From Actinomycetota bacterium (lineage in GTDB: Bacteria; Actinomycetota; Acidimicrobiia; Acidimicrobiales; RAAP-2): DNA of 64,000 nt. The stretch spans positions 62,001 to 126,000 of the forward strand of contig JAJPJV010000011.1 in the NCBI GenBank assembly GCA_021324045.1, in the 5' to 3' direction. This document shows positions 1 to 64,000 of the stretch, piece by piece. The position numbers and the translations under genes are program-made. The notes under the pieces were generated by a model. The model ran no database searches. It was not told the origin of the DNA and saw only the letters and a list, made by a program, of their open reading frames with translations. Positions within the stretch are counted from its first letter, which is position 1, and every line of letters starts with the position of its first letter.

Positions 1-1
1 C

Positions 2-190
2 GCGAAGGAACAGGTCGGCGTTGCCCTGACCGGGCTCGGTGACGACGACGCATTGCTGTTTGCGTACCTCGACGCCGAGGACCTCCACGGGGTCACCGTC
101 GAGATCGTCGGGCCGAGCCCGCTCCCAAACGATTTCATCCTTTCGTACCAAGAACTCGTCGTCAGTGGCGGTCACCTCCTCCAGGCATGA
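2..190 (+). CDS. C-terminal fragment of a VOC (glyoxalase-fold) family protein, truncated by the window edge
   Basis: An open frame runs in from the left edge and stops with TGA at 188-190, leaving 62 residues. The segment FAYLDAEDLHGVTVEIVG has the pattern of the last strands of a vicinal-oxygen-chelate domain, where an acidic residue of the pattern 'h-E-h-h' (here VEIVG) is usually the metal-ligand glutamate. The start lies outside the window, so the full length and substrate are unknown. It precedes the crotonase gene on the same strand by 112 bases and may belong to the same catabolic unit. The family call rests on a short segment only. Confidence 0.5.
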   Translation, partial: AKEQVGVALTGLGDDDALLFAYLDAEDLHGVTVEIVGPSPLPNDFILSYQELVVSGGHLLQA

Positions 191-302
191 CGAGCCTGCG
201 GCATCCTTGCGCTCCGGAAGAGGAAGTCGACGCGCTTATGCGAACGCACCATGCTCGCGATCTGCACGTCGAAACCCAACCGATCCTCGTGAACAGCCAC
301 CG

Positions 303-1088
303 ATGACCCGAATGGGCTCGCCGCGATTCGAGCAGTACGCGAACAAATATGAGACCGCAATCCTCGAGCGCGACGCGCAGGGGATCCTCGAAGTCCGATT
401 GCACACCGATGGCGGACCCCTCGTCTGGAGTGAGCCTGCGCACCGCGAGCTCTCCGCACTCTGGTCCGATATCGCCGACGACTATGACAACCGGGTCGTC
501 ATCTTGACCGGCACGGGCGATTCGTTCTGCGAGCGCGTGGGCGCGTTCGCCCCGACGGCGCGCGGATGGGACAAGATCTACTGGGAGGGGAAGCGCTTGT
601 TGCGCCGTCTTCTCGAGATCGAAGTCCCCATCATCGCTGCCGTGAACGGCCCAGCCCGCGTCCATGCCGAACTGGCCTTGCTCTCTGACATCGTGCTCTG
701 TGCAGAGCACGTGGTCTTCCAGGACAGCCCGCATCGGCTCAGTGGCGCGGTCCCCGGGGACGGTGTGCACATCGTCTGGCCGGAGCTTTTGGGAGCGAAC
801 CGAGGTCGCTACTTCCTGCTCACCGGCCAGGAGCTCAGCGCACAGGAGGCACTCGAGCTCGGTGTGGTTGGTGAGGTCCTCCCCAACGCCGAGCTCCTCC
901 CCAGGGCACACGAACTCGCCGAAGACCTGGCGGTGCTCGACACTGTCACGCTGCGTTACACGCGTGAATGCCTGACCATGCGCTGGCGGCGCTTGCTGGA
1001 CCACGACCTCGGTTACGGCTTGCTCCTCGAGGGCGCAGCTGCTGGGGAGCGGTTCAGGACCGCTGGGGGGTCGGTGGACCGGCCATGA
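303..1088 (+). CDS. Crotonase-superfamily hydrolase resembling 6-oxocamphor hydrolase (beta-diketone C-C hydrolase)
   Basis: The 261-residue product is a single crotonase (enoyl-CoA hydratase/isomerase) domain. It matches the 6-oxocamphor hydrolase branch rather than true enoyl-CoA hydratases: the segments SPHRLSGAVPGDGVHIVWP and NRGRYFLLTGQELSAQEAL are as I recall them in that enzyme. The three catalytic residues known there (His122, His145, Asp154) have counterparts at His121, His144 and Asp153. Such enzymes cleave a cyclic beta-diketone by a retro-Claisen reaction and do not need CoA. The open frame extends upstream to 39, but the ATG at 303 gives the normal family N-terminus. A P450 and Rieske oxygenases lie nearby, which could supply the diketone. 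Exact substrate is unknown. Confidence 0.8.
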   Translation: MTRMGSPRFEQYANKYETAILERDAQGILEVRLHTDGGPLVWSEPAHRELSALWSDIADDYDNRVVILTGTGDSFCERVGAFAPTARGWDKIYWEGKRLLRRLLEIEVPIIAAVNGPARVHAELALLSDIVLCAEHVVFQDSPHRLSGAVPGDGVHIVWPELLGANRGRYFLLTGQELSAQEALELGVVGEVLPNAELLPRAHELAEDLAVLDTVTLRYTRECLTMRWRRLLDHDLGYGLLLEGAAAGERFRTAGGSVDRP

Positions 1089-1272
1089 ACCGGACACGAT
1101 CACGATGGCGTCCATCGCGACGACCTGCCGCTGCGACGAGCGCGACGACAGCGCTCGCCCCGCCCTGTTCGTCGAACGGCGCAGCACGGACGCTGCGGTG
1201 ACATCATTGATTGCTATCATTGCGACCTTGGCACGTCGTCGACGTGCAACGGCACCAACTGAGGGGGTAGGG

Positions 1273-2505
1273 ATGCGCGCGGTTGCGAGGTTCGTGGCGG
1301 TTGTTGCCACCGTATCGATCATGGCAGCCTTCACGGGCCCGGCCTCCTGGGCAAAGTCTTCGAGGCCGAGCGCCAGCCCGATCACGGTGGGCCTCATCAC
1401 GAGCTTGACGGGTCTGGCAGCCCCTCAGTTCGTCGGAGCCTTGCAAGGAGCCCAGGCCCGTATCGACCTGCAGAACGCCCAAGGCGGGGTCAACGGGCAC
1501 AAGATCAACCTCATCTCCGCAGACGACCAGACGAGCTTTCAGGGGGCGTCGACGGCGATGTCAGAGCTGGTCAATCTCAAGCACGTCTTCGCCATCATCG
1601 ACCTGTCGGACTTCACCACCTCTGCCTACCGGATTGCCCAGCAGGCTGGGGTGCCGGTCGTCGGATTCCCCACGGACGGCCCGGAATGGGGGCAACGGCC
1701 CAACACCAACATGGTGTCGATCGCCGGGAACGTGCCACCGACCGGGGTCGGCGGCATTGTCAACACCGTGTGGCCCAACGTCGCCAAACTGTTGGACGCA
1801 AAGAACATGGCCGCGCTGGCGATCGGTGGCGAAGCAGCGGCCATTCAGGGTGCCCAGTCCTTCGTCCGGGCGGCCAAGGTTGACGGGGTCAAAGTTGGCT
1901 ACACGAACTACAGCATCCCCATCGCCACCGTCGATGTGACCTCGCTCGTGCTCTCCCTGAAGCAAGCAGCCGTTGACGGGTTCTTCGGCTCCCTACTCAT
2001 CAACACGAATTTCGCGATCCTGACCGCGGCACGCCAGGCCGGGCTCAAGCTCGTCGCACCCATGATGGAGACTGGCTACGGCCAGCAGCTTCTCGACCAG
2101 CCCTCCGCGGTGCAGGCGGGGCAGGGCGCGGTCTTCCCCGTGTACCAGCGACCGCTCAATGAGCCCGATGCGGCAACCCGTCGCGAGCAGGCAGCCTTCG
2201 CCAAGTACGAGCACTTCACCGGCGTTCCCGAGCTCGGGTGGACCTGGGGGTGGATCAGCGCCGACCTTCTGATCCAAGGCTTGAAGCGGGCTGGGACGTC
2301 CCCGACCCGCACCTCATTCCTTCGTGCGCTCCACAACCTGCGCGGTTACGACGCCGAAGGCCTGCTGCCCTCACCGATCGACATCAGCCTCAAGGACTTC
2401 GGCACGGCACCGGCCAAGCAGTGCTACTACTTCGAACGGCTGGAGGGTTCCCAGTTCGTCCCCCTCAATGGGGGCAAACCCGTCTGCGGGAGGACCGTCA
2501 AGTGA
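1273..2505 (+). CDS. ABC transporter substrate-binding protein, branched-chain amino acid/amide type (periplasmic-binding family 6)
   Basis: The 410-residue product starts with a cleavable signal: basic MRAVAR, a hydrophobic stretch, then an Ala-rich site before about residue 27. The mature part ITVGLITSLTGLAAPQFVGALQ followed by ARIDLQNAQGGVNGHKINL is the usual opening of Leu/Ile/Val-type receptors (family usual length 380-420). The start at 1273 follows a GAGGGGG ribosome-binding site; the open frame upstream to 1105 lacks one. No permease or ATPase genes of the system are in the window, so it is an orphan receptor here. Its position between the crotonase and the P450 suggests capture of the substrate of this catabolic block, which is inference. 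Confidence 0.85.
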   Translation: MRAVARFVAVVATVSIMAAFTGPASWAKSSRPSASPITVGLITSLTGLAAPQFVGALQGAQARIDLQNAQGGVNGHKINLISADDQTSFQGASTAMSELVNLKHVFAIIDLSDFTTSAYRIAQQAGVPVVGFPTDGPEWGQRPNTNMVSIAGNVPPTGVGGIVNTVWPNVAKLLDAKNMAALAIGGEAAAIQGAQSFVRAAKVDGVKVGYTNYSIPIATVDVTSLVLSLKQAAVDGFFGSLLINTNFAILTAARQAGLKLVAPMMETGYGQQLLDQPSAVQAGQGAVFPVYQRPLNEPDAATRREQAAFAKYEHFTGVPELGWTWGWISADLLIQGLKRAGTSPTRTSFLRALHNLRGYDAEGLLPSPIDISLKDFGTAPAKQCYYFERLEGSQFVPLNGGKPVCGRTVK

Positions 2506-2509
2506 GCTG

Positions 2510-2556
2510 GCTCCCCTCCGGACGCCGGGCGACGTCCCGAGGGGAGCGACGGTTTT
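2510..2556. terminator. Strong bidirectional hairpin between convergent genes
   Basis: GCTCCCCTC (2510-2518) pairs perfectly with GAGGGGAGC (2539-2547), and inside it GGACG (2520-2524) pairs with CGTCC (2533-2537), leaving an 8-base loop and one C/C mismatch. TTTT follows at 2553-2556. It sits in the 82-base gap between the solute-binding protein gene and the convergent P450 gene, where a shared terminator is expected. The T-tract is short, so intrinsic termination is likely but not certain. Confidence 0.65.
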
Positions 2557-2587
2557 GGACTGACCCGCCTGCGGGAAGGTTCCGAGC

Positions 2588-3853
2588 TCAGCCGGCTGGC
2601 CGGAATTCGAGGTGCAGGGCCTCGACGCCTCGGAGGATGTAGGTCGGGGTGTACTCGTAGCGCCGGGACCCCGCGGGACCGTGGTGAGCTTCGGAGATCC
2701 GGAGGTCATCGAGCCGATGCAGCATCCGCTCGAGGGTGATCGGCCCCTCGGCGCGAACGAGGGGCGCCCCGGGGCAGGAATGGATCCCTCGGCCGAACGC
2801 CACATGCTCACGGACGTTCGGGCGTTGCGCCCGGAACTCCGCCGGGCTCTCGAACCGCCGCTCGTCGCGATCGGCGGCCCCGAGGAGCAACACCAGCGTG
2901 CTGCCAGCGGGGATGCGGACGCCAGCGAGGGTCGTGGTGTGCCGGGCCATTCGGAAGGTGCATTTCACCGGGCTGAACAGCCGGAGCGCCTCTTCGACGA
3001 AGGCAGGGATCTGCTCGGGCTCTGCTCGAAGGCGTCGCTGGAGCTCCGGGTGCTCGGCCACGTGCTTGAGGAGGTTGCCGAGGAATCGGGCCGCGGTGCC
3101 TTGCCCGCCGGCAAAGAGAATGGTGGCCACGCGCACGACGTCGATCACCTCGGGGACGGAGCCGTCGCTGAAGGTCGCCAACGCCATCTTGCCCAGGACG
3201 TCGTCTTTGGGTTCCCGGCGACGCTGCTCGACGTACCCGGTGAAGAAGTCCTCGAGGTGCGCCAGGAAGTTGCCCTCCACGCGCTGACCGACGGACCCTG
3301 CCGGTCCTTTGGCAACCATGCGCCGACGAAGCTCGCCGTGGTCAGCTTCAGGAACACCGAGCAGATCGGCGATGACCAGCAACGCGAACGGCTGTGCATA
3401 CTCGCCGATGAATTCGGCGCTGCCGCGGGCAGCGAACGTGTCGATCAGCTCATCTGCGAGGCGCCACATGAAGTCCTCGTTCTCCTTGAGCCGCCTCGGC
3501 GTGAGCAACCTCATCATCAGACCGCGGTGATCGCTGTGCATCGGCGGGTCGAAGGTGATCAGCGACTCGTGGCTCGGGAAGATGTGGCGGTATTGCTCGA
3601 TCAGCGCGCTGGCGTCGTCCCCTGGCGGTTCCTCGGGCAGGCCCGGGAACGGTCCACCGAAGGCATTGCACGACGAGAACCTGTCGGTGTCCCGAAACAC
3701 CTCGACCATCTCGTCGTGGCCGGTGACGACGAAGGCTCCATGATGGGGCTCCCTCCACACGGCACCCCTGTTGCGCGCATCTTCGAAATAGGCAACCGGG
3801 TCCTCGATGACGGAAACGTCGGTGAAGAAATCGGCAATGCGTGCCTCGCTCAT
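2588..3853 (-). CDS. Cytochrome P450
   Basis: The 421-residue product is a bacterial soluble P450 of normal length. The K-helix ExxR is in EEALRLFSPV, and the heme-binding loop is FGRGIHSCPGAPLVRAEGP with the proximal cysteine in HSCPG. The oxygen-activation helix reads FAGGQGTAARF, an A/G-G-x-x-T variant in which the usual acidic residue before Thr is replaced by Gln-Gly-Thr. The start at 3853 has a GGGGAGG site just upstream; the frame open to 3919 lacks one. It is the last gene of the minus-strand catabolic run, downstream of the intact Rieske oxygenase. No ferredoxin or ferredoxin reductase gene is nearby, so electrons must come from elsewhere. Confidence 0.93.
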   Translation of the reverse strand: MSEARIADFFTDVSVIEDPVAYFEDARNRGAVWREPHHGAFVVTGHDEMVEVFRDTDRFSSCNAFGGPFPGLPEEPPGDDASALIEQYRHIFPSHESLITFDPPMHSDHRGLMMRLLTPRRLKENEDFMWRLADELIDTFAARGSAEFIGEYAQPFALLVIADLLGVPEADHGELRRRMVAKGPAGSVGQRVEGNFLAHLEDFFTGYVEQRRREPKDDVLGKMALATFSDGSVPEVIDVVRVATILFAGGQGTAARFLGNLLKHVAEHPELQRRLRAEPEQIPAFVEEALRLFSPVKCTFRMARHTTTLAGVRIPAGSTLVLLLGAADRDERRFESPAEFRAQRPNVREHVAFGRGIHSCPGAPLVRAEGPITLERMLHRLDDLRISEAHHGPAGSRRYEYTPTYILRGVEALHLEFRPAG

Positions 3854-4007
3854 GATGATGCCTCCCCATCGACGGGAACCTGCGTGCACCCGGACCCCGC
3901 CACGTGCAAGTGGTAGCACTCGTTGCCGACCGGGTCAACAGGCGTCCGCCGACCCCCGGCGTCAGACCAGTCTCGGGTTGGGGTGCAGACCGTGCTCGGC
4001 AGGTGGC

Positions 4008-5474
4008 TTAGAAGCCGATGTCGCGGCTCTCCGCGTCAATCGGACCGACCACTTGGTGAATGGCAGGGACGAGCTGTTCGTAAGGGAGGCCAGCGAGGTA
4101 GCCGTCGATCAACCGCTGGTAGTTGGCAATCATGCCTTCGACCCACCCCGACAGGCGCATGAACTCGAAGCCCTCGGCGTGCAATCCACGCTGCTGGCGG
4201 GGCAGGTTCGAGAAGTCCTGGGTGGGGATCGGCGGCCATCGTGGGTCGTCAGGAGCCATTGGCGTGGGCTCGGGTGGCGCCGGAGGCTCCTGACCCGGCG
4301 GGTAGCGAGTCAGTGACCACAGCTCGAAGAGGCACTCCTCGGGCCCGAGCGGGCGGACGCGGTATGCCGAGGAGCTCGAGAGCATCGGCAAGAGGAAGAA
4401 GTGAGGGAAGCAGAACTCGACGCCCCCGACCATCCCGTTCGCTTCGATGTAGTTGAGATCGGGCATGTCGATGCCCTGACGCTGGTTCCAGTCGATGATG
4501 GCGTCGTTGACCGCCCGGTTCCACGCTGCCATGGCCTCACCCAGGTTGTCGGGGAGCTCGATGTTCGACAGGCCCTCGGCGACCCGCACATCTTTCTCGT
4601 GGATCATGCCGGCCATGCCGACACTGAGGGTGCGCATGAAATGAAGGTTCTGCTGGACGAACGCCGCCTTGTCGAAGGGAGCGTCGCTGCCGAGAACGGT
4701 CATCTGGGTCCGGAACTCCAGATCGGACATCGACTCGCCCACGGGGCGGTACACCTTGGAGCTCGCGCCCTTGGCGACGAGCTGGGGGTGGGTCTGCATG
4801 ACGTGGTAGCCCTCCATGAAGGCTTCCATGGCGAGCTTCCAGTTGGTGGGCATGCGGCACGAGAGCCACCACTCCGGCCACAGGCCTTCGACCTTCCACA
4901 CGTCGTGGAACTGCGCGAAGGGACCGATGCTCTCACGAAGCGATGGCGCATCGTTGTCGAAGTTGATGAAGGCGCACCCGCCCCAGGTCTCGACCCGGCA
5001 AGGAACCAAGGCGAGGTCCTCGGGAAGACGGTTCGACTCGTCGAAGAGATCCGGCTGGTACAAGAAGGTGTTGGCCCCGTCGAGGCCGTAGCACCAACCG
5101 TGGAACGGACAGATGAAGCCACTCCCCTTGACGTTGCCTCGACCCTCGACGAGCTGGACGCCACGATGGCGGCAAGCGTTGTGGAAGGCGCGAACGGTCC
5201 CCTCGTCGACCCGCACGACGATGACCGACTTGCCCAAGATCTCATAGGTGACGTAGTCCCCAGGGTTGGGGATCTCGGCCAGGAAGCAGGCCATCTGCCA
5301 GACCCGTGGCCAGAGTCGCTCGCACTCGGTGGCGTAGAACGCCGGGTCGTAATAGCGCTGGACCGGGACGCGATCGGTGCGCGTCATCGGGTAGGGCACC
5401 GGGAGCGGCGGGAGCGACAACGGGGCTTTCTCGTACCGAGGTGCTCGGTACTGGGGCTTGTCGAGGATCGTCAC
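4008..5474 (-). CDS. Rieske non-heme iron oxygenase, alpha (large) subunit
   Basis: The 488-residue product has an N-terminal Rieske [2Fe-2S] site of the form C-x-H...C-x2-H (ACRHRG ... FICPFHGW) and a C-terminal catalytic domain. The mononuclear iron histidines are in EGYHVMQTH after the usual NWKLAMEAF. The start is GTG at 5474 behind a good GAGGAGG site. It lies 33 bases downstream of the lipoyl-domain gene and reads into the P450, so it is probably in one operon with the E1 genes. No small (beta) subunit, ferredoxin or reductase is seen; single-component alpha subunits of this length exist. It is closely similar, even at DNA level, to the frameshifted copy at 7824-9250. Substrate unknown. 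Confidence 0.92.
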   Translation of the reverse strand: MTILDKPQYRAPRYEKAPLSLPPLPVPYPMTRTDRVPVQRYYDPAFYATECERLWPRVWQMACFLAEIPNPGDYVTYEILGKSVIVVRVDEGTVRAFHNACRHRGVQLVEGRGNVKGSGFICPFHGWCYGLDGANTFLYQPDLFDESNRLPEDLALVPCRVETWGGCAFINFDNDAPSLRESIGPFAQFHDVWKVEGLWPEWWLSCRMPTNWKLAMEAFMEGYHVMQTHPQLVAKGASSKVYRPVGESMSDLEFRTQMTVLGSDAPFDKAAFVQQNLHFMRTLSVGMAGMIHEKDVRVAEGLSNIELPDNLGEAMAAWNRAVNDAIIDWNQRQGIDMPDLNYIEANGMVGGVEFCFPHFFLLPMLSSSSAYRVRPLGPEECLFELWSLTRYPPGQEPPAPPEPTPMAPDDPRWPPIPTQDFSNLPRQQRGLHAEGFEFMRLSGWVEGMIANYQRLIDGYLAGLPYEQLVPAIHQVVGPIDAESRDIGF

Positions 5475-5507
5475 CTCAAACCTCCTCGGGTTCTGCTTCT
5501 TTGCGGA

Positions 5508-5759
5508 CTATCCACCGTCCGCGACTTCGATGACTCCCAGCTTGGTGCCCACCGGATAGACCTCCTGGGGTTTGGCAATGCCGTGCCGAAGCACGCCGGT
5601 GGCCGGGGAGAGGACCTCGGTCTCGACTTTCTCGGTCTCCACCGTGTACAGCGGCTGGTTCTCGGCGACAGGCTGGCCGTCGTCGACGAGCCACCCGATG
5701 AACGTGCCCTCGAAGGTGGCCATCGTCAGCTTGGGCATCTGGACCGGAACAGTGCTCAT
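5508..5759 (-). CDS. Stand-alone lipoyl (biotinyl-lipoyl) domain protein
   Basis: This is an 83-residue protein that consists of a single lipoyl domain: MPKLTMATFEGTF, then the swinging-arm turn ETEKVE with the acceptor Lys44, then SPATGVL. It has no peripheral-subunit-binding domain and no acyltransferase domain, so it is far shorter than a normal E2 (about 400 residues). The ATG at 5759 overlaps the stop codon of the E1-beta gene (ATGA), showing translational coupling. It is therefore expected to carry the acyl or electron equivalent produced by E1. A biotin-carrier role is less likely because no carboxylase is adjacent. Too short to stand out as an open frame, because a longer frame runs through it. 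Confidence 0.88.
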   Translation of the reverse strand: MSTVPVQMPKLTMATFEGTFIGWLVDDGQPVAENQPLYTVETEKVETEVLSPATGVLRHGIAKPQEVYPVGTKLGVIEVADGG

Positions 5760-6763
5760 CGCGTGAAGGTCATCGTCTCGCGCACGGCCGCGGCGATGCG
5801 CTCGGCACTGGGGTACACCGCTTGCTCGAGCCCCCTGGCAGCGGGGATTGGACGGAAGCGCGCGCCGACCCGACGGACCGGCGCCTTCAGCGAGCCGAAG
5901 TGATCCGCAGCGATCCGGGCTGCAAGCTCCGCACCGGGGCCGGCGAACTCGACTGCGTAGTGGGCGACGACGGCGCGGCCCGTCTTGCCGACGGACGCTC
6001 GCAGCGCGTCCGTGTCGAGGGGCACGAGGGTGCGCAGATCCAGGACCTCGACGTCGATGCCCTCGGTTGTACCGAGGTGCTCTGCAGCCGCCAACGCGTC
6101 GACGACGGCTCGCCCGTAGGCGACGACGGTGACGTCGCTGCCCTGGCGCTTGACGTCGGCCGTTCCGAGCTCGACGGCGTAGCGGCCGATGGGCACCTCG
6201 CCTCGCGAGCCGTAGAGGGCAACGGTCTCTACGACCAGACACGGATCCGGGTCGAAGATCGCGGCCGTGAGCAATCCCTTGGCATCGGCCGGTGTGCTCG
6301 GGATCGCCACTTTGATGCCCGGGACGTGCATGAACCACGCCTCAAGCGACTGGGAGTGCGTCGCGCCCGTTCCCAGTCCCCCAAAGGAGGCCGTGCGAAC
6401 CGTGATCGGGCACGGGGTTCGGTTCGCCGACATAAAGCGCGCCTTGGCGGCGAGGTTCACGATCTGATCCATCGCGATCGTGATGAAGTCCATGATCATG
6501 ATCTCGGCGACCGGGATCCGCCCCTCCAGGGCCGCGCCGATCGCGGCACCTGCGATCGCGGCCTCCGAGATCGGGGTGTCGAGGACCCGGTCGCGCCCGT
6601 GCTTGGTCGAGAGCCCCGCCGTCGCCCCCGAGACCCCGCCAGCCGGATCAGCCAGGTCCTCGCCGAGCAAGAACACCCGAGGGTCGGCGGCGAGCGCCTC
6701 GTCGAGGGCTTCGTTGACCGCGCCCACGAAGGTCATCGTCTTGGTCTCGACCGCCGTCGTCAT
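5756..6763 (-). CDS. 2-oxoacid dehydrogenase (acetoin/pyruvate type) E1 component, beta subunit
   Basis: The 335-residue product is full length for E1-beta. Diagnostic stretches are AVNEALDEALAADPRVFLLGED at the N-terminus, DTPISEAAIAGAAIGAALEG, and the C-terminal transketolase domain beginning VEVLDLRTLVPLDTDAL. It forms a thiamine-diphosphate heterotetramer with the alpha subunit and decarboxylates a 2-oxoacid (or cleaves acetoin) to an acyl group for a lipoyl carrier. Its start overlaps the stop of the alpha gene (ATGA at 6760-6763) and its stop overlaps the lipoyl gene start. Placement between two Rieske oxygenases suggests the substrate comes from the same catabolic route. Confidence 0.93.
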   Translation of the reverse strand: MTTAVETKTMTFVGAVNEALDEALAADPRVFLLGEDLADPAGGVSGATAGLSTKHGRDRVLDTPISEAAIAGAAIGAALEGRIPVAEIMIMDFITIAMDQIVNLAAKARFMSANRTPCPITVRTASFGGLGTGATHSQSLEAWFMHVPGIKVAIPSTPADAKGLLTAAIFDPDPCLVVETVALYGSRGEVPIGRYAVELGTADVKRQGSDVTVVAYGRAVVDALAAAEHLGTTEGIDVEVLDLRTLVPLDTDALRASVGKTGRAVVAHYAVEFAGPGAELAARIAADHFGSLKAPVRRVGARFRPIPAARGLEQAVYPSAERIAAAVRETMTFTR

Positions 6764-7767
6764 GTCGGGATCCCTTTCATGTCCAAGAAGAAATCCTTGT
6801 CCAGTTCGTCAGGTTCTGGTGGCGGCGCCGCCAGAACCGCGTTCATGGCCTCGTCGACCTGGCCCTTGGACTGCTCGTCGATCGCGGTGAGCACCTCCTC
6901 GCTCAAGACGCCGGTCTCGAGGAGCTTCCGGCGGTACCGGGGGATCGGATCGGCTGCTTCGGCTGCCGCCAGCCGTTCGGCGGGCATGTAGCGCTGCGGG
7001 TCGCCTGCATAGTGCCCTTTGAAGCGGAAGGTCACGCACTCCAGCAACGTGGGGCCGCCACCTGCCCGTCCCCGCTCGGCAGCCTCGGAGACCGCGTGGT
7101 ACACCGCCTCGGGGTCGTTGCCGTCGACGCGGAAGCCCGGCATCGCGTAGGCGAGCGCACGATCGGCGACCTGGTCGATATGCATCGTCTCGCCGATCGG
7201 CGTCATCTCGGCGAAGAGGTTGTTCTGGCAAATGAAGATCACCGGCAGCTGCCAAGTCGAAGCGAGGTTCATCCCCTCGTGGAACGAGCCGGTGTTCGTC
7301 GCGCCATCACCGAAACACACCGCGACCACTCGGTCGCTGCCTTCTTGGCGCGCCGCGAGCGCAAGCCCTACGGCGACTGGCACGCCGGCACCGACGATCC
7401 CGGTGCACAGCATCACCCCGGCTTCCGGGCAAGTGATGTGCATCGTCCCACCCTTGCCCCGTGACGCCCCCACACGGCGGCCGAGCACCTCACCGATGAC
7501 CTCGACGAGCGGTACGCCTTTCCCGATCATGTCGTGGAGGCCGCGGTAGGTCGTCACCAACCGGTCGTCCGAGCGCAGCGCTGCGCCGAAGCCGGCGGGG
7601 ATGGCCTCCTGGCCGCGCGACGGCCAGATCGTGGCGGCGAACTCCCCACGACTGATGCCCTGGCGTAACCGCTCGTCACAGGCTGCCGACAGGACCATGG
7701 TCGTGTAGAGCTGCCGTGCGACGTCGGGCGTCACCGGTGCCGATGTCTTAGCGGCTGTAGAGGTCAT
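6760..7767 (-). CDS. 2-oxoacid dehydrogenase E1 component, alpha subunit
   Basis: The 335-residue product carries the thiamine-diphosphate motif GDGATNTGSFHEGMN ... NN typical of E1-alpha, and the segment SRGKGGTMH near the active site. The chosen start (7767) has a GAGGAG site 7-8 bases upstream; an ATG seven codons earlier has none. It is the first gene of a three-gene translationally coupled set (alpha, beta, lipoyl domain). No E3 (dihydrolipoamide dehydrogenase) and no E2 acyltransferase are in the window. Acetoin-dehydrogenase-type enzymes are the closest family by organisation, but the substrate cannot be read from sequence. Confidence 0.93.
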   Translation of the reverse strand: MTSTAAKTSAPVTPDVARQLYTTMVLSAACDERLRQGISRGEFAATIWPSRGQEAIPAGFGAALRSDDRLVTTYRGLHDMIGKGVPLVEVIGEVLGRRVGASRGKGGTMHITCPEAGVMLCTGIVGAGVPVAVGLALAARQEGSDRVVAVCFGDGATNTGSFHEGMNLASTWQLPVIFICQNNLFAEMTPIGETMHIDQVADRALAYAMPGFRVDGNDPEAVYHAVSEAAERGRAGGGPTLLECVTFRFKGHYAGDPQRYMPAERLAAAEAADPIPRYRRKLLETGVLSEEVLTAIDEQSKGQVDEAMNAVLAAPPPEPDELDKDFFLDMKGIPT

Positions 7768-7823
7768 GTTCGTCTCCTCGCGCGCCACTGCGCTGTGGTC
7801 TGGTTCATCGTTGGTACTGCGTC

Positions 7824-9250
7824 TCAGAGGCCGAGATCGGCAATGGGGACGTCGATGGTTGTGTTGACCTTCTGGATCGCCGGCACGAGCTTGTCATAGG
7901 GCAACCCTGCGAGGAAGCCGTCGACGACGCGCTCGAAGTTGGAGATCAACCCTTCGACCTTGTCCGAGAGCCGCATGTACTCGAAGCCCCTGGCGTGCAG
8001 GCCTTTTTGCTGTTTGGGCAGGTTCGAGTAGTCCTGCGCGGGGATCGGAGGCCACCTTGGGTCGTCGGGTGCCATGGGCTCGGGGGGCGTTGGCTTCCCC
8101 GGCTCCCTACCAGGGGGAAAGCGGGTCAGCGACCACAGCTCGAAGAGGCACTCCTCGGGGCCCAGGGGACGGATCCGGTACGAGGAGGCGCTCGAGAAGC
8201 TCGGGAGCAAGAAGTAGTGAGGGAAGCAGAAGTGCATCGGATCGGTGAGGCCCCTGGCGGCGAGCTCGTTGAGGTCGGGGATGTCGCAACCTGCTGCCTT
8301 GTACCAGGCCACGATGGCATCATTGAGGGTCCGCTGCCAGGTCGCCCGGGCCTCTTCGGGGTCGGCGGGCAGCTCGACGTTGCGCAGTCCCTCGGCGATG
8401 CGAACTCGTTGGCGTGGATCATCCCCGCCATCCCGTCACTCAGGGTGCGCATGTAGTGGATGCTCGTGTCGATGAAGGTGCGGGAGTCGGTGATCCCGGC
8501 AATGCGCTGAGCGCGCAGGTCGGATCGGCTCTTGCCGTCGGGGCCGAACTGGCGGTAGGTCGTCTCGGGTCCCCGTTTCAACCCCGGCGGGTTGAGCTGG
8601 GGGTGGGTCTGCATGACGTGGTAGCCCTCCATGAAGGCTTCCATGGCGAGCTTCCAGTTGGTGGGCATCCGGCACGAGAGCCACCACTCGACCCGGAGCG
8701 ACTCCACCTTCCAGGCGTCATAGATCGAGGCGAAGGGCTCGATGCAGTCCCGCAGCGGTGGGGCTTGGTCGTCGAGGTTGATCCAGGCGCACCCGCCCCA
8801 GGTCTCGCAGCGTACCGGCGTCAGCGCGAGATCTCCTGGGCAGCGGTTCTGCTCGGCGAAGAGATCAGGCTGGTACAGGAAGGTATTGGCCCCGTCCAAC
8901 CCGTAGCACCACCCGTGGAACGAGCAGATGAACCCGCTCCCCCGGATGTTGCCTCGGCCCTCGACCAGCTTGACCCCCCGGTGGCGACAGGCGTTGTAGT
9001 AGGCCTTCACTTCCATGGCCTCAGTGCGCACGACGACGATCGACTGATCGAGGATCTCGTACTCGACGAAGTCACCCGGCTCGGGAACCTCCTCCAAGCG
9101 GCATGCCATCTGCCACACCCTTGGCCAGAGCAGCTCGGCTTCCATCTGGTAGAAGTCTGCGTCGTAGTAACGCTGCTTGGGCACCCGGTCCGGGTACTCG
9201 ACCGCGTACGGCACAGGGAGCGCCGACCACTTGGTCTCCGTGATCGCCAT
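7824..9250 (-). pseudogene. Second Rieske oxygenase alpha subunit, broken by a single-base frameshift
   Basis: The first part (down to about 8404) translates as a normal Rieske alpha subunit with ACRHRG...FICSFHGW and EGYHVMQTH. After MIHANE the frame is lost. In the next frame the protein continues as RIAEGLRNVELP and runs to the stop at 7824. The paralogue at 4008-5474 has DVRVAEGL at this place, so restoring one G near 8404 (GAG-GTT-CGC) would rebuild an intact gene of about 475 residues. The start at 9250 follows a GGGGAGGG site. Long stretches are nearly identical to the paralogue (compare 8585-8690 with 4765-4875). It may be a real pseudogene or an assembly or sequencing error. Confidence 0.85.
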
Positions 9251-9432
9251 GGTGTCCCTCCCCTTTCGCTGCTCGCTGGGCTCTTCGCGGTTGAGTGCGC
9301 TCGTGGCCACGGAGACCTGGCCAACCGGCCCACAACCTGCCTATCCTGATCACGGATCCTACTCCACCGCCGTGGATGCGGCGGTGGGCCCGCACCCAAA
9401 CCATCGACCGGCGTCGCGCCCTCGTTCGAGCG

Positions 9433-9456
9433 CACGACGCATCTAGATGCGTCGTG
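9433..9456. promoter_or_regulatory. 24-bp perfect palindrome, candidate operator upstream of the Rieske-E1 operon
   Basis: The 12-base arm CACGACGCATCT is followed immediately by its exact reverse complement, with no loop. It overlaps the stop codon of the acyl-CoA synthetase gene and lies 183 bases upstream of the Rieske start at 9250, in the only sizeable gap of the minus-strand run. A loopless palindrome suits a dimeric DNA-binding regulator better than a terminator, and there is no T-tract. Confidence 0.45.
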
Positions 9457-11005
9457 AAGGATCAGGCCAGTAGCGACTGCGAATGACGTGGCGCCGGAGC
9501 TTGCCGTTGGGATCGCGATCGAGCGAGGGAGCGAAATCCACCGATCTCGGGCACTTGAAGTGCGCGAGCGCGTTCCTGCAGTGATCGATCAGTTCGGCAG
9601 CCAGCTCGACGTCAGGGCTGATGTCGGGGTGGAGCTCGACGACCGCTTTGACCTCTTCGCCCCACTCTTCGTTGGGCACCCCGACCACCGCGACGTCTCG
9701 CACCGCCGGGTGCGCTGCCAGCGTGGCTTCGATCTCGGCCGGGTAGATGTTGACCCCACCAGAGACGATGGTGTCCGCCTGACGATCACACAGAAACAGG
9801 TAGCCGTCTTCGTCGAGGTAGCCGATGTCGCCGACGGTGAACATCGCGCCCCTCCGAGCTCTCTGCGTCTTGTCGGCATCGTGAAGGTACTCGAAGTCCC
9901 AAAGCGACGGAGTCATGTAGACCAGCCCTGGAACGCCTGGCGGGCACTCGTTTCCCTCATCGTCGTAGATCTTGATCTCGACGCCCGGTGACGGTCTTCC
10001 AACCGTTCCGGGTTTTCGCAACCACTCCTCGGAGCTCACGGTGGTTCCCGCACCCTCGGTTGACGAGTAGGCCTCTGTGATGATCGGGCCGAACCACTCG
10101 ATCATCCGCCGTTTCACATCGATCGGGCATGGCGCGCCGGCGTGGTTCACGAACCGAAGGGACGAGACATCGGCGGTGGCGCGGACCGCTTCGGGAAGGG
10201 CCAGCAAGCGATGGAACATGGTGGGCACGAGACTGGCATGGGTGACCTTGTGCTGCTCCGTCAGTCGTAGGAAGCCTTCCGGCGTCCACTTGTCCATCAT
10301 CACGACCATGCCACCTCGGTCGAGTGCGTTGAGGACCCCGGCGAGCGGGAGTGCGTGGTACAAGGGGCCCGAGCTGAGGTACACCATGTCGGTCCCTTGG
10401 GCGGTGGCTGCTGCCGCGCCTCGGTGGATGGGGCCGATCCCGCTCGTGAGCCTGAGCTCCTGCGAGGGCCCGCCCGGGAACGACTTGCGAACGCCCTTCG
10501 GGCGACCGGTCGTTCCAGAAGTGAAGAAGATGATCTGCCCGGCTGAACGGATCGGCGGCGCCGCCGACGATTGCCCGGATATCAGGGCCGCCAGCGGCGC
10601 GAACCCCGGAGAGGGGTCCACCGCAAAGCGCATCCCCTCGGCGATCCCGGCGTGCTCCGCTGCGGCTCGGGCGATCCCGGCATACGCCGCTTCGGTCACC
10701 AGGAGCTTGGCAGCGGAGTCATGGAGGATGTCGCCGATCTCCTGGGCCTTGAGGTGCCAGTTGAGCGCGACGAAGTACAGGCCCGACTGGATCGCGGCTC
10801 CGTAGACCTCGACGAATTCTCTCCGGTTCGAGAGCACGACCGCGACCGTTTCGCCGGTCCCGACGCCAAGCTCCCGGATCCCTCGTGCGATGCGGTTCAT
10901 GGCATCGAGGAGCTCCCCACGCGTGGTCGACCTCCCTGCCGCGTCGACCAGGGCGGTGCGATCAGGGCTGGCCTCCGCGAGAGCGTAGAAGCCGTCGACG
11001 GTCAT
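9443..11005 (-). CDS. Acyl-CoA synthetase (AMP-forming, FadD-like)
   Basis: The 520-residue product activates a carboxylic acid to its CoA thioester through an acyl-adenylate. The AMP-binding P-loop is FFTSGTTGRPKGV, followed by the A5-type motif YSSTEGAGT, the hinge region GDIGYLDEDGYLFLCDRQAD, SGGVNIYPAEIE, and the C-terminal catalytic lysine in DPNGKLRR. Length and domain order are normal. The start at 11005 (MTVDGF) is preferred over the ATG at 11038, which adds 11 residues not typical of the family; the ribosome-binding site is weak. It lies between an amidohydrolase and the Rieske/E1 genes. The acid substrate is not identifiable. Confidence 0.92.
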   Translation of the reverse strand: MTVDGFYALAEASPDRTALVDAAGRSTTRGELLDAMNRIARGIRELGVGTGETVAVVLSNRREFVEVYGAAIQSGLYFVALNWHLKAQEIGDILHDSAAKLLVTEAAYAGIARAAAEHAGIAEGMRFAVDPSPGFAPLAALISGQSSAAPPIRSAGQIIFFTSGTTGRPKGVRKSFPGGPSQELRLTSGIGPIHRGAAAATAQGTDMVYLSSGPLYHALPLAGVLNALDRGGMVVMMDKWTPEGFLRLTEQHKVTHASLVPTMFHRLLALPEAVRATADVSSLRFVNHAGAPCPIDVKRRMIEWFGPIITEAYSSTEGAGTTVSSEEWLRKPGTVGRPSPGVEIKIYDDEGNECPPGVPGLVYMTPSLWDFEYLHDADKTQRARRGAMFTVGDIGYLDEDGYLFLCDRQADTIVSGGVNIYPAEIEATLAAHPAVRDVAVVGVPNEEWGEEVKAVVELHPDISPDVELAAELIDHCRNALAHFKCPRSVDFAPSLDRDPNGKLRRHVIRSRYWPDPSRRI

Positions 11006-11128
11006 CTCGGATCCCGCCGCTCGACGATCGGCCTGCATCGCTCGTCGAGCTCCTCGTTCCTGGGGTCGCGACCCGCGTCCAACGTCAGCGCGGCACGGGG
11101 CACGAGCTCCTAGGCGGACGTCCTCCGC

Positions 11129-12304
11129 CTACAGCCGGTAGAGCTTGGCCGCGTTCTCCCCGAGGATCTTGCGGCGCGCCTGCGGGGTAATCGTCGACAG
11201 CTTCTCGGCGACGGTGTCGAGTGGCTTGGGATACAGGCACGTCGGGTGGGGGAAGTCGGTCTCGAAGAGGATGTTGTCCTCCCCGACCTTCGAGACGAGG
11301 CCCTGGAGATCCCCCTGGCTGCGCTCGAACCAGAACGTCGCGTACCAGTTGCTCTTGAAGTACTCCGAGGGCATCTTGGACAGCTCACCTGCTTGCTTCG
11401 GCGCGTTCTCCCAGAGCTCGTAGTCCATGGTCTCCAAGATGAAGGGAATCCAGCCGCACCCGCTCTCGACGGACACCATCTTGAGGTTCGGGTACCGATC
11501 GAAGATGCCGGCGAAGATCGTGTTGATCACCACGCGGGCATTGTTGATGAACAACATCGACCCGCCGATCGCCGGCTTCACGTACTCGTCCTGGGAGGGC
11601 CAGAAGTAATTGCCGAAGAAGTTCATCGCCGTGATGCTCGACCCGATGTGGAAGTGCACTGGCAGCTGCAAGTCCGCACAGGCCTCCCACAGCGGATCCC
11701 AGGCCCGGTTCGCCAGGTCCGGAGAGCCGAGGTCCTGGGGGTCCGAGGTCATGTTCACCCCTCGCAGGCCGAGACTGGCGCATCGCTGGGCCTCTTCGAC
11801 CGACTCCTTGACGTCCCAGGCCGGCAGCACTGGCATGGGAAGGAATCGTCCGCCCGAGGAGTCCTGCAGCTCGGCCATCGCGTCGTTGTAGATCTGCACG
11901 CACAGGCGGCGCAGCACCGGATCGTCGATGGCACGCTCGAGATCCTGGCCACCGAGGCCGATGGAGTTGGGGAAGAGCACCTGCGCGTAGATACCGGACT
12001 CGTCCATGACCTTGAGCCGGACCTCGGTGTCGTAGGCACCCTGATGGCTCTGTTCAAGTCCCCAGACCGCCATGGATTCCTGGAACGGGAACTTCTCTCC
12101 CTCCCGGTCGATCACGCTCCCAGCGCGTGCCGGACCGAGCGAGGCGCCCTGGTCGACGACCCACGTCGGTTCGCCGTCGACCTCTTCGACCCTGGGTACC
12201 CGGTCCTTGTACGCGGCGGGCGCCCGCTTGGTCCAGAAGTCTTCGGTCGGCGTGAGGTGCGTATCGCAATCGATGACCCGAAGGTCGCCAGTCGTCATCG
12301 TCAT
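11129..12304 (-). CDS. Amidohydrolase family 2 (TIM-barrel, COG2159-like) protein, paralogue 1
   Basis: The 391-residue product begins IDCDTHLTPTEDFW and ends with FETDFPHPTCLYPK, the metal-site strands of the amidohydrolase-2 group (relatives of aminocarboxymuconate-semialdehyde decarboxylase). A further histidine strand reads LPVHFHIGSS. The first strand has D-x-H where classic members have H-x-H, a change shared with the four paralogues in this window. Such proteins hydrolyse or decarboxylate ring-cleavage products, but the reaction here is unknown. It is the first gene of the minus-strand catabolic run, divergent from mmsA. Confidence 0.88.
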   Translation of the reverse strand: MTMTTGDLRVIDCDTHLTPTEDFWTKRAPAAYKDRVPRVEEVDGEPTWVVDQGASLGPARAGSVIDREGEKFPFQESMAVWGLEQSHQGAYDTEVRLKVMDESGIYAQVLFPNSIGLGGQDLERAIDDPVLRRLCVQIYNDAMAELQDSSGGRFLPMPVLPAWDVKESVEEAQRCASLGLRGVNMTSDPQDLGSPDLANRAWDPLWEACADLQLPVHFHIGSSITAMNFFGNYFWPSQDEYVKPAIGGSMLFINNARVVINTIFAGIFDRYPNLKMVSVESGCGWIPFILETMDYELWENAPKQAGELSKMPSEYFKSNWYATFWFERSQGDLQGLVSKVGEDNILFETDFPHPTCLYPKPLDTVAEKLSTITPQARRKILGENAAKLYRL

Positions 12305-12518
12305 TAGGACACCCCCATCTCAAGATCCAAACGGAGCGCTGCGCCTACCCGTTCTCGTTTCATCAAACAGCCTACCGTTTCGGTGAGCCTACAATTTTGA
12401 CCAAGCCCAAGGACACTGGCCGAAGGACCCTGGGCCCAAGGGTGCCAGGCCCAGGCAACGGCTCGGACCAAGCCCCGCCGCCTCGACGTACGCTCGTTCA
12501 CCGGTAGGGTCGAGGTTC
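12305..12518. promoter_or_regulatory. Divergent promoter region between an amidohydrolase and mmsA
   Basis: This 214-base gap must hold promoters for the long minus-strand catabolic run and for mmsA. It contains the small palindrome ACCGTTTCGGT (12374-12384) in a locally A/T-richer stretch (12360-12405). I cannot assign a regulator; none is encoded next to it. Confidence 0.35.
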
Positions 12519-14009
12519 ATGGCGCGCATCCACCACTACATCGACGGCAAGCAGGTCGCCGGAACCTCCGGTCGCTTCGGCGAGGTCTTCGACCCCGCGT
12601 CGGGAGAAAAGATCCACGAGGTCGACTTCGCATCGGCGAGCGAGGTCGACGAGGCCGTCGCAGCTGCCGCGGCAGCGGCGCCCGCGTGGCGCACGATGTC
12701 CCTGTCGAGGCGGGTCGAGATTCTGTTCCGGATCCGCGAAACCTTGGATGCCCACCGGAGCGAGATCGCTCGCTGCGTCACCGAGCAGCACGGGAAGGTC
12801 CTCTCCGATGCCATGGGTGAGGTGGCAAGGGGCCTCGAGAACGTCGACTTCGCCTGCGGGATTCCCAGCCTGCTGGCCGGCCGCTACTCCGAGCAGGCGT
12901 CGCGGGAGGTTGACGTCTACTCGATCCGCCAGCCGCTGGGGGTTGTGGCCGGGATCACCCCGTTCAATTTCCCAGCGATGGTGCCGATGTGGATGTTCGC
13001 CAGCGCGATTGCGTGCGGCAACACCTTCGTGCTCAAGCCCTCCGAGCGCGATCCAGGGGCATCGCTCGTGATCGCTGAACTGCTCACCGAGGCCGGGCTG
13101 CCCGACGGTGTCTTCAACGTCGTCCAGGGGGACAAGGTAGCGGTTGACCGGCTGCTCGAGCATCCGGGCATCGAGGCGATCTCCTTCGTCGGCTCGACGC
13201 CCGTCGCACGCTGGGTCTACGAGACGGCGGCGCACTTCGGCAAGCGTGTCCAAGCGCTCGGAGGCGCAAAGAACCACATGGTGGTCTTGCCCGATGCCGA
13301 CGTCGACATGGCGGCCGACGCGGTCGTCTCGGCTGCCTATGGCTCAGCTGGCGAGCGCTGCATGGCCGTCTCTGTCGTCGTTGCCGTCGGTGAGGTCGCC
13401 GACCCATTGATTGACGCAGTGAGCGATCGCCTGGGCTCGATCCGGATCGGCAGCGGCACCGACCCAGAGTCCGAGATGGGTCCGCTCATCACGCGCGAGC
13501 ACCGTGACCGCGTGGCCTCCTATCTCTCCAGTGCCACCGAGCAGGGGGCGTCGGTCGTCGTGGACGGGCGGGAGCACGAACGCTATCGGGGGCCAGGGTT
13601 CTTCCTGGGGCCCTCGCTGATCGACCGCGTCTCTCCCCAGATGGACTGCTACCGCGACGAGATCTTCGGTCCGGTGTTGTCGGTGGTTCGGGTGGGCTCC
13701 TATCAAGAAGCCATCGACCTGGTGAACGCGAACCCGTGGGGGAACGGCGCGGCCATCTTCACCCGCGACGGAGGCGCGGCACGACGGTTCCAGTATGAGG
13801 TGCAAGCGGGGATGGTCGGCATCAACATCCCCATCCCGGTCCCGGTCGGTTACTTCTCCTTCGGGGGATGGAAGCAGTCGCTCTTCGGGGACACCCACAT
13901 CTACGGGCCCGAGAGCATCAACTTCTACACACGGGGAAAGGTCGTCACCAGCCGATGGCCGGACCCGGCGACCAGCGAGATCGACCTCGGCTTCCCGAGG
14001 ACCCGCTGA
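12519..14009 (+). CDS. mmsA: CoA-acylating methylmalonate-semialdehyde dehydrogenase (MmsA-type aldehyde dehydrogenase)
   Basis: The 496-residue product is a full-length aldehyde dehydrogenase. GITPFNFPAMVPMWMFASAI and QALGGAKNHMVVLPDADVD are characteristic of the MmsA subgroup, and the catalytic cysteine is in GSAGERCMAVSV. The usual general-base glutamate of other aldehyde dehydrogenases is absent at the expected site (QALGGAKNH), as expected for CoA-dependent members. The enzyme converts methylmalonate or malonate semialdehyde to propionyl- or acetyl-CoA, the last step of valine and inositol breakdown and of some cyclic-compound routes. The start follows a GAGG motif at short spacing. Its placement opposite the oxygenase run suggests it finishes that pathway. 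Confidence 0.9.
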   Translation: MARIHHYIDGKQVAGTSGRFGEVFDPASGEKIHEVDFASASEVDEAVAAAAAAAPAWRTMSLSRRVEILFRIRETLDAHRSEIARCVTEQHGKVLSDAMGEVARGLENVDFACGIPSLLAGRYSEQASREVDVYSIRQPLGVVAGITPFNFPAMVPMWMFASAIACGNTFVLKPSERDPGASLVIAELLTEAGLPDGVFNVVQGDKVAVDRLLEHPGIEAISFVGSTPVARWVYETAAHFGKRVQALGGAKNHMVVLPDADVDMAADAVVSAAYGSAGERCMAVSVVVAVGEVADPLIDAVSDRLGSIRIGSGTDPESEMGPLITREHRDRVASYLSSATEQGASVVVDGREHERYRGPGFFLGPSLIDRVSPQMDCYRDEIFGPVLSVVRVGSYQEAIDLVNANPWGNGAAIFTRDGGAARRFQYEVQAGMVGINIPIPVPVGYFSFGGWKQSLFGDTHIYGPESINFYTRGKVVTSRWPDPATSEIDLGFPRTR

Positions 14010-14091
14010 GTCCTGCTGTCGCCAAGGCGGAGAACGAAGTCCCACCCGTGCAGGACGCTGGCTGCGTCGCTACCATGGGGAAGAAATAGCC

Positions 14092-14122
14092 AGCTGTTTT
14101 CTCTTGGATCGAGAAGACAGCT
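14092..14122. repeat. Large inverted repeat upstream of an amidohydrolase gene
   Basis: Arms of 12 bases (14092-14103 and 14111-14122) match at 11 of 12 positions around a 7-base spacer; the outer six bases are AGCTGT/ACAGCT. It lies 83 bases after mmsA and 38 bases before the ATG at 14160. It could be an operator for the amidohydrolase gene or an RNA hairpin in its leader. No T-tract follows. Confidence 0.5.
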
Positions 14123-14159
14123 CTGACGGACAGCACACGATGAGACAGGACGGTGCGCA

Positions 14160-15413
14160 ATGAGCACGAACAACGGTCTCCGATACATCGACTCCGACGG
14201 CCACATCCTCGAGCACCCCACAGCCATGCTCGACTATGCGCCAGCCAAGTACCGAGATCGGATCTGGCACATCGAGACCGACGAAGCTGGCGAGGAGTGG
14301 CTCGTCTACAACAACACCCGAACACCAGCCAACATGCTCTCCGCCGCCGGCGTGGCAGGTGCGAGCGACGAGGACCGCGCACGAGCCTTCCGCGGGGAGA
14401 TGCGCTACACGGAGACCCGCCCAGCTGCCTGGAACGCCAAGGCCCGCTTGGCCGACATGGACGCCGACCACATCGACATGGCAGTGCTCTACCCCACCAT
14501 GCTGCTAGGTCTCCAAAGCGAGCTCGACGTCGACTTCGCTGAAGCGCAAGCCCGTGCGTACAACGACTGGTGCGCCGACCACCTCCTTGAGGGAGAGGGT
14601 CGAATCTTCGGTGCGGGCGCCCTGCCTCCCATGCATCAGCCCGAGGACGTCCAGCGGGTCGCCAATGAGATTCGCCGCGTCGCAGGAATGAAGGGCATGG
14701 TCGCGGTCTTCATGCGCCCGAACCCCGCGGTCGACTGGCGGCCGTTCAACGACCCCGTGTACGACCCCATCTGGCAGGCAGCCTCAGAGACCGGCCTACC
14801 CATCGGCCTGCACCCGTTCCTCGCTCCTGACCTCCCGGGCGCCTGCCGCGGTCTGCGACTCGCGCGGCCCCGCAAGCCTGACGGTAGTTACGTCGACAAT
14901 TTCGATCCGGACCGCACCCTCAGCGCAGAAGAGCAGATGGAGCACCCCGAGTTGCGACCGAGCACGCTGTTCACGCAAGCGATCGCAAACCCGGTGGACG
15001 TGATGAGCGCCATCACCTACCTCACCGCTGGCGGTGTCTGCGAACGTTTCCCGGACGCCAAGTTCATCTTCTTGGAGGCCAACGGCGGATGGCTCGTCCC
15101 GTGGCTCGAGCGCCTCGACCACCACTGCCGGAAGTTCCAGTGGGAAGTCACCAACTTGTCAATGCTTCCCTCGGAGTACTTCCGTCGGCAGTGCTGGATC
15201 AGCTTCGACCCCGACGAGGCGATGCTGCGAACCACGGCGCAGTCACCGCTCGTCGGTGCCGACCGCATCATCTGGGCGTCGGATTATCCGCATCCTGACG
15301 CCAAGTTCCCCGGAGTCACCGAGGAGCTCGCAGAAGCGCTCGAGGGGTTGACCATCGAGCAGAAGCGAGCGATCACCTCCGAGAGCGCCGTCGCCCTCTA
15401 CGGGATCGGCTGA
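14160..15413 (+). CDS. Amidohydrolase family 2 protein, paralogue 2
   Basis: The 417-residue product has the family's N-terminal strand YIDSDGHILEHP (D-x-H form), a central histidine in LPIGLHPFLAP, and the C-terminal metal strand WASDYPHPDAKFPG. It is probably a cytoplasmic metal-dependent hydrolase or decarboxylase; substrate unknown. It follows mmsA on the same strand, separated by 150 bases that include an inverted repeat, so it may have its own promoter. It is convergent with the CLC channel gene. Confidence 0.87.
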   Translation: MSTNNGLRYIDSDGHILEHPTAMLDYAPAKYRDRIWHIETDEAGEEWLVYNNTRTPANMLSAAGVAGASDEDRARAFRGEMRYTETRPAAWNAKARLADMDADHIDMAVLYPTMLLGLQSELDVDFAEAQARAYNDWCADHLLEGEGRIFGAGALPPMHQPEDVQRVANEIRRVAGMKGMVAVFMRPNPAVDWRPFNDPVYDPIWQAASETGLPIGLHPFLAPDLPGACRGLRLARPRKPDGSYVDNFDPDRTLSAEEQMEHPELRPSTLFTQAIANPVDVMSAITYLTAGGVCERFPDAKFIFLEANGGWLVPWLERLDHHCRKFQWEVTNLSMLPSEYFRRQCWISFDPDEAMLRTTAQSPLVGADRIIWASDYPHPDAKFPGVTEELAEALEGLTIEQKRAITSESAVALYGIG

Positions 15414-15431
15414 CGCCGACGACCTCGGTCA

Positions 15432-17417
15432 TCACGGCGTCGCGGTCGGCGTGCTTTGTGGGGTCGCCACTCGTCGCAACGTGAGGACCCGCTCGGCGTG
15501 GCGCTCCTCTTCGAGGAGTCGTTGACGCGCCTGGAGGAGGTCGGACTGGGTGACGAGGCCTTCGAGGCGGCCCGGAGCGTTTCGATCGACGACCGGAAGG
15601 ATGCCGACCCCGAAGAGCGCCATCCGGTCGGCGACTGAGCGGAGGATCTCGTCAGGATGCGCGACAGCCACCGGCGACATCATGAGGTCGCGGACCTGCG
15701 CCTGCTGCGTATGCCTTCCTGAGCGCAAGGCCGACCAGGGGAGCACACCGACCAATTGCTGATTGCCGTCAACGACGGGGAACAGGCGCTGGCGGCGCAT
15801 CGGGGAGCCCTCGGCGAGGGCTTCGGAAAGTCCTGCCAGCCGACGGGCTGGCTCGATGGTGTAGACGTCGGTGTCCATGACCTCGCGCACGAACATCGCC
15901 TCGAGGGGATCGACCGCGTACTCGCGCATGACATGGAAGCCGCGACGCGCAACCTTCTCGGTCAAGATCGACCGCTTCAAGACGAGCACGCTGACCAGGT
16001 GCGAAACGGTTGCGGCGACGAGCAATGCCACGAGGCTGTTGTTGTCATGGGTCAGCTCGAATGTAAAGACGATGGCGGTCAAGGGGGATCGCGTCACGCC
16101 GCCGAGTGCACCGGCCATGCCGATCAGCGCCCACACGCCCGGGGTGGTGCCGGGCAGGAGGTGACCCAGCACTCCCCCCAGTGCAGCGCCCATCATGAGG
16201 ATGGGCGCCAGGATGCCGCCACTCGTCCCTCCCCCGAGCCCGACGGACCAGATGACGAGCTTCACCACGAAGACCGTGACGAGCGCACTCAGCGCGAGGC
16301 GCCCGAGCAGTTCCGCGTGGATCGTGCCGTAGCCGACGCCGAGCGCCCTCGGGTCGAGGAGGCCACCGACGCCGATCACGGCTCCTGCGATCATCGGCCA
16401 CCACATCCAGTGCAGCCGCCCGGCGAGCTTCGCAAAGAGGTCCTCGGTTCGGTAGACGCATTGGGTCATGAGCCACGCCGCGAACCCAGAGGCGACCCCT
16501 ACCCCACCGGCGCCAAGGAGCGCCACCGTGCCCAACGGGGGGTGGAGAGGGATCGGAAACAGTGGCTGAGGAGCGACGAGGCCGGCACCGGCCATCGCCA
16601 TGCGGATGCCGTCCGCGGTCGCGGCAGCCAACCCGATCAGGACCATGGAACGAGGCTTGAGCTCGAACGCCAGCAGCTCGACGCCGAAGAGCGTCGCGGC
16701 GACCGGGGTGCCGAAGACGCCGCTCATCCCGGCGGCGGCTCCGGCAACGAGCAATGCACGGCGTTGCGCGGCGGTCAGCCGGAAGAGCTGACCAACGATG
16801 GAACCCATGGCGCCACCAGTGAGGATGATCGGTCCCTCGGCACCGAATGGGCCGCCGGTCCCAATGCTGATCGCACTGGCAATCGGTTTCAGCACAGCGA
16901 GGCGCGGTTGGATCCGACTTCCGTCCACGAGGATCCGCTCCATCGCTTCGGGAATCCCGTGGCCCCGGATCTGCTCGGAGCCGAACCGCGCCATCAAGCC
17001 GATCACCAGTCCGCCCCCGACCGGCACGACGACGGCAATCGCCCCCAGGGCACTGGCACCGGGCGACACGAGATGCACGCTCCAACGCTGGTAGTACAGG
17101 GCGTTGGTGAAGAAGCCGATCAGATCGAGCAACCCGAGAGCGATACCGGCACCAAGCGCCCCGATGAGGACCGCCAAGGGGATCAGGCGAAGCACCGACG
17201 GCGTCATCGTGAAGTCCCCGAGCGCTCGCTCGATTGCCTCCGGGGGGCGACGATCCGTTCCCAGGTAGGTCCGCTCATCGCCTTCCGGGTCGCCCTGCGT
17301 GGCGACGGTCAGGTCGCCGCCTTCGGGCTCCATGGAACCTGGGGGTCCCGAGTCCGCGGAGCTGCCGTCCGAGCCCTCCTCTGGCCGCGGGAGGTCCCCC
17401 TCCCCTGGCATTCTCAT
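15432..17417 (-). CDS. CLC-family chloride channel/transporter with C-terminal CBS domain pair
   Basis: The 661-residue integral membrane protein has an N-terminal cytoplasmic stretch of about 75 residues, a CLC core with the three selectivity regions (GHGIPEAMERIL, GPFGAEGPI with the gating glutamate, and GGTSGGILAPILMMG), and two CBS domains (VREVMDTDVYTIEP and VRDLMMSPVAVAHP). The gating Glu is kept, which fits an H+/Cl- exchanger or a gated channel. The CBS pair may bind a nucleotide. It is divergent from the MarR gene, and the two start codons are only 17 bases apart over an operator-like palindrome. The start could also be the ATG at 17411. Confidence 0.92.
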   Translation of the reverse strand: MRMPGEGDLPRPEEGSDGSSADSGPPGSMEPEGGDLTVATQGDPEGDERTYLGTDRRPPEAIERALGDFTMTPSVLRLIPLAVLIGALGAGIALGLLDLIGFFTNALYYQRWSVHLVSPGASALGAIAVVVPVGGGLVIGLMARFGSEQIRGHGIPEAMERILVDGSRIQPRLAVLKPIASAISIGTGGPFGAEGPIILTGGAMGSIVGQLFRLTAAQRRALLVAGAAAGMSGVFGTPVAATLFGVELLAFELKPRSMVLIGLAAATADGIRMAMAGAGLVAPQPLFPIPLHPPLGTVALLGAGGVGVASGFAAWLMTQCVYRTEDLFAKLAGRLHWMWWPMIAGAVIGVGGLLDPRALGVGYGTIHAELLGRLALSALVTVFVVKLVIWSVGLGGGTSGGILAPILMMGAALGGVLGHLLPGTTPGVWALIGMAGALGGVTRSPLTAIVFTFELTHDNNSLVALLVAATVSHLVSVLVLKRSILTEKVARRGFHVMREYAVDPLEAMFVREVMDTDVYTIEPARRLAGLSEALAEGSPMRRQRLFPVVDGNQQLVGVLPWSALRSGRHTQQAQVRDLMMSPVAVAHPDEILRSVADRMALFGVGILPVVDRNAPGRLEGLVTQSDLLQARQRLLEEERHAERVLTLRRVATPQSTPTATP

Positions 17418-17436
17418 CGTAATACGATGTTATCGT
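17415..17436. promoter_or_regulatory. Overlapping palindromes covering both start codons of the CLC/MarR divergon; probable MarR operator
   Basis: CATCGTA (17415-17421), a central A, then TACGATG (17423-17429) form a perfect 15-bp palindrome. A second one, ACGAT-GTT-ATCGT (17424-17436), overlaps it, so three ATCGT/ACGAT half-sites are spaced regularly. The CLC ATG (17417) and the MarR GTG (17435) both lie inside. Either the transcripts are leaderless or promoters lie within the opposite genes. Binding of the MarR protein would block both genes. Confidence 0.7.
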
Positions 17437-17881
17437 GGCAAGATTGACTCTGCCTGACGACGTCTATGCTCGCCTGCTCGCCCTGCGCACCGGGCTCCGG
17501 CAGTTCCAACGCTGGAGCGAGCGCCAAGCGCGGGCGGCGGGCTTGACGCCCGCACAGCACCAGCTGTTGCTCGCGATCCGCGGGCATCCCGATCCCCGGG
17601 GCCCCACAATCGGCGAAGTGGCCGACTACCTCTTGTTGCGCCATCACAGCGCGGTCGGCCTCGTCGACCGAGCTGACGCTGCAGGCCTCGTCGTTCGCGT
17701 CCGGGATCCCAATGACCATCGGGTCGTGCGGCTGCGCCTCACCGCTCGTGGAGCCGAGCGCCTCGAGGCGTTATCGGCCCTCCACCTCGAAGAACTCGAT
17801 CGCTTGGCGCGCAACATCCAGGCCATCGGAGAAGGCCTGGCGCCGCTGCAAGATCACCACGGGTTGCGCTCGAAGAACTGA
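17435..17881 (+). CDS. MarR-family transcriptional regulator
   Basis: The 148-residue product has the MarR winged-helix pattern: GLTPAQHQLLLAIRG, the recognition region IGEVADYLLLRHHSAVGLVDRA, and the wing VRVRDPNDHRVVRLRLTARG. Length is typical. It starts with GTG at 17435 inside a palindromic site shared with the divergent CLC gene, so autoregulation and control of the channel are likely. No cysteine suggests redox sensing; the ligand is unknown. The CaCA exchanger gene lies downstream on the same strand after a 150-base leader. Confidence 0.88.
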   Translation: MARLTLPDDVYARLLALRTGLRQFQRWSERQARAAGLTPAQHQLLLAIRGHPDPRGPTIGEVADYLLLRHHSAVGLVDRADAAGLVVRVRDPNDHRVVRLRLTARGAERLEALSALHLEELDRLARNIQAIGEGLAPLQDHHGLRSKN

Positions 17882-17930
17882 CCGGGCGTCATTGGGGCGC
17901 CGGTTCCGTATCGATCCCGGCGGACTACGA

Positions 17931-18036
17931 TTCGGAGCAGGCGTGCCGGGAAGTCTGGTCGGCGGTTCGTTTCACCGACCTCCGGAGCGCTCCATGCACC
18001 TTGGCACAGAGCCCATCAGAAGGGGTGACTGATGGG
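17931..18036 (+). promoter_or_regulatory. Structured 5' leader with a start-codon hairpin in front of the CaCA exchanger gene (possible riboswitch)
   Basis: CCCATCAG (18012-18019) pairs perfectly with CTGATGGG (18029-18036). The 9-base loop AAGGGGTGA holds the ribosome-binding site, and the ATG at 18032 lies in the 3' arm; GAG/CTC extends the stem past one bulge. Upstream, GGTCGG and CCGACC form a second hairpin (about 17960-17985), and CGGAG/CTCCG can close around it. This is the layout of a translational switch. I cannot match it to a named riboswitch class with confidence. Confidence 0.5.
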
Positions 18037-19048
18037 CCTCTCTGTCGCTTCGGCCGGGGCGATCTTCCCACTTTCGGCCATCGGCTCGTTCGGTGCAAGC
18101 CTTCTGCTCGTTCAACGCCTCGAACGGCTCGCCGGTCGGTTCGCCCTGTCGGAGACGACGCTCGGGCTGCTCGTCGCCCTCGCCGCCGACTCGCCGGAGA
18201 TCAGCACCGCCGTCACCGCCGCCATCGAGGGCAAGCAGCGCGTCGGAGCCGGAGTCGTGCTCGGTTCGAACGCGTTGATCCTAGGAGCACTGCTGGGAGT
18301 GGGCCCGATCGCTGCCCGCTGGATCAGGCTGCACCGCCGATCCGCCCTCGTCGAGGGGGCGGCAGCGAGCGCAGTCGCTGTCATCACCCTCGCGATCCTC
18401 ACGACCGGCGCCGACGCACGTATCGGATTGGCGCTGACCTTGATCGTGTTGGGGCTCTACGTGTCCGCCGCTACCGCCTCAACGACGGCCCTCCTGCGAT
18501 TCGGATTGCCTCGACGCGCCGTCGCATGGCGAGCGACAGCGATCGCCGAAGCGGCGCTCGAGCTTTCGCCGGCCATCGACACGATCGAAGGTCACTCCAG
18601 GGCTCGCACCCGCCTCGACGCGTTGATCGTCACGGGAGCGCTCGGGGCGGTGGTGGTGGCCAGCGCACTCATGGAGCGGTCGGCCGTGGTGCTCGGAACG
18701 CAGTTTCGCCTTTCGAGCCTGGTGATCGGGGCGCTCTTGCTCGCCGCCGTCACCAGCCTTCCCAACGTCGTCGGTGGGGTGTACCTCGCCGCTCGGGGCA
18801 ATGGAACGGCGTTGCTCAGCGAAGCGACGAACAGCGCCATGCTCAACGTGGTGTTCGGGCTCTTCGCCCCTGGGGCGTTCACCGGCCTGGGACCCGCCGG
18901 CAACACGACGATCCTCGCAGCATGGTATTGCGGCCTCACGGTGATCGCCCTCGTGGCCGCGTTCGCCGAACGGGGGCTCTCTCGGCGCAACGGCTTCGCC
19001 ATCGTCCTCGGCTACCTCGCGCTCGTCGTCGTAGCCGCAACTCGCTGA
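18032..19048 (+). CDS. Ca2+/cation antiporter (CaCA) family membrane protein
   Basis: The 338-residue product has about ten hydrophobic segments and the two inverted alpha repeats of sodium/calcium exchangers: LAADSPEISTAVTAAIEGK followed by GAGVVLGSNALILGALLGVG in the first half, and AVTSLPNVVGGVYLAARGN followed by SEATNSAMLNVVFGLFAP in the second. In the first repeat the usual G-T-S-x-P-E is A-D-S-P-E, and in the second the acidic residue after Pro is Asn, so ion selectivity may be altered. The start lies in a strong hairpin that would control translation. Ion and coupling are unknown. Confidence 0.8.
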   Translation: MGLSVASAGAIFPLSAIGSFGASLLLVQRLERLAGRFALSETTLGLLVALAADSPEISTAVTAAIEGKQRVGAGVVLGSNALILGALLGVGPIAARWIRLHRRSALVEGAAASAVAVITLAILTTGADARIGLALTLIVLGLYVSAATASTTALLRFGLPRRAVAWRATAIAEAALELSPAIDTIEGHSRARTRLDALIVTGALGAVVVASALMERSAVVLGTQFRLSSLVIGALLLAAVTSLPNVVGGVYLAARGNGTALLSEATNSAMLNVVFGLFAPGAFTGLGPAGNTTILAAWYCGLTVIALVAAFAERGLSRRNGFAIVLGYLALVVVAATR

Positions 19049-19191
19049 GCCAGGCCTCATGGACCAAGGGCAGTGCCGGCCCCAGGGTCGAGCGCGGAAC
19101 CTTCGACCCGTCTGCCTGGGGTCCACCACAACAGGCCTGCGCAGACTCAACGCGCGACGCCGATGATGCAGCTCCGTCCTCTGTGCGATCT

Positions 19192-19929
19192 TCAGGCATT
19201 GTGCCCTTGGCGCAGCCGTTGCAACCCGGTCCAGAGGAAGGATGCGCCGCTGCCGATTGGGTCCCGGACCCCGAGCAACTGTGCCCGGCGCAGCAGTGCA
19301 CCGAACGGTGCGTTCCAATAGCTCGGATCGCCGGGCCGCTGGGGTCCGTGTGGACTCACATAGAGGTGTGGCTCGTCGCAGAACGCGTCCCCAGGCGAGG
19401 CACCGAGCGTCACGCGCGTGCCGCCACCGGCGTCGACCTCGGTGGCGGCATCGAAATGCTCGGGCCACAACTGGATGGTCGCCGGCCGCGCCATGGGCGG
19501 AAGGTCTCCCAGCACTCGATCCAGGATCTGCCAGCTGTCGCTGTACCAGCTGGCCAGGAGTGCCGTGGACTCCGCATCGAGGGTTAGCGGTTCGTCGACC
19601 GCACCGAGCTCAGGGGTCTCGTCCCCCACCGAGAACGGCGCCGCCAGGTCAACCCCAACCGCATCAGCGAGGCGCCGCAGTGTGGACCCGGAAATCGCCA
19701 AGGCAGTGACGACATCGCTGACCTCGTGCATGAGCAGCGTTCCTGCGACCCGAAGGACCTCGGGACCCTCGCCGAACGCTGGCGTGCCGAATCCTCCCGG
19801 CGTCACGCGGAGGCCGAAGCGCCCGGTGACCTCGAAACGACGGCGGCCCAGGATATGCACTGCGATCCGGTGCAGGGTCTGGCGGGTCGGTCCGAGACGG
19901 GCACGTCGAGCCGCGTCGATCACGGTCAA
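19192..19929 (-). CDS. Conserved protein of unknown function
   Basis: The 245-residue product has no signal peptide or membrane segment. The C-terminal half contains QLWPEHFDAATEVDAG, TLGASPGDAF and EPHLYVSPHGPQRPGD followed by YWNAPFGA, a pattern I associate with uncharacterised actinobacterial proteins; the regular His/Glu/Asp spacing could be a metal or sugar-acid site but no function is known to me. It begins 28 bases after the end of the SCO/TlpA fusion gene on the same strand, so it is probably the last gene of the tetR-ccdA-SCO operon. It is convergent with the CaCA gene. Confidence 0.75.
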   Translation of the reverse strand: MTVIDAARRARLGPTRQTLHRIAVHILGRRRFEVTGRFGLRVTPGGFGTPAFGEGPEVLRVAGTLLMHEVSDVVTALAISGSTLRRLADAVGVDLAAPFSVGDETPELGAVDEPLTLDAESTALLASWYSDSWQILDRVLGDLPPMARPATIQLWPEHFDAATEVDAGGGTRVTLGASPGDAFCDEPHLYVSPHGPQRPGDPSYWNAPFGALLRRAQLLGVRDPIGSGASFLWTGLQRLRQGHNA

Positions 19930-19957
19930 CGTCGCCGTCCCACCGGATCCGACGGGC

Positions 19958-21247
19958 TCAGGGTTGGAAGGATCCGCCGCCGCCGAGCGACGGGACGATG
20001 CTGCCCAGGATGTACTTCAGCTGCTCGGTCGTCAGGGCCCCAGGGTGACGCATCAGAAGCTTGCCCCGCGGACCGACGATGACGGTGAAGGGCAGGCCGC
20101 TGATCTGATAGGTGCCGGCCACCTGCCCCGAGGCGTCGAAACCGATCGGGTACGTGACGCCCGTCGCCTTGGCGAAGCTCCGGGCGGCGCCAGCGTTGTC
20201 GGCGACGTCGATCCCCAAAAAGGCGACCTTGCTCCCGAGATCCCGATAGGCCTCTTCCACGTGAGGCATCTCCTGGCGACAGAGCGTGCAGGTGCTCGAC
20301 CAGAAGTTGAGGACGGTGTACCGACCTCGTGAGCTGGCAAGAGAGACCTTTGCCCGCGGATCCCCGAGGCTCGGGAGCACGAAGGTAGGGGCCTGGCCAA
20401 GGATAGTGACGTCCGAGCGCGAGGGCGGCTCGGTGATCGGCCCTGCGACCGGCCCGCGCTCGGCGGCGGGCAGCAGATCGGCCGCCATCTGCGCCAGGGT
20501 GTGGGCGTACAAGGTGGTGTTGGCGGCATTCACGCCGAAGCCGCCGATGGCACGCTCCTTCCCGCCGGGGTCGATGAAGTAGAGCTCAGTGCTGTGTACC
20601 ACCGTGCGGTTGGCGTAGTCCAGCTGGACATAGGCCCCGTAGTCCTTCCACACCGCTTCGAGGTGCGGCACCGAGCCAGTGGTGGAGACCCAGTTGCGCA
20701 CCCTGCCCAACCCGTGCTGGTCGGCCCAGAGCTTCACCCATTTGACCTGTGGGTAGAAGGGATTGATGTTGACGCTCAGGAACACGACATCTCTTGCCAT
20801 CGAGCCGAGGTCTCGGTCGGCCACCAAGATGTCCTGCGCGAGCAGCGTGCACACATCGGTGCAGCGGTCGTCGTTGAACGACAGCACGACGACTTTCCCG
20901 CGAAAGCCGGCAAGCGACACCCGCACGCCGTGCTGGTCGGTCAACTCGAAGTTCGGGGTCCGGTGGCTGTCGGCAGGGGCGAGAACGTTGAGGTCGAGCA
21001 GCGCAGCAGCGTAGGAGTTGATGCCGGGGGCGACGTCAGCGGTGCCCGAACCCCCGCCACCGGTGCCGATCCCACCGAAGAGCACCACCGCGAGCACGAC
21101 CGCAACCACGCAGCCGATGACGATGAAGCGGAGCTGACGCCGTCGGGTGCGGCCGCTTCCTGGCCGTGGGTCCCCGACCGGTTGGGCCGGCTCGGCTCCG
21201 TCGACCTGGGGGTCCGGCGCCACCACGGCTGCCTCACGAACCGACAT
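19958..21247 (-). CDS. Membrane-anchored fusion of a SCO1/SenC domain and a TlpA-like thiol-disulfide domain
   Basis: The 429-residue product has one membrane anchor (about residues 41-60) and two extracytoplasmic thioredoxin-fold domains. The first is SCO1-like: the copper-binding CxxxC is C129-T-D-V-C133 with the distal His217 in VVHSTELYF. The second is TlpA-like with C319-T-L-C322 in NFWSSTCTLCRQEMP. SCO1 delivers copper to cytochrome oxidase, and TlpA-type proteins reduce it or its target. The start at 21247 has a GGAGGAG site; upstream in-frame ATGs do not. It overlaps the ccdA gene by 14 bases, so CcdA-derived electrons probably feed it. Confidence 0.87.
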   Translation of the reverse strand: MSVREAAVVAPDPQVDGAEPAQPVGDPRPGSGRTRRRQLRFIVIGCVVAVVLAVVLFGGIGTGGGGSGTADVAPGINSYAAALLDLNVLAPADSHRTPNFELTDQHGVRVSLAGFRGKVVVLSFNDDRCTDVCTLLAQDILVADRDLGSMARDVVFLSVNINPFYPQVKWVKLWADQHGLGRVRNWVSTTGSVPHLEAVWKDYGAYVQLDYANRTVVHSTELYFIDPGGKERAIGGFGVNAANTTLYAHTLAQMAADLLPAAERGPVAGPITEPPSRSDVTILGQAPTFVLPSLGDPRAKVSLASSRGRYTVLNFWSSTCTLCRQEMPHVEEAYRDLGSKVAFLGIDVADNAGAARSFAKATGVTYPIGFDASGQVAGTYQISGLPFTVIVGPRGKLLMRHPGALTTEQLKYILGSIVPSLGGGGSFQP

Positions 21248-22247
21248 ACTCCTCCTCTCTCCTCCCGGCCACGCCGTCCTCGCCGAGCTGGCCCGCTGCC
21301 GAACCCCCGCCGAGAGACTGATCGAACGTGCGCACCTCAGGAATGCCCGCCGCCAGGTCGGGGCGCGGTGCCCCACGTGCAACCGCGTCGGATCGAGGCC
21401 GCGTCGCAAACGCAAGGATCAAGAAGCTCACGACCGTGACGACGCCGAAGACGATGCCGATCGGCCGCGCGGAGCCCTCGAGCCAGCTGCTCAGCGCCGA
21501 CTGGAGGTCTTCGACCACCTGTACAGGGGCCGATGTGAACCCGGGCGCGGCGAGGTCGCTCACCCAGTAAATGACGAGGTAAACCCCGACGAGGGCGAGC
21601 ACTCCGCCGGAGACCCGAGGCAGCGCACGGGTGAGCGGACGGAGCCGTCGCAGGACCGTCGCACCGGCGTGGGCGACCACCACGCTGATGGCGACCATGA
21701 AGACGCCCATCCCGAGGGCATAGGCGACGAAGGTCGCCATCCCTGCGAAGGGGCCCAGCCGGGTGAAGGACCCCGCGACCCCTGCAAGGAAGAGCGGGAG
21801 GGCGCAGCTGAGGGAGGCGACGGCATAGGCGATGCCAAAGCCCGCCATGCCGAGCGCGCCAGAGGAGCGACCGATCCGGGGCACCGGGAGCGCCAAGTGC
21901 AGCTCCCGACCGGCGAGCGCAGCGATCCCAATCGCCGTCATGGCGCCCGCCAGGGCGATCATCACCCATGGAACCCAACCAACGACCACGGTGACCCCCG
22001 ACGCGACGAGCACGCCGAGAAGGCCGAAGACCACGACGAACCCTGCGCTCAGGCTCGCCCCCGCGAGCAAGCCCCGAGCGGTGCGCGCGAGCGGCCCTTG
22101 ATCGAGCGAAGGACCGGCAAAGCTCGCAAGATATGCCGGGAGTAGGGGGAAGCCGCAGGGGTTGAGGGCGGCGACCAAGCCGAGCGTGAAGGCGTAGGCA
22201 ACGGGCCCCGGCCCTGCCCCTACGACGCCGAGCAGGGCCGCCCTCAC
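21234..22247 (-). CDS. CcdA/DsbD-type transmembrane thiol-electron carrier
   Basis: The 337-residue product has at least six transmembrane segments. The paired redox cysteines lie in AALNPCGFPLLPAYL (segment 1) and VASLSCALPLFLAG (segment 4), the arrangement of CcdA. It moves electrons from cytoplasmic thioredoxin across the membrane to extracytoplasmic thiol proteins. A C-terminal extension of about 60 residues is predicted outside the core. The start overlaps the tetR stop (ATGA) and the stop overlaps the SCO/TlpA gene, so the three are translationally coupled and CcdA is probably the reductant for the fusion protein. Confidence 0.9.
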   Translation of the reverse strand: MRAALLGVVGAGPGPVAYAFTLGLVAALNPCGFPLLPAYLASFAGPSLDQGPLARTARGLLAGASLSAGFVVVFGLLGVLVASGVTVVVGWVPWVMIALAGAMTAIGIAALAGRELHLALPVPRIGRSSGALGMAGFGIAYAVASLSCALPLFLAGVAGSFTRLGPFAGMATFVAYALGMGVFMVAISVVVAHAGATVLRRLRPLTRALPRVSGGVLALVGVYLVIYWVSDLAAPGFTSAPVQVVEDLQSALSSWLEGSARPIGIVFGVVTVVSFLILAFATRPRSDAVARGAPRPDLAAGIPEVRTFDQSLGGGSAAGQLGEDGVAGRREEEYVGS

Positions 22248-23008
22248 GGCGCCGCGCCCCCGGCAGCTTGCGCCGAGCGCCGAGGCATGCTTTGGCGGCG
22301 ACGTACGTCGCCGATCCGGGCCGCTGCCTGAGCATCGTGGAGCGCTACCGCCCGGTGCTCGATCGCCTCGATCAGGTACCGCAAGCCTTGCATGAACTGT
22401 TCCGAAGTCGTGTACCCAGCAAGCTGGCGCGCCAGCGCCTCGTCGCCCTCGTGGCTCCCCACCGTACTGTGCGCCCGCGACGCTTCGAGGGCAGCGAAGC
22501 CGATGGTGTAGGTGTGGATGGTCCCGTAGGCGCGTTTGGCTTCCTCCTCGTCACCGAGCGCCTCGTGCAGGACCCCGATCATCGCCTCCATCCGGGCGAT
22601 CGCTGCGGGGGAGACGACGGGGTGCGCGAGGTAGACGTGCAACGCTGCCGGCTGGGTGACGAGGAACCGCCGAAGCCGGTCAGCGGCCTCGGCAATCCAC
22701 GCCTGCCAGTCCTGCGCCTTGGCGCGAGGCCGCCACCTCCGGGCAAGAAGCCGATCGACCACCTCGTCGAGCAGATCGTCTTTGTTCCGAACGTGGCGGT
22801 AGAGGGACATCGGAGCCACGTTGAGCTCGGCAGCGAGGCTCCGAATGGTCATCTGCTCGTACCTACCGGCTTCGATGACCTTGAGCGCTGCTCCGATCAC
22901 CCGCTCCCGAGAGATCGTCCCCCAGGGGGTCCGTGTCCTCGATCGCCCGCTTTTCACCGCTCTCCCCCGATGGTCGGGCCTCGGGGGCTGTTGGCTTCGT
23001 GACATCAC
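22244..23008 (-). CDS. TetR-family transcriptional regulator
   Basis: The 254-residue product has an N-terminal basic tail of about 30 residues, then a TetR helix-turn-helix: ISRERVIGAALKVIEAGRYEQ and SLAAELNVAPMSLYRHVRNKDDLLDEV. The C-terminal ligand domain includes FLVTQPAALHVYLAHP and resembles the TetR_C_1 class. It is the first gene of the operon with ccdA and the SCO/TlpA fusion, so it probably controls copper or thiol maturation of an oxidase; the inducer is unknown. Alternative start two residues in. Confidence 0.9.
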   Translation of the reverse strand: MMSRSQQPPRPDHRGRAVKSGRSRTRTPWGTISRERVIGAALKVIEAGRYEQMTIRSLAAELNVAPMSLYRHVRNKDDLLDEVVDRLLARRWRPRAKAQDWQAWIAEAADRLRRFLVTQPAALHVYLAHPVVSPAAIARMEAMIGVLHEALGDEEEAKRAYGTIHTYTIGFAALEASRAHSTVGSHEGDEALARQLAGYTTSEQFMQGLRYLIEAIEHRAVALHDAQAAARIGDVRRRQSMPRRSAQAAGGAAP

Positions 23009-23595
23009 CGGATCCTCGGTCCTGCTCTGGCGTCCCCATCAGAACAGCTCCGGGAACGTCGTGCCTCGTCGAAGCCACGGGCTCGGAGATCGCTCAAGCT
23101 CCAGGTGACCTCGGAACGCAGTTGCGGCCTCGCCTCTGGGTTTCCTGCCCGCAGCCCGTTGCCTCGGGGTCCGTCGGTCGTCTGGGCTGCTCCTGCCGCG
23201 GCAATGTTACCAACGCCGTTCCGGAGGGATCGACGCTGCGCGCTCCGCTCGCAGGCTCCTGCACAAAGGTATTCATCGTGAGACCGACCTGCCTTCGAAG
23301 CCCAACCGACGCCCAATCGACAAGCCTGCCACGAAACCTCGTCCAGCCGATCGGCTGGCTGGGCATCTCCTTGCGCCCTGCACGGCGGCCTCGCCAGTTC
23401 CCCGTGACGGCAACGCCAGCACCGGTCCGGGCCGTGCAGGCTCGTCCGCTCGCCGTTGCGACGGATCCGTGATCTGCGAACCCCTCGAGCGACTTGCCTC
23501 ATCGCGACAGCACAGCGAGCGACCTCGCTTCCGTCACCTGAGCAGCTGGCCCCAGCATCGGGAGCGAGCGCCGGAGTCCGCAACCGGCCTGCAGA
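23009..23595. other. 587-base gap with no supported gene
   Basis: Open frames cross this region on both strands, but none shows a recognisable domain, a ribosome-binding site or actinobacterial residue composition (they are rich in Arg, Ser, Cys and Gly as in shadow frames). It must hold the promoter of the tetR-ccdA operon near its left end. I see no tRNA, strong hairpin or repeat. Confidence 0.5.
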
Positions 23596-24642
23596 TCACG
23601 GCTGGCGAGTCATGACCACCTTCACGGCACCGGTGTCCCCAGCCCGCTGGAAGGTGTCGTAGGCGTCGAGCATCTCCGACAAGGCGAAGTGATGGGTCAC
23701 GAAGCGCCCCGCGTCGATCTGGCGGCTCGCCACCAGACGCAAGAGCGTTGGCGTCGAGTAGGTGTCGACCAGGCCTGTGGTCACCGTCAGGTCCCGGATC
23801 CACAACTTCTCCAGGTGCAACGTGGCCGGCTTGCCGTGGACGCCGATGTTGGCCACACGCCCGCCAGGGCGCACGAGCTGCGTGCAGAGCTCGAAGCTCT
23901 CCGGGACACCGACGGCTTCGATGGCGACATCGGCGCCAAGACCTTCGGTGACCCCGCGGACGAAGGCGACCGCGTCTTCACGACCGTTGTTGACCGTCAG
24001 GTCGGCACCGAAGCGTTTCGCTGCTTCGAGGCGTGCATCGGCGAGATCGATCGCGATGACGTGGCTCGGTGCGTACATCTTGGCCCCGGTGATCGCCGAC
24101 AGCCCGATCGGTCCGGAGCCGACCACGGCGACGGTGTCGCCGGGGGTGACGTGCCCGTTCAAGACGCCGACCTCGTAGCCGGTGGGCAAGATGTCGGCCA
24201 ACATCAGGAGCTCTTCGTCGCTGACCCCCTCTGGAAGGCGATACGTCGAGGTATCGGCAAAGGGAACGCGTACATACTCGGCCTGCGTCCCGTCGATCAT
24301 GTATCCGAGGATCCACCCGCCTCCGCCGAGACATTGTCCGTAGCGGCCCTCACGGCAGAAGCGGCATCGCCCACACGAACTGATGCACGACACGAGCACC
24401 CGATCACCGGGGTGAAGGGTCTTGACCGCTGCTCCGACCTCCTCGACGGTCCCGACTGCCTCGTGCCCGAGGATGCGCCCGGGAGCGACCTCAGGGGTGT
24501 CGCCCTTCAAGATGTGCAGATCGGTCCCGCAGATCGTGGTGCTGTCCACGCGCACGATCGCATCGGTGTCGTCGCGCAGCGTTGGTCTAGGGACCTCTTC
24601 CCAGGATTTCGAACCAGGGCCGTGGTAAACGAGTGCTTTCAT
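23596..24642 (-). CDS. Zinc-dependent medium-chain alcohol/threonine dehydrogenase
   Basis: The 348-residue product is a full-length medium-chain dehydrogenase. The catalytic zinc ligands are Cys in TTICGTDLHIL and His/Glu in LGHEAVG; the structural zinc lobe is CGRCRFCREGRYGQC; the NAD(P) fold has VVGSGPIGLSAI. It oxidises an alcohol or reduces an aldehyde; the Gly-Gly-Trp-Ile loop after the zinc lobe (GGGGWILGYMIDG) is typical of a subgroup annotated as zinc-dependent alcohol dehydrogenase with unsettled substrate. It stands alone, with 250 unassigned bases upstream before the STAS gene. Confidence 0.9.
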   Translation of the reverse strand: MKALVYHGPGSKSWEEVPRPTLRDDTDAIVRVDSTTICGTDLHILKGDTPEVAPGRILGHEAVGTVEEVGAAVKTLHPGDRVLVSCISSCGRCRFCREGRYGQCLGGGGWILGYMIDGTQAEYVRVPFADTSTYRLPEGVSDEELLMLADILPTGYEVGVLNGHVTPGDTVAVVGSGPIGLSAITGAKMYAPSHVIAIDLADARLEAAKRFGADLTVNNGREDAVAFVRGVTEGLGADVAIEAVGVPESFELCTQLVRPGGRVANIGVHGKPATLHLEKLWIRDLTVTTGLVDTYSTPTLLRLVASRQIDAGRFVTHHFALSEMLDAYDTFQRAGDTGAVKVVMTRQP

Positions 24643-24892
24643 CGCGATCTCCTTTCAAGGTCTGTCTGCAACGACCTTCTCCTCGATCCTGCGCGATCGG
24701 ACCGGAGCGCAACAGGGTCCAAGGTCACGACCTGAGTGGTCACGCACCGACAGAAGGTGACGATGCCTTGGTGCGCACCACACGACGTCCACACTTGCCG
24801 GCCGAGAAGGTCGGTACGGCAACGAGGACGATGCTGCCGACCTCTTCGTCCTTCGCCGGTCAGTTCCCCGCGCGCAGCGCGCAGGACGCGGA

Positions 24893-25261
24893 TCAGGCGA
24901 CGTGCCTCGGGGATCGATGCTCGTCGCCTCGGTCGCCAAGCTGGCGAACCGAGCGTGCCTTGGAGGCCCCGCGTCGCCTGTCGGGTTTGGGATGGCCCAG
25001 TTCGTCTTCCCAGCCCGCGAGGCTGATGACCTTACAGAGGAATCTCGACGGATGCCGCAACACGACGGGACCGCGTTCGATGGAAGCCTTGACGAGCACG
25101 CGCAACGGTGCGATCCCGATGAACTCGAGCTCAGAACAGTTCACCACGATCGGCCCTTCGTGCGAGCGGAGCGCGGCCTGCAGACTGTCCACGTTGGCGA
25201 CGTCGAACTCGCCGACCAACCGGATGGCGCCTGGCCCTTCTTCGATCACCTTGCCGAGCAA
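24893..25261 (-). CDS. STAS-domain protein (anti-sigma-factor antagonist-like) lacking the phospho-acceptor serine
   Basis: The 122-residue product has a STAS fold: AIRLVGEFDVANVDSLQAAL, IVVNCSELEFIGIAPLRVLVKA, then a C-terminal tail of about 35 basic residues. In classic anti-anti-sigma factors the loop is F-I-D-S-S/A-G with a phosphorylated Ser; here it is F-I-G-I-A-P, so phosphorylation control is not possible at that site. It may be a constitutive binder or a divergent STAS module. The ribosome-binding context is weak and no kinase or sigma-factor gene is adjacent. Confidence 0.65.
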   Translation of the reverse strand: MLGKVIEEGPGAIRLVGEFDVANVDSLQAALRSHEGPIVVNCSELEFIGIAPLRVLVKASIERGPVVLRHPSRFLCKVISLAGWEDELGHPKPDRRRGASKARSVRQLGDRGDEHRSPRHVA

Positions 25262-25517
25262 GGCTCAACCTCCTCCGCCCCGCAGCAGAGCTGGCTCCTG
25301 CAACCAAACGCCCGACGAAGCTCTGCACCCTTTATAGGTCGACTCCCAGGGGTGATCAAGGGCGGCCCTCGCCGCTTCCCAGGACGAACGGCGCGACCCA
25401 TGGCGCACCCCTCGGCACAGGGCGGAACCGATGATGGCCTTCGCATTGCCACCGGGACCTGCCGTGGTTGCCTGCGTTCCCCTCGCTGCCGCGTGGCCCG
25501 ATAAGGTGTGGCGCACA

Positions 25518-27104
<1,587 letters not shown>

Positions 27105-27159
27105 AGGATCGACCCCCTGTATCGAAGGACCAATGCAATGGTTGGAAAAGGTGGCTCCC

Positions 27160-27966
27160 TCAACCGATGCGCAACGGCAGTGGCGCATCGTAGGCGGCCT
27201 TCGCTTGCGCTGCCGTCAGGTAGTGATTGACCACGAGCTGATCGAGCACGTGGCGCTGGCGTTCCTTGGCCAGTCTGAAGTGGACGATCGGGTCATAGGC
27301 AGAAGGCGCCTGGGGAAGCCCCGCCAGCATGGCAGCCTCGGCCCAGCTCAGGTGGTCGGGGGTCGTGCCGAAATATCCCCGAGCAGCGGCGACGTCACCC
27401 CAGTAGCCGTTCCCGTAGTACACGACGTTGAGGTACATGTTGAGGATCTCGGGCTTGGAGTACGTGAGGGCGAGCTTGACCCCGAGCCCAACCTCTTCGA
27501 GGACGGCGCCGAAGCTGTGGCCGTGCCCGTAGAGCTGCTTGGCGAGCTGCTGGGCGATGGTGCTTCCTCCGGGATCGGCGTTGGTGTGCAGGGCAGCGAG
27601 CGCGGCACGGGCCGCGCCGTCGAACACGTTCACTAAGACGTTCGAGTAGAAGTGCTCGTCTTCGACCGCGACCACCGCATCTCCGAGCTTGGTCGGCACA
27701 GGCAACGAGCTGAGCTGTCCGTGATGGGCGCGGACGATCGCGGCAACCCGCTGCGGCGCGTCGGCCACCCCTGGCAAGGACAACTCGTAGCCAATCCCGG
27801 CGACGAGGAGCACCAAGGCGACACCCAACACCACGACCACCACCCGCGCGAGCAGGCGGAGGCCCCGGTGCGCGCCGTGCGGACACCGCTGACGCCGTGC
27901 ATCGCGACCGGACCCATGGAGCTCGGGCGCGTGGCTGCGCCGGGGATGCTCCGAAACGAGCGTCAT
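27160..27966 (-). CDS. Monofunctional peptidoglycan glycosyltransferase (GT51)
   Basis: The 268-residue product has a cytoplasmic basic tail, one membrane anchor (about residues 38-62), and a GT51 domain with the conserved motifs AVVAVEDEHFYSN (catalytic Glu), GGSTIAQQLAKQLY, and KPEILNMYLNVVYYGNGYWG. No penicillin-binding transpeptidase domain follows, so it polymerises lipid II only. It is convergent with thiC and divergent from the OsmC gene. In many actinobacteria such short forms accompany bifunctional enzymes encoded elsewhere. Confidence 0.9.
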   Translation of the reverse strand: MTLVSEHPRRSHAPELHGSGRDARRQRCPHGAHRGLRLLARVVVVVLGVALVLLVAGIGYELSLPGVADAPQRVAAIVRAHHGQLSSLPVPTKLGDAVVAVEDEHFYSNVLVNVFDGAARAALAALHTNADPGGSTIAQQLAKQLYGHGHSFGAVLEEVGLGVKLALTYSKPEILNMYLNVVYYGNGYWGDVAAARGYFGTTPDHLSWAEAAMLAGLPQAPSAYDPIVHFRLAKERQRHVLDQLVVNHYLTAAQAKAAYDAPLPLRIG

Positions 27967-28147
27967 CCCCCAGGCTACGGCGCCGGCGAGCCGGCGTGTG
28001 GTCGGGGGCCGGTGCCCGAAGGGACGGCGGCCAGTCCCCTCGACGCCCAGCGACTGCTGGTGCAGGCCGCCCCCTCGACGGCAATCTCGAAATGGCCGCC
28101 CCTACCCAGAGGCGCCGTGGCAGCGAGTCTCGTCGTAGGGTGGATAA

Positions 28148-28672
28148 ATGAGCGATCACGCCAACAGGACCGAGGGATCCGCGGAACGAGAGGCTGGCGC
28201 CGTCCGCCTCGACCTCGAAACGGGATACCGCTTCCGCGTCGACCTCGGACCAGAGTTCCCGCCGCTGATGATGGACGAACCCCAACCCCTCGGAGCGGGA
28301 AGCGGCCCCAACGCTTCTCGGGTGCTGGGGGCCGCCGTGGGGAACTGCTTGAGCGCCAGCCTCTTGTACTGCCTCCGGCGTGCACGCATCGAGGTCGACG
28401 GGCTGCACAGCGAAGTGCAGGTCGTCCCTGAACGCAACAGTGAGGGCCGCCTTCGCATCGGCAGCATTCGGGTGCAGCTGCACCCAACGCTGCAGCCCGG
28501 CAACGAGGGTCGGTTCGCGCGCTGTCTCGACCTCTTCGAGAACTTCTGCGTGGTCACCGAAAGCGTGCGCAGCGGCATCACAGTCGAGGTGAGTGTCGAA
28601 CCGATTGGGGCCGATGCTGATCCGTCGAACCTCGAGGAACCCCATGAGCCCACCGGTCAGGAGGAGGGGTGA
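28148..28672 (+). CDS. OsmC/Ohr-family protein
   Basis: The 174-residue product has the OsmC pattern GPNASRVLGAAVGNCLSASLLYCLRR with the first redox cysteine in GNCLSAS and the second in FENFCVVTESVRSGI. The family reduces organic hydroperoxides with dithiols. The central helix sequence and the C-terminal position of the second cysteine match the YhfA-like or general OsmC group rather than Ohr proper. The start ATG at 28148 follows GGGTGGATAA. The C-terminal 25 residues are acidic and probably disordered. It is divergent from the GT51 gene by about 180 bases. Confidence 0.88.
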   Translation: MSDHANRTEGSAEREAGAVRLDLETGYRFRVDLGPEFPPLMMDEPQPLGAGSGPNASRVLGAAVGNCLSASLLYCLRRARIEVDGLHSEVQVVPERNSEGRLRIGSIRVQLHPTLQPGNEGRFARCLDLFENFCVVTESVRSGITVEVSVEPIGADADPSNLEEPHEPTGQEEG

Positions 28673-28689
28673 CAGGGCGACCCAAGCTC

Positions 28690-28925
28690 AGGCGTCAGGC
28701 CAGCACTGCGGCATCCGGCTGCGAGGGGCTGAGCATCCGCTCCCCACGTCGACCTCGTCGACCCCGTCGGACACGTCGTCGAGGAGCTGGCCGAGCTGCC
28801 TGCAGCCCAGCGTCCACGTTGCGCCGGCTCTTCGGCGGGCTCCCGATGCGACGAGGGTCGCAAGCATCTCCTCGACCAAGAAGGGCACACCACACCCTCA
28901 GAGCGTGCCCACACAAACCGGGTGA
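28690..28925 (-). pseudogene. Decayed fragment of a LuxR/AAA-type regulatory ATPase
   Basis: On the minus strand one frame reads VPFLVEEMLATLVASGA, and the preceding bases in another frame read ARSEG. Together they rebuild the R-S-E-G-x-P-F-x-V-E-E-M-L segment found after the ATPase domain of large MalT/LuxR-type or cyclase-associated regulators. The two pieces are out of frame and nothing else of the roughly 900-residue protein remains. It fills most of the 377-base gap between the OsmC and amidohydrolase genes. The match is short, so the call is tentative. Confidence 0.35.
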
Positions 28926-29049
28926 GGCGCGGAATGGTCGTGCAGGCCCGCGTCTGGCCGAAGGCGTGCCGACAGAAGACGGGTCGTTGCACGCTGGTTC
29001 GCGCGCGCCGGCCGACGCGTGTGGCGCCTCCGGTACGCCGATCGCAACG

Positions 29050-30321
29050 TCAGGCCGGCGCGTGTGCGAGCTCGTAGCGGCGCCGGTACTCGGCCTTGGA
29101 AGTCTCCGATACATCGACCCCTGCTTCTGCCGCCCGGCGGCGCAACGCGCCCACAGTCGCTTCCTCGCGAGGGACGTGGGCGAAGGGATCGAAACCAAAG
29201 AAGCGTTGCACGTTCTTCCAGGTGATCATGTCGATCTCTTCGTCACTGCAGCCCGCGGCTTCGAGCTCGGCGTGGAGGATCTCGGGAGAACGCGGCCAGG
29301 TGCTGTCAGAATGCGGGTAGTCGCACTCCCAAGCGATCGTCTCGACCCCCATGCGGTCGCGCAGGCGCAGCGCTGAGGGGTCCGTGATGAAGCAGGCCAG
29401 GAAATGCTCCCTCCACACCTCGCTCGGTGTCTTGCCCGGGGGCAGCTTGTCCAGGTGCGTCCAGGACTGATTGACGACATGGCGATCGAGCCGGTCGAGG
29501 AAGAACGGCACCCATCCGATCCCGCCCTCTGAGAGCGCGAAGCGAAGGTCCGGGAAGCGGCGCAGCAGGCCCGAGAGGATGAGGTCGACCGCGGTGATGG
29601 TCATCACCTGCGGAGCAAGCAGGATGATGTCATCGGTCATAGCGTCGGGAGGACGCTTGATCAATCCGAACGCCCCCGCGATGTGCAGGCACGGAATGAG
29701 GTTGTGGTCGACCAGAACGGAGAACAGCGGGTCGAAGTGCCCGCTTGCATAGGTCGGGAGCCCCACCCCGTAGGGGGTCTCCGGCAGGCTCACCGCGACG
29801 CAGCCTTTCGCTGCGACGCGTTTGGCCTCGGTGATCGCCGCGTCCAGGTTGAAGATGGGCAGGATTGCCAGCGGGATGAACCGCCCGGGATGCTCGCCAG
29901 CCAGTTCGTCGATCGCCCAGTCGTTGTACGCACTGACCGCGGCGATCGTGACGTCCGTATCTGCGGTGCCGGCGAGATGGGTTCCCGAGAACCCCGCGAA
30001 CGTGGGGAAGTTCATCCCTGCGAGCACCCCGTTGGCGTCCATGTCCTTGACGCGTTCGTCAATGTCGTAGCAACCGGGACGCATCTCGGAGAAGTCAACC
30101 GGGTCGAAGCCCCATTCCTCCTTCGGCCACGACACCACCGCGGCCAACCCCGGAACCCCGACCGTGGCACCCTGGAAGACCCACTGGTCCCGGCCAGTTG
30201 CATCCTTGACCAACCTGGGGGCCTCGCTCTTGTACTTCGCCGGCATGTGCTTCTCGAACATGTCCGGCGGCTCGACGCTGTGATCGTCGATGCTGATCAG
30301 GATCATGTCTTCGACCCTCAT
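29050..30321 (-). CDS. Amidohydrolase family 2 protein, paralogue 3
   Basis: The 423-residue product starts ILISIDDHSVEPPDMF (first metal strand, D-x-H reduced to D-D-H), has a central histidine in LIPCLHIAGAFG, and the final strand WECDYPHSDSTWPRS. The C-terminus extends about 50 residues past the barrel. It is the last of three tandem amidohydrolase genes on the minus strand, 49 bases after the second, presumably one operon started from the inverted repeat at 32957-32989. Substrate unknown; large hydrophobic active-site loops in this subgroup often go with oxygenase pathways. Confidence 0.88.
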   Translation of the reverse strand: MRVEDMILISIDDHSVEPPDMFEKHMPAKYKSEAPRLVKDATGRDQWVFQGATVGVPGLAAVVSWPKEEWGFDPVDFSEMRPGCYDIDERVKDMDANGVLAGMNFPTFAGFSGTHLAGTADTDVTIAAVSAYNDWAIDELAGEHPGRFIPLAILPIFNLDAAITEAKRVAAKGCVAVSLPETPYGVGLPTYASGHFDPLFSVLVDHNLIPCLHIAGAFGLIKRPPDAMTDDIILLAPQVMTITAVDLILSGLLRRFPDLRFALSEGGIGWVPFFLDRLDRHVVNQSWTHLDKLPPGKTPSEVWREHFLACFITDPSALRLRDRMGVETIAWECDYPHSDSTWPRSPEILHAELEAAGCSDEEIDMITWKNVQRFFGFDPFAHVPREEATVGALRRRAAEAGVDVSETSKAEYRRRYELAHAPA

Positions 30322-30370
30322 GGCATCCCCTTTCTCTCGATCAGCCCGCTGGCTCAGCCCTTACCGCCCG

Positions 30371-31630
30371 TCACCGGATCTCTCGCCGGTATCGACCGAC
30401 TCCCAAGGCCTTTTCGATCGATCCGCCCATGATGAACGCCTGGTCCTCCAGGGGAAGGTCCTTCACGACCTCTGCGTAGGCCAAGGGGTCCTCCATTCCC
30501 TCGGGGTGGGGGAAGTCCGAGCCCCACATGAGGTGGTCGACGGGAATGCCCAGGTCGATCAAACCCTTGGGGTCGGGCTCGTGGAAGGCGTGCACCCAGA
30601 TGTTGCGGTTGAACACCTCCACGGGGTTCTCGTCGAAGAGCACAGAGCTCTCTTCGTAAACACGCTGGAGCTTCGCGTAGAACGGCCGGATCCAGCGGTT
30701 GCCGAACTCCACGGGCATGAACTTGAGCCGCGGGAACCGGGTGGCCAGGCCATGACCGATGATCGAAGCCAGCGCATCGATGAGGTGGTCCTTCTCCGAA
30801 GAGAGGATCACGAACGCCGGGTTCGCCCGCCGGGCCTTGCGCGCGATGCTCATCTCGGTGTCACGAAGACCTTCCCACTCGTTGAGATAGCGCTGGTATC
30901 CGGGGTCACCGTTGTGCATCCCGACGACGAGATCGAGCTCTTGCACCCGCTCCCAGAAGGGATCGAACTCCGGCAGGGCGAAGGAGCGCCGGCCCTTCCA
31001 GGTCGGTACCGGGGCCACCCGCATCAGGAAGATCTTGGCGCCGCGCTCGGCGATGAACTCCAGCTCGTCGAGAGCCGGGCCATTGCCCCCGGCCAGCGAG
31101 ATGATCGGCGTCGCATAGAGCACGTCGGAGTAGACGTAGCTCCAGTGCTCGTACATCCAGCGGTTCAGCGCGTGGATCACCGCGAGCACAGCGTCAGGGT
31201 CGTCAGCCATCCGCTCCTCGACGGCACTGGCGAGGGTCGGCCACAACAGCGTGCGGTCGATACCCATCTCCTTCATGAGCTCGAGACGTGGCTCGGGATC
31301 GAAGAAAGCCTCGATGCTGGGCATCGCCACGAGCTTCGGCAGCCCGGTCGCACGTTCGCCGAACCCTTTTCCGCCCTTGGTGACGTCGTACCCGGCGCCA
31401 CCGGGGACGGCGACCTTGGCGAACGTCGGATTCGGGATGTAGTTGGAGATGCGGTCCCGAAGGGCGAGCTGAGTGCGTCCTTCGACCTCGACGTACTTGA
31501 CGATGCCTTCGTACTCGGGAGGCAAGAACTTCGTCATCGCCTCGGGGGTCTCGTAGAGATGGTTGTCCGCGTCGAAGGTGGTGTATGGAAGCTCCCGGTG
31601 GATGACGTGGATGTACTCAATGTCGGTCAA
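30371..31630 (-). CDS. Amidohydrolase family 2 protein, paralogue 4
   Basis: The product (about 419 residues) begins TFDADNHLYETPEAM about 17 residues in, has a central histidine in LVVGMHNGDPG, and ends with WGSDFPHPEGMEDP. The open frame reaches 31693, but a TTG at 31630 has an AAGGAGAG site just upstream and leaves a 76-base gap to the previous gene, so I prefer it. Middle gene of three tandem paralogues. The four metal-site elements are intact apart from the shared D-x-H change. Confidence 0.87.
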   Translation of the reverse strand: MTDIEYIHVIHRELPYTTFDADNHLYETPEAMTKFLPPEYEGIVKYVEVEGRTQLALRDRISNYIPNPTFAKVAVPGGAGYDVTKGGKGFGERATGLPKLVAMPSIEAFFDPEPRLELMKEMGIDRTLLWPTLASAVEERMADDPDAVLAVIHALNRWMYEHWSYVYSDVLYATPIISLAGGNGPALDELEFIAERGAKIFLMRVAPVPTWKGRRSFALPEFDPFWERVQELDLVVGMHNGDPGYQRYLNEWEGLRDTEMSIARKARRANPAFVILSSEKDHLIDALASIIGHGLATRFPRLKFMPVEFGNRWIRPFYAKLQRVYEESSVLFDENPVEVFNRNIWVHAFHEPDPKGLIDLGIPVDHLMWGSDFPHPEGMEDPLAYAEVVKDLPLEDQAFIMGGSIEKALGVGRYRREIR

Positions 31631-31706
31631 GACACTCTCCTTCCTTCGGTTTCCAACCTCCAGCCCCATGCCGGGCTGGAGGTTCTCGGGCAACGATGGA
31701 CCTCGG

Positions 31707-32915
31707 TCAGGCCGCGATCCCGAACAGCCGACCTGCGTTGGCGCCCATCACCTTCTTTTCCGTCTCCAGTGGCACGTGGTGCTCCCGCATCCGCTCGACC
31801 GCCGGGTCGGGGGGATCCGCGTCGTGGTGGGGGTAGTCCGACGCCCAGATCAAGTTGTTGGGGTACAGCTCCACCAGTGCCGGCGCGGCGTGCTCTGCCG
31901 CCTCGAAGGAGATGAAGCACTGGCGGGCGAAGAGCTCGCTTGGCAGCGTCTTGATCGGCAAGTCGCCTGCGAGGCGTCGGACGAGCAGGTAGAAGCGCTT
32001 GTCCAGGCGATCCAGGATGCCCGGCACCCAGGTGCAGCTGGATTCCAGGAATGCGATCTTCATTCCCGGGAACCGGTCGAGGACCCCGTGGAACATGAGG
32101 CTGCTCAGCGTCACGATGTTGTCCATCGTGAACGCCAGTGTCTCCCCGAGCTCAGGGATACCAGCCTCGACGCACCAACGCGTCCCGCCCTCGAGCTCGG
32201 CGGTGGGGAATGGGTGGAAGATCAGGGCGAACCCGGTCTCCTCCAAGGCTCGCCAGAACGGGTACCAGCGCTCCTCGTCGAGCCGATGGCCGGCCATGGG
32301 GTTCGGCCGGGCGCCGAGGATGTGGAAGCCCCGAGCCACCACCCGGTCGAGCTCGGCCTTCGCCAGCTCCATGTCCTGGACCGGCAGCATGGCGAGGGGG
32401 TGGAGCCGGTCGCGATCGGCGCTGCAGTAGTCCCAGACCCAGTCGTTGTACGCACGGCACAGTGCAGCGGCGAGCGCCGGGTCCTTGACGCCGGGCACCA
32501 TCGCGAAGAAGGTCGGGATGATGACCGTCTTGTCGACACCTAAAAGATCGAGGTCCTTCAATCGTGCATTGGCATCGAAACCGCCGGGGTTCATGACCTC
32601 GCTGGGTTCCCACATTCGCCCGGCTAAGGGTTTCGCAGCGATCTCCTGGACGGTGATGTAGGGGAAGTACGCGCCGGCGCTGGTCACCGCTCCGGGCGAT
32701 GCCGTCTTCTGGCCGTAGGCGACGGCCAGCTGGTCGGCCTTCGGCCTCATGAACTCCTCCACGACCCAGATGGCCCCCTCGGGGGTGTTCTGGATGGAGA
32801 AGTGCTCGGCCGCGGCCTCCCGGTAGGCGGGGTCGAGGTACTCGGTCCAGATCTCGAGGGGCTCGGTGACATGGCCGTCACAGTCGATCACCGGGTAGCC
32901 GAACTTCTCTGACAT
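31707..32915 (-). CDS. Amidohydrolase family 2 protein, paralogue 5
   Basis: The 402-residue product starts with VIDCDGHVTEPLEIW, has the central strand ALIFHPFPTAELEGG, and the final strand WASDYPHHDADPPD. It is the first gene of the three-gene amidohydrolase operon. The start at 32915 has a GGAG-rich site upstream (revealed on the minus strand as GAGAGGAGATC). The large inverted repeat at 32957-32989 lies about 40 bases before the start, in the promoter position. Its N-terminal region is closest in pattern to paralogue 1. Confidence 0.89.
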   Translation of the reverse strand: MSEKFGYPVIDCDGHVTEPLEIWTEYLDPAYREAAAEHFSIQNTPEGAIWVVEEFMRPKADQLAVAYGQKTASPGAVTSAGAYFPYITVQEIAAKPLAGRMWEPSEVMNPGGFDANARLKDLDLLGVDKTVIIPTFFAMVPGVKDPALAAALCRAYNDWVWDYCSADRDRLHPLAMLPVQDMELAKAELDRVVARGFHILGARPNPMAGHRLDEERWYPFWRALEETGFALIFHPFPTAELEGGTRWCVEAGIPELGETLAFTMDNIVTLSSLMFHGVLDRFPGMKIAFLESSCTWVPGILDRLDKRFYLLVRRLAGDLPIKTLPSELFARQCFISFEAAEHAAPALVELYPNNLIWASDYPHHDADPPDPAVERMREHHVPLETEKKVMGANAGRLFGIAA

Positions 32916-32956
32916 GGCAGATCTCCTCTCGTTCGGTGACTCATGCCTCCTGGGTC

Positions 32957-32989
32957 GCTATACGTTGAGTTATAGCATCAACGTATAGC
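32957..32989. promoter_or_regulatory. Inverted repeat with 12-base arms upstream of the amidohydrolase operon
   Basis: GCTATACGTTGA (32957-32968) is repeated as its exact reverse complement TCAACGTATAGC (32978-32989) around a 9-base A/T-rich spacer. It is in the promoter position of the three-gene amidohydrolase operon. Size and symmetry suit a TetR- or GntR-type operator. No dedicated regulator is adjacent apart from the Rrf2 gene, which ends about 110 bases away. Confidence 0.65.
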
Positions 32990-33097
32990 AGTCGACAAGA
33001 GGTTGTTGACTGCGTCATTGTGACGAGGACCGTTGGCGCTGCCTAGGGACCAAAGTCCCAACGAGCGCCCCGCTCAAGGGGTCACGAGTCGCTCGGG

Positions 33098-33964
33098 TCA
33101 GACGGTCTCGAGCGTGCGTGCCAGGTTGCGCAAGAATGCACGGGCGATCCGCCGGGCACGCTCTCGCGTTTCCGACGGTGTCTCACCGTTGAGCGGGCCA
33201 TCGCGGTGCCAGATGCCGTGGAGCTGGAGTTCGCAGCGCTGCTCGTCGATGTCGACGACGGTCAGGTCTCCCTCGAAATGACCGAGACGGTCCGGCGCCG
33301 TGAGCCGCCAGGCCGTGAGATACCGCTGCGGTGGCGTCCTTCGCCGCGGGGGCCGGTCGGCAGCGATGGAAACGTACGCTTCAGGAGTGCCGAGGAGCTC
33401 GCCGAGCTGCGTGCTGATGCGCGTCAGCGCGAGGTGGGTGTCGGCGCTTCCGAGCTCGACGTGCGCGCGATCGCTGACTTCGACGGCGCTGGGGTGCGAC
33501 CGGTGAGCATCACTGGGTACCTCGTAGGCCCCCGCGGCGATCGCGCGATCACGCCGGGCGAGCTCGGCGAGACTGGTCTCTGCGAGGACCGTTCGGAGGC
33601 GGCTCGTCGCTTCCGACCAGGTCTCGTGCAACGGGCATACCTGGTCCCAGCGGCAAGGACCGCTCCCCAACGCGCAACGCTCGGCGCGCAGAGGGCCCTC
33701 TGCTGCCTCGATCACTTCGAGGACGCTGATCGCTGACGGCTCCCTGGTGAGCCGGTAGCCCCCCTGCTTACCGGCCTTCGAGGTGACGAGCTGCGCCCGA
33801 ACGAGGTCCGCCAAGATCTGGGCCGCAAACGTCGCCGGAACCTCGGTGTCGACGACAAGCTCGCGGATCTTGCGATACCCGCCCTCCTCGAAGGCTCTCG
33901 CGAGGAACAGCGCTGCCCGGGTCACGTAATCGCCGCGGCGCGAGAGCGTCATATCCACCGACAT
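33098..33964 (-). CDS. Rrf2-family regulator with three cysteines and an additional C-terminal domain
   Basis: From the chosen start the product has 288 residues, about twice the usual Rrf2 length. Residues 5-120 are a normal Rrf2 domain: LSRRGDYVTRAALFLARAF, the DNA-reading region TFAAQILADLVRAQLV, wing GKQGGYRLTREP, and cysteines C97-x6-C104-x5-C110 in the position where NsrR/IscR-type proteins hold an iron-sulfur cluster. Residues about 165-288 form a second domain with HFEGDLTVVDIDE and ELQLHGIWHRDG, similar in pattern to the protein at 37571-38347. ATGs at 33952 and 33991 are other possible starts. It is divergent from cox1; a motif site lies between them. Likely an NO or redox sensor, by family. 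Confidence 0.85.
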   Translation of the reverse strand: MSVDMTLSRRGDYVTRAALFLARAFEEGGYRKIRELVVDTEVPATFAAQILADLVRAQLVTSKAGKQGGYRLTREPSAISVLEVIEAAEGPLRAERCALGSGPCRWDQVCPLHETWSEATSRLRTVLAETSLAELARRDRAIAAGAYEVPSDAHRSHPSAVEVSDRAHVELGSADTHLALTRISTQLGELLGTPEAYVSIAADRPPRRRTPPQRYLTAWRLTAPDRLGHFEGDLTVVDIDEQRCELQLHGIWHRDGPLNGETPSETRERARRIARAFLRNLARTLETV

Positions 33965-34002
33965 CAGGCTACCGGCTGCCAATCGGTCCACAAGCCATGG
34001 TC

Positions 34003-34018
34003 TCTACGTTTATCTTGA
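34003..34018. promoter_or_regulatory. Copy 1 of the TCTAS-N6-STAGA motif, Rrf2/cox1 divergent promoter
   Basis: The site reads TCTAC-GTTTAT-CTTGA, nine of ten arm positions matching TCTAS-N6-STAGA. It is 39 bases upstream of the Rrf2 start and about 170 bases upstream of the cox1 start, in the A/T-rich part of the gap. Such a place fits Rrf2 autoregulation. Confidence 0.45.
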
Positions 34019-34185
34019 CACTCAACGTGCATGGTCATATAAAAGGTGAGTGCCAGGCACGCCTTAGCCGACAGGCCAGTTGACGTGCTGGCCATGCGAG
34101 GGCGAGCCCGGGCGCAGCGGTGCGGGCCCCGACGAAGGACCGCGTGCGATCACAAGGTTGCCGTGATGCGGGTGAGGGTTCTGTG

Positions 34186-35892
34186 ATGGCGGACACGATC
34201 GAAGGAGTCAGCGGCGCGGTCGCGCCAGCACTCGGCACTGCCGTCGTGCACGAAGGTCACGAGGCGGCCGGTCCGTCAGGCGTGCTCAAGTGGCTGACTT
34301 CCACCGATCACAAGGTCATCGGGAAGAGCTACACAATCACCTCGGTTCTGATGCTGGTGCTCGGCGGCATCTACGCGTTGGTGATCCGCCTCCAGCTCGC
34401 CGATCCCCATCAGGCGCTGGTCTCGAACCAGACCTACAACCAGCTCTTCACCATGCACGGCACGCTCATGATCTACCTCTTCGCGGGGCCCTTTGCCTTC
34501 GCCGGCCTCGCGAATTACGTGGTGCCGTTGCAGGTGGGTGCTCCGGACATGGCGTTTCCTCGCCTGAACGCGCTTTCGTACTGGCTCTATCTCACCGGTT
34601 CAGTCACCATGCTGATGAGCCTCATGGTCATCGGCGGACCGGCGTCCTTCGGGTGGGTCGCCTATGCCCCGCTCTCGGAAGCCGCCAACTCGCCGGGCAT
34701 GGGCGGCGACCTTTGGATCATGGCGCTCATCCTGACCGGCTTCTCTGCCATCTTCACTGGGGTCAACCTGGTGGCGACCATCTTCTACCTGCGAGCGCCG
34801 GGCATGACCATGTTCCGGATGCCCATCTTCACCTGGAACATGCTCGTCACCGCGATCCTCATCCTCATCGCGTTCCCTCCGCTCACGAGCGCATTGGTCA
34901 TGTTGTTCTGTGACCGGCACTTCGGAACGCACATCTTCACCGTTCAGGGTGGGGGATCCCCGATCCTCTACCAGCACTTGTTCTGGTTCTTCGGGCATCC
35001 GGAGGTCTACATCCTCGCCCTTCCGTTCTTCGGGATGGTCACCGAAGTGCTGGCGGTCTTCTCCCGCAAGCCGGTCTTCGGCTACAAAGGCATGGTCTTC
35101 GCCACCATGACCATTGCCGCCCTCTCCACGGGGGTGTGGGCGCACCACATGTTCACCACCGGGGTCGTGCTCCTGCCGTTCTTCTCTCTACTCAGCCTGC
35201 TGATCGCCGTTCCCACCGGGATCAAGTTCTTCAACTGGATCGGCACCATGTGGCGAGGCCAGATCCATTTCACGACCGCAATGCTCATGGGGATCGGGTT
35301 CCTCCTCACCTTCATCATCGGTGGCATCACCGGGATCATCCTCGCTTCCCCGCCGCTGGATTTCTTCACCCATGACACCTACTTCGTGGTTGCCCACTTC
35401 CACTCAGTGGTCATGGCGCTGGTACTGGCAGGGATGGCCGGGATCTACTACTGGTACCCGAAGATGACGGGACGGATGCTGCGCGAAGGCCTCGGCAAGG
35501 CACAGTTCTGGTTCCTCTTCATCGGATCGAACGTCACGTTCTTGCCCCAGTACGTCCTGGGCCTCCACGGAATGCCCCGGAGGATCTCCCAGTACCCCCT
35601 CGATCCCTCCTGGCACACCCTCAATGTCGTCTCGACGATTGGCGCTTTCATGATCGCCGTGTCCTTCGTTGTCTTCGTGGCGAACGTCTACGAGTCCTGG
35701 CGTCGCCCGGTACTCGCAGGCGACAACCCCTGGGACGCCCACACCCTCGAATGGTTCACCACTTCACCGCCGCCTCACCACAACTACACGCATCTTCCGA
35801 GGATCCGATCGGAGCGACCGACGTGGGACTACCACCACCCCGACCGCCCCGCAGTCCACAGCCAGAGCCAAGAGCTCGCCGCCTCACACTGA
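34186..35892 (+). CDS. Heme-copper oxidase subunit I (cytochrome c oxidase-type, coxA/ctaD-like)
   Basis: The 568-residue product has 12 or more membrane segments and all hallmark residues of subunit I: heme a/CuB histidines in FTMHGTLMIYLFAGP, FFGHPEVYILALPFFG (His-Tyr pair, so an A-type oxygen reductase rather than NO reductase), WAHHMFTTG, and THDTYFVVAHFHSVVMALV. The start at 34186 (MADTIEG) has a GGTGAGGG site; the frame upstream to 34120 has none. No subunit II, III or heme A synthase gene is near, so the partner subunits must be elsewhere. It is divergent from the Rrf2 gene. Confidence 0.93.
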   Translation: MADTIEGVSGAVAPALGTAVVHEGHEAAGPSGVLKWLTSTDHKVIGKSYTITSVLMLVLGGIYALVIRLQLADPHQALVSNQTYNQLFTMHGTLMIYLFAGPFAFAGLANYVVPLQVGAPDMAFPRLNALSYWLYLTGSVTMLMSLMVIGGPASFGWVAYAPLSEAANSPGMGGDLWIMALILTGFSAIFTGVNLVATIFYLRAPGMTMFRMPIFTWNMLVTAILILIAFPPLTSALVMLFCDRHFGTHIFTVQGGGSPILYQHLFWFFGHPEVYILALPFFGMVTEVLAVFSRKPVFGYKGMVFATMTIAALSTGVWAHHMFTTGVVLLPFFSLLSLLIAVPTGIKFFNWIGTMWRGQIHFTTAMLMGIGFLLTFIIGGITGIILASPPLDFFTHDTYFVVAHFHSVVMALVLAGMAGIYYWYPKMTGRMLREGLGKAQFWFLFIGSNVTFLPQYVLGLHGMPRRISQYPLDPSWHTLNVVSTIGAFMIAVSFVVFVANVYESWRRPVLAGDNPWDAHTLEWFTTSPPPHHNYTHLPRIRSERPTWDYHHPDRPAVHSQSQELAASH

Positions 35893-36033
35893 ACTGCCTG
35901 AGATCAGCGTCGTCCGCCGAGATGCGCGATGGCGGTCGTCCGCTTGGGCCAAGCGGTGACTTCGTGTCCACCGCTGCCTCATCGTTGATCCCCCGATGGG
36001 ACATCCGTCTCGTCCTGAGCCTTCGGAGGCACA

Positions 36034-36374
36034 TCATTGCCAAGGGTGTGCAAGGCAACAGCGGAAGTGCGCATACGCGCCGCCCGCCCGCATCTTTGCC
36101 GCGAACCAGATTGCTTCCATGATCTCCTGATCGCTCGACCCTTTCGGCGTGCGAGCTCCGAGTGCCCGGCGAGGCAATACGGGCACTGGGTCGTATGGGC
36201 CACGGCGACGGCGATCAACTACTTGGTCTTCTCCGGGAGCGCACCGGCTTTGAACACCGTGCGACTGAATCGCTCGAACGCTTCGTAGATCTCTGGTGCA
36301 AGCGCCTCTCGATGGTTTCCGATCGCCGCTGTCGCCAACGGGTGTACGGGCGGATGAAGGTGACTATCGCTCAT
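36034..36374 (-). pseudogene. AhpD-like (carboxymuconolactone decarboxylase family) gene with an in-frame stop and a frameshift
   Basis: From the ATG at 36374 the frame reads normally to FKAGALPEKTK, then TAG where relatives have a Gln codon. It continues LIAVAVAHTTQCPYCLAGHSELARRKG with the redox CxxC of the AhpD fold. One base is then missing, after which the next frame gives SDQEIMEAIWFAAKMRAGGAYAH and ends at 36034. Two independent lesions make a true pseudogene more likely than a sequencing error. It lies 23 bases after the small SFPASDPP protein gene, at the end of that operon. Confidence 0.8.
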
Positions 36375-36397
36375 GATCGCTCCTCAGGCCCCTGCTT

Positions 36398-36583
36398 TCA
36401 CTGTTCACGATCTGGCGCCGGATCGCGCACCGCCTGCGGAGGGTCGCTCGCCGGGAACGACTCGTACCCCCACTCGTCGACCAGGTCCCGGATCCAGGCG
36501 ACTTCGCGAGCGATACGGGCACTGTCGGCCGCCTCTGGGCGCGACCCCCGTGGCTCGCCGGATTCGCGATCAGACAAGCTCAT
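36398..36583 (-). CDS. Small protein with a SFPASDPP motif, function unknown
   Basis: The 61-residue product is hydrophilic and ends in a Pro/Asp-rich tail. The segment DEWGYESFPASDPPQA matches a short motif (D-E-x4-S-F-P-A-S-D-P-P) that recurs in many small uncharacterised bacterial proteins; its role is unknown to me. Its start codon overlaps the stop of the NHL-repeat gene (ATGA at 36580-36583), which strongly supports it as real. Confidence 0.65.
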   Translation of the reverse strand: MSLSDRESGEPRGSRPEAADSARIAREVAWIRDLVDEWGYESFPASDPPQAVRDPAPDREQ

Positions 36584-37668
36584 CGGTCTCTCCCGAGGGC
36601 TACGAGGCAGGCCTGGGATACGTGATCATCAGAGGCTGCCGTCGCCGCAACGATGACTGCCGTGCCGCGTCGTGCCACGAACGCCGGCCAGCACTCGTCG
36701 TTCCTCCTGAGCATTGTCGTGCTCGAGCCCTGGGCATCGATGCGGCGAACGGCGCTGTTGCCATGGTCGGCCACCCATATCGAGCCGTCGGCGCCGAGCG
36801 CGATCCCGGTGGGCCAGCGCAGGCCGACGCCCCTACCGACTCCGTCGCAGTCTCCTCCGGGAGGTTCGCCAGCAACAGTGGTGACCTCGCCATTAGGGGA
36901 AATGCGACGGATTGCGTGGTTCCCGGTGTCGGCGACGTAGCAGGTTCCGTCATGGCTCACATCGATCGCCTCAGGACGACGGAAGCGAGCCTCGCGACCA
37001 AGACCATCGCCGTAGTCGTAGATGGAGCCCGCGACCGTCCTGACCGTTCCATCGGGGGCGATCGCCCTGATGCAATGGTTCCCGGTGTCGGCGACATAGC
37101 AGGTCCCATCGTCGGCGACCGCCACGTCGCGGGGGAAGCGGAACATCGCATCGGCAATTGGCCCGTCACGGTACCCGCTCGCCCCGCCCACGACGAGCCG
37201 AGGAACGCCATCAGGAGCGATCGCCCAGACTCGGTGACCCGGCGGGTCCGCGACCCACAGCGATCCATCAGGAGAGACCGCGAGGCCTGCGGGGGCGAGT
37301 GGACCTCGGGTCGCGGGTTCTTGCTGCCCGCGCGCCGCGGTGACCGCCAACGCGACCGTCCCCGTGCCGACCCCCAGTCGCCAGATGGTCCCCGATCGTG
37401 CATCCGACACGAGGATCTCTCCCTCCGGTTCCGCAGCGAGCCCACTCACTCGGACGGGGAGCACCAGTGGCGCCTCTGTCGACCCACTGAAGGGGGTGAC
37501 CCAGATCCGAGTCACTCCGACCTCAGGCCCCAGGGGCCCTGCGTCGCGAACCGACGGCTGTGAGACGGGATCAGCGCCATGGGTCACCAGCGCTGCTGGC
37601 CCGAACGGCTCGATGGCAATGGCGTCGTACAGCGCGGCACCGGGTCGCTCGAGAGCTACATGGACCAT
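36580..37668 (-). CDS. NHL-repeat beta-propeller protein
   Basis: The 362-residue product has at least four repeats of the form 'DG-x-CYVADTGNHxIRxIxPDGxVxTVAG' with clear units around GTCYVADTGNHCIRAIAP, GTCYVADTGNHAIRRISP and GSIWVADHGNSAVRRID, so it is a six-bladed-type propeller. There is no signal peptide. The start at 37668 has a GGAGGAG site; the open frame to 38259 is a shadow of the upstream gene. It overlaps the upstream gene's predicted end by about 100 bases and is coupled to the small gene downstream. Related proteins are found as lactonases (SMP-30-like) or as binding scaffolds; function here unknown. Confidence 0.85.
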   Translation of the reverse strand: MVHVALERPGAALYDAIAIEPFGPAALVTHGADPVSQPSVRDAGPLGPEVGVTRIWVTPFSGSTEAPLVLPVRVSGLAAEPEGEILVSDARSGTIWRLGVGTGTVALAVTAARGQQEPATRGPLAPAGLAVSPDGSLWVADPPGHRVWAIAPDGVPRLVVGGASGYRDGPIADAMFRFPRDVAVADDGTCYVADTGNHCIRAIAPDGTVRTVAGSIYDYGDGLGREARFRRPEAIDVSHDGTCYVADTGNHAIRRISPNGEVTTVAGEPPGGDCDGVGRGVGLRWPTGIALGADGSIWVADHGNSAVRRIDAQGSSTTMLRRNDECWPAFVARRGTAVIVAATAASDDHVSQACLVALGRDR

Positions 37669-38347
37669 CGCTCCTCCTTTCCGCCCGCGACGTGCTGGCC
37701 TGGAGCGACTTGCCGAGGGTCGCGAGGAGTTGCCTGCCTCGGACTGCGACCGACCGAGGGAGCAGGACCGAGATCTCCGGCTCCCCCGCTGGTTCATACC
37801 GAGCTGATACCCCGCAACGCCCCTCATGGATCGCCGCTTCGAGGGCCGCAGCGAGCCCCGCAAGAAATGCCTCTGCAGTGGAACGGGCGACGAACCAGCC
37901 GATGAGCAGGTCCCCGACGAGGCCAACGATCCCCAACGGGGGACGATAGTTGCCCTCGAGTGCCAGCTCGGTGCTCCCGTCGGGCGTTGGCCTCGCAAGC
38001 AGGTCAGCGTCCATCGTCGGAAATGCCGACCGAAACCACCGCGCCTTCCAACCCACCCGCGCGACCAGGCCCGGCCGTGCACGGTCAGGACTTGCGACTT
38101 GGATCGTGACGGGAACCTGGAACCACCGGAACCAGCGACGCATCGAAGCGCTCGTGACGAGGTCGCCATCGCCGCTGGCGGAAGGGCGAGCGGTGGCGGC
38201 CACGAGCTGATCCAGACAAACATGTACCGATCGCCTGACGTCACGCAACGGCGCAGCAAGGCGACGCGTCACCACCACCGTTCGACGAAACGAGAGGAAC
38301 CCCCAACTGGCGGCCGATGTTCGGTCGGATCTCGAGAATGGTCGCAT
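37571..38347 (-). CDS. SRPBCC-like (START-fold) protein of unknown function, related to the Rrf2 C-terminal domain
   Basis: The 258-residue product has a core (about residues 40-165) containing SVHVCLDQLVAATA, TMDADLLARPTPDG, TELALEGNYRPPLGIVG and a closing helix STAEAFLAGLAAALE, the layout of small polyketide-cyclase-fold proteins. The start at 38347 has a GAGGAGG site. The last 60 residues are Arg-rich and overlap the NHL gene start by 98 bases; the true end may be earlier if a frameshift is present. It is the first gene of the operon and divergent from mobA. The strand-loop pattern of residues 115-165 resembles the extra domain of the Rrf2 regulator. Confidence 0.65.
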   Translation of the reverse strand: MRPFSRSDRTSAASWGFLSFRRTVVVTRRLAAPLRDVRRSVHVCLDQLVAATARPSASGDGDLVTSASMRRWFRWFQVPVTIQVASPDRARPGLVARVGWKARWFRSAFPTMDADLLARPTPDGSTELALEGNYRPPLGIVGLVGDLLIGWFVARSTAEAFLAGLAAALEAAIHEGRCGVSARYEPAGEPEISVLLPRSVAVRGRQLLATLGKSLQASTSRAERRSDGPCSSRATRCRAVRRHCHRAVRASSAGDPWR

Positions 38348-38403
38348 CCCGCCTCCTCTCGCTCGACCTGCTTTGCAGCCTACCGATCCGCGGAGTCTGT
38401 TTT

Positions 38404-38419
38404 CCTACAAACAGCTAGA
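38404..38419. promoter_or_regulatory. Copy 2 of the TCTAS-N6-STAGA motif, SRPBCC-NHL operon/mobA divergent promoter
   Basis: The site reads CCTAC-AAACAG-CTAGA, nine of ten arm positions matching. It lies 57 bases before the minus-strand operon start (38347) and 84 bases before mobA (38503), inside the only A/T-rich patch of this gap. An overlapping hairpin-like pair CTGTTT/AAACAG (38397-38414) is also present. Confidence 0.5.
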
Positions 38420-38502
38420 TTTATTTGCTCGGCATTCCGCTGCTTGCGCCTGTCGCCTGCTCGTCGCGACCTCGGGGGACCCAGCGCTGCCATGCTGAAG
38501 TG

Positions 38503-39204
38503 ATGCACAATGCCAACCGGCCCGATCGAGCCGTCGCGGGAATCCTCCTCACTGGGGGCGCGAGCCGTCGCATGGGCTTCGACAAGGCAACACTGCTGAT
38601 CGATGGGATCGGTTGCGCAGCGCGCGTCGCCGCCGTCCTGCAGGAGGTCGCAGCCGAGGTGATCGAGGTCGGTCCTGGGATCACCGGCTTTCGGTCGATC
38701 CAAGAAACGCCACTGAGTGCCGGGCCCTTGGCGGCGCTCTCCGCCGGCGCCGAAGCCCTGCGACGGGCCGGGAGCCGTGCCCCGGCGCTGGTGCTCGCGT
38801 GCGACCTGCCCTTCGTCACCGCCAAGGTCCTTGAGGTCCTTGCGCGCTGGCCTGGGAACCGTTCGGTCGTACCGGTCATCGATGGATGGCCACAGCCCCT
38901 CTGCGCGCGCTGGTCTCCAGAGGATCTCATCGCCGCGGCGAACCTGGTTCGTCGCGGCGCGCGGTCGATGCGGGCACTGCTCGAGACGGCAACGGTGGAG
39001 TTGATCGATGAATCCCGTTGGCCTGGTCGCTTCGACCAGCAGGCGTTCACCGATATCGACACCCCGGCTGATCTCCAACGCCTCGGCCTGCTCGGCCGTG
39101 ATCGGGCGCCAGCCAACGGATCTCCGAGAGCTGAGCGGAGCCGGGTTCCACGTCCGCCCAAGCCACGGAGCGAAGGCCTTGGAACAGACGGGTTCCTTCC
39201 ATGA
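38503..39204 (+). CDS. mobA: Molybdenum cofactor guanylyltransferase (MobA-like)
   Basis: The 233-residue product has the nucleotidyltransferase signature AGILLTGGASRRMGFDKATL, the metal-binding LACDLPFV, and the C-terminal DIDTPADLQRLG typical of MobA. It attaches GMP to molybdopterin to form the bis-MGD cofactor needed by NarG, encoded 7 kb away. The ATG at 38503 fits the family N-terminus; the frame open to 38425 does not. The last 30 residues after DLQRLGLLG are Pro/Arg-rich and not conserved. Divergent from the SRPBCC-NHL operon across a motif site. A CTP- or molybdopterin-cytidylyl role (MocA) is possible but less likely. Confidence 0.82.
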   Translation: MHNANRPDRAVAGILLTGGASRRMGFDKATLLIDGIGCAARVAAVLQEVAAEVIEVGPGITGFRSIQETPLSAGPLAALSAGAEALRRAGSRAPALVLACDLPFVTAKVLEVLARWPGNRSVVPVIDGWPQPLCARWSPEDLIAAANLVRRGARSMRALLETATVELIDESRWPGRFDQQAFTDIDTPADLQRLGLLGRDRAPANGSPRAERSRVPRPPKPRSEGLGTDGFLP

Positions 39205-39377
39205 CGTCGGCGCCTATGGGCTCACCGCAAAAGATCACCACAGCAGCGGAAGAGGACTCCCGCTCGCTGTGCCACGAGGCAATCGGCGACGTCGGCCGGG
39301 CCTTCAACGGACGCTGATGACCGTCAACCGCCAATGCGTTCCAGCCAGAAGCGCCCCGGAGCCTACGACCTCGGTCG

Positions 39378-40346
39378 TCATAGGACTGCTCCCGACGGTG
39401 GCATGGACCCAGGAATGACCTGTTGCGCGTCGGCAAGCGAATCGAGGAGCAGATGGAAGTAGACGAGCCCGGCGTAGGGCCACCACCGGCGCGCAAGGTT
39501 CGCCACGGCCTCGTAATCGGCCGAGGGGTCAAGGTCGAAGTGTCTGCGCAGGTTGTTGCGAGCCCCCACATCGTCGCCAGGAAGCACATGGAGCCGTCCG
39601 AGCCCTCGGAGCAAGACGTATTCGGTGCTCCAGCGACCCACGCCATTGATCCCCATCAAGACCGAACGCGCCGCGTCGTCATCGACGCCTTCCAACCTCT
39701 CCAGGTCGAGCGTGCCACTGGCCACACGGCGGGCGAGTCGCTGCAAGGCCAGCGCTTTCGATCGACTGAAGCCCAAGCGCTGCAGGTCGAGCACTCGGGC
39801 GCTTGCCAGCTGGTCGGGCTCCGGAAACCCTGGTCCGGAGGCATTGGCTGCGGTCGCGCTGTACCGCTCAGCAAGACGATTGAGAAGATGGATCCCGACG
39901 GTCAGCGAAAGCTGCTGGCAGGCGATCGCATTGACCAGCGATTCGAACACGCTCGGGAATCGCGGCGGACGCATACCCTGGAACCGAGCGGCAAGCGCCT
40001 CGAGTCTCGGATCTGTCCTCGCCAGATCCGCGAAGCCACCGATCTCGGTGTGCAGACCCAAGGTGCGATCGAGGATGGTGCACACGCCGTCTGCCGCTGC
40101 CGTGGGCAGTCGAGCGCCCTGACTGCGCAACTCGACTACAAGGCGCGGATTGTCCCCTCCGCCGATCTGACGCGTTGCGACGACGACCGTTCGTCCTTCG
40201 AAAAGCAGCGTTCGCTCATACCATGTGCCGTCCCAACGATCCAGCGTGTTGTGCGGCCGACGTCGCAATGCCCACACGGTCAGATCAAGCCGAAATGGTG
40301 CTGGGACTTCGAGCTCCAACCGGTGGGTCGATCGTGCGATCTCCAC
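39378..40346 (-). CDS. DNA-3-methyladenine glycosylase II (AlkA-like, HhH-GPD family)
   Basis: The product (about 322 residues) removes alkylated bases from DNA. The helix-hairpin-helix is LMGINGVGRWSTEYVLL, followed by the catalytic Asp region LPGDDVGARNNL, with an AlkA-like N-terminal domain (LDRWDGTWYERTLLF). GTG at 40346 follows the DUF488 stop by 7 bases and is a plausible start; an ATG at 40415 would overlap that gene by 62 bases. It is the last gene of the DUF2249-MIP18-DUF488 operon. Base repair beside NO-related genes would suit nitrosative deamination or alkylation damage, which is inference. Confidence 0.85.
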   Translation of the reverse strand: MEIARSTHRLELEVPAPFRLDLTVWALRRRPHNTLDRWDGTWYERTLLFEGRTVVVATRQIGGGDNPRLVVELRSQGARLPTAAADGVCTILDRTLGLHTEIGGFADLARTDPRLEALAARFQGMRPPRFPSVFESLVNAIACQQLSLTVGIHLLNRLAERYSATAANASGPGFPEPDQLASARVLDLQRLGFSRSKALALQRLARRVASGTLDLERLEGVDDDAARSVLMGINGVGRWSTEYVLLRGLGRLHVLPGDDVGARNNLRRHFDLDPSADYEAVANLARRWWPYAGLVYFHLLLDSLADAQQVIPGSMPPSGAVL

Positions 40347-40353
40347 GGCCCGG

Positions 40354-40824
40354 TTACACGTCGGGCTCTTCGAGCACTGAGCGCAAGACGGCGGCACCGG
40401 AGCGCTCAAGATCACGGGTAGCGGTCAAGAGCACGAGCCGACGCTTCGCTGCGACGTGACGTAAGCGCGCGAGCTCGTCGGAAGCAGGCGGCAGGCTCAG
40501 CTCCCGACGGTAACGGCGCGCGAACTCGGCAAAGCGCGACGGATCGTGCCCGTACCAGCGCCGCAGTTCAGTGCTCGGCGCAACCCCTTTGGCCCACTCG
40601 TCGTGATCGACGGCGTCCTTGGACATCCCCCTGGGCCACAGCCGGTCGACGAGCACCCGATGCTCGCCACGCTTGCGCCCGGGGTCCTCGTAAACGCGGA
40701 CGACACTGACTCCCCGTGTCGTGGCGCGCCCGGGTGCGGGCGCGCGTGCTCGAACCGGCTCGCCTCGTTCGTTCGGTGCGCTGCTTCGAGCTGATGGGGC
40801 GCTTCGCGTCGGCGTCGCAATCAC
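40354..40824 (-). CDS. DUF488-family protein
   Basis: The 156-residue product contains the DUF488 pattern: VRVYEDPGRKRGEHRVLVD, RLWPRGMSKDAVDHDEW, LRRWYGHDPSRFAEFARRY and LLTATRD. The reaction is not known; the fold is small and cytoplasmic. The start is GTG at 40824, whose GTGA overlaps the stop of the MIP18 gene, so translation is coupled; the first 40 residues are Ala/Arg-rich and precede the domain. The longer open frame to 40983 would overlap MIP18 by 160 bases and is rejected. Confidence 0.82.
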   Translation of the reverse strand: MIATPTRSAPSARSSAPNERGEPVRARAPAPGRATTRGVSVVRVYEDPGRKRGEHRVLVDRLWPRGMSKDAVDHDEWAKGVAPSTELRRWYGHDPSRFAEFARRYRRELSLPPASDELARLRHVAAKRRLVLLTATRDLERSGAAVLRSVLEEPDV

Positions 40825-41207
40825 CTCCGCGGAAAACCGAGAATGCCTGCGGCGTCCTCGCTCATCATTGCAGGAGTCCATGGCGGTTCCCAGACGACGC
40901 GCACCTCGACGGGCGCGCCCAGGCCGACCGCGTCCTGCACCGCCAATCTGGCGACTTCGGGCAGGTGCTCCGAGACCGGGCATCCCGGCGTGGTGAGCGT
41001 CATCTCCACCACGACCGTGCCGTCCTCCTCACGTACGTCATAGACGAGGCCGAGTGAGACGACGTCGAGACAGAGCTCGGGGTCGTAAACGCCGCCGAGC
41101 GCGTTCCACGCCTTCCCCAACACGTCTTCAGGGACCATGCGTGCTCGGGTTGGACCGATCTCGAGTGGCCCGCTCGTCTCCGGTGACCGGCCGCCAGCCG
41201 CGGTCAT
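40821..41207 (-). CDS. MIP18/DUF59-family iron-sulfur assembly factor (SufT/PaaD-like)
   Basis: The 128-residue product has the DUF59 core: VYDPELCLDVVSLGLVYDV, VVVEMTLTTPGCPVSEHLP with the conserved reactive Cys, and VRVVWEPPWTPAMMSEDA. The family helps mature iron-sulfur proteins. The ATG at 41207 overlaps the DUF2249 stop (ATGA), giving a tightly coupled operon DUF2249-MIP18-DUF488-alkA. In a setting with narGH and probable Fe-S regulators it may repair or insert clusters damaged by NO; that link is inference. Confidence 0.9.
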   Translation of the reverse strand: MTAAGGRSPETSGPLEIGPTRARMVPEDVLGKAWNALGGVYDPELCLDVVSLGLVYDVREEDGTVVVEMTLTTPGCPVSEHLPEVARLAVQDAVGLGAPVEVRVVWEPPWTPAMMSEDAAGILGFPRR

Positions 41208-41425
41208 GGCGTACGGCGGAAGGTCACCCGCCAATCGCCCCCGCCGATCTCAGCCGCCTCATAGGTGAACCCCTGCGAAGTGAGCACTCCCTCGAGAGGT
41301 ACTGGTTCGAAGGGGGCCAGCACCACGAGCTCCTCGTCATCACCAAGGCCCGCGACCGCCGTCATGATCGCCTCGAAAGGCTCGCCGCCGGCGGCGATGA
41401 TCGGACGGGCATCGATCTGGGTCAT
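41204..41425 (-). CDS. DUF2249 domain protein
   Basis: The 73-residue product is a single DUF2249 domain: QIDARPIIAAGGEPFEAIMTA, EELVVLAPFEPVPLEGVL, and FTYEAAEIGGGDWRVTFRR. The fold is related to TusA/SirA sulfur-transfer proteins but lacks their Cys-Pro motif. The start at 41425 has a GAGGAGG site. It heads a four-gene minus-strand operon and is divergent from the plus-strand gene at 41671, with motif copy 3 between them. A second DUF2249 domain is fused to hemerythrin at 43372-44358. Confidence 0.87.
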   Translation of the reverse strand: MTQIDARPIIAAGGEPFEAIMTAVAGLGDDEELVVLAPFEPVPLEGVLTSQGFTYEAAEIGGGDWRVTFRRTP

Positions 41426-41530
41426 CGACCACCTCCTCACTTGCTGTCGCCGAGACCTCGCCAGCCCCGAGCACCTCCTTTGGTTGCGTGCTCGAGGCTG
41501 TTGGAGCCCCGTAAGGAACCCAATTCTTCT

Positions 41531-41546
41531 TCTAGCCTATGGTAGA
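41531..41546. promoter_or_regulatory. Copy 3 of the TCTAS-N6-STAGA motif, DUF2249 operon/41.7 kb gene divergent promoter
   Basis: The site reads TCTAG-CCTATG-GTAGA; all ten arm positions fit TCTAS-N6-STAGA. It is 106 bases upstream of the DUF2249 start and 125 bases upstream of the plus-strand start at 41671. Bases inside the spacer (ATG before GTAGA) also match copy 4. Confidence 0.55.
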
Positions 41547-41670
41547 TTTACAGAGGGAGCAACGGGCTGAGGTGCCGAGCGACGGCATGCACCGGTGTCC
41601 ACGCCATGGCGGCCGTAGCGAGCTCGAAGAGCGACGACAGCGAGCGACGAGGGACTCAAGGAACGTCGAG

Positions 41671-41964
41671 ATGCCGGCTGAAACGCATCAGTTGGGGCGT
41701 GAAGTGGACCATCGATCGGTCCTCGACCTTCTCGTCACCATGCTCGGCGAGGACAGCGAGGCGAATGCACATGCGACCTTCGAGTCGCTTGGAATCCAAA
41801 ACGAAGACTTGCCAGCCGTTTGGCGAGCGGTGTGCGAGGAATATGCCGAGCGCGCGCTCGCGCCCGACCTCGACCCAGGGATCCTCGAGTCCTCGATGAC
41901 CCTCGAGTCGGCAGCCCACATCATGGTGAGATTGCTCAGTGGGAAGGCCCCCGATGGGGGTTGA
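41671..41964 (+). CDS. Small protein of unknown function upstream of a polytopic membrane protein
   Basis: The 97-residue product is acidic and probably all-helical: SVLDLLVTMLGEDSEANAH, then LPAVWRAVCEEYAERALAPD. I recognise no family. The ATG at 41671 is chosen because residues before it in the open frame (from 41539) look non-coding and the motif site lies there. It overlaps the next gene by 11 bases, so the two are probably co-expressed and may work together. Confidence 0.6.
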   Translation: MPAETHQLGREVDHRSVLDLLVTMLGEDSEANAHATFESLGIQNEDLPAVWRAVCEEYAERALAPDLDPGILESSMTLESAAHIMVRLLSGKAPDGG

Positions 41965-43306
41965 CCGAGCAGCGAGCTCGACGGCTGCGACGGCCGAGGA
42001 TCGAGCCGGGAGCTGGCAGGATCGCCCAGCCGGGTTGCCCGCAGCGGTGCCGCCTCCAGTCGTTCCGCTGTCGTTCTTGGTAGCCGCTTCCGTCGGCCTG
42101 ATCGGCTGTGGCGCGGCGTGGATCTGGGCGGCGAGGACGGCGGCCGTGGACCCCACTGCTGACCCCGTGGTCGCCGCAGTCCACCTTGGCGTCCTGGCAA
42201 CGCTGTCGACGGGCGTACTGGGTGCCCTCCACCAGTTCACTCCCGTCGTCACCCAACGACCGCTGCGTTCGCTCGCCCTCGCACGGGTGAGCTTGATGAG
42301 TTGGCTTGCCGCCGCATGGCTGTTGCCGCTCGGAGTCGCCACCGAACACGAGGGGGTGGTGGAGGCCGGTGGAGGGCTCGCTGCCTGCGCCATCGCGATC
42401 ATCGTCACGAACCTGTCCAAGCCGCTCGCCGTCAGGGGAAAGGGACCACCAGTGACCGGCCTGCGGTTTGCACTGGCAGGTTTCGTCGCCACCGCCTGCT
42501 TCGGCCTCCTCTACGTCGCGGATCGGCGCGGGAACTGGTTCGACCTCACCGGTCACGTCGTCACCGCGCACGCGATGGTCGGGCTGTTCGCCTGGCTCGG
42601 ACTCACCTATGTCTCGGTCGCCGAGAAGCTGTGGCCGATGTTCTTCCTTGCGCACGTTCCCAAGCGCGCGTACGGACGCATCGCGGTGTGGGCTGTGCCC
42701 ATTGGTGTGGCGTTGCTTGCCCCTGGAATGCTCACCGGGGCTCGTGCACTCGGCGCGGTCGGAGCCGTCGTCGTTGCCGGCGGGGTCGGAGCCCACCTGG
42801 CTTCGCTCCTCGCGCACGTACGCTACCGGCGGCGACGAGCCGACCTCCACTTGCTCTTCGTGACCACCTCGGCCTTGTGTTTGGTGGTCGGTGCCGGCTT
42901 GGGGATCAGTGCCGTGTTCGTGCTCCCCCACCAGCACCACCTGGGGGTCGCGTTGACTGCGGCCGGCATCGCTGCCTGGGGCGGGTGGCTCCTCGAAACC
43001 CTCGTTGGTCACGCCCACAAGGTCGTCCCCTTCATCGGATGGTCAGCCATTCGAGCTCGCGGCATCGTCAGGAGTTCGAGCGGTCGGCCGCTGCTGTTCG
43101 CCGACCTTTACGACCACACCTGGGCCGCCATCACCTATGGGCTCGTGACCACTGCGGTGCTCATGCTGTGCATCGGTCTCGCCACCAGCCTTCCCATTGC
43201 CACCGCCTTTGGCGGAGGACTTTTCGTCGCCACCGGGTTCGTGGTGGCGACGAACCTGTCCGTGGCGCCAATCCGCATGCTCGTCAGTTCACCGCGCTCG
43301 GGTTAG
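41954..43306 (+). CDS. Polytopic (about 12 TM) histidine-containing membrane protein, heme-copper/NnrS-like in layout
   Basis: The 450-residue product has about 12 membrane segments. Conserved-looking histidines sit in or at segments: AVHLGVLATLSTGVLGALHQF, GHVVTAHAMVGLFAWLG, LPHQHHLGVAL and ETLVGHAHKVVPF. This resembles the general layout of NnrS and heme-copper oxidase-like proteins, but the oxidase signature HPEVY is absent, so I do not assign an activity. The ATG at 41954 has GGGAAGG at six bases; the GTG at 41939 is an alternative. Its neighbours (DUF2249, hemerythrin, nar genes) suggest a role in NO or oxygen handling. Confidence 0.7.
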   Translation: MGVDRAASSTAATAEDRAGSWQDRPAGLPAAVPPPVVPLSFLVAASVGLIGCGAAWIWAARTAAVDPTADPVVAAVHLGVLATLSTGVLGALHQFTPVVTQRPLRSLALARVSLMSWLAAAWLLPLGVATEHEGVVEAGGGLAACAIAIIVTNLSKPLAVRGKGPPVTGLRFALAGFVATACFGLLYVADRRGNWFDLTGHVVTAHAMVGLFAWLGLTYVSVAEKLWPMFFLAHVPKRAYGRIAVWAVPIGVALLAPGMLTGARALGAVGAVVVAGGVGAHLASLLAHVRYRRRRADLHLLFVTTSALCLVVGAGLGISAVFVLPHQHHLGVALTAAGIAAWGGWLLETLVGHAHKVVPFIGWSAIRARGIVRSSSGRPLLFADLYDHTWAAITYGLVTTAVLMLCIGLATSLPIATAFGGGLFVATGFVVATNLSVAPIRMLVSSPRSG

Positions 43307-43371
43307 ACCGCCATGCCGCAGGCCGGTGCCCGCAGCGGATCGCCAGCCGTGGCACACCTGGGCGCCGACGT

Positions 43372-44358
43372 TCAGCCTGGCGCTCCCAGCGGAACCCGCC
43401 CGATACGAACGCGCCACGTCCGGGGACCCGCTTCCAGGTAGTCCCAGGTGAACTGGCCGGAATGCTCGGCCTCGAACTGGTAGTAGAGCGGCTTAGGATC
43501 GTGGTCATTGACGAGCACGAATCCCGCTCCGGGCTCGAGGTGCTCGTAGGTGGCGAAGATCTTCTCGTGGCGCTGCGCCGGAGCCAATGTCCGGACATCG
43601 AGCTCGGGGTCTGATCCGTCACGATCTTCGGGCCCTCGACGGTCCCTGCTCCCCGAGAACGTCACCACCTCCCGCGTCGTCATGGATGCCAATCGATGCA
43701 TGGCTGCGGTGACCCTCACTGCCAGGTCGGGTCTGGGAACCCGCAGCGCCTTCCACGCCGACGCAGCTAGGCTGCACGCTCGATCAGCGTGCCCAGCACG
43801 TGCGAGGTCACTCGCCGCCTCCAAGAACAACGCAACCAGCGCGTCCTCTGAGTCCGGCATCGCCAGGTCCTCTCGCGTCGAGCCCCCTTGCTGCACTGCT
43901 TCGGCCAGCCGATGCATCTGCACCAACAGTTGCGCAAGGTCCACATCGGGATCTTCACCAAGGGCCGGGAGGATCACCCCGTTCTCCTTCGCCACGTGGC
44001 GATCGAACAGCTCGGCAAAGGCTCTCGCACTTGCTGCGGCCGCTGGCCCGCTCTGCTCGGTGGCGATCTGCTCTGCCAGATCGGTAAGCCTCCGATGCTC
44101 ACCGACCATCTCCTCAATCACGTCCCCGAGCCCGGGGTGGTTCGCTGCGGCAGCGTAGATCGTGTGTTCTTCGGCCATGGCATGGGGAAGCACCTCTGCT
44201 GCGATATGCGCTACGAACGCCGCCACGGCGGTTCCGTACTCACGCCCGTGCTCGACGGCGTCACCGACAGCAGCCGACCGTTGTGCCACCTGCTTGCAGA
44301 GGAGGGCGTGGTGCTGGAGCATCGCGTCGTAAGCTTCGGATTTCGTCATCGTTTCCAC
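43372..44358 (-). CDS. Hemerythrin-DUF2249 fusion protein
   Basis: The 328-residue product joins an N-terminal hemerythrin HHE four-helix domain (residues about 8-150) to a C-terminal DUF2249 domain (about 253-325). Candidate di-iron ligands are His16/His17, His51, His59, Glu64, His65, His88, His121 and Glu125, as in HAMAEEHTIY and HVAKENGVILP. The DUF2249 part reads LDVRTLAPAQRHEKIFATYEHL and FTWDYLEAGPRTWRVRIGR. Hemerythrin-like proteins bind O2 or NO; related YtfE proteins repair iron centres after nitrosative stress. The GTG at 44358 has AAGGA at eight bases; an ATG lies three codons in. Motif copy 4 is 24 bases upstream. Confidence 0.9.
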   Translation of the reverse strand: METMTKSEAYDAMLQHHALLCKQVAQRSAAVGDAVEHGREYGTAVAAFVAHIAAEVLPHAMAEEHTIYAAAANHPGLGDVIEEMVGEHRRLTDLAEQIATEQSGPAAAASARAFAELFDRHVAKENGVILPALGEDPDVDLAQLLVQMHRLAEAVQQGGSTREDLAMPDSEDALVALFLEAASDLARAGHADRACSLAASAWKALRVPRPDLAVRVTAAMHRLASMTTREVVTFSGSRDRRGPEDRDGSDPELDVRTLAPAQRHEKIFATYEHLEPGAGFVLVNDHDPKPLYYQFEAEHSGQFTWDYLEAGPRTWRVRIGRVPLGAPG

Positions 44359-44381
44359 GATCCTCGTCCTTCGATTTTTTT

Positions 44382-44397
44382 TCTACTTAATGGTAGA
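44382..44397. promoter_or_regulatory. Copy 4 of the TCTAS-N6-STAGA motif, hemerythrin/CopD divergent promoter
   Basis: The site reads TCTAC-TTAATG-GTAGA, a perfect inverted repeat with all ten arm positions matching. It directly follows a run of T residues and is 24 bases from the hemerythrin GTG, a position that would block its promoter or ribosome access. The plus-strand CopD-like gene starts about 190 bases to the right. Confidence 0.6.
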
Positions 44398-44587
44398 GGT
44401 ATTATGGGAATGGCGCAACGGTTGCGGTCGAGTCCCTGGCCCTGCTCCACGGACCATTCTCGTCCTCGTGGCATCGCCACGAGCCTGGCCGAGCGCGTCG
44501 GAACCCCCAAAGCAACCTCGACCCAACGAGAGCGATGAATCACGCGAGTTGTCTGCGCGGGGAGCCGGCGAGCATGCTCTGGCTTCC

Positions 44588-45010
44588 ATGATGAACCTTC
44601 CGCTCGCACAGCTCACGCCAGCAATCGACGGTGTTCGGATGTCGTTGCACGTCCTTGCCGCCACAGTGTGGGTCGGTGGTCAGCTCACGGTCGCTGGCCT
44701 CGTGCCCACTGCCCGGCGTCTTGGCGTCGATGCCCCGCGCCAGGTCGCCCGCGCGTTCGCCCGCCTCAGCTGGCCCGCCTACGTCGTGCTCATCGGCACA
44801 GGGATCTGGAACATCGTTGCCGTAGGAAAGGGCCAGGGCACGACATGGCAGGTGCTGCTCGGTGTCAAGGTGGCCATCGTCGTGTTGGCGGGACTCTCGG
44901 CCTGGCTCCACGGCATTACCAAGAGCCGGGTCGGGCTCGCCCTGTGGGGTGCACTCGCCGGTACGGCCTCAGTCGCGGCACTCGTCATGGGGGTCTTCCT
45001 CGCGGGCTAA
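44588..45010 (+). CDS. CopD-like four-helix membrane protein
   Basis: The 140-residue product has four membrane segments; the first contains RMSLHVLAATVWVGGQLTVAG, the pattern of CopD-family copper-resistance/heme-binding membrane domains, and a second histidine is in SAWLHGITKSR. The ATG at 44588 (or 44591) is chosen because residues in the open frame upstream look non-coding. Such short forms may bind heme b or copper. It lies between the hemerythrin gene (divergent) and narG. Confidence 0.7.
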   Translation: MMNLPLAQLTPAIDGVRMSLHVLAATVWVGGQLTVAGLVPTARRLGVDAPRQVARAFARLSWPAYVVLIGTGIWNIVAVGKGQGTTWQVLLGVKVAIVVLAGLSAWLHGITKSRVGLALWGALAGTASVAALVMGVFLAG

Positions 45011-45159
45011 ACGAGGCGAACCGCGTGCCGCAACACCGTTCCAATGCCACGATGGGGTCGTCAGCGTCACTGCCGAACACAAGGACGGGCCCCAGGTGGT
45101 CTCGGACGTCCACGACGCGCGGCTCCTAGCGTTCCGAACGGGAATTCGATAGTTGCTGC

Positions 45160-45350
45160 GTTACCGCGCGCGTGCCGCCAAGCAGACTGGCGTTGTTACC
45201 GTTCACAGCAGCAGCTGTTGCTCGCCATCCGAGCGTGGGGCCTTTGGTGTTCGACGACGGGCGTAAGGTCGAGACAGCTCCAACCATCCCGCCTGGCACG
45301 TCAGCGAGACCGCCGTGGCCCGGACGACACTGATCGCAACACAGGGAACG
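45160..45350 (+). pseudogene. Possible remnant of a MarR-type regulator gene in front of narG
   Basis: Bases 45206-45234 closely match the segment of the intact MarR gene that encodes QHQLLLAIRG (about 25 of 29 identical), and the translated piece QQQLLLAIRAWG is in a frame different from the preceding RARAA-like stretch. The wing and recognition helix are not recognisable. The 463 bases between the CopD-like gene and narG hold no intact gene. The match is short; chance similarity cannot be excluded. Confidence 0.25.
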
Positions 45351-45393
45351 GCTCGCTCCAGCGCGCTGCTCATCACACGTGTTCAAACGATTT

Positions 45394-45409
45394 TCTAGTT
45401 CGGACTAGA
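45394..45409. promoter_or_regulatory. Copy 5 of the TCTAS-N6-STAGA motif, narGHJI promoter
   Basis: The site reads TCTAG-TTCGGA-CTAGA, a perfect inverted repeat with all ten arm positions matching. It lies 65 bases upstream of the preferred narG start at 45474. I see no FNR-type TTGAT-N4-ATCAA box nearby, so this motif is the best candidate for control of the nar operon. Confidence 0.6.
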
Positions 45410-45473
45410 GAACTTGAGCACGGTCGTAGGAGCTGGCAAGCTTGGACGATCGGACGATGGTGACGGGGCGGTG

Positions 45474-48400
45474 ATGGAGCTGAACGGCTCGGAGCAGGCG
45501 ACGAAGACGGAGAACGAGCGGCGCAGGCTCCTTGCAGACGTCGGTCTCGTACGAGCCGCTCGATACCTCCAGCCCGGTAACGCCTCACCGGACGGGCGCG
45601 AACTCCACCGACGCGGTGGACGCCAGGCGGAGGAGTTCTACCGAGAGCGTTGGCGGCACGATAAGGTCGTCCGCTCGACCCATGGGGTCAACTGCACCGG
45701 TTCCTGCTCGTGGCGAGTCTTCGTCAAGGACGGGATCATTACCTGGGAGGCTCAGGCAGTCGATTACCCTTCGGTCGGGCCCGACTCTCCGGAGTACGAG
45801 CCTCGTGGCTGCCCCCGAGGTGCATCCTTCTCCTGGTACACGTACTCACCCGCCAGGGTGCGCTATCCCTACGTCAGGGGAGAGCTCCTCGAGATGTACC
45901 GTGATGCAAAGTCCCGTCTCGGCGACCCGGTGGCTGCGTGGGCCGAGCTCACCGGAGATCCTGAGCGCGCCGAGCGCTACAAGCGAGCACGGGGGCGTGG
46001 TGGTTTCGTCCGGGCCAGCTGGCCGGAGGTGCTCGAGCTCGTCGCCGCCGCACACGTCCACACCACAGCCACCTTCGGTCCAGATCGCACCGTCGGGTTC
46101 ACGGTGATCCCCGCGATGTCGATGGCTTCGTACGCGGCAGGCACCCGCTTTTACGCGCTACTCGGCGGAACCATCCTCTCGTTCTACGACTGGTACGCAG
46201 ACCTGCCCATCGCGTCGCCACAGACCTTCGGCGACCAAACGGATGTGCCCGAGTCGGCAGACTGGTGGAACGCCTCGTACCTCATCATCTGGGGGACGAA
46301 CCTCCCCATCACCCGCACCCCTGACGCGCACTTCATGACCGAGGCTCGTTATCGAGGCCAAAAGGTCGTCGTGGTCTCCCCTGACTATTCGGACCACACC
46401 AAATTTGCCGATGACTGGCTGCCTTGCGCACCGGGAACGGATGCGGCACTGGCCATGGCGATGGGGCACGTCATCTTGACCGACTTCTACCGCGATCGCC
46501 AGGTCCCTCGTTTCATCGACTACGTCCGCACCTACACCGATCTGCCGTTCCTGGTCACGCTGCGCGAGCGTGACGGAGCCTACGTACCGGACCACTTCCT
46601 GACCGCTGCAGACCTCGACGAAGAACTCATCACCGCTGACGGACGCAGGGGGAACCTCGCGGGCGACCGTGGTGACGACGAGGAAGCTGCGCAATGGAAG
46701 ACCGTCGTCTTCGACGAGGCCAGCGGAGCGCCGGCGGTCCCCAATGGATCGATCGGGTTTCGCTGGACAAGCGCCGGAGCGGGACGCTGGAACCTCCGTC
46801 TCGAAGGCATCGAACCGGCACTGAGTCTCTTCGGACGCCCCGAAGCCGAGCCCGTTGCCGTCGACCTCCCACGCTTCGACGTCGGCGAAGGTCAGGGTGG
46901 ATCGGTCATCCGGCGCGGGGTACCGGCGCTCCGGGTCGGCCACCGCCTGGTGACCACGGTATTCGACCTCCTCATGGCACATTACGGAGTCCCCCGACCA
47001 GGACTGCCAGGCCAGTGGCCAAGCGGTAGCGACGATCCCGACATCCCTTATACGCCGGCCTGGGCGGCCAGGATCACCACGGTTCCCGCAGCAGCGATCG
47101 TGCGGGTCGCACGCGAGTTCGCGCGCAACGCCGAAGTCTCCAACGGACGCTCGATGATCGCCATGGGCGCCGGGACCAACCACTGGTACCACTCGGACCA
47201 GATCTACCGGACCTTCCTCGCCCTGCTCATGCTCTGCGGTACTGAAGGAGTCAACGGCGGTGGTTGGGCGCACTACGTCGGCCAAGAGAAGGTGCGCCCG
47301 CTCACCGGATGGTTCACGTTGGCCTTCGCCTACGACTGGGTCCGTCCAGCCCGGCACATGCCGGCAACCCCCTTCTGGTACCTGGCAACCGACCAGTGGC
47401 GCTACGAAGGCGCTCGCGCGGACCTCCTGGCGAGCCCGCTCGGTGAGGGGCGTTTCGCTGGGAAGACCATCGCCGACCTCAATGCCCTCGCCGTCCGCCT
47501 CGGATGGCTTCCGTCGCACCCAACCTTCGATCGCAACCCGCTCGATCTCGCAGACGAAGCAGAAGCTGCGGGCAAGGACGCCCCCAGCTACGTTGTCGAG
47601 GAACTCCGCTCCGGACGCTTGCACTTCGCCGCATCGAACCCAGACGACCCGGACAACTTCCCCAGAGTGCTGACCGTTTGGCGTTCGAACCTCTTGGGGT
47701 CCTCCGGCAAGGGCCGAGTACTTCCTGCGCCATTTGCTCGGGGCCGACCATTCCGTTGCTGCCGAGCAATGCCCGCCAGACCTTCGGCCCTCGACGGTCG
47801 CATGGAGCGAACCTGCCCCCGAAGGAAAACTCGACCTCCTCGTGAGCATCGATTTCCGCATGACCTCGACAGGTATTTACGCAGACGTTGTCGTGCCCGC
47901 CGCCACCTGGTACGAGAAGCATGATCTCTCGTCGACTGACATGCACCCCTTCGTCCACAGTTTCAACCCCGCGATCGCGCCGCCATGGGAGGCACGCACC
48001 GACTTCGACTACTTCTCTGACCTTGCCGCCGAGTTCTCGCGCCTAGCTGAACGACACCTGGGGGTGCGCAAGGACGTCGTTGCCGTCCCTCTCGGCCACG
48101 ACACGCCGGACGAATGCGCCCAGCCTGGAGGCAGGGCCCTCGACTGGCAGGCGGGGGAGGTCGAGGCCATTCCGGGGCGCACCATGCCCCGCATCGTCGT
48201 GGTGGAACGCGACTACCCCCGCCTGGCGGAGCGTTGGCGAGCCCTTGGGCCGCTCATCGACGAGCTCGGCGCAACGACGAAAGGAGTACCACTTCCCATC
48301 GGGTCCGAAGTCGGGTACTTGCGGTCGCACAACGGCACCATCCGCGACGGCATCGCGCAGGGTCGTCCCAGGATCGATCGGGACGACCTGTTCTGCGAGG

Positions 48401-49242
48401 CGATCCTCGCGCTCTCGGGTACGACGAACGGACGCCTCGCGGTCGCGGGCTTCGAAGCACTGGAACGCCGGACGGGCGTCGTACTCGCCGACCTTGCGCA
48501 CGAACGGGCTGGCGATCGGATCACCTTTGCCGACACCGTCACCCAGCCGCGCTCGGTCATCTGCTCGCCCGAGTGGTCAGGGACAGAGTCCGAGCGGCGC
48601 CGCTACGCCCCCTTTACGATCAACGTGGAACGCCTCAAGCCCTGGCACACCCTCACGGGCCGGCAGCACTTCTTCTTGGACCACGAGTGGATGGCAGAGC
48701 TCGGAGAGATGCTTCCGATCTACCGTCCTCCGCTGGACCTGATCGCCACCTTCGGCAGCCAGCAGGCACCTGCGGCGCGCGATGCCCAGCTCGTCGCACG
48801 GTTCTTGACCCCACACTCGAAGTGGTCGATCCACTCCGAGTACCAGGACAACCTCCACATGCTCAACCTCTTTCGTGGCGGACCGGTCATCTGGATGAAC
48901 CACCTCGACGCCGCCAGCATCGGGGTCGAGGACAACGACTGGATCGAGGCCTTCAACCGTAACGGGGTCACCGTCGCCCGTGCAGCAGTGACCCACCGGG
49001 TTCCGGCCGGGACCGTCCTCATGTACCACGCGGTCGATCGTCACCTGCAGATGCCGATTGCAGAGCGTTCGGGGCTCCACGGCGGGACCGACAACTCCTT
49101 GACCCGTGTCGTCATGAAGCCAACCCACCTGATCGGCGGTTATGCCCAGCTGTCCTACGGCTTCAACTACTACGGGCCGACAGGCTCCCAACGCGACGAG
49201 GTGGCCGTCATTCGTCGTCGCTCCCAGGAGGTGCGGTTCTAA
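45474..49242 (+). pseudogene. narG: Nitrate reductase alpha subunit NarG, interrupted by a frameshift near 47716
   Basis: The gene encodes the molybdenum catalytic subunit of the membrane-bound cytoplasmic-facing nitrate reductase (about 1,255 residues if repaired, near the usual length). The N-terminal [4Fe-4S] ligands are His70, Cys74, Cys78 (THGVNCTGSCSW) and Cys113 (PRGCPRGAS); the molybdenum Asp lies in SFYDWYADLP. Frame is lost right after SNLLGSSGKG, where relatives read SSGKGHE; the next frame continues EYFLRHLLGADH. A missing CA (GGC-CAC-GAG reduced to GGCCGAG) explains it. The rest, to ADVVVPAATWYEKHD and GGYAQLSYGFNYYG, is intact. TTG at 45414 is a less likely start. No twin-arginine signal, as normal for NarG. 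Confidence 0.9.
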
Positions 49243-50814
49243 GTGAGGCCGATGGCACAGGTGTGCATGGTCATGAACCTCGACAAGTGCATTGGCTGTC
49301 ACACCTGCTCGGTCACCTGCAAGCAGACCTGGACCAACCGGCCTGGGACGGAGTACGTCTACTTCAACAACGTCGAGACCAAGCCTGGCCTGGGATACCC
49401 GGCTCGCTATGAAGACCAGGAACGCTGGAAGGGAGGTTGGACACTGGACCGCAAGGGCCGCCTCCGTCTTCGCGCCGGGAGCCGCCTTCGAAAGCTGCTC
49501 ACGATCTTCTACAACCCTGACCTTCCCACCATCGAAGACTTCCACGACCCGTTCACCTACGACTACGCACGCTTGATCACAGCCCCGCCTGGCACGAAGT
49601 CTCCGTCGGTCTCCGCGCGCTCTGCGCTCACGGGTCGAGAGCTCAACCCGCGGTGGGGAGCGAACTGGGAAGACGATCTGGCCGGTGCGCCACAGCGTGC
49701 ACGTTCTGACCCCAACATTGCCACGATGTCCGAACGGGTGCTCATGGACTTCGAGTCGGTTTTCCTGTTCTACCTCCCGCGTATCTGCGAGCATTGCCTG
49801 AACCCCAGTTGCGTCGCTTCGTGCCCTTCAGGCGCCCTGTACAAGCGCTCCGAGGACGGTATCGTCCTCGTCGACCAGGATCGGTGCAGGGGCTGGCGGT
49901 TCTGCGTTTCGGGATGCCCGTATAAGAAGGTCTATTTCAACCACCGAACCGGCAAGGCCGAGAAGTGCACACTGTGCTTTCCACGCATCGAGGCGGGATT
50001 GCCGACGATCTGTTCGGAGACCTGCGTCGGCCGCCTGCGGTATCTCGGGATCGTGCTCTACGACGCCGACGCGGTCACCGCGGCGGCTGCCACCCCCGAT
50101 CCTCGGGACCTCTACGAGGCCCAGCTGTCGGTGTTCTTGGATCCCGAGGACACCGCCGTGCAATCGGCTGCCGAGCAGGCTGGGATTCCTCACGACTGGG
50201 TAGTGGCCGCCCGACGGTCTCCGGTCTATGCCCTCATCGCCCGGCACAAGGTAGCGCTTCCGCTCCATCCGGAGTTCCGGACCATGCCCATGGTCTGGTA
50301 CATCCCTCCGCTCTCACCCGTCGCCGATGCGACGGCCGCTGCCGGCTACGACGCAGCCGACCCCGATGCGGTGTTCGCGACGATCGATGCCCTTCGGATC
50401 CCACTCCAGTACCTGGCGAACCTGTTCACTGCCGGGGACGTCGCGCCGGTGCGCGATGCCCTTCGCCGGCTCGCCGTCGTGCGATCCGTCATGCGGGCGA
50501 CGCAGCTCGGCCTCGAGCATCGAAACGATGCGGCCGAGGAGCTCCAGATGAGCACGGCCGACGTGGAAGATCTGTTCCGACTGCTCGCCATCGCTCGCTA
50601 CGAGGACCGCTACGTGATCCCTCCGGCGCATGCTGAAGATGCCGGTCGCTTGCTCGCCCAGCACGCACTCTCGGGTTGCACCCTTGAGAGCGAGGGGGCT
50701 CCGGGGATGGGTGGCAAGGGACCGAGCACCGGCGGGGGGCCAGTGTCCGGACGAGACCTCGCCGGCAGGTTGCACCTCCGGCTCGTCGCGGAGCCAACCG
50801 GAAGGGACCAATGA
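49243..50814 (+). CDS. narH: Nitrate reductase beta subunit NarH (iron-sulfur)
   Basis: The 523-residue product passes electrons from NarI to NarG through four clusters. Motifs: DKCIGCHTCSVTCKQ, CEHCLNPSCVASCPSG, CRGWRFCVSGCPYKK (Trp replaces one Cys, giving the [3Fe-4S] cluster as in E. coli), and KCTLCFPRIEAG. The segment HPEFRTMPMVWYIPPLSP is also family-specific. The C-terminus is about 30 residues longer and Gly-rich compared with E. coli. GTG at 49243 directly follows the narG stop; ATG at 49252 is an alternative. The narG stop, narH start and AGGAGG site are close together. Confidence 0.96.
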   Translation: MRPMAQVCMVMNLDKCIGCHTCSVTCKQTWTNRPGTEYVYFNNVETKPGLGYPARYEDQERWKGGWTLDRKGRLRLRAGSRLRKLLTIFYNPDLPTIEDFHDPFTYDYARLITAPPGTKSPSVSARSALTGRELNPRWGANWEDDLAGAPQRARSDPNIATMSERVLMDFESVFLFYLPRICEHCLNPSCVASCPSGALYKRSEDGIVLVDQDRCRGWRFCVSGCPYKKVYFNHRTGKAEKCTLCFPRIEAGLPTICSETCVGRLRYLGIVLYDADAVTAAAATPDPRDLYEAQLSVFLDPEDTAVQSAAEQAGIPHDWVVAARRSPVYALIARHKVALPLHPEFRTMPMVWYIPPLSPVADATAAAGYDAADPDAVFATIDALRIPLQYLANLFTAGDVAPVRDALRRLAVVRSVMRATQLGLEHRNDAAEELQMSTADVEDLFRLLAIARYEDRYVIPPAHAEDAGRLLAQHALSGCTLESEGAPGMGGKGPSTGGGPVSGRDLAGRLHLRLVAEPTGRDQ

Positions 50815-51482
50815 CGCTGACGGGCAAGGCTGCAGCACGCCTGGTCTGTGGATGCGCCTCCGTACTGCTCTCCTATCCCGAGGAGAGTTTCGTCGACGAC
50901 CTCGACGCCGTCCGGCGTGCGCTGGATCGCCTACCCAGGCGACGCGTGCGCGCCCGACTTACCGACACTGTGACCTGGCTGAGCACGATGTCGGTCCTCC
51001 AGGCGGCGACACAGTACGTCGAGGCCTTCGACCTTGCGCGCGGCGTGACGCTGCACCTCACGTACTACCGCTACGGCGATACGCGTGAACGCGGCATGGC
51101 ACTCGTCCGCCTCGCCGAGGCCTACCGCGCAGGAGGTGTCGGGCTCCGTACTGGCGAGCTCCCCGACTTCTTGCCCGCCGTGCTCGAACTAGCCGCAATA
51201 AGTCCGATCGGAATGGAGCTGCTGCGAGAACAGCGCAGTGAACTGGAAATGCTCCGAGCCGAGCTCGTGGCGGCGAGGTCGGGGTATGCCAGCGTCGTGG
51301 AAGCCATCGGCGAGGTCCTCGGACCGCTTTCTGCCGCCACCCGCGCGACATTGCAGCGCCTTCGCGCGCAAGGCCCACCAACCGAACGAGTAGGCCTCGA
51401 GCGCTCCGAACCCTCCGAGTTGCTCGTCCAGCACTGGCCGGGCCGCGAAGCCTGCGCCCCGCCGGCAAACCCACTGCGGTGA
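50811..51482 (+). CDS. narJ: Nitrate reductase assembly chaperone NarJ (delta subunit)
   Basis: The 223-residue product is a TorD-fold chaperone that helps insert the molybdenum cofactor into NarG and is not part of the final complex. It shows CASVLLSYPEESFVDDL near the N-terminus, AFDLARGVTLHLTYYRYGDTR, and ELPDFLPAVLELAAISP, all typical of NarJ. The ATG overlaps the narH stop (ATGA). Like other NarJ proteins it lacks cysteine-rich motifs and membrane segments. Confidence 0.92.
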   Translation: MTLTGKAAARLVCGCASVLLSYPEESFVDDLDAVRRALDRLPRRRVRARLTDTVTWLSTMSVLQAATQYVEAFDLARGVTLHLTYYRYGDTRERGMALVRLAEAYRAGGVGLRTGELPDFLPAVLELAAISPIGMELLREQRSELEMLRAELVAARSGYASVVEAIGEVLGPLSAATRATLQRLRAQGPPTERVGLERSEPSELLVQHWPGREACAPPANPLR

Positions 51483-51558
51483 TCGTGGACACCGGCGATG
51501 GGCAAGGGCCGGCAACAATGCAGTCAGCCGACCAGGAGGCGTCGATGGGAACCCTGCG

Positions 51559-52320
51559 ATGAACGGCCTGCGAGGGATCAATGGCTTCCAGCTCTTCTGG
51601 TGGGTCATCCTGCCGTACCTTGCCCTGGCGACCTTTGTCATCGGTCACGTGTGGCGGTACCGATACGACCAGTTCGGCTGGACAAGCCGTTCCACCCAAC
51701 TCCAGGAGCAGCGCCTCCTCAAGTGGGGCAGCCCGGTATTCCATTACGGGACCTTCGCGGCGATCGCCGGACACGTCATCGGGATCTTGATCCCCGAACG
51801 CTGGACCCACGACATCGGGATCCCCGAGAATGCGTATCGCTGGTTCTCCGCCTCCGCCGGCACGCTCGCTGCGGTGCTCGTCATTGGCGGGGTGGCCGTG
51901 CTCGCGGCACGTCGGCTCTTCGTCGCGCGCGTGCGTGCAACCACCAGCGCCGTCGACTGGGTTGCCCTCATCCTGCTGGCGATCGTCATCGTGCTCGGGA
52001 TCGCCGAGACCGTCGGGGTCGGGTTGCTCGGCGGCGGCTACGACTACCGCCAGAGCGTCTCTTTGTGGTTCCGAGGCCTCTTTGCGGGTAACCCAGACGC
52101 GACGGCCATCGCACACGCCCCGCTCATCTACCAAGTCCATGCCACTGCGGCGTGGGCCGTCATCGCCGTGTGGCCGTTCAGTCGCCTCGTTCATGCCTGG
52201 AGCTATCCGGTGTGGTACCTGTGGCGGCCCTTCGTCGTCTACCGCAGTCGCGTGGCATCCCGACCGAACGAGCCCGGAACGAGCGGGCGCCGTTGGCGGC
52301 GCATCGGTGTCCGCTATTGA
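51559..52320 (+). CDS. narI: Nitrate reductase gamma subunit NarI (cytochrome b)
   Basis: The 253-residue product has five membrane segments and takes electrons from quinol. Heme ligand histidines are in VFHYGTFAAIAGHVIG (helix 2) and in IYQVHATAAWAVIAVWPFSRLVHAWSYP split between 'QVHATAAW' and 'FSRLVHAW' (helix 5). It begins 76 bases after narJ with a weak ribosome-binding site (GGAGGCG at 51535-51541) and continues into a TDT channel gene after one base. Length is slightly above E. coli NarI (225). Confidence 0.94.
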   Translation: MNGLRGINGFQLFWWVILPYLALATFVIGHVWRYRYDQFGWTSRSTQLQEQRLLKWGSPVFHYGTFAAIAGHVIGILIPERWTHDIGIPENAYRWFSASAGTLAAVLVIGGVAVLAARRLFVARVRATTSAVDWVALILLAIVIVLGIAETVGVGLLGGGYDYRQSVSLWFRGLFAGNPDATAIAHAPLIYQVHATAAWAVIAVWPFSRLVHAWSYPVWYLWRPFVVYRSRVASRPNEPGTSGRRWRRIGVRY

Positions 52321-52321
52321 C

Positions 52322-53467
52322 ATGAGCCCGCCGGTACCGGCCTCCGACGATCTCGGCGCAACGCTGTCTTTTCCTGAAGACCAGCGAGCACGAGACCAGA
52401 TGCCCTCGGTGCCCACGGGGTTGGCGTCGCGGGCAATCGCAACGTTGGACCCGGGTTCCTTTGCGTGGGTCATGGCCAGCGGCATCGTCTCGATTGGCAC
52501 GGACCTGCTTGGCGAGAACGTCCTTTCGAGGGTGACCCTGGCGGTCACCATTGCCGCGTTCATCGGCCTCGTCCTGGCCACTGCTGGACGGGCCCTGTGG
52601 TTCTCGACGTTCCTCCGACGCAGCCTGGTCGACCCATCGGTAGCGATGGCCCACTTCACCTTCGTCGCGGGAGCCAACGTGCTCGGCGTGCGTCTTCTCC
52701 TCGCTGGTTACCCCGGCGTCGCGGCGGCGCTCGGCGCCGGAGCAGCCCTTGCGTGGCTCGCCCTCAATTACGGACTGCCATGGTCGATCGTGGCACGCGC
52801 CCATCGCCCCGTCTTGAGGGAGTTCAACGGGACTTGGTTCATCTGGGTGGTCGGCACACAATCGCTGGCGATCATGGCATCAGGCCTGACCACGCCCGCG
52901 CCCAACCTGGCCCTACGCCAGGGGCTCGCAGAGACTGCCGTGTGCTTCTGGGGCATCGGCGTCGTGCTCTACCTCGCCCTGGTCGTGATCATCCTTCTGC
53001 GGCTCATGGTCGTCGAGGTCACGCCTCGAGAAATGGGACCGGCCTACTGGATCGCGATGGGGGCGACCGCCATCAGCGTGCGGGCAGGGGCGGGCATCCT
53101 CGTCCTTCCGGGCCGTGTCGGCACCTTCCCGGTGGCGGAACTGCATGCCTTCATCGTCGGCACCTCGGTGGTCCTGTGGGCCTTCGGCAGCTGGTGGATC
53201 CCGCTCCTCGTCCTCTTCGGGTTGTGGCGCCACGTCCTCCGCCGTTACCCGCTGAGCTACGAGACGAGGCTGTGGAGCATGGTCTTCCCGCTCGGCATGT
53301 ACGCGGTGGCCTCCGACGCCCTCGGACGTGCGGCACATCTCGACTTCATGGTGACGATCGCAAGGGGGTGGGTCTGGGTCGGCGTCACCGCGTGGATCGC
53401 CGTCCTCGCCTCGATGGCAGGATCGTTCCTCGCCGCCGTGGTGAGCCATCGTCGCCACACGTCGTGA
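52322..53467 (+). CDS. TDT/SLAC1-family (TehA-like) anion channel or transporter
   Basis: The 381-residue product has about ten membrane segments with the TehA pattern: DPGSFAWVMASGIVSIGTDLLG, NGTWFIWVVGTQSLAIMAS, and WSMVFPLGMYAVASDALGR near the C-terminus. The open frame extends to 51830 inside narI, but the ATG at 52322, one base after the narI stop, is the sensible start and implies co-expression with narGHJI. The family includes dicarboxylate, sulfite and nitrate-permeable anion channels. In this place a role in moving nitrate or nitrite is attractive but unproven; no NarK-type gene is beside it. Confidence 0.85.
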   Translation: MSPPVPASDDLGATLSFPEDQRARDQMPSVPTGLASRAIATLDPGSFAWVMASGIVSIGTDLLGENVLSRVTLAVTIAAFIGLVLATAGRALWFSTFLRRSLVDPSVAMAHFTFVAGANVLGVRLLLAGYPGVAAALGAGAALAWLALNYGLPWSIVARAHRPVLREFNGTWFIWVVGTQSLAIMASGLTTPAPNLALRQGLAETAVCFWGIGVVLYLALVVIILLRLMVVEVTPREMGPAYWIAMGATAISVRAGAGILVLPGRVGTFPVAELHAFIVGTSVVLWAFGSWWIPLLVLFGLWRHVLRRYPLSYETRLWSMVFPLGMYAVASDALGRAAHLDFMVTIARGWVWVGVTAWIAVLASMAGSFLAAVVSHRRHTS

Positions 53468-53533
53468 TCAGCGCCGTCGTGGAGCCGATCGTCTTCGTCG
53501 TTGGGTCGACGAGCGCCGAGTCCCCCCTTCCCG

Positions 53534-54223
53534 TCAGACTCGCGCTGGTGCCTCGTGCTGCGTTGCACGGCGGATGACGATCCGGCACCCGCCGCGGCGA
53601 GCATTCTTGATGACCAGCCGTTCGACATGGAGGTCGCCCAACTGCTCAGCGAGCCCTTCGGCGAGTCCAAGGTGCAGGCGGCAGATCGTTTCGGGGTCTT
53701 GGCTCGCGACCTCGGCGAACGGGCAGCGACCGAGCACGAAGTCACACCGACGTCCGCGCTCGACCCGTACGGGCCGAAACCCTCGTCGAGCCATCTCTTC
53801 TTCGAGCAGATCTTCGGGGTTCGCCTTCCCCCGGATCTCTCGCGCCCTCCGCTGACCCTCTTGTCGGCCGACCTGGCGGGGATCCAACCCACGGCGCAGC
53901 GCCTCGCTGAGCAGCCCTGCGAGCCACGCGTAGGCACCTGGCGTCCCCCAGGAGCCCGCGACCTCGGGATGCAGCCGGTACAAAAGACGCGGGCGTCCCG
54001 GGCGCTCACGCTGTTCGAGCTCCTCGACCACGAGGCCGGCATCCCTCAACACCGCCAGGTGCTGGCGGATCGCATTGTGGTTGAGCCCCAGGTAGTCCGT
54101 CAGCTCGGCCACGCCCACCGGCCGCCCGGCATCCACGACGTAGCGAAAGATGCGATTCCGCGTGGGGTCCCCGAGGGCTCGGGCCTCGACCTGCATGTCT
54201 GCAGACACCACCGAACGATCCAT
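53534..54223 (-). CDS. ArsR/SufR-like winged-helix regulator with four C-terminal cysteines
   Basis: The 229-residue product has an N-terminal winged helix (LGDPTRNRIFRYVVDAGRPV, LGLNHNAIRQHLAVLRDAGLV, wing RPGRPRLLYRL) and a C-terminal domain with Cys160, Cys167, Cys181 and Cys213 in RRCDFVLGRCPFAE, ETICRLHLGLAEG and RGGCRIVI. The first three match the iron-sulfur motif of SufR-type repressors (C-x6-C-x13-C). It may sense Fe-S or redox state. It is convergent with the nar-TDT operon. Upstream (54227-54242) lies TCTAG-GCTATA-GCGGA, a partial match to the 16-bp motif (8 of 10). Confidence 0.82.
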   Translation of the reverse strand: MDRSVVSADMQVEARALGDPTRNRIFRYVVDAGRPVGVAELTDYLGLNHNAIRQHLAVLRDAGLVVEELEQRERPGRPRLLYRLHPEVAGSWGTPGAYAWLAGLLSEALRRGLDPRQVGRQEGQRRAREIRGKANPEDLLEEEMARRGFRPVRVERGRRCDFVLGRCPFAEVASQDPETICRLHLGLAEGLAEQLGDLHVERLVIKNARRGGCRIVIRRATQHEAPARV

Positions 54224-54373
54224 TGTTCTAGGCTATAGCGGAATAACTTCGCGAACGCGCCAGTCGAACGGAGCGATCGGCGAGGAACAATAGCCCGCGG
54301 TTCCTCTCCTCAGGCCGTGTGCCCGTCTCGTGCCTCTTCCGGGAGGCCCACGCCACGGTCCGGCACCGATCGG

Positions 54374-54643
54374 TCAGCCCAGCCGCATGAACATCTTCTC
54401 TACCGCTTCGATGTCATAGCCATCAGCCTTGGCGGCGGCAGGGTGCTCGACGCAGTAGGTCAGCCCGGCCGCGACGAGACGAAAACCAGCCTGTTCCAAT
54501 GCTCTCGTCGCTGCGGAGATCTGGGAGACGATCTCTTTGCAATCGCGCCCTTCGTCGAGCATTCGCTCGATGCCATGGACCTGCCCTGCAACCCGCCGCA
54601 GGCGATTCCGCACATCGTCGCTCACGTGATCAGGCAACTGCAT
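54374..54643 (-). CDS. CsoR/FrmR-family repressor, CstR-like by its cysteine pattern
   Basis: The 89-residue all-helical product has the family signature VRNRLRRVAGQVHGIERML, DCKEIVSQISAATRAL. Copper-sensing CsoR uses Cys36-His61-Cys65; here the aligned residues are Cys35, Gly60 and Cys64, so the copper histidine is missing while two cysteines remain. That pattern matches CstR-type sensors of sulfane sulfur/persulfides. It overlaps the thioredoxin gene by 14 bases. Likely operators (ATACCC palindromes) are at 55056-55092, in front of the operon and of the divergent MMPL gene. Confidence 0.85.
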   Translation of the reverse strand: MQLPDHVSDDVRNRLRRVAGQVHGIERMLDEGRDCKEIVSQISAATRALEQAGFRLVAAGLTYCVEHPAAAKADGYDIEAVEKMFMRLG

Positions 54644-55001
54644 TGGATCGCTCCTCGATTACCCTCCGAACCTCGCTCATGTCGAGCGACTTGACTTTGT
54701 CGATCAATTCCTCAAGGGCCTGTGGCGGGAGGGCTCCAGGCTGCGCGTAGAGCAAGATCTGCTCACGAAACGCCATCAACGTGGGGATCGACATGATCCC
54801 GAACCTTGCGGCGAGCTCCTGCTCCTGCTCCGTGTCCACCTTCCCGAAGACGACATCTCGGTGCCGATCCGAAGCAGCCTCGAACACCGGTGCGAACATC
54901 CGGCACGGACCGCACCACTGCGCCCAGAAATCTACGAGGACGACGTCGTGAGCGCTCACGATTTGTTCAAAGTTGTCCTTGTTCAATTCGACGGTCGCCA
55001 T
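54630..55001 (-). CDS. Thioredoxin
   Basis: The 123-residue product has the classic thioredoxin fold and active site C30-G-P-C33 in VDFWAQWCGPCRMF, with the cis-Pro loop IMSIPTLMAF. The C-terminus carries an extra helix of about 18 residues (DMSEVRRVIEERSNAVA). It is a general disulfide reductase. Here it is co-transcribed with a CstR-like repressor, so it may be induced by reactive sulfur species and reduce persulfides. Start ATG at 55001. Confidence 0.95.
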   Translation of the reverse strand: MATVELNKDNFEQIVSAHDVVLVDFWAQWCGPCRMFAPVFEAASDRHRDVVFGKVDTEQEQELAARFGIMSIPTLMAFREQILLYAQPGALPPQALEELIDKVKSLDMSEVRRVIEERSNAVA

Positions 55002-55055
55002 ACCTGCTCCTCTCCAGCTGTCGCTCGCGCACCTGCCTTACCGATCACAACCCCC

Positions 55056-55092
55056 ATACCCTGGCGGGTATTCCATATACGATACCCGGTAT
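55056..55092. promoter_or_regulatory. Two CsoR/CstR-type operators between thioredoxin-csoR and an MMPL gene
   Basis: ATACCC-TGGC-GGGTAT (55056-55071) is a perfect inverted repeat, and ATACC-C-GGTAT (55082-55092) a second palindrome 10 bases on. G/C-tract palindromes flanked by ATA/TAT are the known operator type of the CsoR family. One site could serve each divergent promoter, linking the MMPL transporter to the same signal. Confidence 0.75.
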
Positions 55093-55126
55093 GGTATAGT
55101 CCCGCAGAGGCAGGGAGGAGCGAGCG

Positions 55127-57397
55127 GTGAGCAGCAGCCTGACCAAGACCGTCGGGTCCCAGACGATCAGTACGGCCCAAGGCGGAGAGCCCAAGACCAC
55201 CCAGGACCATGCGCAACCGGCCACCACCGCTCCGCCACGACGCGGCGACCACCCCTTTCGGCGACGAGGGGCCCCCCTTGCCCGACTCGGCAAGTGGACC
55301 GCGACCCACTTCCGGACCGTCGTGCTCCTTTGGCTCGTGGTTGTCGCGGCCTTCGCGGTGTTCGCGCCACGCGCCGAGCGTGCGCTTGCTGGTGGCGGAT
55401 GGCAGGACTCGACGAGCCAATCCGTGCGAGCCCGGACGATCATCCAGAAGGACTTCGGCGGACTCGGCTCCAGCGCGCTCCAAGTCGTCGTCGTCGATCG
55501 GAGGACTTCCATTTCCTCCGATCCGGTTGCCCAACGCGTGCTCGGAAGGATCGAGCGCATGCTGGCAGCCAATCCGCGAGTCTCGGCGGTCGTCCCTCCG
55601 CAACCAGGACTGTCGCTCTCGCGTGACGGCCGCACCGGCATCGTCACTGCTGGTTCGCGCGCAGGCCCCAACGCGATGATCCAGGCTGCCGTTGTGCTCA
55701 GCAAGCCGCTCGAGGCGCTCTCGCGTCCGGGGATCTCGGTGACGCTGACCGGGGACAGCGCGATGTGGGCGGACTTCAACGCGGCGAATCGCTCGGCAAT
55801 GCTTCGCTCCGAGATGCTCTCGTGGCCGGTGACCATGGTGATCTTGGTCATCGCCTTCGGAAGCCTCGTCGCTGCGGGTTTGCCGCTTCTGCTCACGCTC
55901 GTCGGGTTGCTTGTAGCGGCGGGGGCGCTGGTCATCGCGACCAACATCGCGCCGGTCTCGATCTGGGCGCTCAACTTCGCGCTCATGTTCGCGCTCGCGC
56001 TGGGCATCGACTACGCCTTGTTCCTCGTGGTGCGGTTCCGGTCGGCCCTGAAGCGCCGCGGCGCAACACCGGGCGACCGCGCGGTCGCCGCCGCAGCAGT
56101 CGCAGAAACGATGGACACCGCCGGCAAGGCGGTGACCTTCAGCGCCATCACGGTGCTCTCCTCGCTAGCGTCGATCCTGATCGTCCCCAGCCCGGCCTTT
56201 CGCAGCATGGCAGTGGGGATCATGCTCGCGGTGGTCGCTGTGCTCGCGGCAACGCTGACGTTGCTGCCGGCGGTCCTCGGCCGGTTGGGCACGAGGGTCG
56301 ACACCGGGACGATCCGACTCCGGCGCCACGAACGCCCAAGACCGCTCAGCCGCCTGGACGATTGGCTCCATGCCTGGGGACGGTTCCTCTGGCGCCGGCC
56401 GCGGCCCGCCGGGTTCGCTGCCCTGGGCGTCTTGCTTCTCGCCGCCGCACCGATCATCGGGATGCGCACGAACATGCCCTCGATCACCGTGGTGCCCGCC
56501 ACCGCCAATGCTCGCGTCGGCTACGAGCAGGTGACCCGAGCCTTCGGACCGGGAAGCCCTGGGACCCTACAAGTCCTTGTCCCTGCGGGGAGCCAGCGCG
56601 CGGCGATGGCGACCCTCGGACGCACCGCAGGTGTCGCGAAAACGGTTGCCGGACCCTCCCGAGACGGGTGGACCCTTGACCAAGTCGTCCCGACGACGGG
56701 ACCCTCGACAACGGCCACCGCTGCGACGATCTCCCGTCTTCGTCACGTGCTTCCCCGAGGGAGCCTCGTTGGCGGCGCCGCGGCTGAAAATTACGACCTC
56801 GAGCAGTCGCTGCTGTCCCACACCCCAGCGGTCTTCGCGCTTCTCGCCGGGCTCGGGTTCCTCTTGCTTTTGATCGCCCTCCGGGCGCCGCTCGTCGCTG
56901 CTGGCGGGGTGCTCATGACGGCGCTGTCCGTCGCGGGGGCATTCGGGGTTGCACGGCTCATCTTCCAGAACGGGTTCCTCTCTGGCCTTCTGGCCTTCCA
57001 ACCTCAGGGATTCATCGATGCGTGGGGACCCCTCTTCTTCGGCGCCATGGTCTTCGGCGTTGCGATGGACTATACGCTCTTCTTGCTCTCTGCCGCCAAG
57101 GAGCGTTACGAGACCCATCCGGATCCCGAGCATGCGATGGTGGGATCGGTCGCGACATCGGGACGCGTGGTGGTTTCAGCTGCGGCCGTGATGATCGCGG
57201 TGTTCTTGACCTTCGCCCTCTCTGGACCCCTCGCTCCCAAGGAGATGGGGGTCATCCTCGCGATCGCGGTCGCCCTTGACGCCCTGGTCGTTCGCCTGGT
57301 CGTCCTTCCGGTCCTCTTGCGCGTCGGAGGTCATCGCAGCTGGCACTTGCCACGCTGGCTCGGCAAGGTGCTCCCCGTCGTGCGCTTCGCGCACTAA
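55127..57397 (+). CDS. MMPL/RND-family transporter
   Basis: The 756-residue product has two MMPL repeats, each with a large extracytoplasmic loop and a cluster of six membrane helices: helices start at about residue 65 and 225 in the first half and at about 425 and 565 in the second. Signature stretches are LMFALALGIDYALFLVVRFR and FGAMVFGVAMDYTLFLLSAAKER, with the proton-relay Asp-Tyr pair. GTG at 55127 follows a GGGAGGAG site. It is divergent from the thioredoxin-csoR operon and shares its operators. Actinobacterial MMPL proteins export lipids or drugs; substrate unknown. Confidence 0.9.
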   Translation: MSSSLTKTVGSQTISTAQGGEPKTTQDHAQPATTAPPRRGDHPFRRRGAPLARLGKWTATHFRTVVLLWLVVVAAFAVFAPRAERALAGGGWQDSTSQSVRARTIIQKDFGGLGSSALQVVVVDRRTSISSDPVAQRVLGRIERMLAANPRVSAVVPPQPGLSLSRDGRTGIVTAGSRAGPNAMIQAAVVLSKPLEALSRPGISVTLTGDSAMWADFNAANRSAMLRSEMLSWPVTMVILVIAFGSLVAAGLPLLLTLVGLLVAAGALVIATNIAPVSIWALNFALMFALALGIDYALFLVVRFRSALKRRGATPGDRAVAAAAVAETMDTAGKAVTFSAITVLSSLASILIVPSPAFRSMAVGIMLAVVAVLAATLTLLPAVLGRLGTRVDTGTIRLRRHERPRPLSRLDDWLHAWGRFLWRRPRPAGFAALGVLLLAAAPIIGMRTNMPSITVVPATANARVGYEQVTRAFGPGSPGTLQVLVPAGSQRAAMATLGRTAGVAKTVAGPSRDGWTLDQVVPTTGPSTTATAATISRLRHVLPRGSLVGGAAAENYDLEQSLLSHTPAVFALLAGLGFLLLLIALRAPLVAAGGVLMTALSVAGAFGVARLIFQNGFLSGLLAFQPQGFIDAWGPLFFGAMVFGVAMDYTLFLLSAAKERYETHPDPEHAMVGSVATSGRVVVSAAAVMIAVFLTFALSGPLAPKEMGVILAIAVALDALVVRLVVLPVLLRVGGHRSWHLPRWLGKVLPVVRFAH

Positions 57398-57406
57398 GCG
57401 CACGAT

Positions 57407-59767
57407 TCATCGATCGCGAGCAGTCAACTGGCCGTGCGCGCGGCGACCATCAGGGTGCTCGATGGTCGCCGCGGCAACCGGAGCACTCCTAAGCGCTCCT
57501 TCATGCACCCGGCCCAACTTCGCCGGCCACCAGTTCCAGCGACGCAGCAACGAAACCGTCGATGGGACCAGCAAGGTCCGCACCAAGAACGTGTCCATCA
57601 AGATGCCAGCAGCAAGCCCGAAGCCAATGGCCCGGACTTGCCCGCCATTCGGGCCACCTCCACCGGCAATGGCGAGCGCAGCAAAGCTTCCTGCCAGCAC
57701 CAGGCCAGCGGAAGTCACCGTCGGTCCTGTCCGCCCGACGGCGCGAACCACGGCATCTCGCAGGGAACGATGGTGAGCCTCTTCGCGGATGCGGCTCATC
57801 ACGAGGATGTTGTAGTCCTCACCAAGGGCGAGCAGGAAGATGAACATGAGGAAGGGCAAGACAAAGGTGAGCCCAGCATTCCCACCGATGTCGATGAACA
57901 GGATCGTGGAAACGCCGAGCGCGGCGAAATAGCTGAGCGCAACGCTGACGATCAGATAGAGCGGCGCGACGAGGCTGCGCAGCACGAGCGCGAGCAAAAA
58001 GCCGATCGCGAGGATTGCGAGGGGGATGATGCGAACGAGGTCGCTGTTGGACGCGCTCGAGATGTCGTGGAGGGCCGGCGCTTCGCCCGCTGCGCCGCTG
58101 GCAACCGCGCCGGATGCCCGTGCCGCCTTGGACACCGCTGCTCGGATTTGGGGGACCGCTTGGAGCGCACGCGTCGACCCGGGATCGCCCGCCGTCAGGC
58201 TCGCCTCGAACTGGATCGTCCTGCCGTCGGGACTCACCAGGACCGCCGTTGCCCGGTAGGCGTTGTAGGCGCTCGTCGAAACGGGGATGCCGGGGCGCTC
58301 GATGGGCGGGAGATCAGCGGGATTCCCCAAGAGCTGGTGCAGCGCAGTGAATTCCTTCGGGGTGAGCGTGTAGCCATTGGGGTTCAAGGGACCGGTGAGC
58401 TGCCTGAACTGACGTGACGCCCTAAGGACGGACGCCGCAACTTCGACGCGCCTGGGGTCGTCCCAGATGGGCTCGGCGTAACGGAAGACGAGGTTCGTAG
58501 GGTTGGCACTCGCCTCGGGGAAGTACTTGGTCAAAATGGCGTTCCCGGCCGCGGCGTCGCTGCCAGCTGGCGCGCTGAGGGAACCGCCAAACCCTCCGGA
58601 GTGATACCCAAGTGCAGCGGCTGCAAGCGCGAGGAACACGACCACCCCCGAGCTCAGGGTCACCGCCGGTCGCGCAACCAGCCGTGCTGCGATGGTGCCC
58701 CACCTCCCCTCCGCTTGTGGACCGTTCCGGGTGCTCGACGGCCAGAACACCGCCCGGCCGAAGATCGCCAGCAGTGCCGGCAAGAACGTGAGGCCCGCGA
58801 TGAGCATCACGCAGATCGCCAGGGCGAGGGGGATACCCAGATCTGCGTAGACGCCGAAGGTTGCCAGCAGCAGGGTGAGCAGTGCGAGGATCACCGTCCC
58901 CGCCGAGGCACTGATCGACTCCCCCACCCTCACGAGCGCGTGCACGACCGCATCAGCGGGCTCCAAGCCGTTTCTCAGCTCTTCGCGCACCCGAAAGACG
59001 AGGAACAGCCCGTAATCGGTGCCGGCACCGATGAGAAGGACGACGAGAAGCAGCTGGGTGATCTCAGAGATCTTCAACCCGTGCGCTCCAAGGGCGCCGA
59101 TGAACCGCATCGAGATGACCAGCGACAGCGCCGGGGGAATCAATGTGACGATCGGCCCGAGCAGGGACCGGAAGATGAAGAACAAAAGGACGATGACGAT
59201 GATGAGCGACAACGACGTCGTCTTGTTCTGCGCCTGCTTGGAGCTCTGCTGGTTGGCCACGTTCACAGCGACCGATCCCGCAAGGTGCAGCTGCAGGCCC
59301 CGAGGGGCTCCGATCTTGGCGAATGTGGCTTGGAGCCGATCCACCAGTGTCTTTTGCGATGCGATGTCGGAGAAACCAATCCTCGCCTCGACGAGGATCT
59401 GCGCAGCCCTTCCGCCTGGCGACAGCCCCAGTCCACGGACACGTACCACCTTGGGTACGCGGCGAGCGGCCGCGGCTTCCCGAGCGATCGCCTGCTGGTC
59501 GGCGAGCGTCAGAAGCTTGCCGCCCCTGGCCGCAACGATCGTGATCGGACTCGAGTTCGTCGTGTTCCCAAGCAGTGGCGTCGCAAGGTTTGCCGCCTGT
59601 TGGCTGGGCGAACTGGCTGGGAGGAATTGGCTGTTCGCGTTGTTCACCTCGCTGCTGAGCGACGGAAGCGCCTTCGAGGAAACCAGCATCACCAGGATCC
59701 AGGCGATCACCACGACGTAGCGATACTTGACGACGAATCGACCGAGTCCGGCGAAGAGCTGGTTCAC
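57407..59767 (-). CDS. MMPL/RND-family transporter, second copy
   Basis: The product (about 786 residues) has the same two-repeat layout: LLIGAGTDYGLFLVFRVREE in the first half and FLLALGEDYNILVMSRIREE in the second, each with the conserved Asp-Tyr pair of the family. The first helix is VVVIAWILVMLVSS. GTG at 59767 has a GGGAGGA site 10 bases upstream; the frame reaches 59794. It is convergent with the first MMPL gene (9-base gap) and only distantly similar to it. Upstream neighbour is the PAP2 phosphatase gene on the same strand, 163 bases away. Substrate unknown. Confidence 0.9.
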   Translation of the reverse strand: MNQLFAGLGRFVVKYRYVVVIAWILVMLVSSKALPSLSSEVNNANSQFLPASSPSQQAANLATPLLGNTTNSSPITIVAARGGKLLTLADQQAIAREAAAARRVPKVVRVRGLGLSPGGRAAQILVEARIGFSDIASQKTLVDRLQATFAKIGAPRGLQLHLAGSVAVNVANQQSSKQAQNKTTSLSLIIVIVLLFFIFRSLLGPIVTLIPPALSLVISMRFIGALGAHGLKISEITQLLLVVLLIGAGTDYGLFLVFRVREELRNGLEPADAVVHALVRVGESISASAGTVILALLTLLLATFGVYADLGIPLALAICVMLIAGLTFLPALLAIFGRAVFWPSSTRNGPQAEGRWGTIAARLVARPAVTLSSGVVVFLALAAAALGYHSGGFGGSLSAPAGSDAAAGNAILTKYFPEASANPTNLVFRYAEPIWDDPRRVEVAASVLRASRQFRQLTGPLNPNGYTLTPKEFTALHQLLGNPADLPPIERPGIPVSTSAYNAYRATAVLVSPDGRTIQFEASLTAGDPGSTRALQAVPQIRAAVSKAARASGAVASGAAGEAPALHDISSASNSDLVRIIPLAILAIGFLLALVLRSLVAPLYLIVSVALSYFAALGVSTILFIDIGGNAGLTFVLPFLMFIFLLALGEDYNILVMSRIREEAHHRSLRDAVVRAVGRTGPTVTSAGLVLAGSFAALAIAGGGGPNGGQVRAIGFGLAAGILMDTFLVRTLLVPSTVSLLRRWNWWPAKLGRVHEGALRSAPVAAATIEHPDGRRAHGQLTARDR

Positions 59768-59930
59768 AGTTCGAAGGTCCTCCCACCACAGCACGCGGGA
59801 TTCAAGTCGTGACCCGGACGAAGAGCTCGTGTCTCGCCCTGATCAGCCGAGACGATGATGCTAGCCGCGTCGAGCACGCGTTCGATGCGGCAGTCGACGC
59901 GCCCGGAGCGCGCGAACCGTTACGACACGA

Positions 59931-60716
59931 TCACGGAGCCGTCGGAGTGTGATCCGTGGCACTTCCGACGTGCGCATCGTCGCGAATGCGCTGCGAAGGC
60001 CCAAGGTCTCGCCAGCCCCTGGGTGGGGAGGGTGGGAGGTTCGGGCGCATCGAGTCGGCAACGGCACCCTGCGTCGCCTCCCAACCGATTCGCGGATGTT
60101 GTGGCGCGAACGGGGTCGGCGCGATCACGAACGGACGCAGTTGTCGCTGCGTTGCGACACGCCGCACAACGTAGGTCAGCACGCCGTTGAGGGCCAGCCA
60201 CCCGATGACCGCGATCGCGGCTCCGATGCCCAGCCCAGCCAGAACGTCACCAGGATAGTGGGCTCCGACGTACACCCGAGCGAAGGCGAGGAAGACGGCG
60301 AGGATGGTGCTGACGATGGCAAGGTTCCTCAGCGCCTTTCCTCCGTAGCGGGTGACGATCCAGAGCCCCGCAGTCGCTGCACCGGCGGCGACTGCGTGGT
60401 CCGAGGGGAAAGAGAAATCGTGGGCGCGAGCGATGAGCACCTCGACGCCACGCAACGTAACGAAGGGTCGCGGCCGGCGGACAGTGTTGACGATGGGCTG
60501 GTTGATGCCGACCGCAATGACGGTGGCCGCGGCCGCCCACACCGTGGCCGCCACCGCTCTGGGGGCATCGGGCCGGAACCGAGCGAACCACCACGCAGCC
60601 AGCACGAGGACAGCGAAGATGCCGACGCCGTAGACGGCATAGAACTTCATGAACGAATGTGCCCACGCGGTGTGCACGGCAAAGCTGTTGATGTCACGGT
60701 ACAGCGTGGTGTCCAT
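59931..60716 (-). CDS. PAP2-family membrane phosphatase
   Basis: The 261-residue product has about six membrane segments and the three PAP2 active-site motifs: VNTVRRPRP (K/R-x6-R-P form), FSFPSDHAVAAGAA, and ARVYVGAHYPGDVLAG with the nucleophilic His. It removes a phosphate from lipid phosphates such as undecaprenyl pyrophosphate or phosphatidic acid. The C-terminal 60 residues are polar and not conserved. It is divergent from chrB. Start ATG at 60716 follows AGGGGCAGGG. Confidence 0.92.
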   Translation of the reverse strand: MDTTLYRDINSFAVHTAWAHSFMKFYAVYGVGIFAVLVLAAWWFARFRPDAPRAVAATVWAAAATVIAVGINQPIVNTVRRPRPFVTLRGVEVLIARAHDFSFPSDHAVAAGAATAGLWIVTRYGGKALRNLAIVSTILAVFLAFARVYVGAHYPGDVLAGLGIGAAIAVIGWLALNGVLTYVVRRVATQRQLRPFVIAPTPFAPQHPRIGWEATQGAVADSMRPNLPPSPPRGWRDLGPSQRIRDDAHVGSATDHTPTAP

Positions 60717-60856
60717 CCCTGCCCCTTCGTGCGGTTCGGTGCAAAGCGGTATGAGCGAGGAGCCACTCCTCTTTGGGGTCTACGAGCTCAAGGGATCCGT
60801 GCCTCTTGGCATGACTGACAACGAGGTGTTCCACGGGCCTCCGATGTGACGGGCTC

Positions 60857-61456
60857 GTGACAGGAGCACGAACAACGCTATACCGCACCGTAGCACAGAG
60901 GGTGCCGTTTGGATGTAGCATTCGTTACATCCCCTGGCGAATCCTCACGTACCGGCTTTCCGGCGAGTCGTCTCGGCATCGAGTGGCGGTATGGCGAGAG
61001 CTGCGCCGCGCCGGGGCAGTTGCCCTCCAGTCCGCCACCTGGGCCGTTCCCGCTGGTGACCGCTTCGACGCAGCGCTCGAACGGGCGATCGCGCTCGTGG
61101 AGCGTTCGGGAGGCCAGGCGCTGTGCTTCGAGGTGATCGCCCCCGAGGGGTCGGTTGCGACCCTGGAATCGCTCTACAACGCCGAGCGTGAGGCCGAGTG
61201 GACCGAATTCTGCGCGGAGTGCGACAAGGCCATGGCGGAACTGCAAGCTGAGATCGCCAAGGAGAAGTTCACCCTGGCGGAGCTCGACGAGGAAGAGCAG
61301 AACATCGACCGGTTGCGACGCTGGTACCGCGACCTCCGGGCCAAGGATCTCTTCGGTGCCTCCTCGTCGGCAGAGGCCGAGCGACGACTCAAGGACTGCG
61401 CGGCACGGCTCGAGGAATTCGCCGAGCACGTCTACCACGCGCGCCAGCGCCAGTGA
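60857..61456 (+). CDS. ChrB N-terminal-domain protein (chromate-responsive regulator family)
   Basis: The product (up to 199 residues) has the ChrB_N pattern WRILTYRLSGESSRHRVAVWRELRR, GAVALQSATWAVP, and SGGQALCFEVIAPEGS, followed by a long helical segment (LAELDEEEQNIDRLRRWY). ChrB in proteobacteria is a chromate-sensing regulator beside the ChrA exporter; the C-terminal ChrB domain is missing here. GTG at 60857 and GTG at 60902 are possible starts; the domain begins just after them. The stop overlaps the MFS start (GTGA), so the two are coupled and MFS probably replaces ChrA. Confidence 0.8.
   Translation: MTGARTTLYRTVAQRVPFGCSIRYIPWRILTYRLSGESSRHRVAVWRELRRAGAVALQSATWAVPAGDRFDAALERAIALVERSGGQALCFEVIAPEGSVATLESLYNAEREAEWTEFCAECDKAMAELQAEIAKEKFTLAELDEEEQNIDRLRRWYRDLRAKDLFGASSSAEAERRLKDCAARLEEFAEHVYHARQRQ
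60911..60932. promoter_or_regulatory. Inverted repeat at the chrB start
   Basis: GGATGTA (60911-60917) and TACATCC (60926-60932) are perfect inverted arms around an 8-base spacer. The repeat overlaps the first codons of chrB as predicted, or lies just in front if translation starts later by a non-standard codon. It may be an autoregulatory operator for chrB-MFS. Confidence 0.5.
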
Positions 61457-62649
61457 CCGACCGCAAGGGTGAGCGCACGGACTTCCGCCAGCTGCTCCCC
61501 GTCTATGGGGCCGGCTTCGTCACCGCGTTCGGCGCGCATGCCGTCGCCGCAGACCTCGGTGGCTACACCCTTGGACACCACCAGGGCCTCTTCGCGCTCG
61601 GCCTGATCCTCGGCATCTACGACGTCGCGGAAATCCTCCTCAAGCCGCTCTTCGGCATGGTGGTCGACCGTTGCGGGGCAAAAGGCGTCATGGTGGGGGG
61701 CCTCGCCGCGTTTGGCCTCGCCTCGGCCACCTTCGCTGCCAGCGGCGATCCTCACCTGTTGGGCGCTGCTCGCTTCGCCCAGGGTGCCGCGGCAGCGGCC
61801 TTCTCACCTGCAGCGAGCGTCGCAGTCGCCACCTTCGGGGGCACGACGCGGACGGGCCGCTTCTTCGGCGGCTACGGCGGCGCGAAGGGCATCGGTTACC
61901 TCCTGGGCCCGATCGTCGGGGGGGCACTCGTCGTCGCTGGGAGCTACCGACTCCTGTTCGCCGTGCTCGGCGTGGTCGGCCTCCTCGCCGCAATCGCCGT
62001 GGCCTGCATGATGCCCGACGTCCGCAGCGCCCGAGGACCCCGAGCCGGGGTCGGCGCGCTGGTCCGCCACCTCACCCAGCCCGCTTTCGTCCAACCCACT
62101 CTCCTCCTCGCTGGAGGCACGGCGGCACTGGCGGCGGGGGTCGGCTTCCTCCCCGTCCTCGGTCTCCGCCAGCACCTGAGCCCGCTCGCCACCGGATCAC
62201 TGGTCTCGCTGCTGGCCGCGACGGCCGCAGTGGTCCAACCGTGGGCGGGACGTCGCCTGGACCAGGCCCGCCTCCACGCGGCGACCGGTGCCGCAGCCCT
62301 CGTGGCCTGTGCCGGTGGGTTCGCCCTCCTCCTCGTCCTGCCTACCCCGGCTGGGATGGCCGTTGCCGCGGTCACGATCGGCGCAGGGGTCGCCGTGGTC
62401 ACGCCACTGGGCTTCGCCCGTCTGGCAGCCGGAGCTCCGCCCGGGCGGATCGGTCAGACGATGGGCGCCGGTGAGGTCGGCCGGGAGCTGGGCGATGCTG
62501 GCGGTCCCGTCCTCGTCGGCACGTTCAGCACCGTCACCTTGCGCACCGGCTTCTTCGCGCTCGCGATGGCCCTCGTCACCTGTGCTGCCGTCGCCGTGCC
62601 CAAGGGCAGCGCGCACCGAGTCGAAGGCACGCCTGCCCCCGATCACTGA
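61453..62649 (+). CDS. Major facilitator superfamily transporter coupled to chrB
   Basis: The 398-residue product has 12 membrane segments and MFS loop motifs such as LFGMVVDRCGAKGVMVGG (between segments 2 and 3) and GGTTRTGRFFGGYGGAKGIGYLLGP. It is close to the drug-efflux type rather than to nitrate (NarK) carriers: no nitrate signature is visible. The GTG at 61453 overlaps the chrB stop. Pairing with a chromate-type regulator suggests export of an oxyanion, or simple induction by it; substrate unproven. The last bases overlap the convergent gene at 62643. Confidence 0.88.
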   Translation: MTDRKGERTDFRQLLPVYGAGFVTAFGAHAVAADLGGYTLGHHQGLFALGLILGIYDVAEILLKPLFGMVVDRCGAKGVMVGGLAAFGLASATFAASGDPHLLGAARFAQGAAAAAFSPAASVAVATFGGTTRTGRFFGGYGGAKGIGYLLGPIVGGALVVAGSYRLLFAVLGVVGLLAAIAVACMMPDVRSARGPRAGVGALVRHLTQPAFVQPTLLLAGGTAALAAGVGFLPVLGLRQHLSPLATGSLVSLLAATAAVVQPWAGRRLDQARLHAATGAAALVACAGGFALLLVLPTPAGMAVAAVTIGAGVAVVTPLGFARLAAGAPPGRIGQTMGAGEVGRELGDAGGPVLVGTFSTVTLRTGFFALAMALVTCAAVAVPKGSAHRVEGTPAPDH

Positions 62650-63362
62650 TGCGAAGGTGACGTCCCCGTGGGCATCGATGCGGTTCCCGCCCGCACCTCG
62701 TCGTGGTCGTCGTGGCCCCCATTCGGGCTCGGAACCCCGGTTCCAGATGCCGACGCCGATGCCATGGAATGGCCCACGTCGACTGAGCGATCGACGCCGC
62801 TCGAGATCGCCATCAGCTCCCGCCGGGCATCGCGGAGCACCGCAGCGGGGGCGTCGGTGGTGACTTCGAGCGCTCGAAGCGCTGCTCGTTGGATCTGGGC
62901 CGCGGCCTGGAGGAGATCGTGGAGCTGAGCCGAGGGCGCCGGCACGGTTCCGGGAAATCCGGCGATGCCTCGCTGGGTGATCGACAAGGAGCGGTCGATC
63001 GCGTTCGCCGAGGCCCTGAGGCGCCGGCTCAGCGACCGGAGGTCTCCGACCGGGGCACCGGCCGCACTCGCAACCTCGACCGCATGCTCGGCAGCCGACA
63101 CCGCCGCGAGCAGCTGCCGCCGGCTCCTCAGCGCGGCACGCCATTGCCGATCCGGGAGGGGCCGAGCCAACACCCAGCGCCAGCCGACCCGCCGAGTCTC
63201 TGCCACCGCCTCGCTGAGGGGCCGACGCAGCACCTTGTGCAACCGACGCCAGAATCGGCGCACCACGACTCCGGTCATGACGACGCCCGTGCCAACGAAG
63301 GCGAGAACGACGCCGGCAGCCACGACCAGCTCGAGGTGGGTCATCGCGAGTACGAGCGCCAT
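62643..63362 (-). CDS. Membrane-anchored protein of unknown function
   Basis: The 239-residue product has one membrane segment near the N-terminus (LVVAAGVVLAFVGTGVVMTGVVV) and then a long helical, Ala/Arg/Leu-rich region that may form coiled coils (RSLSRRLRASANAIDRSL). The tail is Ser/Gly/His-rich. I recognise no family. The ATG at 63362 is preferred; 63344 also possible. The frame continues upstream to 63500 without a better start. Convergent with the MFS gene (7-base overlap). Confidence 0.65.
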   Translation of the reverse strand: MALVLAMTHLELVVAAGVVLAFVGTGVVMTGVVVRRFWRRLHKVLRRPLSEAVAETRRVGWRWVLARPLPDRQWRAALRSRRQLLAAVSAAEHAVEVASAAGAPVGDLRSLSRRLRASANAIDRSLSITQRGIAGFPGTVPAPSAQLHDLLQAAAQIQRAALRALEVTTDAPAAVLRDARRELMAISSGVDRSVDVGHSMASASASGTGVPSPNGGHDDHDEVRAGTASMPTGTSPSHQ

Positions 63363-63708
63363 GGCCTCGCTGTCCTGTTGCGGTTGCCTGTTCGCCACAC
63401 GCCCGTCTCGTCGACCTCTTGCACCGTGGCCGGCTCTCGGTGCAACCGTTTCAATGTGCTCGCTCCCAAGACCACACCTCCTTGCGCCGCGATCGGTCAC
63501 CGGTCCCGGCGCTCGACCTTATGCGCTGGACCGAGCGGAGCGCTTGCGAACACGATCGGTCCCTCGAAGAAGGCACCGTTGCAGCCCACGGACCCCGACG
63601 CCCCCATCGCCACGCCACCGGCGCGGCCACGCGCGCGCGTGACCAGGTCGAAGGCACGCGGCACCGGGTACTTGACCCCTCCCGAGCCCTTTGCCAGGCT
63701 CGCCCGCC
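63363..63708. other. 346-base divergent intergenic region, no supported gene
   Basis: It must hold promoters for the membrane protein and for the ABC ATPase gene. Open frames crossing it on both strands have shadow-like composition (Arg, Ser, Pro, Cys-rich) and no domain. A run of alternating CG (63631-63640) is the only local oddity. Confidence 0.5.
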
Positions 63709-64000
63709 GTGCAGCCCGCGTTGTCGGTCCATGCCCTGAGCAAACGCTTCGGGGACCGGGTCGCGTTCAACGACGTCTCCTTCGAGGTCGGCCGGGGCGA
63801 GGTGTTCGGGTTCCTCGGGCCCAACGGGGCGGGCAAGACGACGACGGTGCGCACGCTCGGAACGCTGATCGCCCCAACGTCGGGAAGCGCACTGGTCGCG
63901 GGGATCCCGCTCATCCCCGAGAACGCGGTGGAGATCCGTCGACGGATCTCCATCATGCCCGAATCGCCAGGCTTATACCTACGCCTGAGCGTCATCGAGA
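63709..64000 (+). CDS. ABC transporter ATP-binding protein, truncated by the right edge
   Basis: The first 97 residues are visible: LSVHALSKRFGDRVAFNDV, Walker A in LGPNGAGKTTTVRTLGTL, and the start of the Q-loop region ISIMPESPGLY (Glu in the Q-loop place). This is the layout of ABC-2 type exporters (drug, lipid or Na+). The GTG at 63709 is preferred; a TTG at 63691 is an alternative. Walker B and the signature motif lie beyond the window, as would the permease gene. Confidence 0.88.
   Translation, partial: MQPALSVHALSKRFGDRVAFNDVSFEVGRGEVFGFLGPNGAGKTTTVRTLGTLIAPTSGSALVAGIPLIPENAVEIRRRISIMPESPGLYLRLSVIE

Follow-up and report, generated by a model that had tools for sequence, protein, structure and literature searches.

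A conserved palindrome in an Acidimicrobiales nitrate island is predicted to be the operator of an ArnR-like regulator

Which protein reads the palindromes that recur among the genes of a nitrate island in an Acidimicrobiales genome, and which genes does it control? The island lies in a 64-kb stretch of DNA (the window), in which the original prediction placed an inverted repeat, TCTAS-N6-STAGA, at five promoters. A string check of the window found all five sequences, at 34003, 38404, 41531, 44382, and 45394, three of them with exact arms and two with one mismatch, as had been described. A sixth match, with one mismatch, occurs inside a gene at 26179. Six window matches with at most one mismatch compare with 1.17 expected, and none of 100 shuffles reached six. 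The exact pattern is found four times in the whole genome (2.75 Mb), and three of these copies are in the nitrate island within 3.9 kb (Poisson p of ∼3e−8, given four per genome). When one mismatch is allowed, the genome contains 96 matches, so the loose form by itself is not specific.

The operator is longer than first written, TTnTTCTAGT-N4-ACTAGAAnAA. A 32-bp symmetric matrix was built from relatives only, with the window excluded, and its five best positions in the 64-kb window were, in order, 44382 (score of 29.7; core TCTACTTAATGGTAGA at 44382 to 44397 within a predicted operator at 44374 to 44405), 41531 (29.4; core TCTAGCCTATGGTAGA at 41531 to 41546, operator at 41523 to 41554), 54227 (27.2; core TCTAGGCTATAGCGGA at 54227 to 54242, operator at 54219 to 54250), 45394 (23.7; core TCTAGTTCGGACTAGA at 45394 to 45409, operator at 45386 to 45417), and 38404 (14.1; core CCTACAAACAGCTAGA at 38404 to 38419, probable operator at 38396 to 38427). 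The maximum score in 40 first-order random windows was 9.5. Four of the five promoters first proposed were thereby recovered at ranks 1, 2, 4, and 5, while the sequence between Rrf2 and cox1 at 34003 scored −11.6 (rank 124) and was rejected as a chance match. The site at 54227, absent from the earlier list, has its core 30 bp upstream of the ATG (54196) of a regulator gene. The 38404 site is the weakest of the five, scoring 20.3 and 5.0 with two half-set matrices and ranking fifth with both. A search of the whole genome with model R1 gave four matches at three sites, all in the nitrate island and including 45394 and 54227; it missed 44382 and 38404, so further sites may exist in this genome. 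The fourth exact match in the genome, on another contig, forms one half of a tandem TCTACCA-N2-TGGTAGA pair adjoining a gene read by eye as TetR. Its operator-matrix score of −3.8 led us to treat it as another motif, rejecting both its membership in the regulon and the identity of the island sites with a TetR-type operator of that form.

The best-scoring site separates the gene for a hemerythrin-DUF2249 fusion protein (43372 to 44358, minus strand; Pfam PF01814 and PF10006) from that for a CopD-like membrane protein (44588 to 45010, plus strand), which falls below the PF05425 cut-off (22 versus 32.1 bits). The second lies between a minus-strand operon and the gene for a conserved multi-TM protein (42146 to 43306, plus strand; alignment A3), whose predicted fold is heme-copper-oxidase-like, with Foldseek matching the model to cbb3 oxidase and NO reductase. 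The operon starts with a DUF2249 gene (41204 to 41425; PF10006) and encodes a DUF59 Fe-S assembly protein (40821 to 41138; PF01883), a DUF488 protein (open frame at 40354 to 40983; PF22752 and PF04343), and an HhH-GPD DNA glycosylase (39378 to 40085; PF00730). Pfam covers only residues 93 to 206 of the DUF488 frame, so translation probably begins further downstream than the frame does. The 45394 site, a 12/12 match, is upstream of narG (45474 to 49242, plus strand; NCBIfam narG for the first part, and tblastn), which is interrupted by a frame change near 47714 and is followed by narH, narJ, and narI (49243 to 52320, plus strand; Pfam). The 38404 site lies between the 37571/NHL genes and a gene for a MobA-like nucleotidyltransferase (38503 to 39204, plus strand; PF12804).

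Judged from sequence conservation, the motif is a genuine regulatory site, retained in relatives. When hemerythrin-DUF2249 and DUF2249 promoters were used for training, the resulting matrix, scored on other genes with a cut of 12 bits, found a site in 63 of 79 regulator promoters, versus 0 of 32 Rrf2 promoters and 43 of 1,120 other promoters. With a matrix trained only on promoters of the regulator, an ArsR-like gene, a site was found in all orthologous DUF2249 promoters (35/35) and all orthologous hemerythrin-DUF2249 promoters (37/37). The possibility that the motif is as common inside genes as in promoters was not borne out: matches of at least 15 bits numbered 2 in 1.60 Mb of genic sequence versus 293 in 0.51 Mb of intergenic sequence, these and the promoter counts being taken from partly overlapping loci fetched around these genes. 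When 75 distinct regulator promoters were fetched by protein alone, 60 matched at 9 or more of 12 positions, versus 3 with reversed arms. The typical site lies ∼39 bp upstream of the aligned regulator start, or 24 bp by called starts. The L266 locus of Acidiferrimicrobium sp. IK carries the regulator together with two strong sites. Sixteen of the 79 regulator promoters fell below the 12-bit cut, some probably because the start was called too early; four of them (L190, L191, L193, and L194) had no 9/12 site listed either. Outside the family, all five close homologues (L359 and L362 to L365) have a site scoring 21.2 to 28.9 bits, either in front of the regulator or in front of the gene preceding it, and the 23 weaker homologues with loci returned (L366 to L388) reach at most 16.4 bits.

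Conservation differs among the targets. Only 2 of 13 narG loci of relatives pass the 12-bit cut, at 28.4 and 13.5 bits, and one of these two does so through a site shared with a divergent hemerythrin-DUF2249 gene, and none of three NHL loci has a site by the matrix. As a core target, narG would have been expected to keep its site; in most of these loci it does not. The evidence for the single nitrate and NO stress regulon originally proposed is good for the regulator, hemerythrin-DUF2249, and the DUF2249 operon, and there is no support for including Rrf2/cox1; narG would belong by its site here and weakly in relatives, and mobA by score alone. Relatives' sites also precede 1-Cys peroxiredoxin and CMD-family genes. 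Separately, 5 of the 13 narG loci (L316, L317, L318, L320, and L324) share a TCCAYCCRRCGGTAGA-like sequence ∼100 bp before the aligned start, with operator-matrix scores of −7.4 to 4.8 bits.

The regulator gene (53534 to 54196, minus strand) sits just downstream of narGHJI and a gene for a SLAC1-family anion channel (52400 to 53467, plus strand; PF03595), with which it is convergent. Its 220-amino-acid product was assigned as an ArnR/SufR-like winged-HTH protein from Pfam HTH_20 and HTH_5, an alignment of 20, and a model. C158-x13-C172-x31-C204 and H175 are invariant in that alignment. Weaker homologues in the phylum mostly have a similar Cys pattern, which therefore does not single out ArnR. 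Autoregulatory sites, gene neighborhood, and co-occurrence strongly support the earlier suggestion that this SufR-like protein reads the sites, and the sites are probably ∼26-bp operators of this ArnR-like, probable Fe-S regulator. The regulator has no nar gene found next to it in many relatives. On the regulator tree, the operator label needs one change (support 94/93), a weak indication in a tree where all 19 A1 relatives were labeled as having the operator beforehand, though L051 and L190 to L193 fail the 12-bit cut, and where L361 was dropped. Homologues on plasmids (51 records) are below 60% identity, the best rows at ∼30%, and the Rhodococcus and Nocardioides stretches opened gave best matrix scores of only 5.9 and 7.6.

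The available parts of PMC12343034 describe ArnR of Corynebacterium glutamicum as a [4Fe-4S] repressor of nar and hmp that is released by NO, with a winged HTH and, towards the C terminus, C179, C193, and C223 (C-x13-C-x29-C) plus a conserved His. Measured against that description rather than the ArnR sequence, the regulator shares the winged-HTH N terminus, three Cys, the His, a gene position directly after the nar operon, and a putative nar target; it differs in the second Cys spacing (x31 versus x29), in being convergent with the nar operon, and in a regulon centered on hemerythrin-DUF2249 and the DUF2249-DUF59-DUF488 operon, hmp being named among the targets of ArnR. The portions of PMC12343034, PMC10436651, and PMC8959459 that could be consulted gave no letters for the ArnR operator. 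SufR is a second point of comparison. According to the accessible part of PMC6034842, Rv1460 of Mycobacterium tuberculosis has three Cys in its C-terminal part and is autoregulated through a site ∼20 bp upstream of its start. The regulator resembles it and cyanobacterial SufR in the placement of its Cys and in the site before its own gene, but the SufR spacing is x12/x27 versus x13/x31 here. An identification as SufR was rejected on this spacing and on a score of 27.9 bits with the SufR_cyano model TIGR02702 (cut-off of 178.8). No suf operon was found among the window genes searched.

We infer DNA binding and an NO response for this protein. A dimer with intact Fe-S clusters would repress transcription by binding the palindrome across or next to the −10 box, and NO, or oxidative loss of the clusters, would release it. 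The derepressed set would comprise the regulator itself, hemerythrin-DUF2249, and the DUF2249-DUF59-DUF488-glycosylase operon, together with narGHJI and probably mobA in this genome, so that nitrate respiration and the repair of NO-damaged iron proteins would switch together. The same ArsR-like protein could instead act as an activator or sense iron or oxidants rather than NO, which we consider rather unlikely. SufR relatives respond to Fe-S status, as far as the accessible part of PMC6034842 describes them, and the sites before 1-Cys peroxiredoxin and CMD-family genes would fit such a role. However, 51 of 60 selected regulator-promoter sites have TANNNT at one fixed offset within the operator, which suits repression, and the targets fit NO damage.

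The co-distribution of regulator, targets, and motif was assessed in 100 family genomes, 32 of which have the regulator at an E value of 1e−30 or better. Hemerythrin-DUF2249 is found in 27 of these 32 genomes versus 2 of 68 without the regulator, and the motif is found in 21 of 32 versus 8 of 68; because the genomes are related, Fisher p-values for these co-occurrences are too small. A factor encoded elsewhere, with the ArsR-like gene merely one of its targets, would account for the 16 of 79 regulator copies without a site and for six of the eight genomes with the motif and without a detected regulator, in which none was found even at 1e−15 and sites reach 35.7 (G068), 34.5 (G082), 26.0 (G063), 19.9 (G093), 15.8 (G081), and 12.9 bits (G041). 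The other two, G084 and G077, have sites below 0 bits. The six genomes may be incomplete or have more distant homologues, however, and G068 is contaminated. The regulator is a constant carrier and a frequent neighbor of the site, other families included, and it is present in 27 of the 29 genomes holding hemerythrin-DUF2249, which makes a reader encoded elsewhere improbable. In G047, the hemerythrin homologue is weak and a site is absent. Low scores also occur among motif-positive regulator genomes: the only listed match in G055 scores −9.0, and one of two in G016 scores −5.3.

The Rrf2 protein encoded at 33098 to 33964 (NsrR/IscR superfamily) had been the other candidate binder. NO sensors and Fe-S sensors are found among Rrf2 proteins, this gene lies in the same island, and its orthologue co-occurs with the motif (20 of 37 genomes versus 9 of 63 without Rrf2). 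Among Rrf2 genomes, however, the motif tracks the ArsR-like gene (18 of 27 with the regulator, 2 of 10 without), and the site before Rrf2 at 34003 fails the matrix. No Rrf2 orthologue has an upstream site by the matrix (0/32), 2 of 43 do at 9 or more of 12 positions, and 2 of 40 stretches around Rrf2 orthologues contain an intergenic site, which in one case adjoins an ArsR-like gene. We regard Rrf2 as a very improbable reader. A chance cluster of similar sequences in an AT-rich patch, true of 34003, is refuted for the other four original sites, least firmly for 38404, by the independent matrix, the random windows, and conservation, and is next to inconceivable as a general explanation.

Related arrangements are known elsewhere. 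In the parts of PMC11218638 available, one motif, CGAAYATDKTYG, likewise recurs across a denitrification cluster that includes DUF2249 genes in Haloferax mediterranei; it is archaeal and differs in sequence from the operator here. In the Thermus system of DrpA/DrpB with Dnr, DUF2249 proteins are likewise encoded beside nar and influence how nar is expressed; expression there depends on DnrT, and the accessible text of PMC6282519 mentions no ArnR-like protein. Among the literature matches listed, in which subscription papers are thinly covered, there was no account of this regulator, motif, or regulon.

With the ArnR-like protein as reader of the sites, a further reading, somewhat less likely than not, is that the palindrome is the operator of an ArnR-like Fe-S clade centered on the Acidimicrobiales that commands a distinct regulon against NO and Fe-S damage. 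Besides hemerythrin-DUF2249 and the DUF2249-DUF59-DUF488-glycosylase genes, this regulon would comprise 1-Cys peroxiredoxin and CMD-family genes and the gene for the heme-copper-oxidase-like membrane protein; some species would have nar in it as well. DUF2249 proteins and the membrane protein would be unrecognized NO-handling parts. If so, this group of ArnR-like Fe-S regulators would have a recognizable DNA address, and such control would extend from nar and hmp of Corynebacterium to a set of largely uncultivated Acidimicrobiales. The DUF2249 family, so far unexplained, would also be linked to a regulon recognizable from sequence.

All five sequences of the 16-bp inverted repeat that the original prediction assigned to promoters of the nitrate/NO-linked island are present, at 34003, 38404, 41531, 44382, and 45394. 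With at most one mismatch, this short pattern matches six times in the window versus 1.17 expected; the sixth match (26179) is intragenic. The 2.75-Mb genome contains four exact matches, three of them in the island, and 96 with one mismatch allowed, so the loose pattern by itself is not specific. The remaining exact match forms one half of a tandem TCTACCA-N2-TGGTAGA pair (C11:57856-57894; L001 1501-1539), palindromes that adjoin a gene judged by eye to be TetR-like. Similar 16-mers recur in many genomes of the family and order.

A scan for exact matches covered 41 genomes, the window's own plus 40 from its family and order, and 20 match-centered stretches were chosen, leaving out TCTACCA-type-looking matches. 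Ten contained island gene orthologs preceded by sites, while the other 10 did not. The site-bearing orthologs were hemerythrin-DUF2249, a short DUF2249 with DUF59, and a homolog of the ArsR-like protein encoded at 53534 to 54196, here called the regulator. Among 40 further stretches, mostly centered on the ArsR-like gene, 33 contained a copy or fragment with at least 50% identity, of which 26 by our own count had a site directly upstream matching at least 9 of 12 consensus positions. Alignment of the sites exposed additional conserved flanks, giving TTnTTCTAGT-N4-ACTAGAAnAA. To build a symmetric matrix, 140 sites in relatives were picked by consensus match, and the 124 distinct ones were used. 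The five top-ranked positions of the 64 kb were 44382, 41531, 54227 (before the regulator gene), 45394, and 38404; the lowest scored 14.1, and 40 first-order random windows all scored 9.5 or less. The 34003 sequence, proposed to serve Rrf2/cox1, scored −11.6 and is discarded as a site. The sequence model R1 gave four matches in the genome, representing three sites, every one in the island. R1 missed two matrix-supported sites, so this genome may contain further ones.

Conservation was counted as sites matching at least 9 of 12 positions in the 200 bp upstream of genes whose starts were called by a simple in-house caller. Such sites preceded 34 of 43 hemerythrin-DUF2249, 30 of 35 DUF2249, 60 of 79 ArsR-like, and 13 of 40 membrane protein genes, but 1/33 DUF59, 2/43 Rrf2, and 56/1144 unassigned genes. 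Circularity was lessened by cross-training, in which the sites of one group train the matrix and other groups are scored. Trained on 63 sites of the hemerythrin and DUF2249 groups, the matrix matched 63/79 regulator promoters; trained on 58 regulator sites, it matched 37/37 hemerythrin and 35/35 DUF2249 promoters. The motif is kept upstream of orthologs in these three groups. The two matrices matched 43/1120 and 42/1120 other-gene promoters, and neither matched any of 32 Rrf2 promoters. The best 80 of 202 named loci were retrieved by protein alone, and among these, 60 of 75 distinct regulator promoters reached 9 of 12 (controls: reversed arms, 3/75; shuffles, 39/1500). These 80 loci came mostly from bins labeled just Actinomycetes, and those with finer labels were nearly all Acidimicrobiaceae or Acidimicrobiales, a group to which the window probably belongs as well; one Bacillota and one Streptosporangiaceae title were also present. 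The sole record without a MAG label was Acidiferrimicrobium sp. IK. Overlapping double operators with a half-site each 10 bp occur in two stretches (L198 5301-5326 and L199 8358-8383).

The regulator has 220 residues, with a winged HTH and a C-terminal part in which C158, C172, C204, and H175 are invariant across 20 aligned sequences. Its structure model is fairly confident (pLDDT 86, pTM 0.61), and the 50 solved structures listed as matches align over 72 to 108 columns, mainly in the winged HTH. The NCBIfam SufR model falls below cut-off. ArnR is reported to have C179, C193, C223, and a conserved His, a [4Fe-4S] cluster, loss of DNA binding upon NO exposure, and a gene directly downstream of narKGHJI (PMC12343034). 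The regulator gene is convergent with narGHJI and a SLAC1-type channel gene and sits beyond them. Its cysteine spacing is nearer to that of ArnR than to that of Mycobacterium tuberculosis SufR (C203, C216, and C244; PMC6034842), but ArnR-like spacing is also found in most weaker homologs of the phylum. In L203 8811-13223 (G059) and L202 (G114), a narG homolog with 63 to 68% identity adjoins a distant ArnR-like gene (30 to 34%). On Nocardioides sp. JS614 plasmid pNOCA01 (L390), an ArnR-like HTH gene adjoins DUF2249, fdxA, ctaD, and aceE; L167 has an aceE-like gene ∼2 kb from the regulator.

The regulator, taken as an E value of 1e−30 or better (excluding a weaker match in G114), is present in 32 of 100 family genomes. 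Genomes with it, compared to the 68 without it, contained hemerythrin-DUF2249 in 27 versus 2 cases, nar in 12 versus 1, and the motif in 21 versus 8. Among Rrf2-bearing genomes, the motif was found in 18/27 with the regulator and 2/10 without. Counting against the association, six of the eight motif-bearing genomes without a detected regulator score at least 12.9 by matrix. In G068 (35.7), a fragmented genome with 9% contamination, the site lies in the hemerythrin and DUF2249 stretch, and in G082 (34.5), the site precedes a CMD-family gene; the others are G063 (26.0), G093 (19.9), G081 (15.8), and G041 (12.9). The remaining two, G084 and G077, score below 0. Some regulator genomes counted as motif positive also score poorly (the listed hit in G055, −9.0; one of two in G016, −5.3). 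Of 296 genomes surveyed across the phylum, 72 had a regulator match, and 30 loci were examined. Among these, five close homologs outside the family had a site of 21.2 to 28.9 bits, which lay upstream of the regulator in L359 and L363 to L365 and upstream of the preceding gene in L362; because the L359 protein is so close, contamination or transfer is possible there. The same-family locus L361 scored 19.7 bits, and 23 weaker homologs reached 16.4 bits at best.

The individual targets differ in support. The proposal that narG is a target is supported here by the rank of the 45394 site; among 13 narG loci from 12 relatives, conservation is weak, with 2 reaching 12 bits. Five of these loci (L316, L317, L318, L320, and L324) have a common sequence like TCCAYCCRRCGGTAGA ∼100 bp before the aligned start; it is rejected by the operator matrix and is perhaps a divergent narG operator. 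The narG gene (45474-49242) is split, as relatives' NarG match one frame to ∼47714 and another from 47716, either by assembly error or by a real frameshift. For mobA, the evidence is the score of the 38404 site, which makes it a candidate target. The multi-TM protein encoded at 42146 to 43306, next to hemerythrin-DUF2249, belongs to a family with an invariant His-x-His and without a Pfam or NCBIfam match. Its predicted fold is heme-copper-oxidase-like, and in Foldseek the model resembled subunits of NO reductase and of cbb3 oxidase, with TMq reaching 0.68 and a best E value of 2.2e−3. Of 40 Rrf2 ortholog stretches, 2 had an intergenic site, one adjoining an ArsR-like gene. The window's Rrf2 (33098-33964) is long, with a C-terminal extension of ∼150 residues, and several relatives (L099, L100, and L103) have a second Rrf2 gene ∼4 kb away.

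Of 60 regulator promoters, 51 carry a TANNNT element within the operator, always at the same offset. Of the 34 hemerythrin promoters, 15 have it 2 bp 3′ of the core and 15 have it within the core (offset 7); a further 20 at offset 2 are partly a product of the operator arms themselves. In DUF2249 promoters, its most frequent position is 5 bp before the core (13/30). An operator that overlaps or adjoins the −10 box would be compatible with repression. Probable targets would be hemerythrin-DUF2249, the DUF2249-DUF59-DUF488-HhH-GPD operon, and the membrane protein, with 1-Cys peroxiredoxin and CMD genes added in relatives. DUF2249 proteins are reported to be tied to denitrification in haloarchaea and Thermus (PMC11218638 and PMC6282519). 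Together with this link, the target set suggests that the regulon may respond to NO damage of iron proteins and that nar would be coupled to this response in this species.
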